Part shown: positions 1 through 64,000 of the stretch, piece by piece
Layout of the letters: each line of letters opens with the position of its first letter
Numbering within the stretch: position 1 is the first letter of the stretch
Assembly: GCA_025355645.1 (NCBI GenBank)
Contig: JANXZG010000072.1
Location: 1-64,000, forward strand
DNA from: Gammaproteobacteria bacterium
GTDB lineage: Bacteria > Pseudomonadota > Gammaproteobacteria > Steroidobacterales > Steroidobacteraceae
DNA: 64,000 nt
Direction of reading: 5' to 3'
The notes under the pieces: generated by a model
Database searches by the model: none
Seen by the model: the letters and a program-made list of their open reading frames with translations, nothing else
What the model was told of the DNA's origin: nothing
Made by a program: the position numbers and the translations under genes

Positions 1-870
1 CTCGGCGTAGCCGTAGTGCACGGTGTGCGGGGTCATCAAGCCAATGCCGCTGTGGCGATGCACGGTATTGTACCAACGGAAGAACACTTGGCAGTGCGCC
101 CGAGCATCCTCGATCGATCCGAAGCGCGCCGGGAAGTCCGGGCGGTACTTCAGCGTTTTGAACTGCGCTTCAGAGTACGGATTGTCATCCGAGACATGGG
201 GCCGGCTGTGCGTTTTGCTGATATCAAGATCGACGAGCAACGCGGCGACGGGTTTGGAGCGCATGCTGCTGCCGCGATCAGCGTGCAAGGTCAGCGTGCC
301 GGGGACAATCTGTTGTTTGTGAGCCGTGTCGGCAATGATCTGCTCGGCGAGCTCGGCCGATTCACGCGCTGCGATCATCCAGCCGACAACGTAGCGGCTG
401 AAGATATCCAGGATCACGTACAGGTGGAAGCAGGTCCATTTCGCCGGTCCCTTGAGCTTGGTTATATCCCACGACCAGACCTCATTGGGCCGGATCGCGA
501 GCAGCTCCGGTTTCGCGTAGGCGGTGTGCACGCGTTGCTTGCGTCTCTCGCCGTCCAGACCTTCCCCGGCCAGCAACCGATACATCGTGCGAATGGAGCC
601 GTGATAACGGCCTTCATCGAGCAAGATCGCATACACCGCGCTCGGCGCCAGGTCAGCGAAGCGCTCGCTGTTGAGCAGCAACAGCAAAGCGCTGCGTTCA
701 GCTACGCTGAAGGCCAGTGGCGGCCTTGGCCGGCGTTTGCGCGGCAACGTACAGCAATCGCGGTGCGTCCACCGTGCGCGCGCCCGATATACCCCAGAGC
801 GGTTGATCGACAACGCCACGCAAGCGGCAGCGATGCCGATCCGAGGCTGAAGATCGGCAAACACGGTCAT
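1..870 (-). CDS. IS3-family transposase OrfB (DDE integrase core), partial
   Basis: This frame is read from the reverse complement: 290 codons from ATG at 870 to the window edge, with no stop reached. It is the catalytic half of an IS3 transposase. The residues fitting a DDE triad are D135 (in WSWDITKL), D198 (in LHADRG) and E234 (in NPYSEAQFK), with the D-35-E spacing typical of the family. The RWYN and HSGIG motifs near the C-terminus also fit. The start codon overlaps the orfA stop as ATGA (867-870). An AGGAGG lies about ten bases upstream inside orfA, so coupled reinitiation is plausible. The -1 frame is also open back to a run of six A (complement of 926-931), so an OrfAB fusion by frameshifting is possible. 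The protein looks intact as far as it is visible. Confidence 0.9.
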   Translation of the reverse strand, partial: MTVFADLQPRIGIAAACVALSINRSGVYRARARWTHRDCCTLPRKRRPRPPLAFSVAERSALLLLLNSERFADLAPSAVYAILLDEGRYHGSIRTMYRLLAGEGLDGERRKQRVHTAYAKPELLAIRPNEVWSWDITKLKGPAKWTCFHLYVILDIFSRYVVGWMIAARESAELAEQIIADTAHKQQIVPGTLTLHADRGSSMRSKPVAALLVDLDISKTHSRPHVSDDNPYSEAQFKTLKYRPDFPARFGSIEDARAHCQVFFRWYNTVHRHSGIGLMTPHTVHYGYAE

Positions 871-1349
871 TTGTCCAGCGCCTCCTGTTCCTCGGCCGTC
901 GGCAAGCCGAGCAAGATACACAGTGTTTTTTGGGCGTCGATGATCAGGTTCGCCCGCTCGAGCTGGCGCCGTAGTCGCACGATCTCGCGCGTCAATAGCG
1001 CATCGCGGTTGCGCTGCGCCACGGCCGGATTGGCTTTCGGTCCGCGTCGCGGCGTCACGAGTGCCGCTCGATCGTGTTTGCGCCAACCCGATAACATCGA
1101 GGAATACACGCGTTCCCGGCGCAGCACGGCGCCGCGCTCCGCAGCCGTTTTGCAGCGATCATACGCTTGCAAAATCCGGCGCTTCTCTGCGGGAGAGATC
1201 GTGCGTCGCCGCTTGATGGCGAGAACCTCGGGATTCGATGCTTCGGAGGAAAACCTCTGCGCTGCTTCTGACCGATTGATCGATGAATTGACGGACTCAG
1301 CGGCAGAATCGGAACTTCCGTTGACGGCTAATGAATGCATTGAGTTCAT
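867..1349 (-). CDS. IS3-family transposase OrfA (helix-turn-helix)
   Basis: This 160-residue protein is the DNA-binding subunit that recognises the element's ends. Residues about 46-95 are basic and resemble the IS3-type helix-turn-helix (KRRRTISPAEKRRIL onward). Residues about 121-142 are leucine-rich and could form the short coiled coil used for multimerisation with OrfB. The first 40 residues are Ser/Ala-rich and of unclear value. The ATG at 1349 lacks an obvious ribosome binding site, and a second ATG at 1340 is possible. The stop overlaps the orfB start by four bases. Confidence 0.88.
   Translation of the reverse strand: MNSMHSLAVNGSSDSAAESVNSSINRSEAAQRFSSEASNPEVLAIKRRRTISPAEKRRILQAYDRCKTAAERGAVLRRERVYSSMLSGWRKHDRAALVTPRRGPKANPAVAQRNRDALLTREIVRLRRQLERANLIIDAQKTLCILLGLPTAEEQEALDK
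926..931 (-). promoter_or_regulatory. Candidate -1 frameshift run (A6) in IS3 orfA
   Basis: On the coding strand this is six consecutive A followed by C, about 60 bases before the orfA stop. The -1 frame from here runs open into orfB. IS3 elements commonly use A-rich slippery runs to make OrfAB. Here an ATGA overlap offers a second route to OrfB, so use of the run is unproven. Confidence 0.4.
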
Positions 1350-1485
1350 GGGACAGTGTACCTGTATGCTCTTTAATTAGAGGGTTCCAGGTGTCTCAGG
1401 TCACATTGGCACAGTGGGGAGTGAACAAGGTGACTGGGGTGCTTTTCGGAGCCGCGTTACCATAAACTACGCAGGCAAAAGAGTT

Positions 1486-1508
1486 CCTCGGCTACCAAAT
1501 TGCCGAGG
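1486..1508. other. Hairpin with 7-bp perfect stem
   Basis: CCTCGGC at 1486-1492 and GCCGAGG at 1502-1508 form a perfect inverted repeat around a nine-base loop. No U-run follows on either strand, so it is not a convincing terminator. The surrounding 1404-1600 segment holds no gene that I recognise. Confidence 0.4.
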
Positions 1509-1601
1509 TCTATTCGGTTCAGATTGGTAACTACTTGTCGGAAGGGACGCCTTTATTTTTCTGATACTTAATTGAAGGCGGCGCCATGGAAAACAAGGGT
1601 T

Positions 1602-1770
1602 TTACCAAGATTGTGCCTGAGCTTCGAGGCCGTTCGGATACACGGCCAGATGATACGTCGCCAAGTGCGCGTAGTGGCGCACCACTCTCTCGGTCTCCCA
1701 CGCCGCGAGTTCTTGCAACACGACGAGCGGCGTCAGGTCACATGCCAACTCGCCCACGCTAACTCACCGG
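1602..1770 (-). pseudogene. Remnant of tyrosine recombinase (phage-type integrase) C-terminus
   Basis: Read from the reverse complement, the last 45 codons before TAA at 1604-1602 give TPLVVLQELAAW, then VVRHYAHLATYHLAVYP. This matches the C-terminal catalytic part of tyrosine integrases, including the nucleophilic Tyr in RHYAHLA. Immediately upstream, in a different frame, the bases encode WASWHV, the segment that should precede the T-P-L motif; the three or so residues normally between them are lost. No start codon or N-terminal domain is present. It is a decayed 3' fragment of an integrase, next to an IS3 element. Confidence 0.7.
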
Positions 1771-2820
1771 CATGATGATGACGGTGGAGGTACGGATTGC
1801 ATCAATAACTGCGCCTCCACGCGGATGGCCGATTGCCACGTAGAAGAGTTCCGTATGCGTGCGCTGCGGATTGGCGATGATCGGAACGGAAAGCGTCATG
1901 GCGTCCTCGCCTTCAGGCAATTGTTCGAGGGTCGGCAATCGGCCCCGATAGTCGGCACCAGATTTGGCTCCCGACGGTCTCGTCCACCAGGTAAAGCTGA
2001 CCGTGCCTGTCAATCCGCCGGTTCGTCGAACCCGTATCAAGGCCTGACGTTCGCCCGGCCGGACGACGTATCGCTCGCTACCGAGGCTGAGGTGCTGAAC
2101 GAGCGTTGAGGCTACTTTCGCAGGTGTTGGAGCGGGCGGTGCTACTCGGACGATCGGTGCTTCTCGCAGCGCTGAGGAAGCCGTGACGGACAGGAAAAAG
2201 GCGATTGCCGCTACGAGTTGCGATCGCCGAACCCACGTTGACCTGCGGCGTGATTGATCGCGTTTGGTGCAATACCATACCGGGCCGCGTCCCGACGGCG
2301 CGAGATCCGCCGCAATACTTGGGGCAGGAACGAACGGGACGAGCGAATGAACTCGCGACGACTTGAGTTCGCGCCCCAACTCCGCGAGGGCATCGCGATG
2401 TCTGCGGCCAAAGGCGATGACCTTCGCGATGTGCGTTCGGTAGCGCACCAGCCTGCGGTGCAATGCCTGAAGATCATAGCGCAGCGCCTGCAACTCTTCC
2501 GGCGCAACCATTTGAGCTGCCGGCGCTATCGGAGCTTTCGGCGCTACTGCCGCTACTGGCGCTATTGGCGCTATCGAAATGGCGTCAGCGCCCGCGGCCA
2601 CCTGGCGCGTTAGGGCGGGCCGCACGATCGCATAGCTGATCCTCCGATTTAACTCCGCGGAAATTTTGCCGCGCCGGTAATACTGGTCAGTGGTCGCGAG
2701 TACATCCCAGGTAAGGTCCGGCGTGGTAGCGCAAACGGCGCACAATTCCTCTATAAACGCGGACTCGACGGATTCACCGCGAACGAAGGAATCAAGCCGC
2801 TGCTCCAATTCAAAGTTCAT
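1759..2820 (-). CDS. Membrane protein with C-terminal Calx-beta-like domain
   Basis: I chose the ATG at 2820 (353 residues). The frame is open back to a TTG at 3018, but that extension is Cys/Arg-rich and unlike coding sequence. No clear ribosome binding site precedes 2820. From the N-terminus: a helical segment (1-75), an Ala/Pro tract with repeated AP and IAP units (about 80-106), a likely coiled coil (107-154), a basic stretch, one transmembrane helix (about 201-218) and a beta-rich domain (about 249-351). The last resembles Calx-beta: RVRRTGG, SGADYRG, then a strand pattern ending TVIIMP. With the helix placed so, the Calx-beta part would be periplasmic. The function is unknown; Calx-beta domains often serve in adhesion or calcium binding. 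Confidence 0.6.
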   Translation of the reverse strand: MNFELEQRLDSFVRGESVESAFIEELCAVCATTPDLTWDVLATTDQYYRRGKISAELNRRISYAIVRPALTRQVAAGADAISIAPIAPVAAVAPKAPIAPAAQMVAPEELQALRYDLQALHRRLVRYRTHIAKVIAFGRRHRDALAELGRELKSSRVHSLVPFVPAPSIAADLAPSGRGPVWYCTKRDQSRRRSTWVRRSQLVAAIAFFLSVTASSALREAPIVRVAPPAPTPAKVASTLVQHLSLGSERYVVRPGERQALIRVRRTGGLTGTVSFTWWTRPSGAKSGADYRGRLPTLEQLPEGEDAMTLSVPIIANPQRTHTELFYVAIGHPRGGAVIDAIRTSTVIIMPVS

Positions 2821-3018
2821 AAGGAAGGCGCTTTGGTTCCGTTGGGCCAATTGTGCGGAGCTGGCCCCCTTGATGTGACGCTTTACCCGATACGGATGCT
2901 GGCATATGCCGCAAAAGTTTGTCGGTGCGACGCAGTACACAGCCGCCGGGCGGCGGTCGTCAAGCAGGGCCCAAGTAACCGATCTCGCCAGCCACGCGTA
3001 ATTCCGGGTGGCACTCAA

Positions 3019-3357
3019 GCCTGAATTATGACTCGTTGTCGAGAACTTAGCCAGTTTTTACATAATACAAAATCAAAGTGTTACGAATGTACTGTGATGT
3101 ATTTTCTAGAAAAAATACTCCGACCTATGCACCAATGCCATCAGTGCGCCGATTGCTTTTCTTCAATCAACCAGCGCGTCAAATCGCAGCAACCAAGCGC
3201 GGGAATCCGTACGCCTAAGAGCGGACGCTCCGGACTGGCAGGTCAGGGTCTACAAGCGATGCACATGCGTACAGGCGGACACACAGCACCCGCCGCCCTG
3301 AAACGGGCCAATGAACTGCGAGTCGCGCCCATGCCCCGTCCACTGCCGTACGCGGTC
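3019..3357. other. Intergenic region with AT-rich stretch
   Basis: No gene is recognised here. Bases about 3040-3120 are clearly more AT-rich than their neighbours. They lie upstream of the Calx-beta gene on the minus strand, so they may hold its promoter, but no -35/-10 pair stands out. Confidence 0.3.
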
Positions 3358-3819
3358 TTATTGCTTGTCGAAGACCAACGTATCGTCGTACGTTTTGCCG
3401 TCGGCGTGAGTGCCCTTATTGTGAACAGTGAGCGTCTTGCCGTCTGCCGCCACGACGCGGTGCACAGTTCCAACCACTTTGCCGCCCTTCGTGAGCGTGA
3501 AGTCGCTAGTGTGAGCGTTAATTGCCTTGCCGGTGCCGCTGTCGGCGTCGGGATTTCCGGTGATCGGATGGTCCTTGCCGTCGTACGCGAGGGTCACGTG
3601 CATCGACGTTTCTTTGCCGTCGGCGCCGACCATCTTCTGATCGAGCGTCGTGCCATCGGCGCTCTCGGTGTACGCTCGCGTCGCGCTCATCGGCGCCGTG
3701 CCACTGAACTTTGACTTTGCGACATTGAGGTTCCAGGTCCCGTCGACGGCATCGGCCGCAAACGCGGTGCTGCCGAAAAACAGCGTGCTGAGCAGTGCGA
3801 TCGCTACAATTCTTACCAT
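3358..3819 (-). CDS. Small secreted protein of unknown function
   Basis: This 153-residue protein has a clear signal peptide (MVRIVAIALLSTLFFGSTAFA, predicted cleavage after AFA). The mature part begins DGTWNLNVAKSKF, a start seen in a widespread family of small exported beta-rich proteins from Proteobacteria and Acidobacteria. The rest is rich in Thr, Gly, Asp and Lys with alternating strand-like patterns (TSDFTLTKGGKVVGTVHRVV), suggesting a small barrel or sandwich. GGAGAAGG lies just before the ATG. It appears monocistronic. The function is unknown. Confidence 0.75.
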   Translation of the reverse strand: MVRIVAIALLSTLFFGSTAFAADAVDGTWNLNVAKSKFSGTAPMSATRAYTESADGTTLDQKMVGADGKETSMHVTLAYDGKDHPITGNPDADSGTGKAINAHTSDFTLTKGGKVVGTVHRVVAADGKTLTVHNKGTHADGKTYDDTLVFDKQ

Positions 3820-4514
3820 AGCCCTTCTCCCATAGGTGTCTTGCTTTTAGTCGTCAACGCGGGCCGGCTAGTCCGGAAGCGCATCCAAGAATATGCGCGT
3901 TCAGCCTAACGGACGCAAGCACTGGATCGCATGCGCTGGTTAGCACGCGAGCGGCCGGGACACGCGCTCCGCATGAACGCGATATGGACCGCCGCGCACC
4001 GTTCGCGTCGTTGACGGCGTAACAGTGGTATAAACGCTGGCGCTGCTGTGTCGGCGTACTCGGAAGTCGCTAATAACGAAAGCGCGACGTATGCCGAAAT
4101 GCATGTTATCCAGAGACCTGGCTAGCGTTTCACGGAAATCGCGTATGTCGCAGCTGCCGGCAAAGCAACTCGGGCGGGCAATTTGGCCTTCCTCTACAAG
4201 CCCGATGGCAACCTTCTAGGCTCATACCTCATTTCCACCGGCCCCCGAGCCTAACTCCAACTGGCTCACAAGCTTCAAGTCTATGCACTTCGAAAGCCCC
4301 GCGAAAAACGTCCGCCCGTGGCCCGCCAGCCTGGGCTGAACCAAGAATTCACCTTCATCGATCAAATCCCGATCGCCGACGGGGCAGATCAACAAGTTAG
4401 CCAAAATCGACATTGCATTTTCTTGCGTTCCGCTGCCTTGCGTGTAATCCTAATCGGCATAAAAACGGAGGGAAATAAGGTGCTCACACCCATTTTCCAC
4501 CGATTGGGGGAGCA
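3820..4514. other. Intergenic region without recognisable gene
   Basis: Nearly 700 bases separate two outward-facing genes. A short plus-strand frame around 4165-4253 (reading NLAFLYKPDGNLLGSYLIS, then stop) looks protein-like but has no start or ribosome site of its own and may be a gene remnant. Promoters for both flanking genes should lie here, but none could be assigned. Confidence 0.3.
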
Positions 4515-5750
4515 ATGAAAAATATCATCCGTTCTCGGAATTTCTTTATTGGCGCTGGTTTCGCCGTGGCGCTTGGCGCGCTCGCGTTCGGACAGTTTAT
4601 AATTGCCCGAAAGGCGCTTGCATTAAGCAGCATGGCTCCTAGATTCGAAGTGAACCCATTTTGGCCGAAGCCGTTGCCCAATCATTGGATCATGGGCATG
4701 GCGATCGGCGTCTGGGTCGATAACAACGACCACATCTGGATGGTGCACCGCGCTAATACCGTCGACCGTACGGAAAGCCAGCTGCAGCACGGCTTGGGCG
4801 AATGCTGTCAGGCGGCGCCACCGGTGCTGGAGTTCGACGAGGAAGGCAATGTGCTCCATGCCTGGGGCGGCCCGGGCAAGGGTTATGACTGGCCGGAATC
4901 GAATCACGGCATCTTTGTCGACTCAAAGGGCAATGTCTGGATTGGCGGCAATGGCGGGCCGGACTCCCAGATCCTGAAATTCACCCAGGACGGCAAGTTC
5001 CTGATGCAGTACGGCAAGTCGGGAGCGCGCCGGAAGGCGGGTGCGGTCGCTGACGCCAACGTGGAAGCGTCGGAGAAGGATTTTGCCGCCGATTCCAACG
5101 ATCCCAACAATTTCGGCCGTGTCGCTAAAATATTCGTCGATGCCAAGGAAAACGAAGCTTACATCGCCGACGGCTACTTGAACCATCGCGTCGCGGTGAT
5201 CGATGCCGATACGGGCAAGATGAAACGCTGGTGGGGCGCCTACGGCAACAAGCCGGACGACAGTCCGCTCGGCCCTTACGATCCGGCCGCGCCGCATGCG
5301 CAGCAATTCGGCAATCCGGTGCACTGCGCCGACATGTCGGTCGACCGACTGATCTATGTCTGCGATCGTGTCAACGACCGGCTGCAGGTCTTCACGGCTG
5401 ACGGCAAATTCGTGAAGGAGGCCTATTACAAGACCGCGACGAAGGCCGACGGCTCGGTGTGGGACATTGCCTTCTCCAAGGATCCTCAGCAGCAATGGAT
5501 GTTCATGACGGATGGCGTGAACGAGCAAGTGGTTGTCTGGGACCGTCATACGCTGATGCCGGTGACAACGTTTGGCGACGGTGGCCGTTATGCCGGCGAA
5601 TTCCATGGCGTACACTCGATCGCCATCGACTCGAAAGGCAACCTCTTCACCACGGAAACTTATGAAGGTCGGCGCATCCAGAAATTTATGTACAAGGGAA
5701 TGGCGCCGGTGACGAAGCTAGATCAGGGAGTGCCGTGGCCTAAGTCCTGA
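4515..5750 (+). CDS. Exported NHL-repeat beta-propeller protein
   Basis: This 411-residue protein has an N-terminal hydrophobic segment (about residues 10-36) that could be a signal peptide or anchor. The remainder is a set of NHL-type blades, visible as repeated units such as GIFVDSKGNVWIGGNG, ILKFTQDGKFLMQYG, LQVFTADGKFVKEAYY and SIAIDSKGNLFTTE, consistent with a six-bladed propeller. Such proteins occur near oxidoreductases and peptidyl-alpha-hydroxyglycine lyase relatives, but no catalytic signature could be assigned. GGGGGAG is correctly spaced before the ATG. The next gene starts 23 bases downstream on the same strand, so the two are probably cotranscribed. Confidence 0.8.
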   Translation: MKNIIRSRNFFIGAGFAVALGALAFGQFIIARKALALSSMAPRFEVNPFWPKPLPNHWIMGMAIGVWVDNNDHIWMVHRANTVDRTESQLQHGLGECCQAAPPVLEFDEEGNVLHAWGGPGKGYDWPESNHGIFVDSKGNVWIGGNGGPDSQILKFTQDGKFLMQYGKSGARRKAGAVADANVEASEKDFAADSNDPNNFGRVAKIFVDAKENEAYIADGYLNHRVAVIDADTGKMKRWWGAYGNKPDDSPLGPYDPAAPHAQQFGNPVHCADMSVDRLIYVCDRVNDRLQVFTADGKFVKEAYYKTATKADGSVWDIAFSKDPQQQWMFMTDGVNEQVVVWDRHTLMPVTTFGDGGRYAGEFHGVHSIAIDSKGNLFTTETYEGRRIQKFMYKGMAPVTKLDQGVPWPKS

Positions 5751-5773
5751 CGGGTTCGACGCCTAGATTTTTC

Positions 5774-7114
5774 ATGTTGAGTAAGCTCATGCGCTGCCGG
5801 TTTGCTTTGCCGGTTGCGGCGCTGAGCTTTTTTGCATCGCACGCCTTCGCGCACAACATTCCCGTCGGCGCAACGGTGCAAATGTTTGTCAAGCCGCAAG
5901 GCCACTCCCTGCGGGTGTTGGTGCGGGTGCCGCTGACGACCTATGTCGACGCCGAGTATCCGCGACGCGCCGGCGACTTTGTCGATCTCGCCAAGGTCGA
6001 CCCTTCGCTGCGCGCCGCCGCGTCCGTGATACTGCTGGAAGCCCTTACGATGTATGAGGGTGATCGGCAGCTTCCCAATCCGCAAATTGTCGCGGCGCGG
6101 ATGTCCCTGGATTCGGACAACTCCTTCGCCGGCTACGATAAGGCGCTGTCCCATGTCCTAGGTGCACCGCTGCCGCCAGAGACCAACATGTTCTGGGAGC
6201 AGGGCAAGCTCGATGTTTTATTCGAATATCCCATACGGACTGAGAAGTCCTATATTTCTATGCGCGCCGCCTTTGACCGCTTGGCGCTGCACGAAGTCAC
6301 CACGGTTCAAGTTCTGCAACCGGATGGTGTTTCGCGCGTCTACGAGTTGCAAGGCGATGCCGGATTGGTGAGGCTGGATCCCAATTGGTACCATGCCGCA
6401 GCGCTCTTCGTGGCCGCCGGGTTCCACCACATTCTGGAAGGCACCGATCATTTGTTGTTTTTGTTTTGCCTGATCATACCGTTCCGGCGCATCGGTCCGC
6501 TGATCCCCATCGTTACGGCTTTCACGGTCGCCCATTCGATCACTCTGATCGCCTCGGGCTATGGATTTGCGCCCGATGTGCTGTGGTTCGCGCCGCTGGT
6601 CGAAGTTCTTATTGCGATGTCGATCGTTTATATGGCGCTGGAGAATATAATAGTCGAGCAACCCGCCCGGCGTTGGATCATTTCGTTCTTCTTCGGCCTG
6701 GTACATGGCTTCGGCTTTTCTTTCGTCCTGCGCAACACCTTGCAGTTCGCCGGCTCGCATGTGCTGACGTCGCTGCTGTCCTTCAATGTCGGCGTGGAGA
6801 TCGGGCAATTGGTCGTACTGGCACTGTTCGTGCCCGCCCTGAACTTATTGTTCCGTTACGTCGTCGCCCAGAGGCTGGGCACCATCATCCTGTCAGCCGT
6901 GGTCGCTCATCAGGCCTGGCATTGGATGGAAGACCGGTACGACACCCTGAAACAATTTCCCTGGCCGGCTATCACCGAGGGCGGGCTGGTAATCGCATTA
7001 CGCTGGCTGATTGTGCTGGTGGCGCTGGCGGCCGTGATCTGGGTGGTGTCCGTGGCAACGCGGCGCCGGGAGCACCCCGGGGTACGCAAGACGACGGGTT
7101 CGCTGGTGGAATAG
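5774..7114 (+). CDS. HupE/UreJ-like integral membrane protein
   Basis: This 446-residue protein has a signal peptide ending AFA, an exported domain of about 180 residues, and then six to seven transmembrane helices. The membrane part carries the family signature: FHHILEGTDHLLFL near residue 216, FTVAHSITL, and FFGLVHGFGFSFVLR. These conserved His and Asp residues recall the metal-binding motifs of HupE/UreJ proteins, some of which are linked to nickel or cobalt uptake. The large periplasmic domain places it in the HupE_UreJ_2-type group, whose substrate is unknown. It follows the NHL-propeller gene by 23 bases, so the propeller may work with this membrane protein (inference from gene order). 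Confidence 0.8.
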   Translation: MLSKLMRCRFALPVAALSFFASHAFAHNIPVGATVQMFVKPQGHSLRVLVRVPLTTYVDAEYPRRAGDFVDLAKVDPSLRAAASVILLEALTMYEGDRQLPNPQIVAARMSLDSDNSFAGYDKALSHVLGAPLPPETNMFWEQGKLDVLFEYPIRTEKSYISMRAAFDRLALHEVTTVQVLQPDGVSRVYELQGDAGLVRLDPNWYHAAALFVAAGFHHILEGTDHLLFLFCLIIPFRRIGPLIPIVTAFTVAHSITLIASGYGFAPDVLWFAPLVEVLIAMSIVYMALENIIVEQPARRWIISFFFGLVHGFGFSFVLRNTLQFAGSHVLTSLLSFNVGVEIGQLVVLALFVPALNLLFRYVVAQRLGTIILSAVVAHQAWHWMEDRYDTLKQFPWPAITEGGLVIALRWLIVLVALAAVIWVVSVATRRREHPGVRKTTGSLVE

Positions 7115-7573
7115 TCTGCAGCCTTATTCTGCCCGAAAAGTGAGTAACTCCTCAAAATGTGGGCATAAGCGAAGAGCGGCGCTGTACCGGGTCGCAATCA
7201 ATGTTTCAGCGGCGCTGGGGCGCAGACCGGGCCGAGATATTTATTCCGACGGCGATTGTTAAGTCTTTGTTGCTGATTCAAACGGCCGTCTGAATATATG
7301 CCCGCGGCGGATTGGGGACCAGGAGCCGACCGAATTCCATTGAAGGGTGGCGCCGCTCGAGCGCTCAGGTGCCCCTGTCTCTTTGCATCCCCACATACCA
7401 GAGGTGAAGTTCTTACCTTTTAAATTCTGCAGCTCAGCCCAGATATACGTGATATGTACGGCGCGCGAGGATTCGGATGCTCGATGGCGCCTAAACATTG
7501 CGATGGTAATTGGCCGAATAGTGAGTCAAAGGCTATGATAGCGGCCCTTCATGGCAGAGACTGGAGAGCCGCG
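7115..7573. other. Intergenic region
   Basis: No gene is assigned. A minus-strand open frame (7259-7498) exists but shows no recognisable domain or ribosome site. The plus-strand frame of the peptidase is open back to 7454 but looks non-coding before 7574. Confidence 0.3.
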
Positions 7574-9619
7574 ATGCTGCAGCGATGGCTATTTAGGGCT
7601 GGGTGTCTTGGGCTCATAGCCGGTTGCAGTCAATCTGCGCCACCAGCCTCGCCGCCGCCGGTCTCCGGCATCGACATGCAGTACATCGACAATGGCGTGC
7701 GGCCGCAGGATGATCTTTACAAGCACGTGAATGGCAAGTGGCTCGAAACGACTGAAATTCCGCCCGATAAGGGCGGGTACGATCAATTCACAAAGGTGTT
7801 CGATGACACCGAGACGCAGCTGCGCTCGCTGATCGAGGGGCTGCAGAAATCCACCGACCCCTCCGATCAGAATCAGCAAAAAATTGCCGATTTGTACTCG
7901 ACCTTCATGAACGAGGCGGCGTTGGAGCCGCTGGAGCTCAAGCCGCTTGCTGGGGAGTTCGCCAGGATAGAAGCGTTGAGGGATCGAGACCAGATCGCCA
8001 CGCTGATCGCTCACTTCAACCGCATTGCTGTCCCCGCTCCCTATACACCACAAGTGCATCAGGACGCCAAGGACGCTACCAGATATGTGTTCGATCTCGG
8101 TCAGGACGGCCTCGGCATGCCGGATCGCGACTACTACCTGCAGGATGATGTTCGTTTCAGAGAGATCCGGGCCAGCTACCTCGGGCATGTGCAGAAGATG
8201 TTGACGCTGGCGGGCGACAAGAACGCTGCGCACGAGGCGCGCGACATCGTGGCCCTCGAGACTGCTCTGGCCAAAGTGCAATGGACCAAGGTCGAGAATC
8301 GCGACCCGGTCAAAGTGTATAACAAGGTCGAGTTTCCGAAGCTCGCGGCGCTGGCCGCGGGTTTCAACTGGAAGGGATACCTGACGGACTCCGGCGTGCA
8401 AGGCAAGGTTGACTACCTTGTTGTCAGCCAACCAAGCTACATCACGAGCTTCAACAAGCTTTTGCAGCAGACGCCGCTGCAGACATGGAAATCCTACTTC
8501 CGCCTGCGCGTGCTCAAGGCATATGCACCCTATCTGAGCAAGGCGTTCGTCGATGAGAACTTCGCCTTCGACGGTATGGTGCTGCACGGCACCAAGGAAA
8601 ACGCGCCGCGGTGGAAGCGCGGTGCGCGGCTGGTAGACGGATCTATCGGTGAGGCGCTCGGCAATCTTTACGTCGCCCGGTACTTCCCACCGCCGTATAA
8701 GGCCCGCATAGATCACCTGGTCAAGAATCTCCTGGCCGCTTGCGGAGCGGACATCGGCACGCTCGATTGGATGAGTCCGGAAACCCGGCAAAAAGCGCAG
8801 GACAAGCTAGCGCATTTCGCGACCAAGATCGGCTATCCAACGAAGCCGCGCGACTACAGCACTTTGCAGATCGCTAAGGGTGATCTGATTGGCGACGTCG
8901 AGCGCGCCAATGAGTTCGAATATCGGCGCAACCTCAACAAACTCGGTCAGCCGATCGACCGCTCCGAGTGGGGCATGACCGCGCAGACGGTGAATGCCTA
9001 CTACAACCCTGAGCTCAACGAGATCGTGTTTCCCGCAGCGATCCTGCAGCCGCCGTTCTTCAACGCCAACGCCGATGATGCGGTGAACTACGGTGCGATC
9101 GGCGCCATCATCGGCCACGAGATCAGCCACGGCTTCGACGATCAAGGCAGTCAGTACGACGGCTATGGCAACCTGGCCGATCCCCCCGGCTGGTTCACAC
9201 AAACGGATCTTGACCATTTCAAAGCTAAGGAGCATGCGCTGGTGCAGCAGTATTCGGCGTTCTCGCCCCTGCCTGGCTTTCCAATCAATGGCGAACTCAC
9301 GCTCGGTGAGAACATCGCGGACAACTCCGGTCTTGCGATTGCCTACAGGGCGTATCGGCTATCGCTCGATGGTAAACCGGCACCGGTGATCGACGGGCTG
9401 ACCGGAGATCAGCGCTTCTATATGGGCTTCGCCCAAGCCTGGCGCGGCAAGCTACGCGACAACGAGTTGCTCATAAGTATCAAATCCGATCCGCACTCAC
9501 CTGATCAGTACCGCGGCACCGTCACGGAAATGAACCAGACGGGCTTCTACTCCGCCTTTGGGGTCAAGGAAGGCGACAAGATGTTCCTGCCGCCCGACCA
9601 ACGTGTAACGATGTGGTGA
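7574..9619 (+). CDS. M13-family (neprilysin-like) zinc metallopeptidase lipoprotein
   Basis: The start was placed at ATG 7574 (681 residues) because it gives a lipoprotein signal, with lipobox IAGC at residues about 13-16, and is preceded by GGAG. The frame is open further upstream but without these features. The sequence matches bacterial PepO/neprilysin relatives: an N-terminal M13 domain (DDLYKHVNGKWL onward) and a C-terminal catalytic domain with zinc site HEISH (H515, E516, H519) and third ligand E579 in ENIAD. NAYYNP and GFAQAW, typical of the family, are also present, and the length is normal. It probably degrades peptides in the periplasm or at the outer membrane, anchored by lipid. 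Confidence 0.93.
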   Translation: MLQRWLFRAGCLGLIAGCSQSAPPASPPPVSGIDMQYIDNGVRPQDDLYKHVNGKWLETTEIPPDKGGYDQFTKVFDDTETQLRSLIEGLQKSTDPSDQNQQKIADLYSTFMNEAALEPLELKPLAGEFARIEALRDRDQIATLIAHFNRIAVPAPYTPQVHQDAKDATRYVFDLGQDGLGMPDRDYYLQDDVRFREIRASYLGHVQKMLTLAGDKNAAHEARDIVALETALAKVQWTKVENRDPVKVYNKVEFPKLAALAAGFNWKGYLTDSGVQGKVDYLVVSQPSYITSFNKLLQQTPLQTWKSYFRLRVLKAYAPYLSKAFVDENFAFDGMVLHGTKENAPRWKRGARLVDGSIGEALGNLYVARYFPPPYKARIDHLVKNLLAACGADIGTLDWMSPETRQKAQDKLAHFATKIGYPTKPRDYSTLQIAKGDLIGDVERANEFEYRRNLNKLGQPIDRSEWGMTAQTVNAYYNPELNEIVFPAAILQPPFFNANADDAVNYGAIGAIIGHEISHGFDDQGSQYDGYGNLADPPGWFTQTDLDHFKAKEHALVQQYSAFSPLPGFPINGELTLGENIADNSGLAIAYRAYRLSLDGKPAPVIDGLTGDQRFYMGFAQAWRGKLRDNELLISIKSDPHSPDQYRGTVTEMNQTGFYSAFGVKEGDKMFLPPDQRVTMW

Positions 9620-9723
9620 CGCGTGATGGCAGGTTGGCGCGACATCACTGGACCCGACTGTCGGACCTACATTTACGGCGATCGCTCGGCCCCGGCTTCA
9701 TTGGCAATCCGCTAAAAGGCTGT

Positions 9724-10398
9724 TCAGCGCAAAGGCACCACGCCGCTCGGCCCGACCGCGAACATATGATCGCCCTCGGCGGGCACTACCGCGAATCCTC
9801 CGGTAAAAAGGCCGAACGAAGGCAATATTAGACCGCTCGCCTTTTGCCAGAAAACCGGTACGCGCAGGGCGCTCTTGCCAAGCTTCTTAAGTTGCTTCAC
9901 CGGATGTATATGACCACTCAAGGTGAAAAGTGCATCTGCGTCAAGCGTGCGAGCGCGCTGCGCGTCGTGGATAAAGCGGAAGGGGAAGTCGATGAGCTCA
10001 GTATCCCACCACTGGATAGATGGCAGGCTAGTCCTTGAGGTGCCGACATCGTGATTGCCACTTACCACGTGAATCTCAAGAAAGCCGGCGAGTTGCTCAA
10101 CCCAGCGTTGAAGCCGGTCGCACTCGAGGCTACCGAGCGGTAGCGGGGCGTGCACAAAATCGCCGAGAATAATAAGCCGCAGGGAGTCGGCACTCTTCAC
10201 GAGTTGCGTGATCCGTTGCCGGTCTGCTTCGTCGCTACCGGCGGGAACCGCAATTCCATGGCGCGCAAAATGACTGCTTTTACCGAAATGGGTGTCGGCG
10301 ACTATAACGGTACGGCGGCGAGGCCATAGCAGAGCGCGCTGAGGATGAAACACCAGAGTCTCGCCGTGAATGAGCACTGACACCGTTCCTTCGGTCAT
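9724..10398 (-). CDS. pdeM: Ligase-associated metallophosphoesterase PdeM
   Basis: This 224-residue calcineurin-like phosphoesterase is the last gene of the repair operon. Metal-binding motifs are in order: D35-x-H37 (ADTHFG), D80 (LGDFVH), N115-H116-D117 (SGNHD), H144, and H163-x-H165 (SGHIHP). The family is named for its constant place beside the ATP-dependent ligase, Lhr-type helicase and MBL exonuclease. It is thought to be a DNA nuclease or phosphatase that trims ends. The ATG overlaps the helicase stop as ATGA (10395-10398), indicating translational coupling. Confidence 0.92.
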   Translation of the reverse strand: MTEGTVSVLIHGETLVFHPQRALLWPRRRTVIVADTHFGKSSHFARHGIAVPAGSDEADRQRITQLVKSADSLRLIILGDFVHAPLPLGSLECDRLQRWVEQLAGFLEIHVVSGNHDVGTSRTSLPSIQWWDTELIDFPFRFIHDAQRARTLDADALFTLSGHIHPVKQLKKLGKSALRVPVFWQKASGLILPSFGLFTGGFAVVPAEGDHMFAVGPSGVVPLR

Positions 10399-12839
10399 TG
10401 CGCCATCCGCTCGAGCTTTCGAGCTTCACGTTCGACACGTTTTTGCCAGGTTTCGGTGGATAAAGTCTGCGTCTGCAGCCGATCTGCCCACAGCGGGAAT
10501 GATAGCGGTGTGTAGCGTTTCGGCGTCATCACCCGCCACGTCTGCGCCGCCATTCGTTGCAATGAATCCAGCAGCTGCTGATTGTCGAGCTGCCGCTCGA
10601 GCACTTCGCGCCGCGCCTGCTGCAACAGCAGGTTATGCGGGTCATGGCGTTCCAAGACGTCAAACATCAGCCCGCTAGAGGCCTGCAGTTGGCGCGCCGT
10701 CTTGCCGCGGCGCGGCGTGCCCGAGTCCACCAGCCCGGCGATTCGCGCGATATCCCTGAACTGGCGGCGGGCTAGATCCGAGAGATTCACGCTCGCCAGC
10801 AAATCGGCTACAAGTTCATCCTGGCTGAACCAACGACGCAAGGCGGCCGGTGTGACTTGCAAGGGTTCCGCGCACAGAAGTTCGAAGCCGTATTCGTTGG
10901 TGGTAATTGAAAATGTCCGCGGCGTTTCCCGCGCTGCGCGCAGCGCCACGAGCGAGGCGATACCCTCGTTGAGCATCCTGCCTAGGAATGGGAATACAAA
11001 TAGATGAAATCCCTCGCGATTCTCCAGCACTTCGATCAGCAGGTGCTCAGGAGTGGGCATGGCAGACCATTGTTTTTGCAAATCCAATAACGGGCCGAGC
11101 ACGGTCAACTCGGGATCGGTTGCCGTGCCTCGCTCGTACGAACCAAGCACATCGAGGAGTTCCAATCCGAGGGAAACCGAAAGCGGCAGGCGGGCTCCCT
11201 GCCAGCGCGGTACGAAACGGGTCGATCCGGTGGCCAGTCGAACGTAAGCGACGGAATCTCGAGCTCTAACAAATTTCAAAGTGCGCCCTGCAAATATGAA
11301 GAGAGCTCCGGGGCGCAGGCGTCCCACAAACGATTCCTCTACATGACCTAGCACGCCGCCCTTCAGCCAGCTGATGGCAATCGAGGCATTGCTCGTAATG
11401 GTGCCCACGTTTTGTCTGTGACGCCGCACCAGGTCCGCGCTTTGGACGACATAACGCGAGTCCACGATGCTCACGCGTCGAAATTGCGGATAGCCTTGAA
11501 GTGCCGTTCCGCCGCGAGTGATGAAATCAAGCACCCAACCCCATTGCACATCGGTCAGCTGCTCGAAGGCGTGGGTGGTGCGCGCTTCGCACAGCGCTTG
11601 GTGTGGGTCGAATCCGCCACCGGCTGCTAGGGTAACCAGATGTTGCGCGAGAACGTCCAGGGCCAGCCGCATCGGCGGCCGGGGCTCCAGCTCCATGCGC
11701 GCCACGGCATGGCGCGCTGCCGCCGCCTCGAGCACTTCCAGCGCGAGCGTCGGTACAATAGTCGCGCGGCTGATTTCGCCGGCCTTATGTCCGCTGCGAC
11801 CGGCCCGCTGCAGAAGCCTTGCTACGCCCTTTGGGCTACCGATCTGTAGAACCTGATCTACCGGTGGAAAGTCCACGCCTAGATCAAGCGAAGAAGTGCA
11901 CACCACACAGCGCAGGCTGCCGGCCTTGATGCCCTCTTCAATTCGGCGCCGGATCTTGGCGTCGATAGAGCCATGATGAATCGCAGTGATCGTGAGCCAG
12001 TCGAGCCGCGCGGTAGTGATGGCCTGGTACCACAATTCCGCCTGTGAGCGGGTGTTGGTAAAAATCAGCGTTGTGCGTCCCCCCTCCAATCGCTTAAGAA
12101 CTTGCGGCAACATTTTAAGGCCCAAATGCCCGCCCCAAGGGAAACGATCGATGGAGTCTGGAAGAAGCGAGTCGATGACGTAGCTCTTCTGGAGCGGCGC
12201 GCGAATGACCCGACCTTTTAGCGTATTGCCCAAGAGCGCGCGCATCGCGCCGTCAAGATCGGGCAGGGTTGCGGACAGCCCCCAAATGCGCAGCGCCGGA
12301 TTCAGAGATCTTAGCCTTGAAGCAACGAGCTCCATTTGCACGCCACGTTTCGTTCCGAGGAACTCGTGCCATTCATCGACAATCAAGGCGTCCAGGCGCG
12401 ACAGCGCCTGAGAGGCATCGGCGTGAGTCAGCAGCAAGGTAAGACTCTCCGGCGTGGTAATCAGGGCGTGGGGCGGTCGGGTTTTTTGTCTGGCGCGGCG
12501 CAACCCGCTGGTATCACCGGTGCGCTGTTCTACACGCCATTTCGAATCGAAGTAGGGCAGAGGCTCGAGCAGTGCGCTCTCCAGATCTCTGGCAAGCGCC
12601 CGCAACGGCGTGATCCATATCACGCGTATGCCAGGCCTGTCCGCTTCGCCCCCCATCTCAAGCACGGGACCCAACCAGGCAGCCAGAGTTTTGCCGGTGC
12701 CGGTGCTTGCATTCAGCAGACCGGATTCGCCCGACCAGTAGGCCAGCCACATATGTTCCTGAAACTCGAATGGCAAGCGGCCGCGCTGCGCGAACCAGGC
12801 ACGCGCCTTTTTCAGTCGCTCGACGATTTCAGGCGCCAT
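10395..12839 (-). CDS. Ligase-associated DEXH-box DNA helicase (Lhr-type)
   Basis: This is an 814-residue superfamily 2 helicase of the Lhr-core type. Walker A (ASTGTGKT) is at residues 44-51, the DEWH box at 155-158, LSATLP (motif III) follows, and the second RecA domain carries QRAGRSGH (motif VI). The C-terminal half matches the winged-helix and Lhr-specific region. I chose ATG 12839 (MAPEIVERLKK); the frame is open further upstream, but that part lies inside the ligase gene and is not protein-like. The start overlaps the ligase stop by 11 bases. It is presumed to unwind or remodel damaged DNA for the associated ligase and nucleases. Confidence 0.93.
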   Translation of the reverse strand: MAPEIVERLKKARAWFAQRGRLPFEFQEHMWLAYWSGESGLLNASTGTGKTLAAWLGPVLEMGGEADRPGIRVIWITPLRALARDLESALLEPLPYFDSKWRVEQRTGDTSGLRRARQKTRPPHALITTPESLTLLLTHADASQALSRLDALIVDEWHEFLGTKRGVQMELVASRLRSLNPALRIWGLSATLPDLDGAMRALLGNTLKGRVIRAPLQKSYVIDSLLPDSIDRFPWGGHLGLKMLPQVLKRLEGGRTTLIFTNTRSQAELWYQAITTARLDWLTITAIHHGSIDAKIRRRIEEGIKAGSLRCVVCTSSLDLGVDFPPVDQVLQIGSPKGVARLLQRAGRSGHKAGEISRATIVPTLALEVLEAAAARHAVARMELEPRPPMRLALDVLAQHLVTLAAGGGFDPHQALCEARTTHAFEQLTDVQWGWVLDFITRGGTALQGYPQFRRVSIVDSRYVVQSADLVRRHRQNVGTITSNASIAISWLKGGVLGHVEESFVGRLRPGALFIFAGRTLKFVRARDSVAYVRLATGSTRFVPRWQGARLPLSVSLGLELLDVLGSYERGTATDPELTVLGPLLDLQKQWSAMPTPEHLLIEVLENREGFHLFVFPFLGRMLNEGIASLVALRAARETPRTFSITTNEYGFELLCAEPLQVTPAALRRWFSQDELVADLLASVNLSDLARRQFRDIARIAGLVDSGTPRRGKTARQLQASSGLMFDVLERHDPHNLLLQQARREVLERQLDNQQLLDSLQRMAAQTWRVMTPKRYTPLSFPLWADRLQTQTLSTETWQKRVEREARKLERMAQ

Positions 12840-14430
12840 TGTGTAGCGCGAGCACTTGTTGCAAGTCCCTGACGGTATTGGCTTCTTCTGCCGGCTTATC
12901 GGTCCGCCAGCGGACAATACGCGGAAAGCGCAGTGCAATTCCTGATTTATGTCGCGATGACTTCGCAATGCCTTCATACGCTAGTTCAAAGACCTGCACA
13001 GGGTCGACGCTGCGCACCGTGCCGAATTTCTCCTTGGTATGCTTGCGGATCCACCCATCCAAGCGGCGGATTTCCGTGTCCGTCAAACCCGAATAGGCTT
13101 TGGTGATTGGCACCAGGGCCCCCGCCAGCCAAACGCCGAAGGTGTAGTCGGTGTACAGATTAGAGCGGCGCCCATGCCCGGGTGCTGCGTATAGCAATAC
13201 ACCATCAAAGAGAAAGGGATCATTTTTCCATTTCCACCATGCGCCGCGTTGTCGCCCGACACCATAGGACGAGCGCCATTCCTTTAGCATCAGTCCCTCC
13301 ACGCCGCGCGCGCGGGCTTCATCCCGCGCGATGGCAAGCTCCTCCCAAGAACCGTGCAGCAGCGCCGGCGACAGGCTCATTACCGGTAGTGCGGCGCCTT
13401 GAATCAGTCGCTCGAGCTGCGCGCGACGTTCCACGAGCGGTCGAGGACGCCAGTCGATTGCTTCGAACTCCAATAAATCGTAGGCGATGAATCGAGCCGG
13501 TATTGCATTTAGAATCTTCGCCGTAAGCTTTTTCCGCCCGATACGTTGTTGCAGGCTCGCGAACGGCAGTATCCGACTGGCTGATCCCGCCAGCACCTCG
13601 CCGTCAAGTACCGTTCCATCGGGGAGCGCCGCGGCGGCGGCAATGATTTCTGGAAATCGCTCCGTGATCAGTTCTTCGCCGCGCGACCAAAGAGCGCTCT
13701 GACTTGCACGGCGCACAATTTGTCCACGGATACCATCCCATTTCCATTCCGCGAGCCATTGCCTACGATCGCCCAATTCCGCCGGCTGTTGCTGCAGCGG
13801 TGACGCCAAATAGAAGGGGTAGGGGTGAGAGTTGCCGAGACTGCCGTTATTTTTGCCGAGCGTCTGCCAAAAATCGGCACTGGGCTCCCACGGTCCCATT
13901 AAGGACCGCTCAATTTCAATGCGGGGCAGATCCAAGGCTGAGGCCAACGCCCGGGTTACGAGTGATCGGGACACCCCGACGCGCAACGAACCCGTAAGCA
14001 ACTTATTCACTAGAAAGCACTCGCGGTAGGGGAGGCTGTGCCACCAACCCACGATGTGTTGCCGACGCTCGGATTCCTCTTGGGCGCCGAGAGGCAGTAT
14101 TCTTGCCGTGAACCATTGCGTCAGGGAGATATCGGCTGGCTGCAATGCGTCCTTATTTGAAATTAACAGCGCGATCGTCTCTGCGAGATCGCCGACGGAC
14201 GCATACGTTTCCTCGACCAGCCAAGCGGGTAGCTGCACCTCCTCAAATAGCCATTTTCGCAGCAGTGCTGGCCCCACGCTGCCTTTCAGGCGCCTGCCTA
14301 TTAAAATATAGGCTGCCCAGGCCGCATTCTCTGGTGTAGCAGCTAGGAAATAGGCACTCATGGCTTCAATCTTCGCGGCCGTCGACGTGGTGGTATCAAG
14401 ACTTTCAAAAAGTTCTGCGAAGCGCCGCAC
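12829..14430 (-). CDS. ATP-dependent DNA ligase, ligase-associated repair set
   Basis: This 533-residue protein has an N-terminal helical DNA-binding domain (1-200), an adenylation domain with KWDG (K230 is the predicted AMP-accepting lysine) and an OB-fold domain ending near FPRIVRWR. It seals nicks using ATP and is distinct from the essential NAD-dependent LigA. The start is GTG at 14430, directly after the TGA of the exonuclease gene; a GGAGGAG inside the end of that gene serves as ribosome binding site. The 3' end overlaps the helicase start by 11 bases. Confidence 0.94.
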   Translation of the reverse strand: MRRFAELFESLDTTTSTAAKIEAMSAYFLAATPENAAWAAYILIGRRLKGSVGPALLRKWLFEEVQLPAWLVEETYASVGDLAETIALLISNKDALQPADISLTQWFTARILPLGAQEESERRQHIVGWWHSLPYRECFLVNKLLTGSLRVGVSRSLVTRALASALDLPRIEIERSLMGPWEPSADFWQTLGKNNGSLGNSHPYPFYLASPLQQQPAELGDRRQWLAEWKWDGIRGQIVRRASQSALWSRGEELITERFPEIIAAAAALPDGTVLDGEVLAGSASRILPFASLQQRIGRKKLTAKILNAIPARFIAYDLLEFEAIDWRPRPLVERRAQLERLIQGAALPVMSLSPALLHGSWEELAIARDEARARGVEGLMLKEWRSSYGVGRQRGAWWKWKNDPFLFDGVLLYAAPGHGRRSNLYTDYTFGVWLAGALVPITKAYSGLTDTEIRRLDGWIRKHTKEKFGTVRSVDPVQVFELAYEGIAKSSRHKSGIALRFPRIVRWRTDKPAEEANTVRDLQQVLALHNGA

Positions 14431-15438
14431 TCACTCCTCCGCGCCGTATTCTGTGCGTAAGGCATCTGCATTGATCCCTTGCTCTTGCAAATAGCGGCAC
14501 ATCGCGTCGGTGTATCCGTGAGTCAAAAAAATTCGCTTGGCGCCGGTTTCGCTGAAAGTGCGCAGCAACGAGGGCCAGTCGGCGTGATCCGAAAGTACAA
14601 ATCCGCGATCGTAGCCGCGACGGCGACGATCACCGCGAATTCGCATCCAACCCGAGCAGAAACCGGTGCGGTGTTCGCCGAAACGACGCATCCAGGCAGA
14701 TCCAGCCGCGCTCGGCGGCGCCACGATCAGCGCGCCGGCATAATCTGTCGGCGCTGCTACCGTGGCGGGCAGGGTTGCCAGCATGCATATGCCCGCCTCG
14801 CGATAGGCGTCAACCAGCGATTCGACAGCTCCGTGGACATACACACTGTCGGAGGTATGCGAAAACAATTCGGCGAGCACGCGCTGTGCTTTGCCGAGCG
14901 CGTAGGCGAATAGCACACTGGCGACGCCGTTGTCCCTGTTAGTGTGCCACCAGTCGAGAATTTCGAGCGCTACCTTTGATGTCTCAGGCCACCTATAAGC
15001 CGGGAGCGCGAAAGTTGCCTCGCTGATGAAGACATCGCACGGTACGACCTCAAAAAGCTCGCAGGTGGGATCCGGATCGCGCTTGTAGTCGCCAGATACT
15101 ACCCACACCTGATCGCCGTGTTCCACGCGAACCTGTGAGGAGCCCAAAATATGTCCGGCAGGGTGCAAGGACACTCGCGTTTCCCCGAGCGCGATCCGCT
15201 CACGGTAGTGCATCGGCCTGAGCTGCGCTTCCGCCGGCAAGCGGCGGCGGGCAACACCCGTGCAGGCCGACGAAAGATAATACTTTGCGCTTCCGGCACG
15301 CAGATGATCACCATGAGCATGCGTAATGACTGCATGCTCTACTGGTCCCAATGGGTCTATGTAAAAATCACCCGCCTTACAGTAAAGTCCTTGAGGTTTT
15401 GCCTGAATCAAGTCGCCTTTAGGTTGCATCCAAGCCAT
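14431..15438 (-). CDS. Ligase-associated DNA exonuclease, metallo-beta-lactamase fold
   Basis: This 335-residue MBL-fold protein of the CPSF/SNM1-like group has the metal motif HAHGDH (H40, H42, D44, H45), followed by GHILGSSQ, SGDYKRD and a late LSDHADW with a final FLTHGY, all as expected for the beta-CASP-related nucleases. It is the first gene of the minus-strand repair operon and probably processes DNA ends. ATG 15438 was preferred to a TTG 24 bases upstream because a purine-rich GGCCGAGAG precedes it. The downstream ligase start abuts its stop. Confidence 0.92.
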   Translation of the reverse strand: MAWMQPKGDLIQAKPQGLYCKAGDFYIDPLGPVEHAVITHAHGDHLRAGSAKYYLSSACTGVARRRLPAEAQLRPMHYRERIALGETRVSLHPAGHILGSSQVRVEHGDQVWVVSGDYKRDPDPTCELFEVVPCDVFISEATFALPAYRWPETSKVALEILDWWHTNRDNGVASVLFAYALGKAQRVLAELFSHTSDSVYVHGAVESLVDAYREAGICMLATLPATVAAPTDYAGALIVAPPSAAGSAWMRRFGEHRTGFCSGWMRIRGDRRRRGYDRGFVLSDHADWPSLLRTFSETGAKRIFLTHGYTDAMCRYLQEQGINADALRTEYGAEE

Positions 15439-15586
15439 AATCTCTCGGCCGCGTGGCTTCAAGTAGCCCCGGCCTGCGCAAAGCGTTGTAGGATCCGCGC
15501 CACAAGGCGAAATTGAGTACTGTGCCCTTCCCAGAAGCCTTGCTAGTTGTAAAGGTGGCTAGGAAGCTACCTACTGGAGTTATCGG

Positions 15587-15799
15587 ATGCAACGGGCAAT
15601 TCTTGTGATCACGGCGTGTATGACGCTCAGCGCCTGCGGCCTTGGCGAGACTGCGGTTTCCGCCGCTGCTGGGGGCGCCGCGGAAGTTGAGCAGGCCAGA
15701 GCGGCATTGAAAACCGAGGCGCGTGTTAAGGAGCAGCTCGACGCTGCGCGCACGCTCGATGCGCAGCATCGCCAGGCCGCTGAAGCGGCCGCGCAGTAA
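15587..15799 (+). CDS. Small lipoprotein
   Basis: This 70-residue protein has a lipoprotein signal (lipobox LSAC at residues about 14-17) followed by an Ala/Glu-rich helical segment that could form a coiled coil (EVEQARAALKTEARVKEQL). GGAG lies nine bases before the ATG. Its shape resembles small envelope lipoproteins, but no family was recognised. It is read away from the divergent repair operon, from which it is separated by about 150 bases. Confidence 0.65.
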   Translation: MQRAILVITACMTLSACGLGETAVSAAAGGAAEVEQARAALKTEARVKEQLDAARTLDAQHRQAAEAAAQ

Positions 15800-16175
15800 T
15801 CGCCCGCCCGGCATGCCGGAGCCGCTCGCCTTGCAGTCGCTTGGCGCGAATCCGCCACGGATTTGCCTTTCCCCTGTCGACAGTGCAACGTCAGGCTTGT
15901 AAATCCCGCTAACCTGTCCGGTTCCAACGCTTTCGGGAGCGGAATACAACCTGCCATTGGATCGGAATAGCAAGTCTGCGCTTGGATCGACATCCCTTGG
16001 AACGCTGCACAAATTAGTCTTCGCGGAAAATATGCAAGATCGTCTGCTTGCCTGCCCGCGTTATGCGCACCGGCACCGCGTCAATCTCCACGACGGTCAT
16101 GTGTGCAGGCAGGGGTGTGTGCACTTTTAGCTTCCGGTTACTATGTGTTGGAACAACTTGGATCCGGGCCAGAAC
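15800..16175. other. Intergenic region with a 28-codon minus-strand frame
   Basis: No gene is assigned with confidence. On the minus strand 16014-16100 encodes a short frame from ATG (MTVVEIDAVPVRITRAGKQ, ending FRED) that looks protein-like but has no clear ribosome site. It could be a microprotein or the remains of a larger gene. Confidence 0.3.
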
Positions 16176-17399
16176 ATGAGCAGCACTTACTACCGCTGGG
16201 TGATTGTTGCATCCGGCGGTCTGCTGGGCTGCGTTGCCTTTGGCGCCATGTTTTCACTACCGGTCTTTATTCGGCCGATCTCACAGCAAACCGGCTGGTC
16301 CATCACCGGTATATCGGGCGCCATGACTTTCGGTTTTCTCGCCATGGCGGCAGGAAGCATCATCTGGGGAAACCTGTCGGACCGTTTCGGTCCGCGCATG
16401 ATCGTGCTGCTCGGATCAGCGGTCCTGGCGGTAGCCCTCGCGCTCGCGAGTCGGGCGACGTCGCTCCTCGAATTTCAGGTAATTTTCGGCTTGATGGTTG
16501 GCGGCGCAGCAGCGGCCATATTTGCGCCCATGATGGCGTGCGTGACAGGCTGGTTCGAGACGCAGCGCAGCCTGGCCGTGTCGCTCGTCTCAGCCGGCAT
16601 GGGCATGGCGCCATTGACCATGTCGCCGTTCGCGGCGCAGCTTATTTCCCATCATGACTGGAGGACGTCACTTCAAATCCTTGCCGCATTCAGCGCCCTA
16701 GTCATGATCCCCATAACGTTTCTGGTGCGTCGCCCGCCGGCGCCGAAATCCGAAAATGTCATTGTCGCGCCAATCGAAGAGCCGCAATCGGGGATCACCG
16801 TCGGCCAGGCAATGAGATCCCCACAGTTCATCACCCTGCTGCTGACAAATTTCTTTTGCTGTGCGACGCACTCCGGACCTATCTTCCATACCGTGAGCTA
16901 TGCAATCAGTTGCGGGATCCCGCTGGTTGCTGCTGTGTCGATCTATAGCTTAGAAGGCCTGGCGGGCCTTGGCGGTCGAATCGCGTTCGGCGTTCTCGGC
17001 GATCGGCTGGGAGCAAAGCGCGTTTTGGTCACCGGTCTGCTGCTGCAGGCGTTCGGCGCGCTGGCTTATTTCTTCGTGCGCGAACTCGGCGCGTTCTACG
17101 CGGTGGCGGCGCTATTTGGTTTTATTTACGCCGGCATCATGCCGCTGTATGCCGTGCTCGCACGGGAGAATTTCCCGCTGCGCATGATGGGCACGATCAT
17201 CGGCGGCACCGCGATGGCGGGTAGCCTCGGCATGGCAACGGGCCCGGTGGCCGGAGGCATGATCTTTGACCGGCTCGGGAGTTATGGCTGGCTTTACATC
17301 GGTGCATGGGCCGTCGGAATTGGCGCCTTCCTGATCGCTTTGACCTTCAAGGCCTACGCAGCCGCGCTAACGTCAGGCCCTGCCCATGTCGCGGGCTAG
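16176..17399 (+). CDS. Major facilitator superfamily transporter
   Basis: This protein has 407 residues and about twelve predicted transmembrane helices. The loop after helix 2 carries GNLSDRFGPRMIVLLG, which fits the MFS motif A, and the second half repeats it as FGVLGDRLGAKRVLVTG. The overall look is that of oxalate/formate-antiporter-like or monocarboxylate-type MFS proteins, but the substrate cannot be predicted. The start was set at ATG 16176 (MSSTYYRW), which puts the first helix at the N-terminus; an in-frame ATG at 16143 would add eleven polar residues. It stands alone. Confidence 0.85.
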   Translation: MSSTYYRWVIVASGGLLGCVAFGAMFSLPVFIRPISQQTGWSITGISGAMTFGFLAMAAGSIIWGNLSDRFGPRMIVLLGSAVLAVALALASRATSLLEFQVIFGLMVGGAAAAIFAPMMACVTGWFETQRSLAVSLVSAGMGMAPLTMSPFAAQLISHHDWRTSLQILAAFSALVMIPITFLVRRPPAPKSENVIVAPIEEPQSGITVGQAMRSPQFITLLLTNFFCCATHSGPIFHTVSYAISCGIPLVAAVSIYSLEGLAGLGGRIAFGVLGDRLGAKRVLVTGLLLQAFGALAYFFVRELGAFYAVAALFGFIYAGIMPLYAVLARENFPLRMMGTIIGGTAMAGSLGMATGPVAGGMIFDRLGSYGWLYIGAWAVGIGAFLIALTFKAYAAALTSGPAHVAG

Positions 17400-17697
17400 C
17401 CCGCACTGCTTAGAATAGGGAGCTGTCCGAACCGGCGAAGTTGATCCGCACCCCGTGCGCCCATTCGGCCGCGCACCCCGGAAAAGTAGCAGCTCCGCAG
17501 ACACCCTATCCGGTCGTGTGCGCGCACGACCGTTGTGAATAATCAGCTGAGTCCGCCGCAATAGACTCGTCACATTCGTGAAACAAGAATGCTATGTACG
17601 GCTGCTAGGCTCCGTTGGTCGTGCCGCGTTCCGGGTCTGCCGTGACGCGCATCCAATTCGGCCTGAAAAAGTGCAACGCAATAATAGGAGATGGATC
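17400..17697. other. Intergenic region before the phosphodiesterase gene
   Basis: About 300 bases in which I see no gene, RNA or clear repeat. The only assignable signal is the AATAGGAG ribosome binding site for the next gene. Confidence 0.3.
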
Positions 17698-19274
17698 GTG
17701 AAAATTCCAAAAGTTCTGTTCGCATTGGGCGTAGGGCTGTTTACAGGCCAGGCGGCCAATGCGTGGCAACAAGCGCAAACGGTGCAACACGTGGTCCTCA
17801 TCAGTGTTGACGGGTTGCACACGCTCGATCTTTCAAACTTCGTAAAAGCCCATCCTGACTCCGCGCTATCCGCATTGACGCGGCACGGATTGACGTATAC
17901 GAATAACCAGGCGTCATCGCCATCGGATTCCTACCTCGGGTTGGCGCACTCGTAACCGGCGGCTCACCTGTTACGACGGGCTTTTGGTATGACGTGACCT
18001 GGAATCGCGCGCTGTCGCCAGCAGCCCAAACGGACGGCACCGGCAATCCAGGGGGCCAGTGCCCAAGGCAGGTCGGCACTATCATGGCTATGGACGAATC
18101 GATCGATACCGACCTGACCCGACTCGATGGCGGCGGCGGCATCAATACGGCATTCCTGCGCCGCGACCCGCAAAATGGTTGCAAGACGGTGTTGCCGCAC
18201 GAGTACCTTCGCGTCAATACAATATTTGAAGTGGCGAAAGCCGCGGGACTTCGAACGGCGTGGATCGACAAGCACCCGTCATACGAATGGACGAACGGCC
18301 CTAGCGGCACGGGCGTGGACGATTTTTTTGGGCCCGAGATTAATTCGGTTCCCGTCGCACTTCCCTTTGCCGGCTGCACGCCGGTGCCGTATGCGGATGC
18401 CACGCGAGACGATGGCTGGACGACCGCGCTCGCCAACGCCCGCTGTTATGATCTGATACACGTCCAGGCGCTCATTAACCAGATTCACGGGTATACGCAC
18501 GATCGAGGCAAGTGGGTCGGAGTACCCGCTCTCTTCGGCACAAATTTCCAGGCAGTCAGTGTCGGACAGAAGCTCAATACCGATCCCGTCACCGGTGAGC
18601 CGGGCGGATATGCCGACGTCCTGGGCAGTCCGGCTGCAGGCCTGGCCGATCAGCTTGATTTTGTCGATCAGTCAATCGGGCGTATCGTGCAGGAATTGCG
18701 TGCGCAGAACCTTTATCACACAACCCTGATCATTATCAGCGCCAAGCACGGCCAATCGTCAATCGACCGTACCAAGAACCAGAATATCGCCGGCGACCAG
18801 CCCGGCGCTCTTCTTGGTGCATCGGAAGCGTTCGACATCTCCGATGACGGTTCACTGATTTGGTTGGCCAATTCTTCGCTGACTACCGATGTCGTAACCC
18901 TGCTAAGTCGACCGCAAAACCAGCAACTCCTCGGAATCCAAGAAATCTTTGCAGGGCAGTCGCTTATCAACAAGTTCAACAGCCCGCTTCTCGACCCACG
19001 AACACCTGACATTATTCTGAAGGTCAATACCGGGGTGATATTCACGGGCGGGAGCAAGATAGCCGAACATGGGGGCTTCAATGAGGATGACGTGCATACG
19101 GCGCTTCTGCTATCACTGGACGGCATGCAGGGGGCCGTAGTCAAGACCGCCACCACAAATCAACAGGTCGCACCCACGATTATCCGCGCCCTGGGGCTCG
19201 ATCCGACAAGCCTCGCCGCAGTGAATAAGGAGCAAATCCACGTATTGCCAGTGTTCTTCGAGCAAACGCACTAA
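17698..19274 (+). pseudogene. Type I phosphodiesterase / alkaline-phosphatase-like protein, frameshifted
   Basis: The reading starts at GTG 17698 after AATAGGAG and gives a signal peptide (FALGVGLFTGQAANA), then VVLISVDGLHTLDL, holding the first metal-binding Asp, and SPSDSYLGL around the expected nucleophile. It then hits a stop at 17953. In the next frame the expected continuation ALVTGGSPVTTGFWYDV begins at 17946 and runs to 19274 with further metal-site motifs (DFVDQSIG, SAKHGQSS, AEHGGFNEDD). Adding one base near 17930-17946 would restore a protein of about 525 residues. Related enzymes hydrolyse nucleotide pyrophosphates or phosphodiesters in the periplasm. The lesion could be a real mutation or a sequencing error. 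Confidence 0.8.
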
Positions 19275-19311
19275 ATAGCGGGCCTCGGCATCAACTTGCT
19301 TTAAGAAAGGC

Positions 19312-19336
19312 GGGCGCCCCTCATCGGAGGGCGCCC
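19312..19336 (+). terminator. Likely terminator after the phosphodiesterase gene
   Basis: GGGCGCCCCTC (19312-19322) pairs with GAGGGCGCCC (19327-19336) around a four-base ATCG loop, with one bulged C. It lies 38 bases after the stop. The following bases are not a clean U-run, so termination strength is uncertain. Confidence 0.55.
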
Positions 19337-19570
19337 TGCGCCGTTTCTGCGATGATTTCTCATAAAGCAGCGACGAAAAGCTTGACACGCAGGACGGGCA
19401 GCGGTTGCACCGGTATGATCGCACTGGATCGTCGAGCGCCTCTTCGCCCGTATTAATTGGCAAAATCAGCTGCTGGCTGCCGGGATTACCCGATCAATTT
19501 CCTATGCTTTATATAGCTGGCAGCTGCTATACGTGATGCGAAGACATGTTGAGATAGATGAGGGATCCGA

Positions 19571-22500
19571 GTGCCACTCAAACGGGAACTCAGCGTTTTT
19601 ATATCCTCTCCCGGGGACGTTGCCGAGGAGCGGGCACTGGCCGGCCGCGTATTTCGGCGGCTCGGCAATGAATTTGGCGATGTCCTGAGCATCAAGACGA
19701 TTCTGTGGGAGCACGAACCGATGTTCGCCCATGCGGGCTTCCAGGAGCAAATTCCCCGGCCCTCGCAATGTGATCTCGTCGTCAGCATATTATGGTCGCG
19801 CCTGGGGGAGCGACTGCCAGCGGATTTCGCCCCCGAACCGGGTCGGCCGCCGCCGACCGGGACGGAGTTCGAGGTTAAGGACGCGCTGAAGGCGTACGAG
19901 GAATTCGGCCGCCCAAATTTGTTGATTTATCGCAAGCGAGCACCGCCTCACGTGGACTTGGCGAGCGCTGACGCCGAAGAGCAGTTTCGGCAATACAAAC
20001 AGCTGACGGAGTTTTGTCGCGTAGCTTTTTACGATGCCAACGGAGCGGCGATTGTAGCCCATCACGGTTTCGCCGACGGTGCGGATTTTGAACGTCAGCT
20101 GACCGAGCACGCCCGCAAATGGATGCTGAGGGAACTGGAGAAAGCGGACGAACACGAATTGCGTCCGCGTTGGACCCGTGGTTCGCCGTTCCGCGGCCTG
20201 GAATCGTTTGATGCGGAGCATCAGGACGTGTTTTTTGGGCGCTCCCAGGCCGTCGGCGAGGTGATCAGGCGGCTGCGCGATGCGGAACTCGAGGAGCGCG
20301 GCCGCGCAGCGCGTACCCATCTGCTGCTGATCATCGGCATGAGCGGCAATGGCAAGACGTCGCTCGTGCGGGCCGGATTGTTGCCGCTGCTGGAGGACCG
20401 GCCGATCGAAGGGATTGCACGCTGGTACACACTCGGCCTGCGCCCGTCGGATATGGACAATGGCGCGCCAGGCACCGGAGTCCTTGGATGCCTCGCTGCC
20501 CATATCCTTGCGGCTCTGCCAAGTGCAAGCCGGTATGGACTGGCGGCGCCACAGCTCGCCCAAGCGCTACGCGCGGAGCCGTCAGCGGCCGCGGCGCGGA
20601 TCGAGACGTACCTTGCGGCAGAAGCCGCAAGTTCTGGCATTCCCGCTGAGCAGGTGCGCCTTTTGATCTATCTGGATCAATTGGAGGAAATATTCACGCT
20701 GGCATCGCTCGCCACTCAGGCCGAGTCCCTGCTGGATGTGATTGCGGCCTTGGCTGTACTTCCGAGCGTTTGGATCGTATCGACATTGCGTAGCGACTTT
20801 ATGCATCGCCTTGAAAATTACCCCAAGGTTATGGAATTGTTGCGCCGCAGACCTCCGTATACGCTGCTCTCACCGCGTGGCGATGAACTCCTGGACATGA
20901 TCCGGGAAGCAGCGTCCGCCGCGGGCCTCGACTTCGAGGAGCGGAACGGGGTAACGCTGGATCGTGAAATTCTGCGCCAAGCCTCTGCAAATCCGGAGTC
21001 CCTGCCCCTGCTGCAATATACATTGCAACAGCTATACGAACGCCGCGAGGGCAGGACGCTGCTTTGGGAGGTCTATAAGCCATCCGGCAGGGCGGAAGGC
21101 GGACTGCGCAGTTCGCTGATCGACGTAGCCGAGGGATTGGTCAGCGCCAGTACTGCGGATGCCGAAGCGGTGTTCCGGCGGGTCATGCGTGAGCTGACCA
21201 GCGTCAGTGAGGATGGTTCAGCCACGCGGCGCTACGCGCTGCTCGACGGGTTTCGCGTGGGCTCGCCAGAGCGAGCGCTGATCGACGGATTGGTAGCCGC
21301 GCGTCTCGCCGTGACCGATCGGCGCGATACGGCGCCGGTGGTATGCCTTGCCCACGAGGCCTTGCTGCAGTCATGGCCGCGCGTCGCGGCCTGGCTGCAG
21401 CAGGAATCTGCACTGCTGCGACTTCGGGATGAATTGCAACGGGACGCGCACGCCTGGGATGCCCATGCCCGTTCAGACGGGTGGCTTGGTATCGCGCCCG
21501 ACAAGCTGGCGACCCTTGCGCAGCTCGACCGCGAAGGGATGATGCCGGGCGGCACCGCGGCCGACTATACGCAACGCTCGCGTCGTCGCGCGCACCGCAA
21601 TCGGCTGATCAAGCGTACCGCGGTTGCAATCATTGTCGTGCTCGGTGTGCTTTCCATCATCGCCGGATTGATTGCCATGCGCCAGCGGGATCGCGCCGTG
21701 GCGGAGGCAATGACAGCGGATCGCACCTCACAATTCATGGTGTCGCTATTTAAGCTGGCGGATCCCGGTGAAAACCGCGGAAATTCGGTGACCGTGCATG
21801 AGGTACTCGATCGCGGCGCGCGCGATATCGGGCGTGGGCTCCAGCGTGAACCGCGGATTCGGGCAGACCTGCTGACCGCAATGGGTCAGGCTTATACGGG
21901 CCTTGGGCTCTACCAGCCGGCCAAGCAGTTGCTTAGCCAGGCGCGCGAAGACCAGGACTCGACCAGCGTGCCACCTGAAGCCCGGGTTCGCACGCTGATC
22001 GCCTCGGCCGCCGTGCTCGCCGGTACCGATGAGCTCGCTGATGCGAAGTCGTTGTTGCAACGCGCGCTCGCTATTTCACAGGCGCAGCTTCCGCCAAACA
22101 GTGTGCTGCTCTCCAATACGCGGGATGGCCTGGCCGACGTGCTGACGCAGCTGAATGAATATGGCCAAGCCGAACAGCTTTGCGAGGCTGCACTGGCTGT
22201 TGATCGCAAGCGCGGGTTGGAGGGATACGAAACCCTTTCGCAGACGCTTGATGTGCTGGCGCAGGCCCTGTATGCCGAAGGACGCCTCGATGTGGCCGAA
22301 GCGCCGATGCGCGAAGCCTTGGCTCTGCGGCTCAAATACCTCGGAACACGCCACGCGCTGACTGCAGTATCCATGAACAACCTGGCAGTCCTTTTCTACC
22401 AGACAGGCCGCTACGCTGAAGCCGAAAGCGAATGGAACCAGGTACTGCCGGTATATCGGGAAGTGTACGGACCCGAGCACCCGGAGGTGGCCACGCTGCT

Positions 22501-23065
22501 GAACAACCTTGGTCGTTCGGCTTTGATGGCGGGACGCGTGACCGAGGCGATTTCTCTTCTTGAACAAACAGTGCAAATGAGCGAGAAATTGAAGGGGCCT
22601 ACGCATGATGACCTGGTACCACCGCTGAACAGCTTAGGCATGGCCTATCTTTACCAGGGTGACACCGCGCACGCCCGTGCCAATATCGATCGCGCGCTGC
22701 AGATTGCGCGCCTGCGCAATCATGCCTTCCTCGATCAGGTTCTGTTGAATGCCGCGGACCTCGAATTGAGCGTGCGCCGAACCGACGGTGTGCCTGCATT
22801 CCTGAATGAATCTCACCGGCTGCTGCAGTTGCATTATCCTTTGCCCACCGATCCTGCCGCGCAGTGGCGCTACGCGGTATGGGAAGCTGTCAATGCAAGC
22901 CTGATGTCGCTGCAAGGCAAGCCCGAACAAGCGCAGGGCATGCTTAGGGATGCCCGCGAGGTGTTGATCAGGCGGTTCGGCGCACAGGGATTTTATGTGC
23001 GGCGGCTCGAGCAGCGCGCCAAATCGATGGGCCTTGCGAGCGCCGCGCCTAGCGCGCAGAAATGA
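19571..23065 (+). CDS. DUF4062 - nSTAND NTPase - transmembrane - TPR protein
   Basis: A 1164-residue multidomain protein starting at GTG 19571 after GAGGGA. Residues 4-110 match DUF4062 (FISSPGDVAEERALAGRVF, later LVVSILWSRLG). Residues about 200-600 form a STAND-type NTPase, with FRGLESFDAEHQDVFFGR, Walker A GMSGNGKTSLVRAG near 257 and Walker B LLIYLDQLEEIF near 364. A single transmembrane helix lies at about 680-705 (VAIIVVLGVLSIIAGLI), followed by RQRDRAVAEA and about 400 residues of tetratricopeptide repeats. The TM-TPR half closely resembles the C-terminal half of bacterial Ser/Thr kinases, which also have a KLADPGE-like stretch after the helix. STAND proteins act as ligand-gated switches, many in immunity or programmed cell death. 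Ligand and output here are unknown. It has no operon partner. Confidence 0.85.
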   Translation: MPLKRELSVFISSPGDVAEERALAGRVFRRLGNEFGDVLSIKTILWEHEPMFAHAGFQEQIPRPSQCDLVVSILWSRLGERLPADFAPEPGRPPPTGTEFEVKDALKAYEEFGRPNLLIYRKRAPPHVDLASADAEEQFRQYKQLTEFCRVAFYDANGAAIVAHHGFADGADFERQLTEHARKWMLRELEKADEHELRPRWTRGSPFRGLESFDAEHQDVFFGRSQAVGEVIRRLRDAELEERGRAARTHLLLIIGMSGNGKTSLVRAGLLPLLEDRPIEGIARWYTLGLRPSDMDNGAPGTGVLGCLAAHILAALPSASRYGLAAPQLAQALRAEPSAAAARIETYLAAEAASSGIPAEQVRLLIYLDQLEEIFTLASLATQAESLLDVIAALAVLPSVWIVSTLRSDFMHRLENYPKVMELLRRRPPYTLLSPRGDELLDMIREAASAAGLDFEERNGVTLDREILRQASANPESLPLLQYTLQQLYERREGRTLLWEVYKPSGRAEGGLRSSLIDVAEGLVSASTADAEAVFRRVMRELTSVSEDGSATRRYALLDGFRVGSPERALIDGLVAARLAVTDRRDTAPVVCLAHEALLQSWPRVAAWLQQESALLRLRDELQRDAHAWDAHARSDGWLGIAPDKLATLAQLDREGMMPGGTAADYTQRSRRRAHRNRLIKRTAVAIIVVLGVLSIIAGLIAMRQRDRAVAEAMTADRTSQFMVSLFKLADPGENRGNSVTVHEVLDRGARDIGRGLQREPRIRADLLTAMGQAYTGLGLYQPAKQLLSQAREDQDSTSVPPEARVRTLIASAAVLAGTDELADAKSLLQRALAISQAQLPPNSVLLSNTRDGLADVLTQLNEYGQAEQLCEAALAVDRKRGLEGYETLSQTLDVLAQALYAEGRLDVAEAPMREALALRLKYLGTRHALTAVSMNNLAVLFYQTGRYAEAESEWNQVLPVYREVYGPEHPEVATLLNNLGRSALMAGRVTEAISLLEQTVQMSEKLKGPTHDDLVPPLNSLGMAYLYQGDTAHARANIDRALQIARLRNHAFLDQVLLNAADLELSVRRTDGVPAFLNESHRLLQLHYPLPTDPAAQWRYAVWEAVNASLMSLQGKPEQAQGMLRDAREVLIRRFGAQGFYVRRLEQRAKSMGLASAAPSAQK

Positions 23066-23103
23066 GCGGCGACCGCAAGGGCTCAACATAAAATATAACC
23101 TTC

Positions 23104-23802
23104 CTAGTGAACGGTCCAACCAGGCGGCAGCCCTGGAGTCAGCACGAAACCGCTGGAATCTGGCGCGGAATTGTATCCGAGCAGCACGCCGCTAGAACCG
23201 AACAGGAAGTCATTCGTCGCGGCACTGTCGCAAGGTGTCGTTACGCCGCCACCGCCCACAAAGGTGTAGATCTTTCCGTGCCAGCTAAAAGTAGGTGCAA
23301 TCTTGGTATACACATTGTCGCAGGCTACCTCGGGGGAGGTGGCGTAATTGAAGATGATCTCGTAGTCCCCCAGATAAGCGCCTGCGAGCCGGAACACCGA
23401 AACCTGGGCATTGATCGATACGTTCAGGCTGGAGAAATTGGAAAGCGGGGGTGTGTTGGGGTTCGAAGCTGGCCCCGTGAGGCTCGATGCCGAGATGCCT
23501 GCCAGCGACAGGTCGACCCAGGTGTAAAGGAAGCTATGTTTTAGCTGGTAGGGCAGCGCAGTGAGCGTGTTGTCGCCCGTCACCGAATCTGCGCATACCA
23601 GGACCGGGAAGTTGACTCCTGAGGTGACATAATTCGACTTCGGCGCGGTGTCGGTCAGGAATACCTGGGGAGTTCCTGTCGAGGTCACCACACTCGCACA
23701 GGTGATAGTCTCATCGATGCTTATGCCACGGGCATAGGCAGCCGCCGCAATTGTCACAGCAGCGAGTCCCCACGTACCTACAAGCGCAGTGTGGAATTTC
23801 AT
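23104..23802 (-). CDS. Secreted protein of unknown function
   Basis: This 232-residue protein has a signal peptide (ALVGTWGLAAVTIAAAAYARG, cleavage near AYA). The mature part is rich in Ser, Thr, Asn and Pro with beta-strand patterns and has four to five cysteines (ITCASV, VLVCAD, VACDNVY, TTPCDS) that could form disulfides. AAGGAGAAGG precedes the ATG. It converges on the nSTAND gene with about 40 bases between the ends. No family was recognised. Confidence 0.7.
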   Translation of the reverse strand: MKFHTALVGTWGLAAVTIAAAAYARGISIDETITCASVVTSTGTPQVFLTDTAPKSNYVTSGVNFPVLVCADSVTGDNTLTALPYQLKHSFLYTWVDLSLAGISASSLTGPASNPNTPPLSNFSSLNVSINAQVSVFRLAGAYLGDYEIIFNYATSPEVACDNVYTKIAPTFSWHGKIYTFVGGGGVTTPCDSAATNDFLFGSSGVLLGYNSAPDSSGFVLTPGLPPGWTVH

Positions 23803-24374
23803 CGCCTTCTCCTTAAGGTTGAGTGGTTACCGATCGTCCGCTTGCTGCCAATCCGGATTCAGTGCAGTCGCGACGATGTGTCCCCCGATGCGGGGACTGC
23901 CATGGAGCCAGTAAACCATATTTTCGATCGCCGCTTCAATTTTGAGCTCGCCGCTGCGGGTTTGTAACAGCGCTGCGAATAGTCTCGGCCTCACACAGAG
24001 ATGGCTGCTACATTCAGTCTGCGTTGCGTAGCAGTCTCGTGCATTGATCGGCAAGGCGACCTAGAAGAAGGGTGAAACCACGTCGGCTTAGCCAATGTTC
24101 CTGCGTGCGCATGTAGGTGCAACTGAGCGTGCGAATCATCAGTCTCTACGATTTTTATGGTACCCAGGCCGGGTTTACTGTTACGTCGATGCCTGAAGTC
24201 AACCGGATCCGCGGCCAGCCTCGCCCCTCAGTGGTGTGGCTAACTATTTACGGACGGGGCGCGAATGGATTTCCCTGTTTGATGTCTATAAAACGGTAAC
24301 ACTGGGCGACTGCTGAACTCTATGTATATCTCATACGTTAATGAAGGACTCACGCACCTCTCTAATTGGTTTCA
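23803..24374. other. Intergenic region upstream of tamA
   Basis: About 570 bases between the divergent secreted-protein gene and tamA. Short open frames on both strands have no ribosome sites or recognisable content. Promoters for both sides are expected; a TATAAA at about 24287-24292 is the only weak -10 candidate. Confidence 0.3.
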
Positions 24375-26351
24375 ATGCGCCTCATTCTGCCAACAATTTG
24401 CGCTCTGACGGGGCTGCTGCTGGGCCTTGCGCTGCCCGCGCTTGCCGCCGATCCGCAGCCTTACAAGATTGATCATTTCTCGACGGGTCAGGACGAGATG
24501 GATGAGACGCTGCGAGCCACCTCCGATCTGGTGACCTTACGTTCCGGCGCGCCAGTGGGACCTTACGGACTGATTGCCCGGGCGCGCGGGGACATCGACC
24601 GGCTCAAAACCGTGCTCGAGAGCTACGGCTACTACGACTCGAAGCCCACCGTCAAGATCGATGGCCTGGGACTAAATGACCCGAAGCTGCCCGACGAGCT
24701 CGTGGCATTGCCGAAGAAGCATGATGCGCACGTGCAGCTCAGCTTCGAGCTTGGTCCACTCTATCACTTGCGAAAGGTTGTCATCGAGGGTGAGCTGCCG
24801 CCCTCGGCGCAGACGAAATTCAGGCTTGCGACGGGCGATCCGGCCGTGGCCGGAAATGTGCTCGCGGCCGGTACGCGAGTGTTCGCCGCGCTCGCGGATG
24901 ATGGCTATGCCTTCGCCAAGGTCGATCCGCCGGCAGCCTTCCAGGACAAAACCGAGCCTGTGCTCGACGTGACCTTTCATGTCGAGGCGGGACCCAAACT
25001 GAATATTGGGCATATATACATCGAGGGACTGAAGCGCGTACAGGAAAGCCTCGTGAGGCGCCGGCTTCTTCTGCACAGTGGCGAGTTGTACCGGGCGAAC
25101 CTGGTGGAGAAGGCCCGCGCCGACCTGCTGAGCCCGTCGCTCGGCGCGTTTGCCGCGATCAACGTCAAGGTCGGCAAGGAGGTCGACGACAGCGGCGGGG
25201 TTCCGATCACTTTTCAGGTGCGTGAGCGCACGCGCCATACATTCGGACTGTCCGCAGCTTACTCGACCGACCTCGGCGGAAGCGGCGGCATCAACTGGGG
25301 CGACCGCGACGTGTCCGGAAACGCCGAGCAATTCAACGCGGCTATGAGTGTGACCGGGCTGGGGGGCAGCTCAACCAATGGCTTGGGGTACGACGTGCCT
25401 CTGAAATACGTATTGCCCGATTTTGGTCGTCGCGACCAGTCCTTGCAATTCGGGGTCGAGGCGGTCAAGCAGGAGCTTATAGCGTATGACCAAACGGCGC
25501 TCAAGTTCGGCGTGACGCTGACTCGCAAGATTAACAAGCTGTGGACGGTCAGTGCGGGCGTGACCGCGACCGAGGAGAACATCGATCAGGTCGTGGCAAT
25601 CGTGTCGACCTGCACGGTCGCAGTGATCACGCACAGCGGCTGCCCTGCAAGCGACGTCGAGTCCTTGCCACAGAGACAGGCGTACAACTATTCCTTGCTC
25701 GCCCTGCCGCTGACCGCGAGCTTTGATTCCACCAATCTCGCCTCGCCCATCGATGATCCCACGCATGGCATGCGCGATTCGATTAGCGTCGTGCCGACCC
25801 TCTCGCTCGGCCATACGCACGCGATGTTCCTGATCACCACGATTCGGGCGGCGGCTTACTTCGACCTCGATAGGTTGCTTTCCACGGATCCCGGACGCAG
25901 CGTGCTCGCGGTGCGCGCGCTGATCGGGGGTGCGGGGGGTGCGAGCGTAGACAGCTTGCCGCCGGACCAGCGCTTCTATGGGGGCGGCAGTGGCAGCATC
26001 CGCGGCTATCCCTATCAAGGAGTCGGTCCATATTTTCCGATACTTTCCGTGACCGGCGCGCTCATTGGTACTACCACTTATCCTGTAGGCGCGACTACGA
26101 TCAGTGCGGCCGGCGTCGAATATCGCCGACGGATCGGCCAGAAGTGGGGCGCAGCTTTCTTCGTCGACGGTGGCCAGGTTGGCAACAATCTGGGCGTTTA
26201 TCCGCGCAATCTATTCGTCGGCGTGGGGGCGGGCGCGCGCTACTACACGCCGATCGGTCCGATCCGGCTGGACATTGGCGTTCCACTCAAGCGTTACGAT
26301 AGCGATCCGCAAGCATTTCAGGTCTACATCGGATTGGGGCAGGCGTTCTGA
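24375..26351 (+). CDS. tamA: Translocation and assembly module outer-membrane protein TamA
   Basis: This is a 658-residue Omp85-family protein. A signal peptide ends LALPALA, POTRA-type repeats occupy about residues 25-270 (for example LKTVLESYGYYDSKPTVKI and LNIGHIYIEGLKRVQESLV), and a 16-strand barrel domain follows, with RFYGGGSGSIRGYPYQGVG, the lid-lock loop signature of the family, and GPIRLDIGVPL near the end. With TamB it helps place autotransporters and phospholipids in the outer membrane. ATG 24375 was preferred to the upstream TTG 24366. The stop overlaps the tamB start (TGATG at 26349-26353). Confidence 0.93.
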   Translation: MRLILPTICALTGLLLGLALPALAADPQPYKIDHFSTGQDEMDETLRATSDLVTLRSGAPVGPYGLIARARGDIDRLKTVLESYGYYDSKPTVKIDGLGLNDPKLPDELVALPKKHDAHVQLSFELGPLYHLRKVVIEGELPPSAQTKFRLATGDPAVAGNVLAAGTRVFAALADDGYAFAKVDPPAAFQDKTEPVLDVTFHVEAGPKLNIGHIYIEGLKRVQESLVRRRLLLHSGELYRANLVEKARADLLSPSLGAFAAINVKVGKEVDDSGGVPITFQVRERTRHTFGLSAAYSTDLGGSGGINWGDRDVSGNAEQFNAAMSVTGLGGSSTNGLGYDVPLKYVLPDFGRRDQSLQFGVEAVKQELIAYDQTALKFGVTLTRKINKLWTVSAGVTATEENIDQVVAIVSTCTVAVITHSGCPASDVESLPQRQAYNYSLLALPLTASFDSTNLASPIDDPTHGMRDSISVVPTLSLGHTHAMFLITTIRAAAYFDLDRLLSTDPGRSVLAVRALIGGAGGASVDSLPPDQRFYGGGSGSIRGYPYQGVGPYFPILSVTGALIGTTTYPVGATTISAAGVEYRRRIGQKWGAAFFVDGGQVGNNLGVYPRNLFVGVGAGARYYTPIGPIRLDIGVPLKRYDSDPQAFQVYIGLGQAF

Positions 26352-29300
26352 TGCGACGTGCGCTAAGAATCTCCGCCTGGGTCGCGGGCTCAAGCGCAGC
26401 GCTCGTAGTGCTGCTATTCATCGCGATGCCGATCGGCGGCAACACGCGCCTCGGCGCTGGCATGATCGAGCGGCTCACCTATCAGCTTACGTCCGGTCAC
26501 GTCAGGCTCACGGGCCTCGGCGGCAGCTTTCCATCCGACCTGACTCTGGACCGCCTTGAACTCGTCGATCGCGGTGGCGTGTGGCTGACCGCTGAGCATA
26601 TTGCGGTGCGCTGGTCGCCGGCGGCGCTGCTTAAGTGGCACGTCCATGCGGACAACCTGCAGGCGTCGCGCGTGGACATGGAGCGGATGCCCTTGCCTTC
26701 GCCGGCGGGCGGCAAGGTGTCCATTCCACAGATCGACATCGAAAAGTTCTCCCTCGACGTAGTACAGCTGGGCGCAGCGCTTGCGGGGCGTGAGGTCACG
26801 CTGTCGGCGCGCGGTGGCGCCCGCATGGTATCGCTCGAGGATGCCCGGATCGAACTCGAAGCGCATCGCATCGACCCTGCGGGGATCGGTACTTACTCGC
26901 TCGCGCTTCGTTTTGATGCGACTCGCTTGGAAGGCACGCTTAGCGTTCACGAGCCAGCGAGCGGCCCGCTAGAAAATATCCTGCAGCTGCCAGGCCTCGG
27001 CGAACTGTCGGCTAATCTGGCCATCCACGGCCCGCGCAGTGGCGCGCGCGTTGAGCTTACGGTGAGCGCCGGTAAACTGACCGCGCAGGCGCTGGGTAGC
27101 CTTGATCTGCGCGACGGGGCGGCCGATCTCGACTTCACGTTCGCCGCGCCCGCTGTGAACCCTCGGCCGGACCTGCGCTGGCAGCGGGTGGCTTTAAAGG
27201 GACATTGGCTGGGCACATTCGTGGCGCCAACCGCCGATGCGCGCCTGGAGGTCGACCGGATCGATCTGCCGCATAACACATCGATATCGTCGCTGCGCGC
27301 TGACCTCTCGGCCGTCGGCGGCATAATTTCCGTGAAAGCGCTGATCGATGGCTTGCAAATACCGGGGCCGGACCCTGGGCTTCTGCGGCGCGATAGGCTC
27401 ACGCTCGACGTATCGCTACATCCGCAAGAGGCGACCCGGCCACTGAAAGTATCCATCACGCACCGGCTGTTCGCGCTCAATGCCGAGGCTGCCACGGCCG
27501 CTCCGCAGAGCGCTATCCTCGACCTGCGGCTACCAGATCTCACGCCGCTCGCGGCTCTCGGCGGTCCCGAGATGCGCGGAACTGCGACGATCCAGGCTCA
27601 GCTCGAGCGCCGCAACGCCGACCTGGCTTTTCACGTGTCAGCCGATGCGGCGCTTGCGGGCGGCCAGGCGAGCTGGATTGGAATGCTCGGCAATCGCGTG
27701 GAATTCGCGCTGTCGGGCGCGCTGTCGGACGCTGCGGCAACGGTGGATTCGCTGCGGCTTGCGGGGCGCGGCTGGACGCTCGACGCGAACCTCAGGGCAT
27801 CTCGGCCCAGCGCGCCGAGCGGCGCGAGCGAAGAGCTGGTCCGTTCGGTCGACGGGCGCTGGGAGCTCAAGGTGGCCGATCTGGGCATTGTCTCGAGCGC
27901 ACTGCATGGCGACCTCATTATCTCCGGCAGCCTAAACGGGGCGCCCGCGGCGTTGTCGACCGATGCCACCGCCAAGAGCACGCTGTCCATCCGTGGGTCA
28001 CCCCCGGGTGCATTGAGCGCCGAGCTGCACGCGCGCGGCTTGCCGAGCGCACCGAGTGCGAGCCTTGCGGCGAAGGGAGATCTCGACGGCTCGCCGCTGG
28101 TGCTCGCCGCCTCGCTCGCGGGCACGGGTAGAACGGGGTTGCGCGCCACGATTGAACGCGGCGAATGGAAGAGCGCGCGGCTGGCAGGCGAATGGGCAAT
28201 GCCTACAAGCTTCGCGGACACCCAGGGGCACGCGCAGCTGCATATCGGGGACCTGGCCGATTTGAATCGCCTGCTTGGCACGGAGGTCAAGGGCAGGCTC
28301 GACGCTGACGCCAATTTCTCAGCACAGGGCGGCAGGACGCTTGCGCGGTTCGAGCTCAACAGTGAGGATCTGAAGGCGGGCCAGCTCGCCGGTGCCCTGC
28401 ATATGTCCGGGGAAGGCACGACCGACTCGGTAGCAGCGCAGCTCAGCGCGAAGATTCCCGACTTGCAGGGGTTCCCCGCCGAGCTTTCTGCCGACGCGCG
28501 GGTCGACCTTCAGCATAGTGTTCTGCATGTTCTGCATGCGCAGATGGATTATCGCGGCCAGCAACTGCGCCTGCTGTCGGCCGCGTCGCTTTCCTTCGGT
28601 AGTGCGCTCAGGATTGATGAACTCAAGCTCGGCGTGCAGGACGCGGTATTGGAGGCTCACGGCGAGATCTCGCCAGCGCTTGACCTGCGCGCCTCGGTTA
28701 GGCATATCAATCCCAAACTCATGAACGCTTTCCAACCCGATCTCGTGTCGCAGGGAATGATCGAGGGGGTTGCTAATCTGCATGGAACACGATCCGCCCC
28801 TACTGGCCAGATCTCGCTCAATGCGCGGGGCCTGCGCTTCCAGGCAGACGAGGCGCTGGGGCTTCCGCCGCTCGATCTGAACGCAAGCGCCGTTCTGTCG
28901 GCCGACGCTGCCGCGCTCGACATCAAACTTAACGCCGGCAACGCATCCCACGTGGAGATTACCGGCGATGCGCCACTCAATGCGGGCGGCGCCTACAACC
29001 TGAAAGTGCAGGGTAAGCTCGATGTCGGTGTTGCAAGTCCCTTCCTGGAGGCGCGCGGTTTGCATGCGGGGGGCGCGCTGGCGGTCAATGCCACGGTGGC
29101 CGGGACGTTCGACGGTCCTCAAATACGCGGTGACGTCACGCTCGACAAAGGAAGCTTTCGCGATTATGTGCGAGGCATCAATCTGACCAATATCGGCGCC
29201 GAGATAAACGGTAGCCAAGGCGCGCTCGAGATCAAATCGTTCACCGCGAGCGCGGGCACGGGCTCGCTCAGCATGAGCGGCAGCGTCGGCGTGCTGCAAG

Positions 29301-30325
29301 CTGGGATCCCGGTTGAGCTGAAGCTCGCCGCCACTCGTGCCGAGCTGATATCGAGCAACATCCTTACTGCAAACTTGAATGCGGAGATCCACCTGAGCGG
29401 CCATGCGCTCGAGCGCCTCGATGTGGACGGGACCATCCAGGTGAATCGGGCAGTGATCGGCATCCCAGACTCCCTACCACCCGAAGTCGCGGTACTCGAC
29501 GTGCAGCGCCGGGGCAAAACGGTGCAGCGGGCGGATAAGCCGGCGCAGTTTAATCTGGATATCGCGATCAAGGCGCCTCGTGAGGTGCTGGTGCAGGGCC
29601 GCGGCCTTGACGCGGAGCTCGGCGGCGAGGAGGGGCTGCACGTAGGCGGCACCACGGGGGCACCGGTGGTTACGGGAAGCCTGACCCTTCAACGTGGCAC
29701 CTTCACCATCGGCAGCAGCAAGCTGACCTTTGACAGCGCGTCACGCGTGACCTTCGAAGGTGCGGGGCTAAAGAAGAACATCGATCCGACGCTTGATTTC
29801 ACGGCGACATCAACGGTGCAAAACGCTAGCGCCACGCTGCGCATCACCGGCTACGCTGATTCACCAAAGATCGAACTGACCAGCTCCTCCGGCCAGGGCC
29901 AAGATGAGATCATGGCGCTGCTGCTGTTCGGCCAGCCAGCCGCACAACTGACCGCGCTGCAGGTCGCCGAGGTGGGCGCGGCCCTTGCGACGCTGTCGGG
30001 CGCGGGGGGTTCGAATCCGCTGACGCGGCTGCAGAAGAGCCTGGGGTTTGATCGCCTGTCGGTGGGATCTAATACGACGACGACATCCACCGGTTCCACC
30101 GAAAATTCGGGGGCCGCCATACAGGCCGGCCGCTACGTCACCAAGCGCATTTATCTTGAAAATAAGTTAAGCACCACGGGCCAGAGCCAGGTGCAAGTGG
30201 ATGTCGACCTGAGCAAGCATCTGAAATTGCAGACGCGCCTTGGCAATGGCACTGCCGTGCAAGGCACGACGCCAGAGAACGATCCGGGCAGCAGTGTCGG
30301 CTTGAGCTATCAGTTCGAGTATTAG
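26351..30325 (+). CDS. tamB: Translocation and assembly module inner-membrane protein TamB
   Basis: A 1324-residue AsmA-like protein with a single N-terminal membrane helix (WVAGSSAALVVLLFIAMPIG) and a very long beta-rich periplasmic part built of repetitive strands, as expected for a lipid-transporting groove. The last 350 residues match the TamB C-terminal domain: AVIGIPDSLPPEVAVLDV, GRGLDAELGGEE, LQRGTFTIGSSKLTFDSAS, and LLLFGQPAAQLTALQ. A C-terminal strand ends SYQFEY, aromatic as for proteins that contact the Omp85 barrel. It is translationally coupled to tamA. Confidence 0.93.
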   Translation: MRRALRISAWVAGSSAALVVLLFIAMPIGGNTRLGAGMIERLTYQLTSGHVRLTGLGGSFPSDLTLDRLELVDRGGVWLTAEHIAVRWSPAALLKWHVHADNLQASRVDMERMPLPSPAGGKVSIPQIDIEKFSLDVVQLGAALAGREVTLSARGGARMVSLEDARIELEAHRIDPAGIGTYSLALRFDATRLEGTLSVHEPASGPLENILQLPGLGELSANLAIHGPRSGARVELTVSAGKLTAQALGSLDLRDGAADLDFTFAAPAVNPRPDLRWQRVALKGHWLGTFVAPTADARLEVDRIDLPHNTSISSLRADLSAVGGIISVKALIDGLQIPGPDPGLLRRDRLTLDVSLHPQEATRPLKVSITHRLFALNAEAATAAPQSAILDLRLPDLTPLAALGGPEMRGTATIQAQLERRNADLAFHVSADAALAGGQASWIGMLGNRVEFALSGALSDAAATVDSLRLAGRGWTLDANLRASRPSAPSGASEELVRSVDGRWELKVADLGIVSSALHGDLIISGSLNGAPAALSTDATAKSTLSIRGSPPGALSAELHARGLPSAPSASLAAKGDLDGSPLVLAASLAGTGRTGLRATIERGEWKSARLAGEWAMPTSFADTQGHAQLHIGDLADLNRLLGTEVKGRLDADANFSAQGGRTLARFELNSEDLKAGQLAGALHMSGEGTTDSVAAQLSAKIPDLQGFPAELSADARVDLQHSVLHVLHAQMDYRGQQLRLLSAASLSFGSALRIDELKLGVQDAVLEAHGEISPALDLRASVRHINPKLMNAFQPDLVSQGMIEGVANLHGTRSAPTGQISLNARGLRFQADEALGLPPLDLNASAVLSADAAALDIKLNAGNASHVEITGDAPLNAGGAYNLKVQGKLDVGVASPFLEARGLHAGGALAVNATVAGTFDGPQIRGDVTLDKGSFRDYVRGINLTNIGAEINGSQGALEIKSFTASAGTGSLSMSGSVGVLQAGIPVELKLAATRAELISSNILTANLNAEIHLSGHALERLDVDGTIQVNRAVIGIPDSLPPEVAVLDVQRRGKTVQRADKPAQFNLDIAIKAPREVLVQGRGLDAELGGEEGLHVGGTTGAPVVTGSLTLQRGTFTIGSSKLTFDSASRVTFEGAGLKKNIDPTLDFTATSTVQNASATLRITGYADSPKIELTSSSGQGQDEIMALLLFGQPAAQLTALQVAEVGAALATLSGAGGSNPLTRLQKSLGFDRLSVGSNTTTTSTGSTENSGAAIQAGRYVTKRIYLENKLSTTGQSQVQVDVDLSKHLKLQTRLGNGTAVQGTTPENDPGSSVGLSYQFEY

Positions 30326-30450
30326 GCCGGGCGGCGGCTTCGAGCTTGGCGCCAGCAGGCTCAAACACTGCGAATCAATTCGGCGCGAGAGTCAATGGTC
30401 GGGGCCGGCCGTGCCATCAGACCACTGCGCGACGGGAACCATGAATATAG

Positions 30451-31143
30451 TCATGCCACGGGTGCGTCTTCCGAAGCAAAAATCGGCGAGCCCGGCAGGT
30501 TAGCGCCCCATGCTGCGGGGGCGGTGGTCGGCAGGAAGAACATCAGGTGGGGGTGCCAGTGCCCATCACGGTCGCTCAGGTAGCCTTGCTTTGACAGCAT
30601 ATAGCACATGGCGCCGATTTCAAGGGTCGGCCATTGTTTACTCGCGACGGCGGATTTGATGTCTCCGTACATCTGCGCGTTGGATCGTCCGGCCAGCACC
30701 CACTCGGTTTTCTTGATCGTGTGCGGAAGGTAGGATCGCACCGCCGGCGCGTTAAAGCAGATGGGGCCTCGCGATTTAGGATTCCAGAACCCGGGGTCGT
30801 CGAGTGGCGCAGCCCATGATCGTTCCACCACGCACACGAATCCGTTCTTGCCTTTAACCGCGATTTCATAACCGTGCCGTCCTAGCACCATCACCTCGGC
30901 GTCGTGCGAGACGGAATCCGGTGCTGCGCTGCGCGCCAACTTTATCTCGGCATTTCGTTCCATGAGGTATTGATCAAGCGGGGCCATGTTCGGATACGTT
31001 GCCGCGGCCTCCTGTGCCCGGGCGAGAGATGCCGTCGCAAGCACCGCAAGCACCGCAAGCATCGCTAGCATCGTGAAGCGCGATGGCATGGCCCAACCGG
31101 GCGCAAATGGCTCCGAACCGGAGACTCTAGTCAGGTCGATCAT
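30451..31143 (-). CDS. Exported protein of unknown function
   Basis: This 230-residue protein starts at ATG 31143, with AGAGGA upstream; a later ATG at 31089 would give a shorter leader but lacks a good ribosome site. The signal peptide is MLAMLAVLAVLATASLARA, after an unusually long polar lead-in. The mature protein holds several Cys, Trp and His residues (FVCVVERSW, GPICFNAP, GAMCYMLSKQGYL, DGHWHPHLMFFLP), an arrangement repeated in proteins annotated only as hypothetical. The function is unknown. Confidence 0.7.
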   Translation of the reverse strand: MIDLTRVSGSEPFAPGWAMPSRFTMLAMLAVLAVLATASLARAQEAAATYPNMAPLDQYLMERNAEIKLARSAAPDSVSHDAEVMVLGRHGYEIAVKGKNGFVCVVERSWAAPLDDPGFWNPKSRGPICFNAPAVRSYLPHTIKKTEWVLAGRSNAQMYGDIKSAVASKQWPTLEIGAMCYMLSKQGYLSDRDGHWHPHLMFFLPTTAPAAWGANLPGSPIFASEDAPVA

Positions 31144-31596
31144 GTGTTCGGTTTCCTCTGGTCTGCTCGCACTTAATGCTTTCTTCGTGTACTACTTGAT
31201 CATCGATGTGTCAATTCGGGGGCCGATGCCCCTATGTGCCGCGTCGCTCGACCATTGCGGCACACGAGCGCAGCGCTTTGGATTGCAAGTCTGGCCGTGC
31301 TGTTGCGGACCCTTGGGGACGTGCAGCGTTAGTAGAGAAATACACTCGGCTTCCCGAATTCTACAGAACACGCAAAAAAAAGAACCCGGGCCGCCCCAGC
31401 CGGTAATCACTGAGCGACGACTATCCAGTTCTGTTGGGCGAGATGCATTCCTCGAGCTCGGGGAAGTGCGCCTGTTTGGCGGCGCGAAGTAGCGCATGGA
31501 GGACGTCCCGCTGCGTACCTGGGTGCCCGATATGCCACGGTAATCGCTACGATGCCAAACGGGTTATGGCAATTCAATCCGCAAGGAGTGTTGCAA
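31144..31596. other. Intergenic region between divergent genes
   Basis: Some 450 bases without a recognisable gene. A run of eight A occurs near 31374-31382 without a preceding stable hairpin. The HAF gene's ribosome site AAGGAG lies at the right end. Confidence 0.3.
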
Positions 31597-32604
31597 ATGT
31601 CGAACGAAAGAACGCCTTTATTTTCAGTAGCCCTGGCAGCGCTTGTTTTATGCGCGCTCGCACCGTGTTGCATGGCGCAGACTTACACGCTGGACGATCT
31701 GGGCGCGATAGCCGGCAATTCAGTATCGACCGCCTACGCCCTTAGCGATGCCGGCCAAGCGGCCGGTACCTCCAGTACACCAACTTCTGCCATAGCAGTG
31801 CTTTTCAATAATGGAAAAGTTACCGATATCAGCACCTTGGGAAGCGATGTGTCGGTCGCGACCGGTATCAACGGCTCCGGCGAGATAGTCGGTTGGAACG
31901 ATTTCTATTCCAATCCTGACTTTAGTCCCGAGGCCTTTTTGTATAGCAATGGCCGCATGAAAAGCATCAATGCGCCGTCGGTTTTTCCAGCCGGCACCGA
32001 GGCTGTCGCAGTCAACAATGCCGGCGAATTGGTCGGCACGGGGTATTTTTCGGGGGAGAACTTTCACGCGTTCCTCTACCGCGGCGGCAAGATGAAAGAC
32101 CTGGGACCCCCGGGCGCCTATCAGGCGAGCGCCACGAGTTCAGGCGAGTTTCTCATCAGCAACGACAAGATGACCACGCTTCCAATGCCTGCCGGTGCAA
32201 GTGCCGTGGCCGCTTTCGGGCTCAATGATTGGGGCGAAATCGTCGGTACGATATTCTTCGCGTCGGGTGCCCCGTCACACGCGGCCAAGTTTGCCAATGG
32301 TGCGTGGACTGACCTCGGCGCGGTCACCGGTGCTTTGGCGAGCAGGGCGACCTCGGTTAATCAGTCTGGCGCCGTCGTAGGCACGGCGTTCTTTGCGCAG
32401 ACCCAATACCATCCTCCCAAGCCGGGCAAACACGTGCCCTTTATTTCAACAGCGAATGGGTTAGTGAACCTCAACACGCTTATTCCAGCGGCAACAGGAT
32501 TCATCCTTACTGACGCGGTCGCCATAAATGACCTCGGCCTGATTCTTTGCAACGCGACCAATTCGGGCGGCTCAAAGCACGCCGTTCTGCTCAAGCCAAG
32601 GTAG
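31597..32604 (+). CDS. Secreted HAF-repeat beta-propeller-like protein
   Basis: This 335-residue protein starts at ATG 31597, preceded by AAGGAG. The frame is open to 31552, but that part has no ribosome site. The signal peptide ends CCMAQ, just before TYTLDDLGAIAG. The protein consists of HAF-type repeats, each containing a G-x-x-V-G turn and an AF-L/Y unit (GINGSGEIVGW, EAFLYSNGRMKSI, AFLYRGGKMKDLGPP, GLNDWGEIVGT, VNQSGAVVGT). These repeats are predicted to build an exported propeller. The function is unknown. Confidence 0.8.
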   Translation: MSNERTPLFSVALAALVLCALAPCCMAQTYTLDDLGAIAGNSVSTAYALSDAGQAAGTSSTPTSAIAVLFNNGKVTDISTLGSDVSVATGINGSGEIVGWNDFYSNPDFSPEAFLYSNGRMKSINAPSVFPAGTEAVAVNNAGELVGTGYFSGENFHAFLYRGGKMKDLGPPGAYQASATSSGEFLISNDKMTTLPMPAGASAVAAFGLNDWGEIVGTIFFASGAPSHAAKFANGAWTDLGAVTGALASRATSVNQSGAVVGTAFFAQTQYHPPKPGKHVPFISTANGLVNLNTLIPAATGFILTDAVAINDLGLILCNATNSGGSKHAVLLKPR

Positions 32605-33056
32605 CGATGCCATACCAGGGTCTAGCCGCGTTGAAGTTGCATTGTTAGCACTGTCGGTCGCCTACCGGCGCAACCGTTCTCGCGCCGGAAAGTGGCGACT
32701 ACATTTGTCCACTGGCGCTGGTCCGTACAAGGCATTCGTAACCTGTGCTAGACCAGGTCTGCCGCGGGCGCTCACCTCGTTGAAATACACTTTGTAACCG
32801 CGCCGCCTAAAATCAATGGAGCGCCGGGGACGACGCGGTGCACGGGCGGCGGTTGGGTAGAGAGAGTCGCCGCATATAAAAGTGTTTCGCTTCCATTGGA
32901 CTTTGCAAACCATCGGCCGTCGTTGGATGGCGGCCGCTAGCGAGGCGTAGCGGCGGCGCGTTAGAATGTAAACCCGGACCGATTTGCCGATTAGCTGGAA
33001 TTGGCGGTTTGCTCGACAATTTGTCCAATTCCCGTCGGCCGGCATCAGAGAGAAGC
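32605..33056. other. Intergenic region
   Basis: About 450 bases with no recognised gene. A minus-strand open frame covers most of it, but its predicted peptide is Arg-rich and lacks any domain or ribosome site. Confidence 0.3.
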
Positions 33057-33371
33057 ATGAAATCATTGAATACTGAGCGGCTATATTGGGTCCTAGTGGC
33101 GGGGGCCCTCATAAGCTGGTCGCTACATTTCTATAAGCAGATCGAGCGACCCGCCATCGGGTGGTTCGAAGCGGCATTTGGCGGCTGGAGCATTCTGCCG
33201 CTCAGCGTGATAATTACTGCGTCGATCGTGATCTTGCGAATTCGTGCCAGGACAATTTCCAGCGACCCCGAAGGGTTCTATGAAAAGGGCGCCGGCCGTT
33301 ATTTGGTAGTCGCTCTGACATTGACCGCATCCCTTGGCCTGATATTACTGAGCCTCCGCCGGCATTCCTAG
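33057..33371 (+). CDS. Small membrane protein with three predicted helices
   Basis: This 104-residue protein has hydrophobic segments at about residues 8-25, 42-60 and 78-98, separated by short charged loops. The start at ATG 33057 (MKSLNTERLYW) follows a weak AGAGAGAAG site; the frame is open further upstream without support. No family is recognised. It precedes the DoxX-like gene by about 100 bases on the same strand and may be cotranscribed with it. Confidence 0.55.
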   Translation: MKSLNTERLYWVLVAGALISWSLHFYKQIERPAIGWFEAAFGGWSILPLSVIITASIVILRIRARTISSDPEGFYEKGAGRYLVVALTLTASLGLILLSLRRHS

Positions 33372-33468
33372 TCATCGAAACGTCATCTATAAATATCCCT
33401 GACGACTGGCGTTAGATTTACGATACCGCTCGAAAATACGGGCGTCTGCGATGGAAGGGGATAAACCC

Positions 33469-34268
33469 ATGACCGCATACAAATACACGATGGCCTTCGG
33501 CCGGCGGGTGTACGGCCTCGGCCTGATGGCCTTGGGTGCGGTGAACCTGATGTGGGGGGACTTCGACACCGGACAGCCAGTGCCCGACGACTTTCCCCAT
33601 CGTACCCACTTGCCTATATCGCCGCTTCGTTCCTGCTCCTGGCGGGCCTCGCAGTCGAATGGCGTCGGACCGCAGCCAAGGCGGCCGCTGCGCTGGCTAT
33701 GTATTACACGCTCGTGGTTGTGGTCGTAATGAACGGCCCCGGAGTTATCGCGAATTACCGCGAGTTCGGCTCCTACAGCTGGGTTGCCGAGGAGCTAGCG
33801 GTCGCAATAGGTGGCCTAATCGTGTACGCCAATTTTGCAACGATCGATGCGGCCCTGGCCGCGCGACTTACACGCATCGGCCAGGTGACATTCGGAATTT
33901 GCGCGGTGCTGTTTGGCGGCGCTCATTTTGTCTACCTGGGCCTTACCGTGTCTCTGATTCCAAAATGGCTGCCGCCATCAGCGGGTTTTTGGGCTTACGC
34001 AACCGGTGTGTTTCATATCGCGGGGGGCCTCGCGATACTGACAGGCATCAAGGCACGACTCGCAGCGATCCTGTTGACCGTGATGTACGCATCCTGGACC
34101 CCGCTGGTGCACTTGCCGACAGTCATCGGCGCTCCCGACGTATTTTTCAACTGGACCGAGAACGCCTTGAATATTGTGCTAGCGGGAGTCGCGTGGATCG
34201 TGGCGGATTCGCTGAGCTGCGAGGCGCTTGAAAAATCCGCCGGTTCTTCGCCTGTTCGCGCGCTTTAA
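33469..34268 (+). pseudogene. DoxX-like integral membrane protein, frameshifted
   Basis: The first frame starts at ATG 33469 after GAAGGGG and reads MTAYKYTMAFGRRVYGLGL, then NLMWGDFD, a first membrane helix. It goes out of register near 33590-33606. The second frame carries the expected continuation PLAYIAASFLLLAGLAV, then six to seven more helices up to 34268. One extra base, for example a fifth C in the CCCC run at 33596-33599, would join the two into a protein of about 265 residues resembling DoxX-like or DUF-type membrane proteins. It is either a real lesion or a base missed in sequencing. Confidence 0.65.
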
Positions 34269-34601
34269 TCCGCTATCGAAACGGCGCCGCGAGCCGAAAA
34301 CGGGCGGGTTTTGATACCGGTCACGTCGGCAATATGCCAATGTCCGCGCGTCGAGCAGGACAATGTCTTACAAGAAATATCCTGTTTTCGAAATAATGAT
34401 CGATAGCGAGCGTCTATCCGGCTTGTCGAATTGCACTTGACGTTTTCAGCGCCAAGATATGTTCTGCTCCAAATAAGAAATATGTAGGGGCACCCTCCAA
34501 GCGCACAGACATTTGAAGATAGCCGCCAAGGGCTTCGGCCGGGATTATGTAAATTACGTGAATCTGATCAAACCCTAAATTAATATAGAGAGAGAATCGC
34601 G
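34269..34601. other. Intergenic region before the Kelch gene
   Basis: About 330 bases, more AT-rich toward the right end. No gene is seen. The sequence TATAGAGAGAGAATCGCG directly precedes the Kelch gene's ATG and contains its likely ribosome site. Confidence 0.3.
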
Positions 34602-36325
34602 ATGACCACTTCGAAACCAAAATCAATAGCCGGCTTTTGCCTGGCTTTTGCTGCGACACTAGTCGCGGCACAAAGCCTGGCGGCGTCTGCCACGCAGTTC
34701 CCGCCACCAATTTCGTATGAGCGGGGGCAGTACTTCAAGAATAATCCGCGAGCATGGGCAGAATTCCTGGCCTCCATGCGAAGGCTGACGCCGGTCAGGT
34801 CGAGCCTGCCGCACAGAACGAGGCGCCGAAGGCCGGCGGGACCTGGACCGCATTGGCGGACGGCCCCGCGCCGCTGGGTAATCCACTGCTGCTGACTGAT
34901 GGCACCGTCATGGTCCAGCAGGCCGGCACCGAGAAATGGTCCCAGCTGACACCGGACAACAAGGGCAGCTACATAAATGGCACCTGGTCGGACTTGGCTT
35001 CGCTCCCCGTGATCAACGGCACGCAGTACGCGCCTCTTTATCACTCCTCTGCGGTGCTGCCCGATGGGCGCGTGCTGATCATGGGTGGTGAGTACAATGG
35101 CTTTGTCCCGATTTGGACCAACCTGGGCGCGATCTATGATCCACTCTCCGACGCGTGGACTCCTGTCCCGCACCCACCCGGTTGGGGCACATATTCTGAC
35201 GGTACCGGGGCGATTGGCGACGCGCAAAGCATCGTTCTCGCGAACGGTACGTACCTGCAGGCCGCGTGCTGCCTGCTCCCGGCGGCCGATGCGCTATTCG
35301 ATGCGGCAACCCTGACCTGGACTGAAACCGGCGCGCCGCGGTTCGGCAATTTCTATCAGGACGAGCAGGGCTATGTGCTGCTACCCAGTGGCAAGGTCAT
35401 GACGCTCGATATCTGGACCGATGTTACCTTCAGTCCCTTTGGCGCGACTGGCGACGCCACCAACAGCGAGCTATACGAGCCTAACTCGGGAATGTGGGTA
35501 GCCAGTGGCAACACACCGGTGTCGATGGTCGATCCGTTTGCCTGCGGCAATTTTGAGATCGGACCGGGCGTGATGCGCCCCGATGAGACGCTCGTTCAGT
35601 TCGGCGGCAATTCGGGTTGCGTAGCGCCCAAAGCCGACCCGACCGCGATCTATAATACGGCTACCGGAACCTGGACTGCCGGACCGAATCTGCCGCTGGC
35701 CTGTGGCAAGTTCAAGAACCGGTACTGCGACCTTGCGGATGCGCCGGCGGCCGTTCTGCCGAATGGCAATATCCTGTTTGCTGCGAGTGCAGGCTATGAT
35801 GGAACCCCGACGGATTTCTTTGAATTCGATGCGGACAATACCGTCAAGAAGGTTGCCAATACGTTGGTGCACGCGCAGCACTCAGGTGCATTCGTCTATA
35901 ATTTCCTGGTATTGCCGAGCGGCGAGATACTGACCACGGATTTCAGCACAACCGCGGAAGTGTATACGCCGACCGGCTCGCCGAATCCCGCATGGGCTCC
36001 GCACATCACCGCCTTTCCGGCCGCTGTCACCGCGGGCGCGAGTTACCCGATCAGCGGCAGCCAGTTCAATGGACTGACGCAGGGTTCTGGCTACGGTGAT
36101 GACGCGCAGGGCGCGACGAACTATCCGTTGGTCCGAATCACGAACAAGTCGACGGGGCACGTTTTCTACGCTCGCACTGCCAATCACAGCACGATGTCAA
36201 TCGCGCCCCATACCAAGGGATCGACTACTTTCACCGTGCCAGGATCTATTGAGACGGGGGCGAGCATGCTTGAAGTGGTCGCTAACGGGATAGCATCGAC
36301 GGCGGTCGCGATCATGGTGAACTGA
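34602..36325 (+). pseudogene. Secreted Kelch-repeat (galactose-oxidase-like) protein, frameshifted
   Basis: ATG 34602 opens a signal peptide (IAGFCLAFAATLVAAQSLAA) and a short stretch ending AWAEFLAS in one frame. The continuation AKADAGQVEPAAQNEAPKAG and the whole propeller lie in another, joining near 34770-34780. One added base, for instance a third C in CCTCC[C]ATGCG, would give one protein of about 573 residues. Kelch units are clear: SSAVLPDGRVLIMGGEYNG, AIYDPLSDAWTPVP, GYVLLPSGKVMTLD, AVLPNGNILFAAS, NFLVLPSGEILTTD. The C-terminal part (about 110 residues, FPAAVTAGASYPISGSQFN onward) looks like the Ig-like domain of galactose or glyoxal oxidase relatives. Without a valid start the propeller frame would lack its signal peptide. 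Confidence 0.75.
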
Positions 36326-36359
36326 TTTTCTTTCGTCGACGAAAAAATTTAGATATGGA

Positions 36360-36383
36360 AAGCCCGGCGCAAGCCGGGCTTTT
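36360..36383 (+). terminator. Rho-independent terminator after the Kelch gene
   Basis: AAGCCCGGC (36360-36368) pairs perfectly with GCCGGGCTT (36373-36381) around a GCAA tetraloop, and the T-run continues to 36383. It lies 35 bases after the stop codon. The A-rich left flank means it may also work for the opposite strand, ending the Rrf2 transcript. Confidence 0.85.
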
Positions 36384-36469
36384 CTAAAAAAGGCCTGGCA
36401 AGCCCCCTTTGTGACGATGAAATGTCCGCGCCTGAGCGGTTGCCCGGTTGCGGCCGGCGCGAACCCGGA

Positions 36470-37018
36470 TCAGCGGTGATTTTCCTTCGCGGCGCCCCGT
36501 CTGCCCGACGTATCTTTTGATGGCAGTCGCCGCCGGCCTTTCTTTGCTCCCGATGCGACCATGCGCAGTTCAGGCAGGCTGGCCTTGCCGTGTGCATCGC
36601 CGAGGGTCCAACCATCGAGAATCGACGCGGAGCTATTGCGCACCTCGCGGAAAATTCGCTTCAGCTCACAGGTCCGGTCATCCGTACAGTCCGGGCACCG
36701 CCGATATTGCGTGACGCTGACGCAGGGAAGCAAAGCTAGCGGTCCTTCCATCAGCCGGACCACGGCGCCAAACGAGATGATCTCGGCACTTTGTGCCAGC
36801 TGATACCCACCATTTCGGCCACGTTGGCCACGGACCATGCCGCCGCGCTTCAGTTCTACGAGGATCGCTTCGAGGAACTTGACCGAAATCGTCCGGCGCC
36901 CCGAGATGGCCGCGGAAGACAAGGTGGCGCCGGCGGGCAATGCCGCAAGTTCCAGCAGGGCTTTCAACGCGTAGCGGGTTTTTTGGGAGAGCAGGGGGCA
37001 CACCTTTGCATAAGCCAT
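36470..37018 (-). CDS. Rrf2-family transcriptional regulator
   Basis: A 182-residue winged-helix regulator. Residues about 12-75 match Rrf2 (SQKTRYALKALLELA, ISVKFLEAILVELKRGGMV, GRNGGYQLAQ). A cysteine group follows: C99, C108, C111 and C117. IscR and relatives bind an iron-sulfur cluster through three cysteines in this region; the C-x8-C-x2-C-x5-C spacing here suggests redox or metal sensing, but the ligand is inferred. GAGGT lies eight bases before the ATG. The C-terminal 50 residues are basic and low in complexity. The target is unknown; the neighbours do not include isc or suf genes. Confidence 0.88.
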   Translation of the reverse strand: MAYAKVCPLLSQKTRYALKALLELAALPAGATLSSAAISGRRTISVKFLEAILVELKRGGMVRGQRGRNGGYQLAQSAEIISFGAVVRLMEGPLALLPCVSVTQYRRCPDCTDDRTCELKRIFREVRNSSASILDGWTLGDAHGKASLPELRMVASGAKKGRRRLPSKDTSGRRGAAKENHR

Positions 37019-37182
37019 GGCATTTTACCTCAAACTGCTGTCAAATTGGCGTAAAAACATATGGCGCATATCGTATTAATAGGTATTGTGGATTTGATGC
37101 GCGCGGCAGCATGCCTGCCGTGGGCGACCTTTGCCAGGCATTCTTATGGGTTCGCTTAGGGTTCGGCGGGGCCGCTGACGTT

Positions 37183-38328
37183 TTAGCAGCTGATTGAGTC
37201 GATGGCATAGCCGCGTGGCTCGCTACCGCGTTCCAGGCACCACGAGGCTGACCCAAACGCGGCTCCTACAGGGCCGTCGGCAAAAACCTCGAAGTCAATA
37301 TGATGCGCATCGAGCGGAGCGGTCGCAGCCATCCAGGCGCGTTGCCACATCGAACGTGACTTCAGGTCTGCAGTCCAGACCGCGATGCGGGAACAGTCAG
37401 GCAGATGCGCGCCCAGCATGCGCCCCTGAAAATCCTCGGGTATCCGCAGCCAAGCTGAGAAGACGAAGTTGCCGCCGCGCTCAATGGGCACGCGCGCCCG
37501 GCAGACCGACTGCCAGCCAGGTGTAGTGAGGCGGTGCTCAAGCACAAACCCGCCAACCGGCGCGGGCTCATCGATTACCGCAGTCTTCGCCGAATGACCC
37601 GTAAGCCAACCGCAGGTGTGCTCCTGCATTGCCGCCGCGATCAGATTATGCAGCGACGCCGTCGGCGGGTCGCAGCCACGCCACAGGCGATAGGCATTTG
37701 CGCATATGGCGATCCATTCTTCCACCGGCAGGCTGGGGTCCAATTCGTAGGTACCATAGCGACTGACATAGCCGCACAGCAGGCCATCGGATAATTGCTC
37801 CACCGACCTCGGCCTATGCTCGTTGTCGGCAACGCGGATCCATAGCAGGCGGTTCGCGCCGTAAGTCTGCAGCTGCGCAAGCATTTCACGAATGATTGCA
37901 ATGTCCGACTGGCCCTTGTAGATCAACAGCCGACGGCCGTTTTGCATTTGGCTGATCAGCTTCTCGCATAAATAGCGCGTGCGCTCTTTATATAACGTGA
38001 GGACCACACCCATATCGTCTTGGCCTTCAAACCGGTTGGTATGCGCAGTGAAGGAGCTGTGATGCGATTTGACCCAGAATTCACGCTCGGGTCCTACCGG
38101 CTCCAGCCACAGATCCTGCGCCTGCAGTAGCCTTTGGAATCGGGTACGCAGCAGCTCAACCATGTCAGAGGCATTGCAGGCTCCAAATCGCAGCAGTCCG
38201 AGCGGCTCGATTCCGCCAGCGCGCTGCACCACACCAAAATCACAATTCTCGCCGAGCCCCTCGAATTGCTGCAGCAGGCGGGGAATGTCGTGGCAATGTC
38301 CGGGTGCGATGGTATTCCGCAGAGTCAT
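37183..38328 (-). CDS. Conserved hypothetical protein (GENCDFG motif)
   Basis: This 381-residue protein has no signal peptide or membrane helix. The N-terminal part carries GLGENCDFGVVQRAGGIEP and LLRFG, a start found in putative papain-like or surface-polysaccharide-associated proteins of Alpha- and Gammaproteobacteria. The middle (LLIYKGQSDIAIIREMLAQL, LLWIRVAD) fits the same family. The last 110 residues (VLEHRLTTPGWQSVCRARVP, FVFSAWLRIPEDFQG) look like a beta-sandwich and may be a separate module. GAGGACAG precedes the ATG. The molecular function is unknown. Confidence 0.65.
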   Translation of the reverse strand: MTLRNTIAPGHCHDIPRLLQQFEGLGENCDFGVVQRAGGIEPLGLLRFGACNASDMVELLRTRFQRLLQAQDLWLEPVGPEREFWVKSHHSSFTAHTNRFEGQDDMGVVLTLYKERTRYLCEKLISQMQNGRRLLIYKGQSDIAIIREMLAQLQTYGANRLLWIRVADNEHRPRSVEQLSDGLLCGYVSRYGTYELDPSLPVEEWIAICANAYRLWRGCDPPTASLHNLIAAAMQEHTCGWLTGHSAKTAVIDEPAPVGGFVLEHRLTTPGWQSVCRARVPIERGGNFVFSAWLRIPEDFQGRMLGAHLPDCSRIAVWTADLKSRSMWQRAWMAATAPLDAHHIDFEVFADGPVGAAFGSASWCLERGSEPRGYAIDSISC

Positions 38329-38530
38329 CGCATTCTGTCCTCAAGGTACGGGACCGGCATTTTAGGCGCGACGGATTTTTTTGTATAACCGCTGCCGGAT
38401 GTTGACATATGCGCGGCGCGCTCGTGCCTTTGGCGCGGTTGCTACCGGGTCTGCTTGTCCCGTACTGTTGGTGCACAACGCCGCACGGCGCGCTTAGCTA
38501 AATGCTCAATCCTTGAAGGGAAATGAGCTG

Positions 38531-39795
38531 ATGAATAGCATGTCATGCCTGCGCCATACGCAATCTGTCGCCGCGGTGGGTATCTTGCTTGCCTGCGCCG
38601 TGGGTGCCCACGCCGCCGACACCTATAGCGCCGGCCAGCTGGCCATTCCGACGCTGACCAATGGACCGGCCACATATTCCAATGTGGTAGTTACGCTAGG
38701 GGGCATCACCAGTGGCCCACCGGTTTCCGCTGCCATCTCGAACGTGGACAGCTTCGATATTGGGACCGGTCAGATCACCATACCTGCCGTCCAAGTGGGC
38801 GCAACTACTTTTTTAACGCGGCCGTCACCGTTGCGAGCCTGATATCCATCGGGTCCGTCAGTGGTGCCGACAGTTTTGACGGCACGGATCTGACCGTCAG
38901 TTACGTGCAGGTCGGAAATTCGTTCTTTCGCAATGCGATCGTTACGGTCAACAGCATCGTCAGCATCGCCGGGGGTATGCCAACAGCGGCGTGGGATACC
39001 TACAATGGTAGCGATGGCCAGCTGAGGATCCCGGCAGTTCAGGTTGGCGCCAGAGTGTTCACCAATGTAACGGTCCAGGTTAAGGGGGTCGTGTCGGTGG
39101 GCACTGTTCAGGGAACAGCGCAGACGATCACCTATACGGCGCCCACTGCGCCATTTATTTCCATCGGATCGTCGACGTCCATCAGCGCTACGACCAATGG
39201 AGGCCTGCCAACCACTTTCGTTGTGACCACACCGCAGACCTGTGCGGTGGTCGCCAATTCCGCACAACTGCAGAATTTCTTTGTTGCCTATGCCGGGGCG
39301 GGTCTCGGTGGGAATCTGTTGCTGAGCGGCGTGCCGGTGGACACCAACATCTTCGAGATTGACTCCGTCTCCGGCAGTTTGGGCGGTCATCCAATCGGTA
39401 TGCTACCAACATCGAACGCGGGCACTTTTAATGGCATTCCCTATCCGGTCTTCACGTCTGCCGGCGGCTTAGCGTACGACAACATTTTCTACGCTACTGG
39501 CGCTCCAAACATGGACCAGGCGGGACTCGGTATGCAGGTTTCGGGTTCTGAATTCAACTTGTACTTCGTTTCCGGGCTTAGCTATTTGTACACCAACGAC
39601 GTAATTGGTAATCAAAAACCGCCCTATATTCCCATAACGTCCTTCTTCGCAGCGGAAGTCGATGGGCTGGTTGGGCTCGCGGGCGGCACTTGTAAAGTTA
39701 TTGCGTTCCAAAACGGCAATTACAACCTCGGTACTGGCTTCGCGAGCGCGACGCCAGCCCTGCTTAGCATCCCGGTAGAGATCTTGCTGCCGTAG
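38531..39795 (+). pseudogene. Exported repeat protein, frameshifted in a T6 run
   Basis: The reading starts at ATG 38531 after GAAGGG and gives a signal peptide ending GAHAAD. Repeats with the pattern IPxVQVGxxxFxNxxVTV follow, seen at residues about 40, 80, 115 and 150 once the frames are joined. The frame breaks at a run of six T (38809-38814). Seven T would give TTFFNAAVTVASLISIG and run through to 39795, a protein of about 422 residues. The second part has an exported domain (FFVAYAGAGLGGNLLLSGVP, FNLYFVSGLSYLYTNDV) of unknown role. A homopolymer loss is the simplest cause, whether in the cell or in sequencing. The 3' end overlaps the convergent ferredoxin-like gene by 32 bases. Confidence 0.65.
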
Positions 39796-40504
39796 TTGCG
39801 GCGCTCAGAAACGCGCGCATGTGAAAGCGCATCTGATCCTCGTTATAGCGGGATCGGGTGCCGACCGGACAGGCACGGCGGGCAAGGCAGCCGCCGTTGC
39901 GGCATGCCGATCCTGCATTGCTTGACACATGATGCGTGCATGCCTGCACATCGAAGAGGCCCGGCCGAAACGCGCCGACCGGACAGCCGGTCAGGCACGG
40001 TTTCGCCGCGCAGGCATCGCAGGGATTTGCCAAGGGCACGGCGTCGGGCAGCGCGATGCGGTAGTTAAAAATCAGCGCGCCGCGATAGGCATGCCAGAGT
40101 CCCCATGACGGGTGTATCAGCAGGCCAATCGGACTGCGGTGCACAGGCTCGCTGTTCAGCGCGAGCTGTTGGAACGGCAATAAGTAGTGCTCGCCATTTG
40201 GATAGACATCCGCAGCGCCGAACTCGTGCGCAAGTGCGCCAATAACCCGTCGCGACCAGCGATCGAGCGGATGCGGCCAGCCGTCCTTTGCTTCTACCGA
40301 GCGCCGGAAGTGCTGCCATTGCTCACTTCCTGTGAAGCCCAGCAAAACCAGGGTTTCGGCATTTACATCAGGCAATTCCCGATTGAATTCGCCCGGCGCC
40401 GGATGATAGGCGCCGCGCACGGCAAGGCCGACTGCGGGCGTGCGCCGGCAGATCGCATCGAAGCTTGCCAACGGTCCGGCGCTGCTTGAATCTTGGGTGG
40501 GCAT
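39764..40504 (-). CDS. Ferredoxin-like protein with two [4Fe-4S]-type cysteine clusters
   Basis: This 246-residue protein starts at ATG 40504; the frame is open six codons further to a TTG. An N-terminal segment of about 140 residues has no recognised domain. The C-terminal part has CDACAAKPCLTGCPVGAF and CRNGGCLARRACPVG, two cysteine sets like those of 8-Fe ferredoxin domains in QueG-like and related reductases. The family is usually annotated only as 4Fe-4S protein. It is divergent from the aldehyde dehydrogenase gene with just 20 bases between start codons, so promoters must overlap coding sequence. Confidence 0.72.
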   Translation of the reverse strand: MPTQDSSSAGPLASFDAICRRTPAVGLAVRGAYHPAPGEFNRELPDVNAETLVLLGFTGSEQWQHFRRSVEAKDGWPHPLDRWSRRVIGALAHEFGAADVYPNGEHYLLPFQQLALNSEPVHRSPIGLLIHPSWGLWHAYRGALIFNYRIALPDAVPLANPCDACAAKPCLTGCPVGAFRPGLFDVQACTHHVSSNAGSACRNGGCLARRACPVGTRSRYNEDQMRFHMRAFLSAATTAARSLPGC

Positions 40505-40524
40505 CTTTGAGACTGGGCGCAAGT

Positions 40525-41922
40525 ATGCAGCAGATTCTGATCAATGGGGCATGGGTCGACGCGCGCGAAGGACCGCCCCTTGAAATCGTGAACCCGGCCA
40601 CGCTCGAGCGCTTGGGGACGGTGGCGAACTGTGGTGCGCGCGGCGTCGCGCTCGCGGTCGGCGCGGCTGGCGCGGCACTTCCCGGATGGCACGCTCTTGG
40701 CGCATCACAAAGAGCTTCATTGCTGCGCGAGATTGCCGTCCGGGTCCGTACGCGGCTGCGCGAGCTGGCAAAGCTGCTGACCGAGGAGAGCGGCAAGCCG
40801 CTGTGCGAGTCCAGCGATTGCGTGGAGGCGGTCGCTGCCCTGTTTGAGGGCGGCGCCGCGCTCGCGGAGAGCGGCGTCGCGCAAGCTCCCGCGGGCGTTG
40901 TCGCCGCGATCACGCCCTTTAATTTTCCGCTGCTTTTCATGGCCAGCGCGATCGCATCGACACTCGCTGCCGGGCGCACCATCGTCTGCAAGCCGGCGCA
41001 GCAGAACCCTCTGGCGTGCCTGCGGCTAGTCGACAGCTTCCAGGGATTGCCTGCGGGTGTGATCAACCTCGTCACTGGTGGACCTGATACGGGCGCTGCG
41101 CTGGCGACGCATCCTGACATCACGCATGTGAAGTTCACCGGTTCGGTTGAGGTCGGCACGGCTATTGCGGCGGCGGCCACGACCTCAAACCGGTGCGTCG
41201 AGCTCGAGCTTGGGTGCGTGGGTGCGCTGGTGGTGTGCAGGGATGCCGATCTTGATGTCACGGTGCCCGCGCTCGCTTGGGCCAGGCTCTTCAATGGGGG
41301 GCAGGTGTGCACCTCGGGCAAGCATATCTATGTCGAGCGCTCGATAGCGGCGGATTTCGTGGAGCGCATGCATCAATGTATCGGTTTTCTCGACGTCGAT
41401 GATCCGCTCAAACGACCGACGGATCTCGGGCCGCTGATTTCCCTTGCGTCTGCGCATCGGGTCGAGGACCAGGTGGGGCGCGCGCTGCGCGAGGGCGCTA
41501 AGCTGATCCTGGGCGGCCGCCGGTTCCGCCCGTCGGGATTACCCGGCCATTTTTTCCAGCCAACGATCCTGGCGGACGTTCCTGAGGCCGGCGTCCCCGT
41601 GCGCGAGGAAATACTGGGACCCGTCGTGACGGTCACCCCGTTTGCGGACCTACCGGAGGCCATCCTTCGATGCGCCAGGGCCCCGCGCTGTCCCATCGCG
41701 CTCTATACTGGCGATCCGCATGGGGCGTTAAGATTGCTGAAGGAGGCCGCGGCGCGCGAGTTCCGGATCAACGGTCCGAGCGGCGGCGCGATGGGTCCTT
41801 TTGGTGGTATTTACCACGGCGAGGTTCGCCGCCTGCTCGACGCTGCATCAGCGCACGATATGGCGGTTAGCGTGGAACGAAAGGCGTGGTGGTTTCCGTA
41901 CCGGGCGCGCGAGATCGCGTAG
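40525..41922 (+). CDS. NAD(P)-dependent aldehyde dehydrogenase
   Basis: A 465-residue ALDH-superfamily enzyme. Predicted catalytic residues are C262 (GGQVCTSGKHIYV) and E228 (ELELGCVG). The coenzyme-binding segment ITPFNFPLLFMASAIASTLA, KPAQQNP and FTGSVEVG are also present. The C-terminal FRINGPSGGAMGPFGGIYHGE fits succinate-semialdehyde-type members better than betaine aldehyde ones, but the substrate is not predictable. The motif normally ELGG is ELGC here, a mild deviation. The start was set at ATG 40525; a longer frame from 40465 would overlap the divergent gene. Confidence 0.88.
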   Translation: MQQILINGAWVDAREGPPLEIVNPATLERLGTVANCGARGVALAVGAAGAALPGWHALGASQRASLLREIAVRVRTRLRELAKLLTEESGKPLCESSDCVEAVAALFEGGAALAESGVAQAPAGVVAAITPFNFPLLFMASAIASTLAAGRTIVCKPAQQNPLACLRLVDSFQGLPAGVINLVTGGPDTGAALATHPDITHVKFTGSVEVGTAIAAAATTSNRCVELELGCVGALVVCRDADLDVTVPALAWARLFNGGQVCTSGKHIYVERSIAADFVERMHQCIGFLDVDDPLKRPTDLGPLISLASAHRVEDQVGRALREGAKLILGGRRFRPSGLPGHFFQPTILADVPEAGVPVREEILGPVVTVTPFADLPEAILRCARAPRCPIALYTGDPHGALRLLKEAAAREFRINGPSGGAMGPFGGIYHGEVRRLLDAASAHDMAVSVERKAWWFPYRAREIA

Positions 41923-42214
41923 TCGTGATACTTAACGAGTCAGTTTCTGCGGCAGCCGCTGAAGATCGCTGAGCTCGCCTTACTGCCCGTCGGGCCGACC
42001 GAACCTGAGCATCATGTCCAGGTCAATTGGTAGCGCAATTGGCTGCTGATCGCGCTTTGCGGTATCGGAGTTTGGCAATCGAACTTCTCGGCAGAGTGAA
42101 ACTCTCAGTAATAGCAAAACCGGGCCATCTATTGCAGCAACTGTGCGCCATTCGATACCATGCCCACCCACCATCAGGTCGTGGCGTCATTGCCGCGCCA
42201 CTCAAGGATCCTTC

Positions 42215-43615
42215 ATGAATTTGGCTAAGGGAACATTTTGGCAGACGCTTGTCCTGACCATGGCGGGGGCCTGCCTCGTGTCGAGCTGTCATCACCGTAG
42301 TTCGAGCGCCGCTACCGCGGTGCCGCGATACAGCATATCGGTCTCCGTGAGTGGTCTCGCCGGCTCGGGTCTTGTATTGCTGAACAATGGTACCGACTCC
42401 CTGACGGTCACGGCCTCCGGCGCGACCGCCTTCTCGACCAGCATCGCCGATTTCAGTACCTACGCCGTGGCGGTCGTGACCCAGCCTTCCGCGCCGGCGC
42501 AGATCTGCAGCGTCATCAATGGCACCGGCATCGTTGAAGGCGTTGCGGTGACGGTTCCGGTCTCCTGCGGCACGGTCGGTACCCAGGTGGGCCGGTTTGC
42601 CTACGTGGTCAACGGGGCCGCCGAGAGTGTGTCCGGGTATGCCGTTAACTCAACGACGGGTGCGCTGACCGAGTTGGTCCATTCGCCACTGGCCATTCCG
42701 GGCGCCGTTTCTTTGCGCCAGGCGCTAATCGATCCCTCCGGCAGTTTTCTGTACCTGCTCGACAGTGGCGCCGACCGGGTCTTTGCGTACAAAATTAACC
42801 AGAGCGCGGGCGGTGCCGTTCCAGTCAGCGGCTCTCCGTTTCTTACCGGCAATACGCCGGTATCCATGACCTTTGATTACACCGGCGCGTACCTGTATGT
42901 CGCGAACAATGGCGACAACACCATTTCGGCCTACACCGTGACGATTGCCACGGGCGAGCTTGCGCCAATAATCGGCTCACCATTTAAAATTTCGGGCGTG
43001 AATCCCGCGCCGCGACAGATCGTTGCCTCCGGTGCCTACCTGTTTGCGGCCGACTTCAATACCAGCTCTATCGATGTATTCTCAATCGGCATGGGCACCG
43101 GGGGGGTGCTTAAAGAACTCAGCAACGGATCGCCTTTTGCAACCGATACGGGACCGTATAGCCTCGCGATCGACCCGACCGGATCGGTTCTCTACACCGC
43201 CAATACCGGGCCCGCAAATGCAGGTAGCATCTCGGCGTTCACGCTCGATCTGAGCAGCGGGATATTGACGCCAGTTGCCGGCAATCCGTTGGCGATTCCA
43301 GTGATCAACAACATCACCATCGATTCGCAAAGCCGGTATCTCTTTGTGACCGAGGCTGCGGGCGTGGCGCTCTATCCAATCGTCAACCGCGCGATCGGCG
43401 CGCTGGGCGCGCCCGTAGCAGGCTCGCCTTTTGTCACCGGCGTGAATCCCTTCTCGGTCACCCTCGATCTGGCCGATGAGTTTGTGTATGTGGCCAATGA
43501 GGGATCGGCGAACGTATCGGAATTCACGTTTTCGCCGGCGACCGGCGCGCTGACCGCGGTTGCTGGCTCTCCGGTTTCCTCGCAGGCCGGGCCCAATTCG
43601 ATCCAGATTCAATAA
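42215..43615 (+). CDS. Lipoprotein with lactonase/YVTN-type beta-propeller
   Basis: This 466-residue protein has a lipoprotein signal, with lipobox VSSC, and starts at ATG 42215, preceded by AAGGATCC. An exported beta domain of about 110 residues comes first (ISVSVSGLAGSGLVLLNNG, an Ig-like or carboxypeptidase-like fold). Seven-bladed propeller repeats follow (FAYVVNGAAESVSGYAVN, FLYLLDSGADRVFAYKIN, YLYVANNGDNTISAYTV, FVYVANEGSANVSEFTF). They resemble 6-phosphogluconolactonase and surface YVTN proteins, but lack evidence of an active site. It is probably a surface scaffold. No partner gene is evident. Confidence 0.8.
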   Translation: MNLAKGTFWQTLVLTMAGACLVSSCHHRSSSAATAVPRYSISVSVSGLAGSGLVLLNNGTDSLTVTASGATAFSTSIADFSTYAVAVVTQPSAPAQICSVINGTGIVEGVAVTVPVSCGTVGTQVGRFAYVVNGAAESVSGYAVNSTTGALTELVHSPLAIPGAVSLRQALIDPSGSFLYLLDSGADRVFAYKINQSAGGAVPVSGSPFLTGNTPVSMTFDYTGAYLYVANNGDNTISAYTVTIATGELAPIIGSPFKISGVNPAPRQIVASGAYLFAADFNTSSIDVFSIGMGTGGVLKELSNGSPFATDTGPYSLAIDPTGSVLYTANTGPANAGSISAFTLDLSSGILTPVAGNPLAIPVINNITIDSQSRYLFVTEAAGVALYPIVNRAIGALGAPVAGSPFVTGVNPFSVTLDLADEFVYVANEGSANVSEFTFSPATGALTAVAGSPVSSQAGPNSIQIQ

Positions 43616-43699
43616 AAGTCCGAGCGCAGGCTATAGCTGCGCGGCAGAGCCGGGGCGCAGCCGCAAGGCCCTGACGCCGTGATACCGAGGAGTGAGCAC

Positions 43700-44419
43700 A
43701 TGGCCGAGCAGGACGCCCCGAGCTATCCCGTCGATGCGATGAATCGCGTCAAGCGTCGCCAGGAGCGCGGCTTCTATGATCACGCTGCAGTGCATGCGGT
43801 GCTGGACGCCGCTGCCATGTGTCACGTCTCCTATGTCATCGATGGTCAACCGTTTTGCACGCCCACTCTATTCTGGCGCGAGGGCAGCCGGCTTTACTGG
43901 CACGGCAGCAATGCGAGCCGCATGCTGCGTAACCTCTCGGAAGGGGAGCCAACCTGCCTCACGGTCACGCATCTGGATAGCCTGGTGCTGGCGCGTTGCG
44001 GCTTTAATCACTCGGCCGATTATCGCTCGGTGATGGCCTACGGACATGCGCGCCTGGTCGAGGACTCGGCAGAGAAAAGTCGGGCTCTTTTCATGATGGT
44101 GGACCGGTTCTTTCCTGGCCGTACCGCGCAACTTCGCGAAACCGCGTCGCAGGAAATCAACGCAACCACGGTGGTCATGATGGACATCGAGCGCGCATCG
44201 GCCAAGATCCGCTCGAAAGGCGTCGCCGATGATGACGAGGACTACCTGCTGCCGATATACGCGGAGCGCTTGCCCGTGCAATTGGTCATGGGCAGCCCTG
44301 AGCCCTGTCCACGCCTGCACGCAAACGTTGTGCGCCCGGCGAACCTCGCAGGGTATCGCGCCGGCAGGCGGCTCGAAGACGCAGTGGCCGAGGCGCACGC
44401 CGCAGCCTATACGGACTGA
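43700..44419 (+). CDS. Pyridoxamine 5'-phosphate oxidase-family flavin/nucleotide-binding protein
   Basis: This 239-residue protein starts at ATG 43700, after GAGGAG. It has the split-barrel flavin-binding fold of the PNPOx-like family: RVKRRQERGFYDHAAVHAVLD, HVSYVIDGQPFCTPTLFWR, LYWHGSNASRML, TVTHLDSLVLARCGFNHSADYRSVMAYG. These fit the 'flavin-nucleotide-binding' group, also close to nitroimidazole-resistance proteins. It may reduce or bind FMN. It appears monocistronic. Confidence 0.82.
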   Translation: MAEQDAPSYPVDAMNRVKRRQERGFYDHAAVHAVLDAAAMCHVSYVIDGQPFCTPTLFWREGSRLYWHGSNASRMLRNLSEGEPTCLTVTHLDSLVLARCGFNHSADYRSVMAYGHARLVEDSAEKSRALFMMVDRFFPGRTAQLRETASQEINATTVVMMDIERASAKIRSKGVADDDEDYLLPIYAERLPVQLVMGSPEPCPRLHANVVRPANLAGYRAGRRLEDAVAEAHAAAYTD

Positions 44420-44542
44420 GACTACGCCTACACCGCTGCCGTCGCCTTCTCACGCATGGCCGTGGAACCGAGACAGCGCCGCCGGTGACGGCAATGAAAT
44501 CTCCAGTGCTGCACGGATCGCTTTCAGCTTTAGTCGTAGTGC

Positions 44543-44968
44543 CTACAGGTCGATGACCGTGAAGCCTTCGCGGCGCGCGGCGCTCGAGAGCCTGCCATCG
44601 AGGCATACGATTTCAAATGCCGTTGTGTCGTGATCGGCTGCAATCAGCGCCGCCGCCAGTTGTAGGCTATCGGCGGCGCGCATGGAATGTACCCGCAGCA
44701 ATCGTTCCGCGGTCTGGCGCACCGCATCCGATGGCATGATCTCGTGCCAGCTTTCGGATAGTTCTCGCGTTGCGACCAGCGCGCCGGCGATCTCCTCCGC
44801 GCTCAGCAGCTTCTCGCGTTCGCGGCGCGCGAGCGCTGAGGATATTTCGACCGTGGTTCCCCACCATGCAAGAATTTCCGCGTCTTGATCGAGCAGCTCC
44901 AGCAGGCGTAGGCGCGGAGACTGGTTCGCCAGCAACGGAATGATGGCCGATGCGTCCCAAAACCTCAC
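44543..44968 (-). CDS. vapC: VapC-type PIN-domain toxin
   Basis: A 141-residue PIN ribonuclease starting at GTG 44968. The four acidic residues of the metal site are in place: D5 (WDASAI), E41 (VEISSAL), D100 (AADSLQL) and D124 (CLDGRL). It would cut an RNA target, typically initiator tRNA or rRNA loops, when freed from antitoxin. The antitoxin gene ends 13 bases upstream, as is usual for the class. Confidence 0.9.
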   Translation of the reverse strand: MRFWDASAIIPLLANQSPRLRLLELLDQDAEILAWWGTTVEISSALARREREKLLSAEEIAGALVATRELSESWHEIMPSDAVRQTAERLLRVHSMRAADSLQLAAALIAADHDTTAFEIVCLDGRLSSAARREGFTVIDL

Positions 44969-44981
44969 GAGCCGTCACGCT

Positions 44982-45278
44982 TCATTTATCGTCTGCGCGA
45001 TCTTTCAATAATTCGTCAAGGATGCGGGTGGAGGCGGGCAGGGGCGAGGCGAGCGTCTTGCGAAGGTCGGCCGCGGTGCGGCGGGCCACGGGCATGCGCG
45101 TTATACCCTGGGCAGCCAGCAGCGCCAGCCGATCGGAGCTCCTGCCACTCGACTCGATGCGCTCGAGCCGTGCGATCGGTACATTGCGATCATAGATCAC
45201 GACAGCGTGACCGGATCGGACCTTACGCAAGTAAGCACTGAGGTTGTCCTTCAGGCGCGACACGGTGGCCTTTTCCAT
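44982..45278 (-). CDS. Phd/YefM-type antitoxin
   Basis: This 98-residue protein starts at ATG 45278. Residues 1-40 (MEKATVSRLKDNLSAYLRKV, then SGHAVVIYDRNVPIARLERI) match the DNA-binding fold of Phd/YefM antitoxins. The C-terminal half (RTAADLRKTLASPLPASTRI) would wrap the PIN toxin. An upstream extension of the frame is ignored, as it covers the operator region. The gene lies directly before vapC on the same strand, and the start overlaps a palindrome and a candidate promoter described separately. Confidence 0.88.
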   Translation of the reverse strand: MEKATVSRLKDNLSAYLRKVRSGHAVVIYDRNVPIARLERIESSGRSSDRLALLAAQGITRMPVARRTAADLRKTLASPLPASTRILDELLKDRADDK

Positions 45279-45298
45279 ATGGCCATTATAGCCATATG
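45276..45298. promoter_or_regulatory. Palindromic operator candidate of the toxin-antitoxin pair
   Basis: CATATGGC (45276-45283) and GCCATATG (45291-45298) form a perfect 8-bp inverted repeat around CATTATA. The left arm contains the antitoxin start codon, and the spacer holds TATAAT on the minus strand. Phd-type antitoxins commonly repress their own promoter through such repeats; binding here is inferred. Confidence 0.65.
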
Positions 45299-45312
45299 AC
45301 TTCTTAATGCAA
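45285..45312 (-). promoter_or_regulatory. Candidate sigma-70 promoter, possibly leaderless
   Basis: On the minus strand TATAAT lies at 45290-45285. TTGCAT, 16 bases upstream (about 45312-45307), could serve as a weak -35. A start about seven bases after the -10 would fall on the A of the antitoxin ATG, giving mRNA with no leader. No ribosome site precedes the ATG, which agrees. Confidence 0.5.
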
Positions 45313-45376
45313 TCCGTTATGAGCTCAGATCGAGGCGGCCTTTTCCTGCGTTCAGCGTGCTCGGTACGATCCGGCC

Positions 45377-47170
45377 ATGGACCAACAGTCGAATACCTTG
45401 CGGCGCCCGCTCGATGCCGGACAGCAGGACCAGCTCGCAGCATTGCTGGGCGAGCTTGATCCCCAGGCGCTTAACTGGGTCAGCGGCTATGTTGCGGGTC
45501 TCGCCGCCGAGCGCGCGTGCGCGGTAGCCCCGCGCGCACAGGCCGAGATCGCCCCGCGAGTACTCGTGCTGTACGGCTCGCAGACGGGCAATGGCCGGCG
45601 CGTCGCCGAACGGCTGGGCCGAAGCCTGGAAGCGGCTGGCCTGAATGCGCAGGTCACCACGATGGCAGACTTTCCAAGCCGCCGCCTGATCGAGGAGCGC
45701 ATTGTCTATCTTGTGGCGAGCACGCACGGCGATGGCGATGCGCCGGACGATGCGCGCCCGCTAATGGACTACCTGTTCGGGCGCCAGGCGCCGCGACTGG
45801 AGAATCTGGCCTACGCGGTACTTGCGCTTGGCGATTCGAGCTATCCGAGGTTTTGTGAGGCCGGCCGCAGGCTCGATGTACGCCTGGCGGAGCTTGGCGC
45901 AAGGCGGCTCGCCGCACGAGCCGATTGCGATGTCGATATCGAGACGAAGGCCGCCTCCTGGCTCGAGCAGGCGATCAGTACGGCGCGCGCCGAGACGGGC
46001 GGCGTGGCGCCGCGGCTCACCGTGGTCAGCCCATTGCGGGCCGCTCCGGCGCCGCCAATCTCTCGGGAAAACCCAGTCGAGATCGAGGTGTTTGCCAACC
46101 AGCGCATCAGCGCCCGCGATGCCGAGCGCGACGTCCGTCATCTGGAACTCGCGCTGCCGGCGGGGCGGATGGAATACGAGCCGGGCGATGCGCTTGGCGT
46201 CTGGGTCGACAATCCGGCGGCGGCGGTGATGCGCGTGATTGAGCTCTGCGGACTCGATGCGTCGACCCCGGTGGCGGTCGACGGCGCTGCTCACCCGCTG
46301 CAGATCTGGCTCAGCCAACGGCGCGAGGTGACTCGCCTGGGGCGTACATTGATCGAGCGGCTCGCCAACCTCACGCAACATGCCGAGCTTCGCGCCTGGC
46401 TTGCACCGGGAGGGGCGCGCGAGCTTCGTCGCGCACTGAAGGAGTTGCAGGTTGCCGACGTACTGAAGCGCTTTCCTTCGACCTGGGATCCGGAGAGCCT
46501 GATTCGCGCACTGCATCCGCTGTCGCCGCGCCTGTATTCGATCGCATCGAGCCGGCGCGAGGTCGGCAACGAGGCGCACCTGACGGTTGCCGTGGTTGAG
46601 TACGAGCGCGACGGTGAGCCGCGTGTCGGTGCCGCTTCTTCGCAACTTTCAGATCTACCCACAGGCGCGAAGGTGCGCGCGTACTTAGAGCCGAATCCGC
46701 GCTTTCATCTGCCGGCCGATGGCAGGCGCGACCTGATCATGATCGGGCCAGGTACCGGCGTCGCGCCGTTCCGGGGATTTGTGCAGGCGCGCATTGCAGA
46801 TGGCGCACCGGGGCGCAACTGGCTCATTTTTGGCGGCCGTCGTCGCGAGAACGATTTCCTGTACCAGGTCGAATGGCTCGACGCACTGAAGAAGCGGCAT
46901 CTGCACCGCCTGGACGTAGCATTCTCACGTGACCAGCCGAATAAGATCTATGTGCAGGACCGCATGCGCGAGCAGGGCGCGGAACTCTTTGCCTGGCTTG
47001 AGGGCGGCGCCCATTTGTATGTCTGCGGCGATGCCGAGCATATGGCGCCGGACGTAGAGGCGGCGCTGCTGGAGATCATCGCCGAACATGGCAAGCGCTC
47101 TACAGATGCTGCGCGCGAGTACCTGGCCGATATGCTCGCGCAACGCCGCTATGCGCGGGACGTTTACTAG
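45377..47170 (+). CDS. cysJ: Sulfite reductase flavoprotein (alpha) subunit
   Basis: A 597-residue diflavin reductase that passes electrons from NADPH through FAD and FMN to CysI. It has an N-terminal flavodoxin domain with [15 protein letters not shown] (residues 66-80), an FAD-binding domain with RLYSIASS (about 384) and an NADPH domain with [12 protein letters not shown] (about 456), ending ARDVY, with the aromatic last residue usual for the family. It starts at ATG 45377, divergent from the toxin-antitoxin pair with about 100 bases between. cysI starts three bases after its stop, forming an operon with cysG. Confidence 0.95.
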
Positions 47171-47173
47171 GAC

Positions 47174-48853
47174 ATGGCAACGCTAGCGCCGATCGAGGCC
47201 GTCAAGGCGCAGAGCCGCGGTTTGCGCGGCACGCTGGCCGACAGCCTGACAGATGCGCCGAGCGGATCATTGCGGGAGCATGACCAGCAGCTGCTGCGCC
47301 TGCATGGCAGCTACCAGCAGGATGACCGGGACGTTCGCGAGGAACGGCGCCTGCAGAAACTCGAACCGCAATGGCGTTTCATGGTGCGGGTGCGCCTGCC
47401 GGCTGGTGTGTGCACACCGGCGCAATGGCTGAGCCTGGATGAGCTTGCGACGGGGCTCGGCAATGCAAGCTTGCGGCTGACGACGCGCCAGACTTTCCAG
47501 TTCCACGGCATCATCAAGCATGACTTGAAACCGGCGATGCAGCGGATCAACGCAACACTGCTCGATACGATCGCGACCTGCGGTGATGTCAATCGCAACG
47601 TCATGGCAAGCTCGAATCCAATCGAGTCGCCCGCCCATGCCGAAGTCGCTCAGTGCGCGCGCCGGTTGTCCGAGCATTTCCTGCCGCATACCCGCGCCTA
47701 CCATGAGATCTGGCTGGATGGCGCGAAGCTCGACGGCAGCCCCGAGGTCGAGCCGATCTACGGCGCCAGCTACCTGCCGCGGAAGTTCAAGGCGGCGATT
47801 GCCTTGCCGCCGAGCAACGATGTTGATATTTTCACGCAGGACCTGGGCTTCATCGCGATCCTCGAGCGGGGTCGCCTGGCCGGGTTTAACCTGACCGTGG
47901 GCGGCGGTATGGGGACGACTCACGGGGATGCCGCGACGCATCCGCGCTTGGCGGAAGTCGCCGGTTTCCTGCCAGTCGAGGCGCTGCTGGAGGTGGCCGA
48001 GGCGGTCGTGACGACTCAACGGGACTTTGGCGATCGGACCAATCGTAAGCACGCGCGCCTGAAGTACACGATCGAGGAGCGGGGCCTCCCCTGGTTCATT
48101 GACGAGGTCGAGTATCGTGCTGGCATCAAGCTCGCGCCTGCGCGCGCATTCCACTTCGATGGCAATGGTGATCGTTTCGGTTGGTTAAGAGCGCTGGATG
48201 AGACTTGGCATCGCACGCTGCGCGTGCGGGCCGGGCGCATTGCGGATGTGCCGGGTGCGCCGCTGTTGACGGGCCTGCGCGAGATTGCGAGGATTCATCG
48301 CGGCGATTTTCGCCTGACGCCGAACCAGAATGTGACCATCGCTGGCGTGGCCATTGACGATCGACGGCGCATCGACTCCCTCATTGCGCATTTTGGACTG
48401 GACCTGGCGGAACGGGGGACGCCAGTGAGCCGTGATGCGCTCGCTTGCGTGGCGCTGCCGACATGCGCGCTTGCAATGGCGGAGGCGGAGCGTTATTTGC
48501 CCAAGCTGCTTACGCAGGTCGATGCGACCTTGACGCGTCATGGCCTGCAGGATGAGCCAATGGTTCTCAGAATCACCGGCTGCCCGAATGGTTGCGCGCG
48601 ACCCTATGTGGCGGAAGTTGCACTGGTGGGCAAAGCCCTCGGCCGCTACAACCTCCATATCGGCGGCGATGGGAGTGGTGCGCGCCTGAATGTGCTATAT
48701 CGCGAGAATATCGACGAGGCGGAATTCCTGCGGGAGTTTGACGCGCTGGTGGCTGCGTGGGGGGCGCAGCGCGCGGCCGGCGAGAGGTTCGGCGACTTCC
48801 TGTGGCGCACGCAACGCTTGCCCCTGCCGAGCGGCGCGCCGGGCGCGGCATAA
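47174..48853 (+). CDS. cysI: Sulfite reductase hemoprotein (beta) subunit
   Basis: A 559-residue assimilatory sulfite reductase that reduces sulfite to sulfide at siroheme coupled to a [4Fe-4S] cluster. The cluster cysteines are C425, C431 (CVALPTCALAMAEAE), C470 and C474 (TGCPNGCARPYVAE), matching the known CysI spacing. RLTTRQTFQFHG and DVNRNVMASSNP are further family motifs. The length is standard. It lies between cysJ and cysG with gaps of three bases and one base. Confidence 0.95.
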   Translation: MATLAPIEAVKAQSRGLRGTLADSLTDAPSGSLREHDQQLLRLHGSYQQDDRDVREERRLQKLEPQWRFMVRVRLPAGVCTPAQWLSLDELATGLGNASLRLTTRQTFQFHGIIKHDLKPAMQRINATLLDTIATCGDVNRNVMASSNPIESPAHAEVAQCARRLSEHFLPHTRAYHEIWLDGAKLDGSPEVEPIYGASYLPRKFKAAIALPPSNDVDIFTQDLGFIAILERGRLAGFNLTVGGGMGTTHGDAATHPRLAEVAGFLPVEALLEVAEAVVTTQRDFGDRTNRKHARLKYTIEERGLPWFIDEVEYRAGIKLAPARAFHFDGNGDRFGWLRALDETWHRTLRVRAGRIADVPGAPLLTGLREIARIHRGDFRLTPNQNVTIAGVAIDDRRRIDSLIAHFGLDLAERGTPVSRDALACVALPTCALAMAEAERYLPKLLTQVDATLTRHGLQDEPMVLRITGCPNGCARPYVAEVALVGKALGRYNLHIGGDGSGARLNVLYRENIDEAEFLREFDALVAAWGAQRAAGERFGDFLWRTQRLPLPSGAPGAA

Positions 48854-48854
48854 G

Positions 48855-50435
48855 ATGCGCTGGTTCCCGCTTTTCCTAGACCTTCGCGATCGCCTAATCG
48901 TCGTCATCGGTGGCGGCTGCGTCGCCGAGCGCAAGATCGACTTGCTATTGCAAAGCGGGTCGCGGCTTCTCGTGGTCGCCCCGCGGCTGACCCCGGCGCT
49001 GGCACGGCGCGTGGCGGCCGGCGAACTCGAGCATAGGTCACGTGATTTTGCGCCCGCGGACCTCGACGGGGCGCGCCTGGTCATTGCAGCGACCGATGCG
49101 CCGCTCGTCAATCGCGCTGTGTCCGTCGCCGCGGAGGCGCGTCATATCCTCGTCAATGTGGTCGATAATGCCGACTTGTCAAGCGGGGTCATGCCCGCGA
49201 TCGTGGACCGCTCGCCGCTGCTGATCGCGATCGGCACCGACGGGAGCGCCCCGGCGCTTGCGCGGCATGTGCGTGCACAGATTGAATGCCTCATCGATGA
49301 ATCCTTCGGGCGGCTGGCGGGCTTGCTGCAGCGCTGGCGGGCGCGTATCAGGCAAGGCGTGCCGGATTTGGCCACGCGGCGAGGCCTGTACCTGCGGCTG
49401 CTGCAGGGTCCGGTTGGCGACGCGGTGCGCGTGGCGCGCGATGCCGACGCCGATGCACTTGTTGAGCAGGCGATCAGCCGGGCACCGGGCGCCAATGCGG
49501 GGCTCGTGCAGATCGTGGGCGCAGGTCCTGGAGATCCAGGCCTCTTGACGCTGAATGCGCTGCGCGCCCTGCAGGGCGCGGATGTTGTGCTGCATGACCG
49601 GCTGGTCAGCAACGAGGTATTAAGGCTGGCGCGGCGGGACGCCGAGATGATTGATGTCGGCAAAACCTCTGGTGGCCGCAGTGGCAGCCAAACATGGATC
49701 CATGCCCTTATGTCCGAGCACGCCGCGCGCGGCCGCCGCGTCGTGCGCCTGAAGGGCGGTGATCCGTTCATCTTTGGCCGTGGCGGCGAGGAGATCGAAT
49801 TCCTGCGCTCCCGGGGGATCGCCTACGAGGTACTCCCAGGCATCACGGCGGCGCTGGCCTGCGCCGCTTACGCGGGCATTCCGCTGACCCATCGCAATCA
49901 CGCGGCAAGCCTGCGCGTGGTGACCGCCCATTGCCAGGATGCCATCGATGCGGTTGACTGGCAGGCGCTCGCCGGCAAGCGCGAGACGCTGGCGATTTAT
50001 ATGGCCGTCAAGTCCGTTGATCGCGTGCAGCGGGAACTGCTGCGGCACGGCCGATCGCCGGCGACGCCGATTGCCTTTGTGGAAAACGGCAGCCGCCCGG
50101 ACCAGCGCGTGATCATCGGTAAATTGGGCGAGGCCGCGATGCTCGGTGCATCAAGTCAGGTTCAGTCGCCCGCCGTGCTGATCGTCGGCGAGGTCGCAGC
50201 GCTTGGCGCGACGCTGCACTGGTATGGCGCTGCGCCCGTGACCAGCAATGCGGCTCAGCGCTTGTCGACGACGACCTGGCCGCCCTTCATGACCCATCGC
50301 ACCCGGCGCACCGCGCCGATATCCTTGAGAGGATCGCCATCAACCGCGACGAGGTCTGCAAAGGCGCCGATTGCCACGATGCCAAGTTCCTTTTCCTTGC
50401 CGAGCAGTTCCGCGCCTACTGTCGTCGCAGAGTGA
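48855..50435 (+). CDS. cysG: Siroheme synthase (multifunctional), with unusual C-terminal extension
   Basis: A 526-residue protein that makes siroheme for CysI. The N-terminal part is the precorrin-2 dehydrogenase/ferrochelatase (VVIGGGCVAERKIDLLL). The C-terminal part is uroporphyrinogen-III methyltransferase (VGAGPGDPGLLTLNALR, VVRLKGGDPFIFGRGGEE, LPGITAALACAAYAGIPLTH). The family normally ends shortly after EVAALGATLHWYGAAP (about 50240). Here no stop occurs until 50435, adding some 60 residues rich in Ser, Arg and Pro that are encoded antisense to the convergent amidohydrolase. The tail probably arose by loss of the original stop. ATG 48855 follows the cysI stop by one base; the frame upstream overlaps cysI and is ignored. 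Confidence 0.92.
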   Translation: MRWFPLFLDLRDRLIVVIGGGCVAERKIDLLLQSGSRLLVVAPRLTPALARRVAAGELEHRSRDFAPADLDGARLVIAATDAPLVNRAVSVAAEARHILVNVVDNADLSSGVMPAIVDRSPLLIAIGTDGSAPALARHVRAQIECLIDESFGRLAGLLQRWRARIRQGVPDLATRRGLYLRLLQGPVGDAVRVARDADADALVEQAISRAPGANAGLVQIVGAGPGDPGLLTLNALRALQGADVVLHDRLVSNEVLRLARRDAEMIDVGKTSGGRSGSQTWIHALMSEHAARGRRVVRLKGGDPFIFGRGGEEIEFLRSRGIAYEVLPGITAALACAAYAGIPLTHRNHAASLRVVTAHCQDAIDAVDWQALAGKRETLAIYMAVKSVDRVQRELLRHGRSPATPIAFVENGSRPDQRVIIGKLGEAAMLGASSQVQSPAVLIVGEVAALGATLHWYGAAPVTSNAAQRLSTTTWPPFMTHRTRRTAPISLRGSPSTATRSAKAPIATMPSSFSLPSSSAPTVVAE

Positions 50436-51532
50436 AGCGCCTGCGCCGGGGTCATCCCGGCCTTGACGAACCAACTGAGTTCTGCGGTGTTCTCCCCGAA
50501 TCCCGTAAACACCGCATCCGAGCCCATGGCGATCCGCACATGCAGCTTGATCGCGCGCCGCAGTGTCTCCATGTTCCTGAGAATATAGGCATTCAGGCCA
50601 TCGACGATGGACTGGTCATAGCCGAACTCATCCTTGTGCTCGGCGTAGTAGCGATTGTGATCGACCGTCGGCACATAAACGGTGCCGCGCCTGAGCATCT
50701 CGTTTAGCGTCGCATCGTCGATATCCACCGCATGCTCAACTGAATCAGCGCCCGCCCTGACCGCATCGCGCGCGCCGTCAGGCCCGTAGGAATGGATCGC
50801 AATGCGCTTGCCAGCGCGATGCGCGACATCTGTTGCCGCTTTCATCTCATCAAATCCGTAGGTCTCGAAGCCGGTCACGTCCTTGTCGCTGCCGGTCGAC
50901 CCATACATCTTGACCCAGTCCGCACCCTCCGCCAGCTGCTGACGCGCCGCGCGCGCGACCTCCGCCACGCCATCCGCCCGGCATGGATCCGGCTTGGTCT
51001 CGCCTGGCTTGAATGGCTGGGAGGTGATGTGCAATCCACATCCGGCGACGAACATGCGGGGTCCCACCATCGCACCTCGCTCGATCAGGTCACGCATCGC
51101 GAGGTCATTGCCATCCCAGGAGCCGAGATCGCGCACGCTCGTGACGCCGCTCTCGAGCGTCTTGCGCGCATTCTCCTGGGCCAGGAAGACAGTGACTGCC
51201 GAATTCAGGGTGCCAAGCTGCGTCCAGGGCCTCGATCCAGGCGCCTGGTCCCAGTAAAACGTCATATGGGTATGCACGTCGATCATGCCCGGGATTCCCG
51301 TCAGCGGCCGCAGGTCGATCACGCGCGCGCCCGCTGGTATCAGGCCGGCGCCCGTGCCCACCGCGCTGATGCGCCCATCGACGACGATGACGACAGCATC
51401 GGGCGTGATTGCACCGGACCCGCTTTCTAGCTGCGCGAAGCGCACCGCCAGCGTTTCGGCGAACGCAGGCGCTGAACTTAGCAGCACGGCGGCGCAAGTC
51501 CCGACCAATGGTTTGATTGCCTTGATCTGCAT
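50255..51532 (-). CDS. Exported amidohydrolase
   Basis: A 425-residue metal-dependent hydrolase with a signal peptide ending APAFA. Motifs are IPGMIDVHTHMTF (first two metal His), VKMYGSTGSD around the usual lysine position, IAIHSYG and AVEHAVDI (further His ligands) and MGSDAVFTGFG (catalytic Asp). The sequence resembles imidazolonepropionase-like and Xaa-Pro dipeptidase-like members of the superfamily; the substrate is unknown. AGGA lies before the ATG. It follows the MttB-like gene by 33 bases and may be the last gene of the demethylation operon. Its 3' end overlaps cysG by 181 bases, tail to tail. Confidence 0.87.
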   Translation of the reverse strand: MQIKAIKPLVGTCAAVLLSSAPAFAETLAVRFAQLESGSGAITPDAVVIVVDGRISAVGTGAGLIPAGARVIDLRPLTGIPGMIDVHTHMTFYWDQAPGSRPWTQLGTLNSAVTVFLAQENARKTLESGVTSVRDLGSWDGNDLAMRDLIERGAMVGPRMFVAGCGLHITSQPFKPGETKPDPCRADGVAEVARAARQQLAEGADWVKMYGSTGSDKDVTGFETYGFDEMKAATDVAHRAGKRIAIHSYGPDGARDAVRAGADSVEHAVDIDDATLNEMLRRGTVYVPTVDHNRYYAEHKDEFGYDQSIVDGLNAYILRNMETLRRAIKLHVRIAMGSDAVFTGFGENTAELSWFVKAGMTPAQALHSATTVGAELLGKEKELGIVAIGAFADLVAVDGDPLKDIGAVRRVRWVMKGGQVVVDKR

Positions 51533-51565
51533 GGTATTTTTTCCTGCTATCCGAGGACGTTGCGA

Positions 51566-52951
51566 TCAGCTCACCGGCGCTGCGCCGCCTTCCGCCGTGC
51601 GGCGCGCGATAAAGGCGTTGAGTTCTTCGCTGATAGCTCGGTCGCGGACCGGAGCGACGTAGTCGCGCAGCAGGTCCTTCCAGACCCCATTGGCACGGAT
51701 CGTCGCGCTCTTCGCGCCCTCCGCGCTCCAGGTCGCAAAGCTGCGGCCATCGGAGATGATCGGGGTGTAGGGCGTATCGCCTGGCTGGAAGAGTTCGGCG
51801 AACATCTGCAGCATCTCGATGTCGAGGATGAATTTCTCGTAGCTCGTCGATAGCCCGCTTTCGAGCCACCCGGCCGCATGCAACATGAAATTGCAGCCGC
51901 CCATCAATGCGCCCCACAGGCTCATCTGCGATTCATAGGCGGCCTGTGCGTCCGGCACGTTCGATGCAGTCGCATTCGAGGAACGCCACGGTAAGCCCAG
52001 GTGGCGCGCCATCTGGCCTGCGCCAAATTGGGCTTTGACGTACTCCGGCGTGCCAAATGCAGGGGATCCGGATTTCATGTCGACATTCGAGGTGAAGCTT
52101 CCGTAGACAATCGGTGCCCCCGGACGTACGAGTTGCGCGAGCACCAGCCCTGCGAGAGCTTCGGCATGCGCGAGCGTCAACGCGCCGGCGATAGTGACCG
52201 GTGCCATCGCGCCGGCCAGTGTGAACGGCGTGATCATCAGCACTTGGCCCGCCGTGGCAAAGTCGATGATGCCATCCGCCATCGGCAGGTCAAGTTGCAG
52301 CGGGGAGTTCGTATTGATGATCGAATAAGTGCAGGGATAGTCGAGAAACTGCTTGGCGGTAATGCCATGCGCGATGCGCAGCGCTTCGAAGCAGTCGGCC
52401 ACCTGTCCCATGCCGCGGGAAAACGTGAAGGGGATCTTGTCAGTCAGCGCGAGCTGCGCGCGGATGACCTCCAGGTGACGCAGCGGCGGCGGGATGTCCT
52501 GTGGCTCGCACATGGACCCGAGCACCTGGATGACATCCAGGCTCTGGCACATCTTCATGCCATCACAAAAATCCGCGAGCGTGCCGGCGCGCCGGCCGCG
52601 CTCAATGTCCATGACATTAGGCGCTCCCGAACTCGGCGCAAACGCGATCGAGCGGCCGTGCAGGGGTACGTGGTGCGCGCCTTCAACGGAGTGCAGCGTG
52701 AATGAGCGCGGCGCGCTCGCGAGGCAGGTCGCGACAAGCGCGCGATCGATACGCACCATGTTAGATGCATCGTCCACATCCGCGCCGCCCGCCCCATATA
52801 GCCGGCGCGCCCGGGGCGAGAGAACCTTCATGCCCTGGCCCTCGAGAATGCCAAGCGCGCCATTGTGTAGGGCGGCAACCTGGTCCGTTGAAAAAACGCA
52901 CTGCGGCTCGAATGGATTTTCGAGTTGCCGGTACGGGTGCGATCGACTCAC
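51566..52951 (-). CDS. MttB-superfamily (trimethylamine/glycine betaine) methyltransferase
   Basis: This 461-residue protein matches the MttB family: AALHNGALGILEGQGMKVLSP at the N-terminus, MKMCQSLDVIQVLG, PFTLAGAMAPVTIAGAL, and PTI-like PYTPIISDGRSFATWS near the end. Pyrrolysine-containing MttB demethylates trimethylamine, whereas relatives without pyrrolysine, such as MtgB, use glycine betaine or other betaines. No in-frame UAG occurs here, so this is a non-pyrrolysine member. Those enzymes pass the methyl group to a corrinoid protein, and none is visible in the window. The start is GTG 52951, overlapping the upstream stop as GTGA. Confidence 0.85.
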   Translation of the reverse strand: MSRSHPYRQLENPFEPQCVFSTDQVAALHNGALGILEGQGMKVLSPRARRLYGAGGADVDDASNMVRIDRALVATCLASAPRSFTLHSVEGAHHVPLHGRSIAFAPSSGAPNVMDIERGRRAGTLADFCDGMKMCQSLDVIQVLGSMCEPQDIPPPLRHLEVIRAQLALTDKIPFTFSRGMGQVADCFEALRIAHGITAKQFLDYPCTYSIINTNSPLQLDLPMADGIIDFATAGQVLMITPFTLAGAMAPVTIAGALTLAHAEALAGLVLAQLVRPGAPIVYGSFTSNVDMKSGSPAFGTPEYVKAQFGAGQMARHLGLPWRSSNATASNVPDAQAAYESQMSLWGALMGGCNFMLHAAGWLESGLSTSYEKFILDIEMLQMFAELFQPGDTPYTPIISDGRSFATWSAEGAKSATIRANGVWKDLLRDYVAPVRDRAISEELNAFIARRTAEGGAAPVS

Positions 52952-55383
52952 GAGCGCATCCGCAGTCCCTGTGGATCGAAAGGAGGCTCGGCGATGATCC
53001 GGGCGGGTCGACGCTCGCCGAGAATTTCTATTTCGAATGCGCTCGGGGCGAGGTCCGCGGCGGCCGCGACCGGGACATAACCTTGCGCTAGGGACAGGCC
53101 GACGCTGTGGCCAAAGCCACCGGAAGTGACCCAGCCAATGACCTCGCCCTGGTGCCAGATCGGCTCGTCGCCCAGCACATCGGCATCGGTCGCATCGACT
53201 ACCATGCTGACCCGGCGCAGGCTGCCGCCCGATGCCTTTTCCTTGCGTGCCGCCTCGATGCCGATGAAGTCGCTCTTGGCAAGGTCGACAAAGCGATCAA
53301 GGCCCGCTTCAAACACACCGTAAATCGGGCGCAGCTCCCGGTACCAAGTCGGAAAATTCTTCTCCAGTCGCAGGCATAGCAGGGCGCGCATGCCAAAATT
53401 GCGGATGCCCTGGTCCTGGCCGGCTTCCATAATCCGGCCATAGAGGCGCCGCTGGTATTCCGGGGCGACCCAGATCTCGTAGCCCAGGTCACCGGTGTAG
53501 GTCACGCGATTGATCATCGCGGGGACGTTCGCGATGTCCATGGCGCGGTGGTCCATGAAGCGCAGCGCAGCCGTCGATACATCCTCGTCCGTCAGCCGTT
53601 CCAGCACCGTGCGCGCCTTCGGCCCCGCGATCGACACCCCCACGAGGCCCATGTCGAAGCGCCGGATCCGCACGGAGCCATCGGCCGGGAGCTGCGCTTC
53701 TAGCCAACGCATATGGTAGATCTGCGCCTGCGAGGAGCCCCACATCAGGAATCGATCCGCGCCGGCATTGGCGATCGTGAAGTCGCCGATCAGCTTTCCA
53801 AAGGTGTTCAGCATTGGCGTCAGGATCAGCCGGCCGGGCTTCGGCATGCGGTTGGTCATCAGCCGCGACAGGTACTTCTCGGCGCCCGCTCCTGCAATCT
53901 CGTACTTGGCAAAGTTTGCGATTTCGGTCACGCCAACGCCGTTGCGGACCGCAAGGCACTCGGCCTTGACGTGCGCAAAATCATTGGAGCGGTGGAAGGA
54001 GACGATGTCGCGCGGCTCGACCCCGGTGGGCGCAAACCACAACGGCGTCTCCAGGCCCCAGCTGTCTCCCATCACCGCGCCGTGCGCAAGCAGCAGCTCA
54101 TACAGCGGGGTCGTCTGCTGCGGACGCGCGGCTGGCAATTCCTCATTCGGAAAGCGGATGGAGAAACGGCGCGAATAGTTCTCGCGCACTTTTTCGTTTG
54201 TGTAGCTGCGCGTCGCCCATTCGCCAAAGCGCGCGACGTCCATCGCCCACACATCGAAACCCGGGTCGCCGTTAACCATCCACTGCGACAGCGCAAGTCC
54301 CACACCGCCGCCCTGGCTGAACCCGGCCATCACCGCGCAGGCGCACCAGAATCCAGGCAGCCCCTGCACCGGGCCCACCAGTGGATTGCCGTCAGGCGAG
54401 AAAGTGAAGGGTCCGTTGATGATGCGCCGGATGCCGGCCTTTTCCATGGCCGGGAAATGCCGGTAGCCGATCTCGAGCGACGGCAGGATGCGATCCAGGT
54501 CAGGCGGCAAGAGTTCGGTGCCGAAATCCCACGGCGTCTGGCGCGGCTGCCACGGCACGCAGGCTCTTTCATAGGTACCCAATACGATGCCGCTGCGCTC
54601 CTGGCGCATGTAGATCTCCGCCTTAAAGTCGATCGCATGCGGCAACTCATGGCCGCGTTCCTTGTTGAACGCAATCACCTCGGGCATGTCGTCGGTGACC
54701 AGGTACATATGCTCCATTGCGAGCACCGGCAGTTCGATGCCAACCATGCGGCCAACCTCGCGGGCCCACAGGCCGCCGCAATTCACGACGTGCTCGGCGT
54801 TGATCGTGCCCTTGTCCGTCGCCAGGTCCCAGGTACCTTCCGGGCGGCGCGAGATTGCGCTGACGCGCGTCTGCAGGTAAATCTCGGCCCCGCCAATGCG
54901 CGCCGACTTCGCGTAGGCATGGGTCGTGCCATACGGGTCAAGGTTGCCATCGGCCTTGTCTAGCATCGCGCCAACAAAATACTTATCCTCGATCAGTGGC
55001 AGCAGTTCGCGCGCTTCTTTGGCCGTGATCAGGTCGGTCTCGAGTCCGAGATAACGCGCGCGCGCGTGGGCCATCTTGAGCCATTCCATGCGCTCCGGGG
55101 TATCTGCAAGCAGTAGTCCGCCTGAGCGGTGCAGCCCACAAGACTGACCGGAGATCTTCTCGAGCTCATCGTAGAGGCCAATCGTATAACCCTGCAGCTT
55201 AGCCACGTTCGGGTCGCCATTGAGCGTGTGGAAGCCACCGGCGGCGTGCCAGGTCGAGCCCGAGGTTAGCTGATCGCGCTCGATCAGCACGACATCTTTC
55301 CAGCCTGCCTTCGTCAGGTGGTACAGCACACTGCAGCCGACCACCCCGCCGCCGATGACGGCGACCCGTGTATGTGTCTTCAT
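52948..55383 (-). CDS. Dimethylglycine dehydrogenase-like flavoprotein
   Basis: An 811-residue protein that probably oxidises an N-methyl group, passing it to tetrahydrofolate or releasing formaldehyde. An FAD domain begins with VAVIGGGVVGCSVLYHL, and SGSTWHAAG places H46 where dimethylglycine dehydrogenases attach FAD covalently. A central domain links it to a C-terminal aminomethyltransferase-like (GcvT) region with LGYEIWVAPEY, GMRALLCLRLEKN and GGSLRRVSMVV. Dimethylglycine, sarcosine or another N-methyl amino acid are candidate substrates. ATG 55383 overlaps the soxG stop by four bases (ATGA). Confidence 0.87.
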   Translation of the reverse strand: MKTHTRVAVIGGGVVGCSVLYHLTKAGWKDVVLIERDQLTSGSTWHAAGGFHTLNGDPNVAKLQGYTIGLYDELEKISGQSCGLHRSGGLLLADTPERMEWLKMAHARARYLGLETDLITAKEARELLPLIEDKYFVGAMLDKADGNLDPYGTTHAYAKSARIGGAEIYLQTRVSAISRRPEGTWDLATDKGTINAEHVVNCGGLWAREVGRMVGIELPVLAMEHMYLVTDDMPEVIAFNKERGHELPHAIDFKAEIYMRQERSGIVLGTYERACVPWQPRQTPWDFGTELLPPDLDRILPSLEIGYRHFPAMEKAGIRRIINGPFTFSPDGNPLVGPVQGLPGFWCACAVMAGFSQGGGVGLALSQWMVNGDPGFDVWAMDVARFGEWATRSYTNEKVRENYSRRFSIRFPNEELPAARPQQTTPLYELLLAHGAVMGDSWGLETPLWFAPTGVEPRDIVSFHRSNDFAHVKAECLAVRNGVGVTEIANFAKYEIAGAGAEKYLSRLMTNRMPKPGRLILTPMLNTFGKLIGDFTIANAGADRFLMWGSSQAQIYHMRWLEAQLPADGSVRIRRFDMGLVGVSIAGPKARTVLERLTDEDVSTAALRFMDHRAMDIANVPAMINRVTYTGDLGYEIWVAPEYQRRLYGRIMEAGQDQGIRNFGMRALLCLRLEKNFPTWYRELRPIYGVFEAGLDRFVDLAKSDFIGIEAARKEKASGGSLRRVSMVVDATDADVLGDEPIWHQGEVIGWVTSGGFGHSVGLSLAQGYVPVAAAADLAPSAFEIEILGERRPARIIAEPPFDPQGLRMRS

Positions 55384-55895
55384 GTTCCGGAAACTCCATA
55401 GGCTAGTGAGGCATCTTTCAGCCACTCGATCACCGAGGTGGCAAAAGTGCGCTGGACGAACAATTCATAGGCATCGGCGGCGACTCGCTCGAGGAACACG
55501 CCGGTGTGGTGCAGGCCGGTCTGCGCGCTTTGACCTACCGCAAACTGGCGCGGATGCAGATCAATGGCTATGCCCTTGGCGAGCACCTCGCGCGTATCGG
55601 AGCCCGCCAGGCGCAGGCGTACGCGCCCCGCCGACAGGCGCGTGATCGCACCGGCGGCAGGCGGCAGCAGCTCGGCAAAACCGCTCAGGTTCAAATCGTC
55701 CGCTGCGATCCACCAGTACTGGTCGCGCGTCAAGCGCACGAGCCGCGATGCGCCCTGAGTAATGCCGTGATATAGCTCGGCCGGCGGATCGGCGCCAAAG
55801 GAGTCTGCCAGGCAGCGCCCGAACTGCTCGCGATGCGCGGTAAATGCGGTCAGGTGCGCAAGGTGCCACCCGCGCAGCTCGATCATTTCAAACAC
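55380..55895 (-). CDS. soxG: Sarcosine oxidase gamma subunit
   Basis: This 171-residue protein is the GcvT-like small subunit of heterotetrameric sarcosine oxidase. Motifs include VRLTRDQYWWIAADD, LSAGRVRLRLAGSDTREVLA and KGIAIDLHPRQFAVGQSAQT, HHTGVFLER. The start is GTG 55895, overlapping soxA by eight bases; an ATG at 55886 is an alternative. Its stop overlaps the next gene's start (ATGA). The subunit structurally completes the complex. Confidence 0.85.
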   Translation of the reverse strand: MFEMIELRGWHLAHLTAFTAHREQFGRCLADSFGADPPAELYHGITQGASRLVRLTRDQYWWIAADDLNLSGFAELLPPAAGAITRLSAGRVRLRLAGSDTREVLAKGIAIDLHPRQFAVGQSAQTGLHHTGVFLERVAADAYELFVQRTFATSVIEWLKDASLAYGVSGT

Positions 55896-58866
55896 GCATT
55901 CGCTCCCCCTGCTCGTCGATGAACACGGGCGATACGATGCGGGCGCGCACTATCTCGTTCTTCAGCGGGAATGCGCAGATGATTTCCTCGTTCTGGTGCG
56001 CGAGCCCCCCTTGGTAAAGCCCGAGTGCGATGAACCTACCAAGTACGGTGGACCAGGTTACCGAGGTGATGTAGCCGCGGCCATGGCCGTGGATTGGATC
56101 GGCATTTGCAAAAAGGATCGCGCCGCCACGAAGTCGCGCGTCCGGTTCCAGGCCCTCGATCCCAACGAGACTCCAGCGCTGCGGGTCCTTGAGCTCGGAG
56201 CGCTCGCGCAGTTCGCGGCCAACGTAGACCTTGTCCCGTCCGGCCATGCGGCCAAGGCCGAGATCATCGAGCGTATTGCGGTGGTCGAGTTCGAGTCCCG
56301 CGACATGTCCCTTCTCGATGCGCAGGGACGCGAGGGCCTCGAGTCCGTAGGGCCGTATGCCTAGCTCTGCCCCGCGTGTTAGCAGCAGTTCCCATAGCCC
56401 GGTGCCGCGATCGGCCGGCACATACAGCTCAAATGCAAGTTCGCCCGAAAAGCTGAGACGCAGCACGCGCAGCGCCCCGCCCTCGTAGATGAGCTCGCGG
56501 CAACCCATGTGTGGCAAGGTGGCATCGGAAAAGTCATGGTCGGGCATGGCCAGCGCGAGCACGGCGCGTGCCTTCGGGCCGGCGACCGACATGCCGGCCC
56601 ACTCATCAGTGACCGAAAGGAATTGCACCTGCAGTTCCGGCCACGCGGTCTGGTGCAGGAACTCCAGATGCGACATGACTTCGCCCGCCTGTGCCGTGGT
56701 CGTCGTCAGGAAATAGCGGGTCTCGGAGAATCGCGCCGTCGTGCCGTCATCCAGCACTGTCGCATCGTCATTGAGCATGACCCCGTAACGGGCCTTGCCT
56801 ATGGGCAGTTTTGCGAATCCATTGACGTAAACGCGATTCAGGAATTCCGCGGCATCCGGTCCCTGCACATCGATCTTGCCGAGCGTGGAGATGTCCGAGA
56901 TGCCGACAGCGCTGCGCACCGCGTGCATTTCCTTGATATAGGCGCTTGCCACGGTATCGCCCGCCCAGCGGTAATACCACGCGCGCAGCCACGGACCGGC
57001 TTCGATAAACGCAGCGCCGTTGCTGGCGTGCCAGTCGTGTAACGGCGAGCGCCGGATCGGCCGAAAATGATGGCCGATGTTTCGTCCCACCAGCGCGCCG
57101 ATGGAGACCGGCGTGAACGGCGGGCGAAACGTCGTGGTGCCGGCCGCGGCAATCGCCTGTCCACGTAGTGTGGAGATCAGGCCAATGGCATTGATGTTGC
57201 TGGTCTTGCCCTGGTCGGTGCCCATGCCGAGCGTTGTGTAGCGCTTCAGGTGCTCGACCGATTCAAATCCCTCCTGCTGCGCATTGGTGACATCATCTGT
57301 AGTCACGTCCGACTGGAAGTCGACAAACGCCTTGCCACGCATCTTGCCGGCAGCGCCCCGCGCGATTTCCAGGTTATACGGCTCGTCCGGAAGCACCTGG
57401 ACGTGGTCGGGATCGGGCTCCGGCGCGCCTAAAGCGAAGCCCGCATGCCGGGCCGCCTGTGCACCGGCGAAGTTGCCCTCGAGTATGCCTTGAGCAAGAC
57501 CGAAGCTGCCCATCACCGCGCCAGCGCCGAAGTGTCCGGCCGCCAAGGCGCCGGGGACAAAGGAGTCGATCGCGGCGCGGTAGGTAGGCTTGATGCCCGT
57601 GTGGGAGGTCAGGTGCACCGTGCACGACCAGCCGCCCGACATGCACAGCAGGTCACAATCGATCGTCCGTTCGGCCCCGCCGGCGAGGGCAGCAAGTCGG
57701 GCGCCCTTTACCCGGCGACGACCGAATGCGCGCGTGACGACGCTGGCAAGTTCCACGGCGATGCCGCCCTGGCGCGCCAACTCGAGCAGGGGCGCCGCTA
57801 CTTCCGCGCGCTGATCCACGATCGTGACCGCAGCTCCACTGCGCGCGAGTTCCGCAGCACTGGACCAGGCACTATCATTGTTGGTTGCAACCACGATGCG
57901 CTGCCCGAGCGATACCGCGTAACGATTGAGGTAAGTTTGTGCGGCAGAGGCAAGCATCACACCCGGACGGTCGTTATCGCCGAACACCAGCGGCCGCTCG
58001 ATAGCGCCGGTGGCAAACACGATGGATTTCGCGCACAAGGTCGTGACTACTTCGCGGGCCTCGCCGCGGGCGCTCTGCGGCTGGCCCGGCGCGTATCGCG
58101 TCAGCAGGCCGACCATGTTGCCATCGTAGAGGCCGAAGGCAGTGGTGCGCGGCAGTACCCGTATGTTCGGGCAAGCCGCCACGGCGGCCACGGCGGCGCC
58201 GCGCCAGGTCTCGCAGCGATCCTTAAGATGCCTTGACAACAGCTGGCCTCCCAGCAGGCTGTCCTGTTCGACCAGAAGCACGCGCGCACCCGACCTGCCC
58301 GCGGCACTTGCTGCGGCAAGTCCGGCGGCGCCCGCGCCAATGACCAGGACATCGGCAAACTCATAGCGCGTCTCGTAGCGATCCGGATCCCGTTCGTGCA
58401 CGGCGCGCCCCAGGCCTGCGGCGCGGCGAATGAAGGGTTCGTAGAACATCCATGAACCACGGCGCGGTCCCATGAAAGTTTTGTAGTAAAAACCTGCGCC
58501 CAGCAGCGGCGCAAGCCAGGAGTTGATGGCCATCAAGTCAAAATCGACGGACGGCCCGCCGTTCTGGCGCCGCGCGCACAATCCATCGTGAAGCTCCGTC
58601 ATCGTGGCTGCAATATTCGGCGTGGTGCGGCCAGTCTCCCCAAGCGTGACAAGCCCATTGGGCTCCTCGCAGCCCGCGGCCACGAAGCCGCGTGGGCGGT
58701 GGTACTTGAAGCTGCGCCCAATCAGCGTGAGCCCGTTGGCGAGCAGCGCAGAGGCGAGCGTATCGCCAGCAAAGCCGGAGAAGGTGCGTCCCTCGAGCGT
58801 GAACGACAGTGGGCGATCGCGCGCGATGCGCCCGCCCTCGGCCACTCGATGCGGCCGCCTCGTCAT
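55888..58866 (-). CDS. soxA: Sarcosine oxidase alpha subunit
   Basis: A 992-residue subunit that binds NAD and, at its C-terminus, tetrahydrofolate. The N-terminal 100 residues have a ferredoxin-like fold (FTLEGRTFSGFAGDTLASAL, RSFKYHRPRGFVAAGCEEPN). A Rossmann domain begins ADVLVIGAGAAGLAAASAAG. A GcvT-like domain occupies the last 380 residues (DISTLGKIDVQGPDAAEFLN, GELAFELYVPADRG, GLEALASLRIEKGH). ATG 58866 overlaps the soxD stop (ATGA); the frame upstream lies in soxD and is ignored. The complex oxidises sarcosine to glycine, forming methylene-tetrahydrofolate and hydrogen peroxide. Confidence 0.95.
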   Translation of the reverse strand: MTRRPHRVAEGGRIARDRPLSFTLEGRTFSGFAGDTLASALLANGLTLIGRSFKYHRPRGFVAAGCEEPNGLVTLGETGRTTPNIAATMTELHDGLCARRQNGGPSVDFDLMAINSWLAPLLGAGFYYKTFMGPRRGSWMFYEPFIRRAAGLGRAVHERDPDRYETRYEFADVLVIGAGAAGLAAASAAGRSGARVLLVEQDSLLGGQLLSRHLKDRCETWRGAAVAAVAACPNIRVLPRTTAFGLYDGNMVGLLTRYAPGQPQSARGEAREVVTTLCAKSIVFATGAIERPLVFGDNDRPGVMLASAAQTYLNRYAVSLGQRIVVATNNDSAWSSAAELARSGAAVTIVDQRAEVAAPLLELARQGGIAVELASVVTRAFGRRRVKGARLAALAGGAERTIDCDLLCMSGGWSCTVHLTSHTGIKPTYRAAIDSFVPGALAAGHFGAGAVMGSFGLAQGILEGNFAGAQAARHAGFALGAPEPDPDHVQVLPDEPYNLEIARGAAGKMRGKAFVDFQSDVTTDDVTNAQQEGFESVEHLKRYTTLGMGTDQGKTSNINAIGLISTLRGQAIAAAGTTTFRPPFTPVSIGALVGRNIGHHFRPIRRSPLHDWHASNGAAFIEAGPWLRAWYYRWAGDTVASAYIKEMHAVRSAVGISDISTLGKIDVQGPDAAEFLNRVYVNGFAKLPIGKARYGVMLNDDATVLDDGTTARFSETRYFLTTTTAQAGEVMSHLEFLHQTAWPELQVQFLSVTDEWAGMSVAGPKARAVLALAMPDHDFSDATLPHMGCRELIYEGGALRVLRLSFSGELAFELYVPADRGTGLWELLLTRGAELGIRPYGLEALASLRIEKGHVAGLELDHRNTLDDLGLGRMAGRDKVYVGRELRERSELKDPQRWSLVGIEGLEPDARLRGGAILFANADPIHGHGRGYITSVTWSTVLGRFIALGLYQGGLAHQNEEIICAFPLKNEIVRARIVSPVFIDEQGERMRV

Positions 58867-59132
58867 GGCGGCGCCGCCTCGCTGGCGAGCCAGCTGCGAC
58901 CCGTCGTGTTCGTCGCGGTGTCGCGTTCGAGCACCAGCCATTGCCGGCATCCCAGCACATGCTGCCAGTACTCGCGGTGCGCGCCCTTGGGATTGTCAAA
59001 CAGGAACACGTGGTCGTGCCAGGCGCGCAGGTCCGCGCTACCGTGCCGCGGCCTGGACTTCGTTGCATCGCCGGCGTAGCGGAATTCGGTGTAGTGGCGC
59101 TCGCCGCAATTTGGGCAGACGATTTTCAGCAT
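58863..59132 (-). CDS. soxD: Sarcosine oxidase delta subunit
   Basis: The 89-residue zinc subunit of heterotetrameric sarcosine oxidase. Predicted zinc ligands are C6 and C9 (VCPNCGERHYTEF) and H58 and C62 (YWQHVLGCRQWLVLERDT), matching the family. Standard length. ATG 59132 follows the soxB stop by four bases, and its stop overlaps the soxA start. A longer open frame upstream runs through soxB and is not used. Confidence 0.93.
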   Translation of the reverse strand: MLKIVCPNCGERHYTEFRYAGDATKSRPRHGSADLRAWHDHVFLFDNPKGAHREYWQHVLGCRQWLVLERDTATNTTGRSWLASEAAPP

Positions 59133-59136
59133 GCGT

Positions 59137-60393
59137 TCATTGCCGGTAGGTCCATTGGCCGAGCCCGTATTCATCGTGGCCGTTGCCGCGCTCGAAACGG
59201 TCGAGCGCGAGATGGCGCACCAACGCGTGTTCCTCGCCGCGCGCAATCGTGTGCGCGAAGCACCAGCCGGTCGCAGGGGTTGCCTTGAACCCCTGGTAGC
59301 ACCAGCCGCCATTGAAATACAAATTGTCGCGCGGCGTGCGGCCGATAAAGGGGCTGCCGTCGGGCGTCATGTCCTGGATTCCCGCCCAGTGGCGCAGGAG
59401 CCTGAGCCTCGACATCGATGGAATCAACGCAACTGCACATTCTGCGACGGCCTGGATCTTGGGGAATTGGCCGCGCTGCGTATAGGAGTTGAAGCCGTCG
59501 ATGTGTCCGCCGAACACGAGGCCGCCCTTATCCGACTGGGAAATATAAAAGAGCTCCGCCCCGAAGGAGATCACATGATCCACGAATGGCTTGATAGGCT
59601 CGGTCACGAATGCCTGCAACAGGTGACTCTCGATCGGCAGCCGCAGGCCCGCCATCGCCGCGATATGCGAGGAGTGACCGGCAACGGAAATCGCGGTGCG
59701 CTCCGCATGGATGTCGCCGCGGCTGGTGCGCACGCCGGTAATGCGGTTGCCCACCGAGATAAATCCGGTGACCTCGCAATGCTCGACGATGTCGACGCCG
59801 AGCCGGTCAGCGGCGCGCGCATAGCCCCACGCGACCGCATCGTGGCGGGCCGTGCCGGCGCGGCGCTGCAGCAGGCCGCCATGTATCGGGAAGCGCGTGC
59901 CGGCGGAGTAATCAAGGTAGGGCAGCAGCCGCATGATGTCCGCACGATCCAGCAGCTCGGCGTCGATGCCATTCAGGCGCATGATATTGCCCTTGCGCGA
60001 CAGCACGTCGAGCTGCGATGGCCCGTGGGCGAGCACGATCTGGCCGCGCTGCGAGAGCATCACGTTGTAGTTGAGCGCGTGCGACAGCCCCTCCCATAGC
60101 TTGAGCGAGTACTCGAAGAACTGGGTATTGCCGTCCATCTGGTAGTTTGAACGCACCAGCGTCGTATTGCGCCCCACGTTTCCGGAACCAATATAGCCGC
60201 GCTCGATGACCGCGACTTTAGTGACACCATGGTTGGCCGCGAGGTAATAGGCGGTCGCAAGGCCATGGCCGCCGCCGCCGATAACGATGACATCGTAGGT
60301 CGGCTTCGGTTCGGCCTTGCGCCAGACGCGCGGCCACGGCGCGCCGGTGGCGGCATGGCGCGCCAGCGCGAGCGCGGAATAGCGTTCAGTCAT
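59137..60393 (-). CDS. soxB: Sarcosine oxidase beta subunit
   Basis: The 418-residue catalytic subunit that binds FAD and covalent FMN. The FAD site is DVIVIGGGGHGLATAYYLA, and H184 in TARHDAVAWGYARA is the expected FMN attachment histidine. The C-terminal GWCYQGFKATPATGWCFAH also fits. The gene order soxB-soxD-soxA-soxG is that of classical sarcosine oxidase operons, although glyA and folate genes often found with them are absent here. It starts at ATG 60393 with only a weak upstream ribosome site. Confidence 0.95.
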   Translation of the reverse strand: MTERYSALALARHAATGAPWPRVWRKAEPKPTYDVIVIGGGGHGLATAYYLAANHGVTKVAVIERGYIGSGNVGRNTTLVRSNYQMDGNTQFFEYSLKLWEGLSHALNYNVMLSQRGQIVLAHGPSQLDVLSRKGNIMRLNGIDAELLDRADIMRLLPYLDYSAGTRFPIHGGLLQRRAGTARHDAVAWGYARAADRLGVDIVEHCEVTGFISVGNRITGVRTSRGDIHAERTAISVAGHSSHIAAMAGLRLPIESHLLQAFVTEPIKPFVDHVISFGAELFYISQSDKGGLVFGGHIDGFNSYTQRGQFPKIQAVAECAVALIPSMSRLRLLRHWAGIQDMTPDGSPFIGRTPRDNLYFNGGWCYQGFKATPATGWCFAHTIARGEEHALVRHLALDRFERGNGHDEYGLGQWTYRQ

Positions 60394-60420
60394 AGAAGCG
60401 CATCATATAGGATGGATATG

Positions 60421-60449
60421 GCCCACAGGCCGCCACGCGGCCTGTGGGC
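60421..60449. other. Perfect 13-bp hairpin between the Rieske gene and soxB
   Basis: GCCCACAGGCCGC (60421-60433) and GCGGCCTGTGGGC (60437-60449) pair perfectly around a three-base CAC loop. It sits in the 71-base gap between two genes of the same minus-strand unit. On that strand the seven-T run (60465-60459) precedes the stem, so it is not a normal terminator. It may be an RNA processing or stability element. Confidence 0.7.
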
Positions 60450-60464
60450 AGGCCCAGAAAAAAA

Positions 60465-61619
60465 CTACAGCGTGCGGGATTGTGCGTCAATCGCATCAGC
60501 CAGGCGCCGGTTGCAGTAACGATCGAAATCCAGCACCGGGCCTTCAAAATCAGCCGGTGCCAGTGGGCCGCGTTGATGGTGAGCAGAGGCCATCCCCCGC
60601 ATCAGGCTCACCAGCACCGCCTTGTCCTCGGCCATGGTCGCGATAAAAAGCTGGACCGCGCGATCGATATCTATCTGCGCCCCATCATCCCCATGGAAGA
60701 TCAGCCCCATCTTGGCCCGCACCCTATCGACTGACTCGGGTTGCAGGCAGATGAACGAGCTGTAGTCTCCGCCGCAACCCGAGACGAGCGCGGGAGGAAT
60801 CGCGAACATCACGCAGTTGTCCGCTTCGGCCGCGGCCAGGTCGGGGTGGCCCTTGCTGGAGCGGGCAAGGTTCGGCGAGTAGCCTGCGTTGTAGCCGAAA
60901 TAGGCATCGCCCGCCTCGAAGCGCGTACACAAACGCGTCGGGTTCACGGCGTGTAACGTCGTTCGGTGTAGGGGCGAGAGGTGATACCCCTCCATGAAAT
61001 CGAGGAAACATTTCCAGTTCGTATTCCATACTTCCGTGACGAGATATTTGAGCGACATTCCTTCCATGTGGTAGTTACGCAGCCGCCCTGCCAGCGGTTT
61101 CAGGCGCGGCGCCAGTGGCTGTGGGTCCCTGGCGAGCGAGGTGAACAAGAAACCCTGCCACTCCTCGCAGGCAAATTCGGGCAGGCGGCAGGCGCTGCGG
61201 TTGAAAGCTTTATGCGCTTCGAGGCGCGGCGCCGCTTTGAACCTGCCTTTGAGGTCGTAGCTCCAATGGTGGTACGGGCATATCAGCAGCGGGGCGTTGC
61301 CGGATCCGCTCACCAGGACCGTGCCGCGATGCCGGCACACATTGGATAGCACATGCGCCTGGCCCTCGGCGTCGCGCACGGCGACCAGCGGCTCATCACA
61401 AAGCTGGAAGGCCGTATAGTCGCCCGGTCGCAAAATCTCCTCAGCGCGTCCGAGGCAGATCCACTCCTGCCCGAACAGGTGCCGGGACTCAAGTGCCAGC
61501 AGCGCAGGGTCGGTGTAGAAAGTGGCCGGCATGGTGAAGGCCGAATCAAAATCCAGCTCCTCGCTGCGCCTTAGCGCGAGATGCAAGTCGGCCAGCGAAT
61601 TGTGTGCGGTCAAGGTCAA
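60465..61619 (-). CDS. Rieske non-heme iron oxygenase, alpha subunit
   Basis: A 384-residue oxygenase resembling GbcA, CntA and choline-monooxygenase-type enzymes, which demethylate or hydroxylate quaternary amines. The Rieske cluster ligands are C95, H97 (VCRHRG), C114 and H117 (ICPYHHW). The mononuclear iron site includes H213 and H218 (NWKCFLDFMEGYHLSPLH). I chose TTG 61619, which overlaps the LysR stop as TTGA and has AAAGGG upstream; the frame further up lies within the LysR gene. A reductase partner (GbcB/CntB-like) is not seen in the window and would be needed for electrons. The substrate is probably a betaine (inference from neighbours). Confidence 0.88.
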   Translation of the reverse strand: MTLTAHNSLADLHLALRRSEELDFDSAFTMPATFYTDPALLALESRHLFGQEWICLGRAEEILRPGDYTAFQLCDEPLVAVRDAEGQAHVLSNVCRHRGTVLVSGSGNAPLLICPYHHWSYDLKGRFKAAPRLEAHKAFNRSACRLPEFACEEWQGFLFTSLARDPQPLAPRLKPLAGRLRNYHMEGMSLKYLVTEVWNTNWKCFLDFMEGYHLSPLHRTTLHAVNPTRLCTRFEAGDAYFGYNAGYSPNLARSSKGHPDLAAAEADNCVMFAIPPALVSGCGGDYSSFICLQPESVDRVRAKMGLIFHGDDGAQIDIDRAVQLFIATMAEDKAVLVSLMRGMASAHHQRGPLAPADFEGPVLDFDRYCNRRLADAIDAQSRTL

Positions 61620-62563
61620 GCGCGCCCTTTTGCGCTGCGCAGGGCAGGCCGCTGCTGCGTTCCGGGCAGCGAGGTCAGCCAGTTCAGGAAATTCTGCAGC
61701 AGCGAATTGCGTGCACGCGATCGGGAATGGACCGCGCAGTATTGGTACTGAAGCGGAATCTCGCACTCGAACGGCCTCACGAGCTCGCCGCTGGCCAATT
61801 CATCCTCGGCGAACATCGACTGTCCGAGCGCGACGCCCTCGCTGGAGCGGGCCAGGTCGATGGCGAGACTCGACATGTCGACCTTATGTCCAAGTTCCAC
61901 CCGCGGCTCGCGCGTGATCCCGGACCGCGCAAACCACGCGCTCCAGGTTGGATAGGATGATAGTCCGGCGCGCCAGGCTATATGGATCAGGTCCTCATCG
62001 CGCAGTGCCATCGGCGAGCCTGCTACTAGACGACGGCTCTTGAGAAATTTCGGCGTGCACATCGGGGTCGCCTGGTCCTGCAGGAACGGCACCGTGACGA
62101 ATTCCGGATATAAGTGTTCTCCATAGCAGATGCGCACATCGACCGGATTTCGATAGAAATCGATGGGGTCATCCTCGATACGCAGATCGAGGCGCACATC
62201 CGGATATAGCCGCAGGTAATCGGCCAGGTGCCGATTGAGCCAGCGCACCCCGATCGACGGGATCACGCTGATCGCAAGGCCAGAGGGGACCGCGCCGCCC
62301 AGCAGCCGTTCAGTCATTGCGGCCAGCTCGTCCATCATTTCGGTGCTTGCTGATTTGACCGCCAGGCCCACATCGGTCAGGAACAACTGATTGTTGTGCC
62401 TTGTGAACAGCGCCTTGCCAAGGAAGTCCTCAAGCTTCGCGATCTGCTGGGATACCGCGCCGCGGGTCACGTTGAGCTCGCGCGCGGCGGTTGCCACCGC
62501 ACCCAGGCGCGCAGTCGCCTCGAACGCTTTGATTGCATTCAGTGGCGGTAGTCTGCGGTGCAT
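61616..62563 (-). CDS. LysR-family transcriptional regulator (GcvA-like)
   Basis: A 315-residue regulator. Residues 1-60 hold the winged helix-turn-helix (PPLNAIKAFEATARLGAVAT, ELNVTRGAVSQQIAKLEDFL). The C-terminal part is the effector-binding domain, with GLAISVIPSIGVRWLNRHL, RICYGEHLYPEFV and EGVALGQSMFAEDEL. The style is that of GcvA, the glycine-responsive regulator, fitting a pathway that ends in glycine. ATG 62563 follows AGGACAAGG. It is first in the minus-strand unit and lies about 200 bases from the divergent oxygenase, the usual arrangement for control of both directions. Confidence 0.93.
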   Translation of the reverse strand: MHRRLPPLNAIKAFEATARLGAVATAARELNVTRGAVSQQIAKLEDFLGKALFTRHNNQLFLTDVGLAVKSASTEMMDELAAMTERLLGGAVPSGLAISVIPSIGVRWLNRHLADYLRLYPDVRLDLRIEDDPIDFYRNPVDVRICYGEHLYPEFVTVPFLQDQATPMCTPKFLKSRRLVAGSPMALRDEDLIHIAWRAGLSSYPTWSAWFARSGITREPRVELGHKVDMSSLAIDLARSSEGVALGQSMFAEDELASGELVRPFECEIPLQYQYCAVHSRSRARNSLLQNFLNWLTSLPGTQQRPALRSAKGRA

Positions 62564-62767
62564 CCTTGTCCTGTTCAAAAAAATTGGTGGTAGGTTTTCT
62601 ACGCGCTTCTGTTCGCAAGATCAACGGTTCGGTCTCATCCTAGCGCAGGCTGGCACGGAAGGCGGTATACTGCGTTAGGTTTTCTGACGGAAGGCGCATT
62701 TTTATTCGCCGCCGGCGCAAATTACGCAGTGCTACGATCGGGCCGAATCTAGCTTTGGAGTGGCGCA
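62564..62767. promoter_or_regulatory. Shared regulatory region of the LysR unit and the divergent oxygenase
   Basis: About 200 bases without coding content lie between the LysR regulator and the oxygenase gene. A TATACT near 62667 is a possible plus-strand -10. A GGAG precedes the TTG start at 62768. The LysR binding site was not pinned down. Confidence 0.4.
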
Positions 62768-63556
62768 TTGCGCGACATCCTTGATCTTGACCGTTACCCA
62801 CTTGACCGCGCCCTATCGCGCGAATATTCGGCGTTGATCCTGCAGTGCCAGGCGGAACTCGATGCCACCGGCATGTTCAACCTGCATGGGTTCGTGCACC
62901 AAGCCGCTCTCGTGCGCGCCGCCGCCGAGATCCTGCCACTTAGCGAGCGCGAGTCTTACACTCACCAGCGTCGGCACAATGTCTATTTTTCCGATCAGGT
63001 GCCGGGGCTCGGTGGCGAGCATCCTGCGCTGCGCCTATTCGATACGGTTCATCACACCCTGTGTAACGACCAGCTCGCCGGCACGGTCGTACGCAAAATT
63101 TACGAGTGGCCACCGCTGGTAGCATTCCTTGCGCATGTCATGCAAAAAAGCGCGCTGTATGTCATGAAGGATCCGCTCGCCCGGCTGAACGTCATGGATT
63201 ACCGTCCGGGTGAGGCACTGAACTGGCACTTCGATCGCAGCCAGTTCACGACGACGCTACTGATCCAGGCGGCGGAACAGGGCGGGGAATTCGAATATCG
63301 GAGCGAGCTTCGCAGCGACACCGATCCCAACTATGTGGGGGTGGGGCGCTTGTTGGGCGGCGAGGACCAGGACATTCATGTCAATGCATTGGCGGGTGGC
63401 ACGCTGAATGTCTTCAAGGGCCGCAACACACTGCATCGCATTTCACCAGTCCGCGGCACGCGCAAGCGTTTGGTTGCGGTGTTTTCGTATTACGATCGGC
63501 CGGACGTAATGTTCAGCCGCGAAGAGCGCGTCGGTTTTTTTGGGCGGGATGCCTGA
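62768..63556 (+). CDS. 2-Oxoglutarate/Fe(II)-dependent oxygenase-like protein
   Basis: This 262-residue protein has a double-stranded beta-helix fold by motif. The metal facial triad is H154-x-D156 (LNWHFDRSQFTTTLLIQ) and H223 (FKGRNTLHRISPVRG), with R234 as likely 2-oxoglutarate ligand. The aspartate is kept, so hydroxylation rather than halogenation is expected. The sequence resembles members of the amino-acid-hydroxylase/halogenase group. It starts at TTG 62768 with GGAG upstream. The following cupin gene starts one base after its stop. Its substrate may be the amine handled by the neighbouring genes, but this is inferred. Confidence 0.8.
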   Translation: MRDILDLDRYPLDRALSREYSALILQCQAELDATGMFNLHGFVHQAALVRAAAEILPLSERESYTHQRRHNVYFSDQVPGLGGEHPALRLFDTVHHTLCNDQLAGTVVRKIYEWPPLVAFLAHVMQKSALYVMKDPLARLNVMDYRPGEALNWHFDRSQFTTTLLIQAAEQGGEFEYRSELRSDTDPNYVGVGRLLGGEDQDIHVNALAGGTLNVFKGRNTLHRISPVRGTRKRLVAVFSYYDRPDVMFSREERVGFFGRDA

Positions 63557-63557
63557 C

Positions 63558-64000
63558 ATGAAAAATTATGCGCTCGACGAATTCATCGCTGACTGCCGCC
63601 GGATATCTGCCCACTGCGCTGAACCGGCGGACTGTGTTCTCGCGATACTGCCGCTGATGGAGCGGTTGCTATTGGGCGATCGTTCGTTTATCCGCCCGGA
63701 ACACCTGGTCAGCAATTCCGACCACTACAGCCGCAATGCTATCTACATCTCACCGGACGGGAACCTGTCGTTGTTCGTCCTGGTGTGGCTGCCGGGGCAG
63801 TGGACCCCGGTGCATGATCACGGCAGCTGGGGGGTCGTCGGCGTGCTGCAGGGGATGCTTGAAGAGCGCAGCTTCATGGCGGTCGACGGGGCGATCCTGG
63901 CGGACGATGGGATACGCCTGAGGCGCGGTGGTGTGTTTGTGCTGCCGGAAAAATCCCTGTCAAGCTTTGTGCCAAATCCGGATCATATCCATATGACTGG
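63558..64000 (+). CDS. Cysteine-dioxygenase-like cupin, partial at right edge
   Basis: A 147-codon open frame runs off the end of the window. Residues 82-96 read WTPVHDHGSWGVVGV, the iron-binding signature of cysteine and 3-mercaptopropionate dioxygenases (H86, H88), and PNPDHIHMTG near the edge holds the third His (H145 or H143). Such enzymes add oxygen to thiols. The N-terminal 80 residues fit too (FVLVWLPGQ). ATG 63558 starts one base after the previous stop, so the two form an operon. Confidence 0.87.
   Translation, partial: MKNYALDEFIADCRRISAHCAEPADCVLAILPLMERLLLGDRSFIRPEHLVSNSDHYSRNAIYISPDGNLSLFVLVWLPGQWTPVHDHGSWGVVGVLQGMLEERSFMAVDGAILADDGIRLRRGGVFVLPEKSLSSFVPNPDHIHMT

Follow-up and report, generated by a model that had tools for sequence, protein, structure and literature searches.

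At the right-hand end of the stretch of DNA analysed here, a gene for a HalD-like Fe(II)/2-oxoglutarate oxygenase is followed at once by a gene for a cupin resembling cysteine dioxygenases, and both read away from a LysR regulator that stands at the head of a set of demethylation genes. This arrangement raises the question whether the two genes form a functional pair, and what each of them might do beside the enzymes of betaine breakdown. The window (the whole stretch that was analysed, 64,000 bases) corresponds to bases 1-64000 of contig C69, which counts 143,426 bases in a genome of 3.88 Mb. The explanation that we favor, with moderate confidence, is that the oxygenase is an HxD-type 2-oxoglutarate-dependent hydroxylase of a LysR-controlled betaine demethylation pathway, and that the cupin is an Arg-type thiol dioxygenase but not its conserved partner. 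The features concerned are the following.

62768..63556, + strand: HalD-like HxD-type Fe(II)/2-oxoglutarate oxygenase, 262 aa, TTG start (Pfam PF23169, 50.9 bits; residues by alignment)
63558..64000 in the window, gene end at contig base 64127, + strand: Arg-type thiol-dioxygenase-like cupin, 189 aa (homology; fold of orthologue L106)
62591..62601, + strand: operator-like repeat, copy 1, TAGGTTTTCTA (comparison of regions and genome pattern search)
62676..62686, + strand: operator-like repeat, copy 2, TAGGTTTTCTG, within TTAG-N5-CTGA (comparison of regions, shuffles and genome pattern search)
61616..62563, - strand: LysR regulator, with GcvA as best NCBIfam subfamily (227.7 bits, below the cut-off of 288; ATG 62563, alternative TTG 62578)
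60465..61619, - strand: Rieske oxygenase alpha subunit, with GbcA as best NCBIfam model (128.6 bits, below the cut-off of 670; start TTG 61619 or 61613)
59137..60393, - strand: sarcosine oxidase beta-like protein, SoxB (TIGR01373, 631.6 bits, above cut-off)
58863..59132, - strand: sarcosine oxidase delta-like protein, SoxD (named by eye)
55888..58950, - strand: sarcosine oxidase alpha-like ORF, SoxA (TIGR01372, 1202.5 bits, above cut-off)
55380..55895, - strand: sarcosine oxidase gamma-like protein, SoxG (Pfam SoxG above cut-off, TIGR01375 below)
52948..55425, - strand: dimethylglycine-dehydrogenase-like FAD/GcvT protein (Pfam domains; 76-84% identical matches near HalD in 7/34 loci)
51566..52951, - strand: MTTB-family methyltransferase 1 (Pfam)

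The ORF coordinates agree with the sequence-only reading that the oxygenase and cupin genes are one base apart and face away from LysR. The cupin ATG at 63558 lies one base past the HalD stop, an alternative ATG at 63549 would overlap HalD by 8 bases, and the cupin is probably co-transcribed with the HalD-like gene here. The TTG start of the latter has GGAG upstream, and close orthologues share the N-terminus M-x-D/E-x-L-D-L-x-x-Y-P-L. LysR is divergent from the HalD-like gene, with a gap of 204 bases (ATG 62563) or 189 bases (TTG 62578), and its stop overlaps the Rieske start (TTG 61619) or abuts it (TTG 61613). The order leftward from LysR is Rieske, SoxB, SoxD, SoxA, SoxG, the dimethylglycine-dehydrogenase-like gene and MTTB. 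The Rieske protein reads CFLDFMEGYH where that of Mesorhizobium reads CLIENFMEGYH, and has one residue less immediately ahead of the metal-binding stretch. Further left, 45377-50435 holds a gene for a CysJ-like flavoprotein, recognised from its Pfam domains, and then two ORFs that by eye resemble CysI and CysG, so that a sulfite reduction set lies about 13 kb from the cupin.

To the right, the cupin stop overlaps the start of a GNAT gene, after which the + strand carries NYN, amidohydrolase, second MTTB, OPT transporter, amine oxidase, cytochrome-like ORF (by eye) and NCS1 permease genes. Membership of these downstream genes in an unrelated pathway was to count against linking the pair to the demethylation operon, and past 64000 the outcome is divided: the GNAT and NYN genes are indeed unrelated, whereas the second MTTB gene, on the same strand as the cupin (L002:7109-8662, contig 67109-68662), points the other way. 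In a genome of the same genus (G002, locus L084), an MTTB gene lies 2.7 kb from HalD, and its product is 70% identical over 145 residues to this second MTTB.

The HalD-like ORF passes the Pfam HalD model (cut-off 26 bits), and a profile of 24 relatives matched among solved structures HalB (E 1.6e-14), HalD (2e-7), BesD (2.1e-6) and a lysine hydroxylase (8.1e-6). On these similarities, the enzyme is assigned to an uncharacterised clade of the HalD/BesD family. Relatives were gathered in two sets: 34 close ones, which are all matches of at least 50% identity (51.5-67%, own genome excluded) from the relatives, phylum, two order and plasmid scans, and 43 distant ones (30-39%), which are part of those found, as seven from one order scan, weak ones and all but 2 plasmid ones were left out. 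In the alignment H154, D156, H223 and R234 are kept in 34/34 close and 43/43 distant relatives, and the motif of the window protein is H154-F-D156, i.e. HxD. In Fe(II)/2-oxoglutarate halogenases Gly or Ala replaces the carboxylate of HxD/E, and Gly occupies that position in the BesD, HalB and HalD rows of the profile alignment. A halogenase can thus be discarded, D156 being present and HxD invariant in all 77 relatives. With HxD...H and the Arg kept, H154/D156/H223 should be the metal triad and R234 the 2-oxoglutarate arginine expected of a hydroxylase, and the enzyme should therefore hydroxylate and not halogenate.

In the close clade A138, N141, L151, N152 and R157 are found in 34/34 members; R157 is kept in 1/43 distant relatives. 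The lysine contacts named for BesD in the part of the source consulted (PMC13244439) are E123, D143, H137 and R77; these four could be placed, by alignment only, and correspond to A138, R157, L151 and T93 of the window protein. Lysine is therefore disfavoured as substrate, since all four contacts placed in the alignment are replaced, two further ones not being placed. A single-sequence structure model of the hydroxylase reached a pLDDT of 35 and was unusable. The genome carries a second HalD-like gene on contig C1 (7861-8628, L086), 38% identical and divergent from an adjoining MTTB gene; the search match contains one TAG.

That the cupin is of thiol-dioxygenase type, as the sequence-only reading proposed, is supported at the level of sequence and predicted fold. 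The part inside the window reaches 24.1 bits with Pfam CDO_I (cut-off 23), and the full protein matches solved thiol dioxygenases (best E 2.6e-11). By alignment, and numbering from ATG 63549, R62 supplies the arginine, and H89, H91, H148, H163 and Y165 the three His and the His-Tyr pair by which thiol dioxygenases (CDO/MDO/MSDO) are recognised. An Arg at the position of CDO Arg60 defines Arg-type thiol dioxygenases according to the part of the source consulted (PMC8050391), and by this definition R62 makes the cupin Arg-type, YxRN being present in 77/77 orthologous loci among the matches listed. A Gln-type 3-mercaptopropionate dioxygenase is out, since R62 stands where Gln is required. The ortholog scan gave at least 80 loci, from which the weak L182-L184 were dropped, leaving 77; among the matches listed, Rhodospirillales-like, Burkholderiales and Pseudomonas entries, judged by record title, make up most of these. 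A tree of 42 rows places the window cupin with L105, L106 and L109 (support 100/96). A model of orthologue L106 (pLDDT 92.4) has a cupin fold and matches thiol dioxygenases with Z 18.7-21.3 overall (3-mercaptopropionate dioxygenases about 21, cysteine dioxygenases up to 20, mercaptosuccinate dioxygenase 18.7) and ergothioneine dioxygenase (8qfl-8qfr) with Z 15-17. In the profile search the E values were 3.5e-21 for mercaptopropionate dioxygenase, 4e-12 for mercaptosuccinate dioxygenase and 0.015 for ergothioneine dioxygenase. We propose that, as an Arg-type thiol dioxygenase, the cupin would turn a small carboxylated thiol into its sulfinate.

The view of the two genes as a functional pair is not supported by the comparison of neighbourhoods. 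HalD was a neighbour of cupin orthologues in 0/77 loci (among the matches listed, up to 8 kb on each side), and the cupin a neighbour of HalD relatives in 0/77 loci (34 close and 43 distant); among the loci examined the two are adjacent in the window only, and the cupin is thus rejected as a conserved partner of the hydroxylase. Co-occurrence shows no clear enrichment either, a close HalD (56-57%) being found in 2/50 cupin genomes (50 of the 77) versus 7/398 genomes of the phylum sample (at least 50% identity, own genome not counted). A constant cupin neighbour was sought among the 77 loci from the matches listed and none was found, the commonest being peroxiredoxin-like (by eye) in 10. The cupin is a known kind of protein in a position seen only here so far, and is apparently a stand-alone thiol dioxygenase whose gene ended up behind that of the hydroxylase.

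The HalD-like gene itself has recurrent neighbours. At thresholds that were chosen once these data had already been inspected, a similar LysR gene is near HalD in 20/34 close loci; in 19 of them the matched stretches of LysR and HalD are separated by 80-130 bases (14 divergent, 5 in the same direction), and the twentieth is a Mesorhizobium operon in which genes intervene. At least one demethylation gene lies within about 10 kb of HalD in 11/34 close loci (dimethylglycine dehydrogenase in 7, SoxA in 7, SoxB in 6, MTTB in 6 and Rieske in 3), the other 23 having none at these thresholds; a few genera account for many of the loci, and some contigs are only 3-6 kb long. Cupin, GNAT and NYN neighbours number 0 in the 34. 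The 43 distant loci gave MTTB 3, NCS1 1, LysR 0 and 0 for the other tested genes, and in the 77 control cupin loci (among the matches listed) LysR and demethylation genes were both 0 at the thresholds; below them, two controls have a 35% dimethylglycine-dehydrogenase-like match and four a 24-32% LysR match. The link is found again in the family to which the window belongs, in alphaproteobacteria and on one plasmid, that of Mesorhizobium sp. WSM1497, where MTTB - Ldh - HalD (60%) - Rieske (65% to that of the window) is divergent from LysR. A later alphaproteobacterial scan added 8 new HalD loci, one of which is the same record as L102; the seven kept (one only 43% identical) have 0 demethylation genes at the thresholds, one of them containing a 44% dimethylglycine-dehydrogenase-like piece. 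Two further close loci from cupin genomes have MTTB matches (L312 39%, L313 28%), and pooling all of these (34 close, the seven, L312 and L313) gives 12/43 with a demethylation gene near HalD.

Other neighbours were also recorded. Genes for amino-acid-type periplasmic binding proteins adjoin HalD at L102:12825-13667 (SBP_bac_3) and L229:8912-9796 (by eye), a hint of an amino-acid-like substrate. In one alphaproteobacterial genus (L095, L096 and L248) a peptide-type transporter and two genes of the enolase superfamily follow HalD; for one of the two the family was confirmed with Pfam in L095, the other was assigned by eye. An M24 gene is near HalD in 13/79 HalD loci (L235, L237, L238, L246, L312 and 8 distant loci) versus 0/77 cupin controls among the matches listed, and among enzyme genes this DddP-like one may be the steadiest companion of HalD across the wider family. 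We do not claim a DMSP lyase: DddP is the best match, yet the three genes tested reach 308-376 bits where the cut-off is 600.

The intergenic region shared by LysR and HalD provides a second line of evidence. Twenty-one HalD-adjoining regions with approximate ends were compared, namely that of the window and those of 20 of the 34 close loci, some LysR-bearing loci (L243, L247) being left out and L101 being represented by its LysR-MTTB region. In alpha- and gammaproteobacteria alike these regions share the repeat TTAG-N5-CTAA with core AGKTTTTCT. The exact core is present in 9/21 regions, with 10 occurrences in 2,320 intergenic bases versus 3 in the remainder of 383,169. Allowing up to one mismatch, the repeat was observed in 11/21 regions versus 0.66 expected from Markov shuffles, an enrichment which is partly circular, as the consensus was read from the same sequences and four regions come from one genus. 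Searching the own genome for TAGGTTTTCTR gave two occurrences, at 62591 and 62676, both in the LysR-HalD region; the reversed control pattern gave 4. We infer that LysR binds this repeat as a putative operator. The linkage to LysR and demethylation genes in other genomes, together with the repeat, thus supports the earlier suggestion that the HalD-like gene belongs to the LysR regulon, and the hydroxylase shows a link to betaine demethylation that recurs in both its regulatory and its genomic setting.

In the pathway that we favor, the HalD-like hydroxylase would act in the LysR-controlled removal of methyl groups from an amino-acid-like betaine. Hydroxylation would most likely take place at a C-H bond, either of an N-methyl group or of a carbon close to the ammonium; removal of the one-carbon units would then fall to the Rieske, MTTB, dimethylglycine-dehydrogenase and SoxBDAG enzymes.

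The same counts bear on two other explanations of the hydroxylase. It could itself be an oxidative N-demethylase, either doubling the Rieske step or taking its place: its gene is found among demethylation genes, and since a Rieske like that of the window is near HalD in only 3/34 loci, it may stand in for the Rieske enzyme elsewhere. We consider this rather unlikely, as both HalD and Rieske are carried by the window and by Mesorhizobium, and the HalD-family relatives with solved structures are called lysine halogenases and hydroxylases. Those enzymes act on side-chain carbons. It is likewise doubtful that HalD and LysR constitute a free-standing amino-acid hydroxylation unit to which the Sox and dimethylglycine dehydrogenase genes are incidental neighbours. 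The greater frequency of LysR linkage (20/34) than of demethylation linkage (11/34) and the lack of the latter in the seven later loci would suit such a unit, but the 0/77 demethylation genes in the control loci and the recurrence of the link across lineages and on a plasmid argue against it.

A further explanation would have hydroxylase and cupin work as a true pair on a betaine that contains sulfur, ergothioneine for instance: the cupin would oxidise the sulfur to leave hercynine, from which histidine would be set free by the demethylation enzymes. The ergothioneine dioxygenase 8qfp has the fold of the cupin (Z 17), and some HalD loci are suggestive. In genome G988 a close HalD (57%) lies between HutI- and M24-like genes, near HutG-, HutU- and HutH-like genes (by eye) and MTTB, and the genome also has, on another contig, an orthologue of the window cupin (L125). 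As for distant relatives, L259 has HutI-, HutG- and HutH-like matches near, L087 (37%) is amid ErtD and ErtE genes above cut-off, with a lyase matching hutH below cut-off, and L257 (34%) adjoins an EgtD-like gene below the EgtD family cut-off. Neighbours of histidine or ergothioneine type thus occur in 4/79 HalD loci, each of which counts itself since the probes were taken from those loci; the 77 cupin controls (among the matches listed) gave HutH 0, EgtD 0 and HutG 1. However, the search of the own genome gave no ErtD above cut-off, the weak matches reaching E 6e-6 at best, and nothing for EgtD, and Hut genes were looked for in vain in the window and along the contig to 140 kb. Moreover, the profile of the cupin is far nearer to mercaptopropionate and mercaptosuccinate dioxygenases than to ergothioneine dioxygenase, its adjacency to HalD was seen, among the loci examined, in the window alone, and no 2-oxoglutarate oxygenase was found around ErtD homologues (60-64% identical) in the incomplete gene tables of 5 plasmids inspected of 42 with a match. 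We therefore judge this pair very unlikely. A scheme in which a thiol-bearing amino-acid betaine (e.g. ergothioneine) is degraded by the cupin removing sulfur as sulfinate and by HalD with Rieske/MTTB/DMGDH/Sox stripping the methyls, one LysR driving both operons, appears similarly improbable. The histidine/ergothioneine link is a lead for assays and not a finding.

Enzymes of HalD/BesD type are known mainly from antibiotic and natural-product biosynthesis, and a catabolic role would be added to this family by an HxD clade that is linked to betaine demethylation and has a LysR regulator of its own. The linkage also provides a short list of directly testable substrates, the amino-acid betaines, histidine betaine included. 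The titles and abstract openings searched describe neither a LysR/HalD/demethylation cluster or HalD-cupin pairing, nor the breakdown of a thiol-bearing amino-acid betaine by a cupin, a HalD-type hydroxylase and Rieske/MTTB/DMGDH/Sox enzymes.

Compared with known systems, the locus resembles the glycine betaine route GbcA - DMGDH - SoxBDAG in its SoxA and SoxB, both above NCBIfam cut-offs, and in its dimethylglycine-dehydrogenase-like and Rieske genes, but the Rieske protein is far under the cut-off of GbcA NF058607 (128.6 versus 670) and MTTB and HalD-like genes are added. The ergothioneine utilisation cluster (ErtD, ErtE) is met around the distant HalD relative L087, whereas the window genome is without ErtD above cut-off. 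The cupin shares with 8vni, 6xb9, 4tlf and cysteine dioxygenase the fold, the three His, the His-Tyr pair and the Arg of the Arg-type enzymes, and its C-terminal GR...YD..AGT stretch aligns with mercaptosuccinate dioxygenase 8vni; it differs from them in forming its own clade with NPDHIHxTGVP, and in its SHY motif Thr replaces the Ser of three compared orthologues. Finally, the oxygenase is kin by profile to the halogenases BesD, HalB and HalD and to the lysine hydroxylase 7jsd, with which it shares the aligned HxD; in contrast to the halogenases it lacks their Gly and the four BesD lysine contacts, and it occurs with betaine-demethylation genes.
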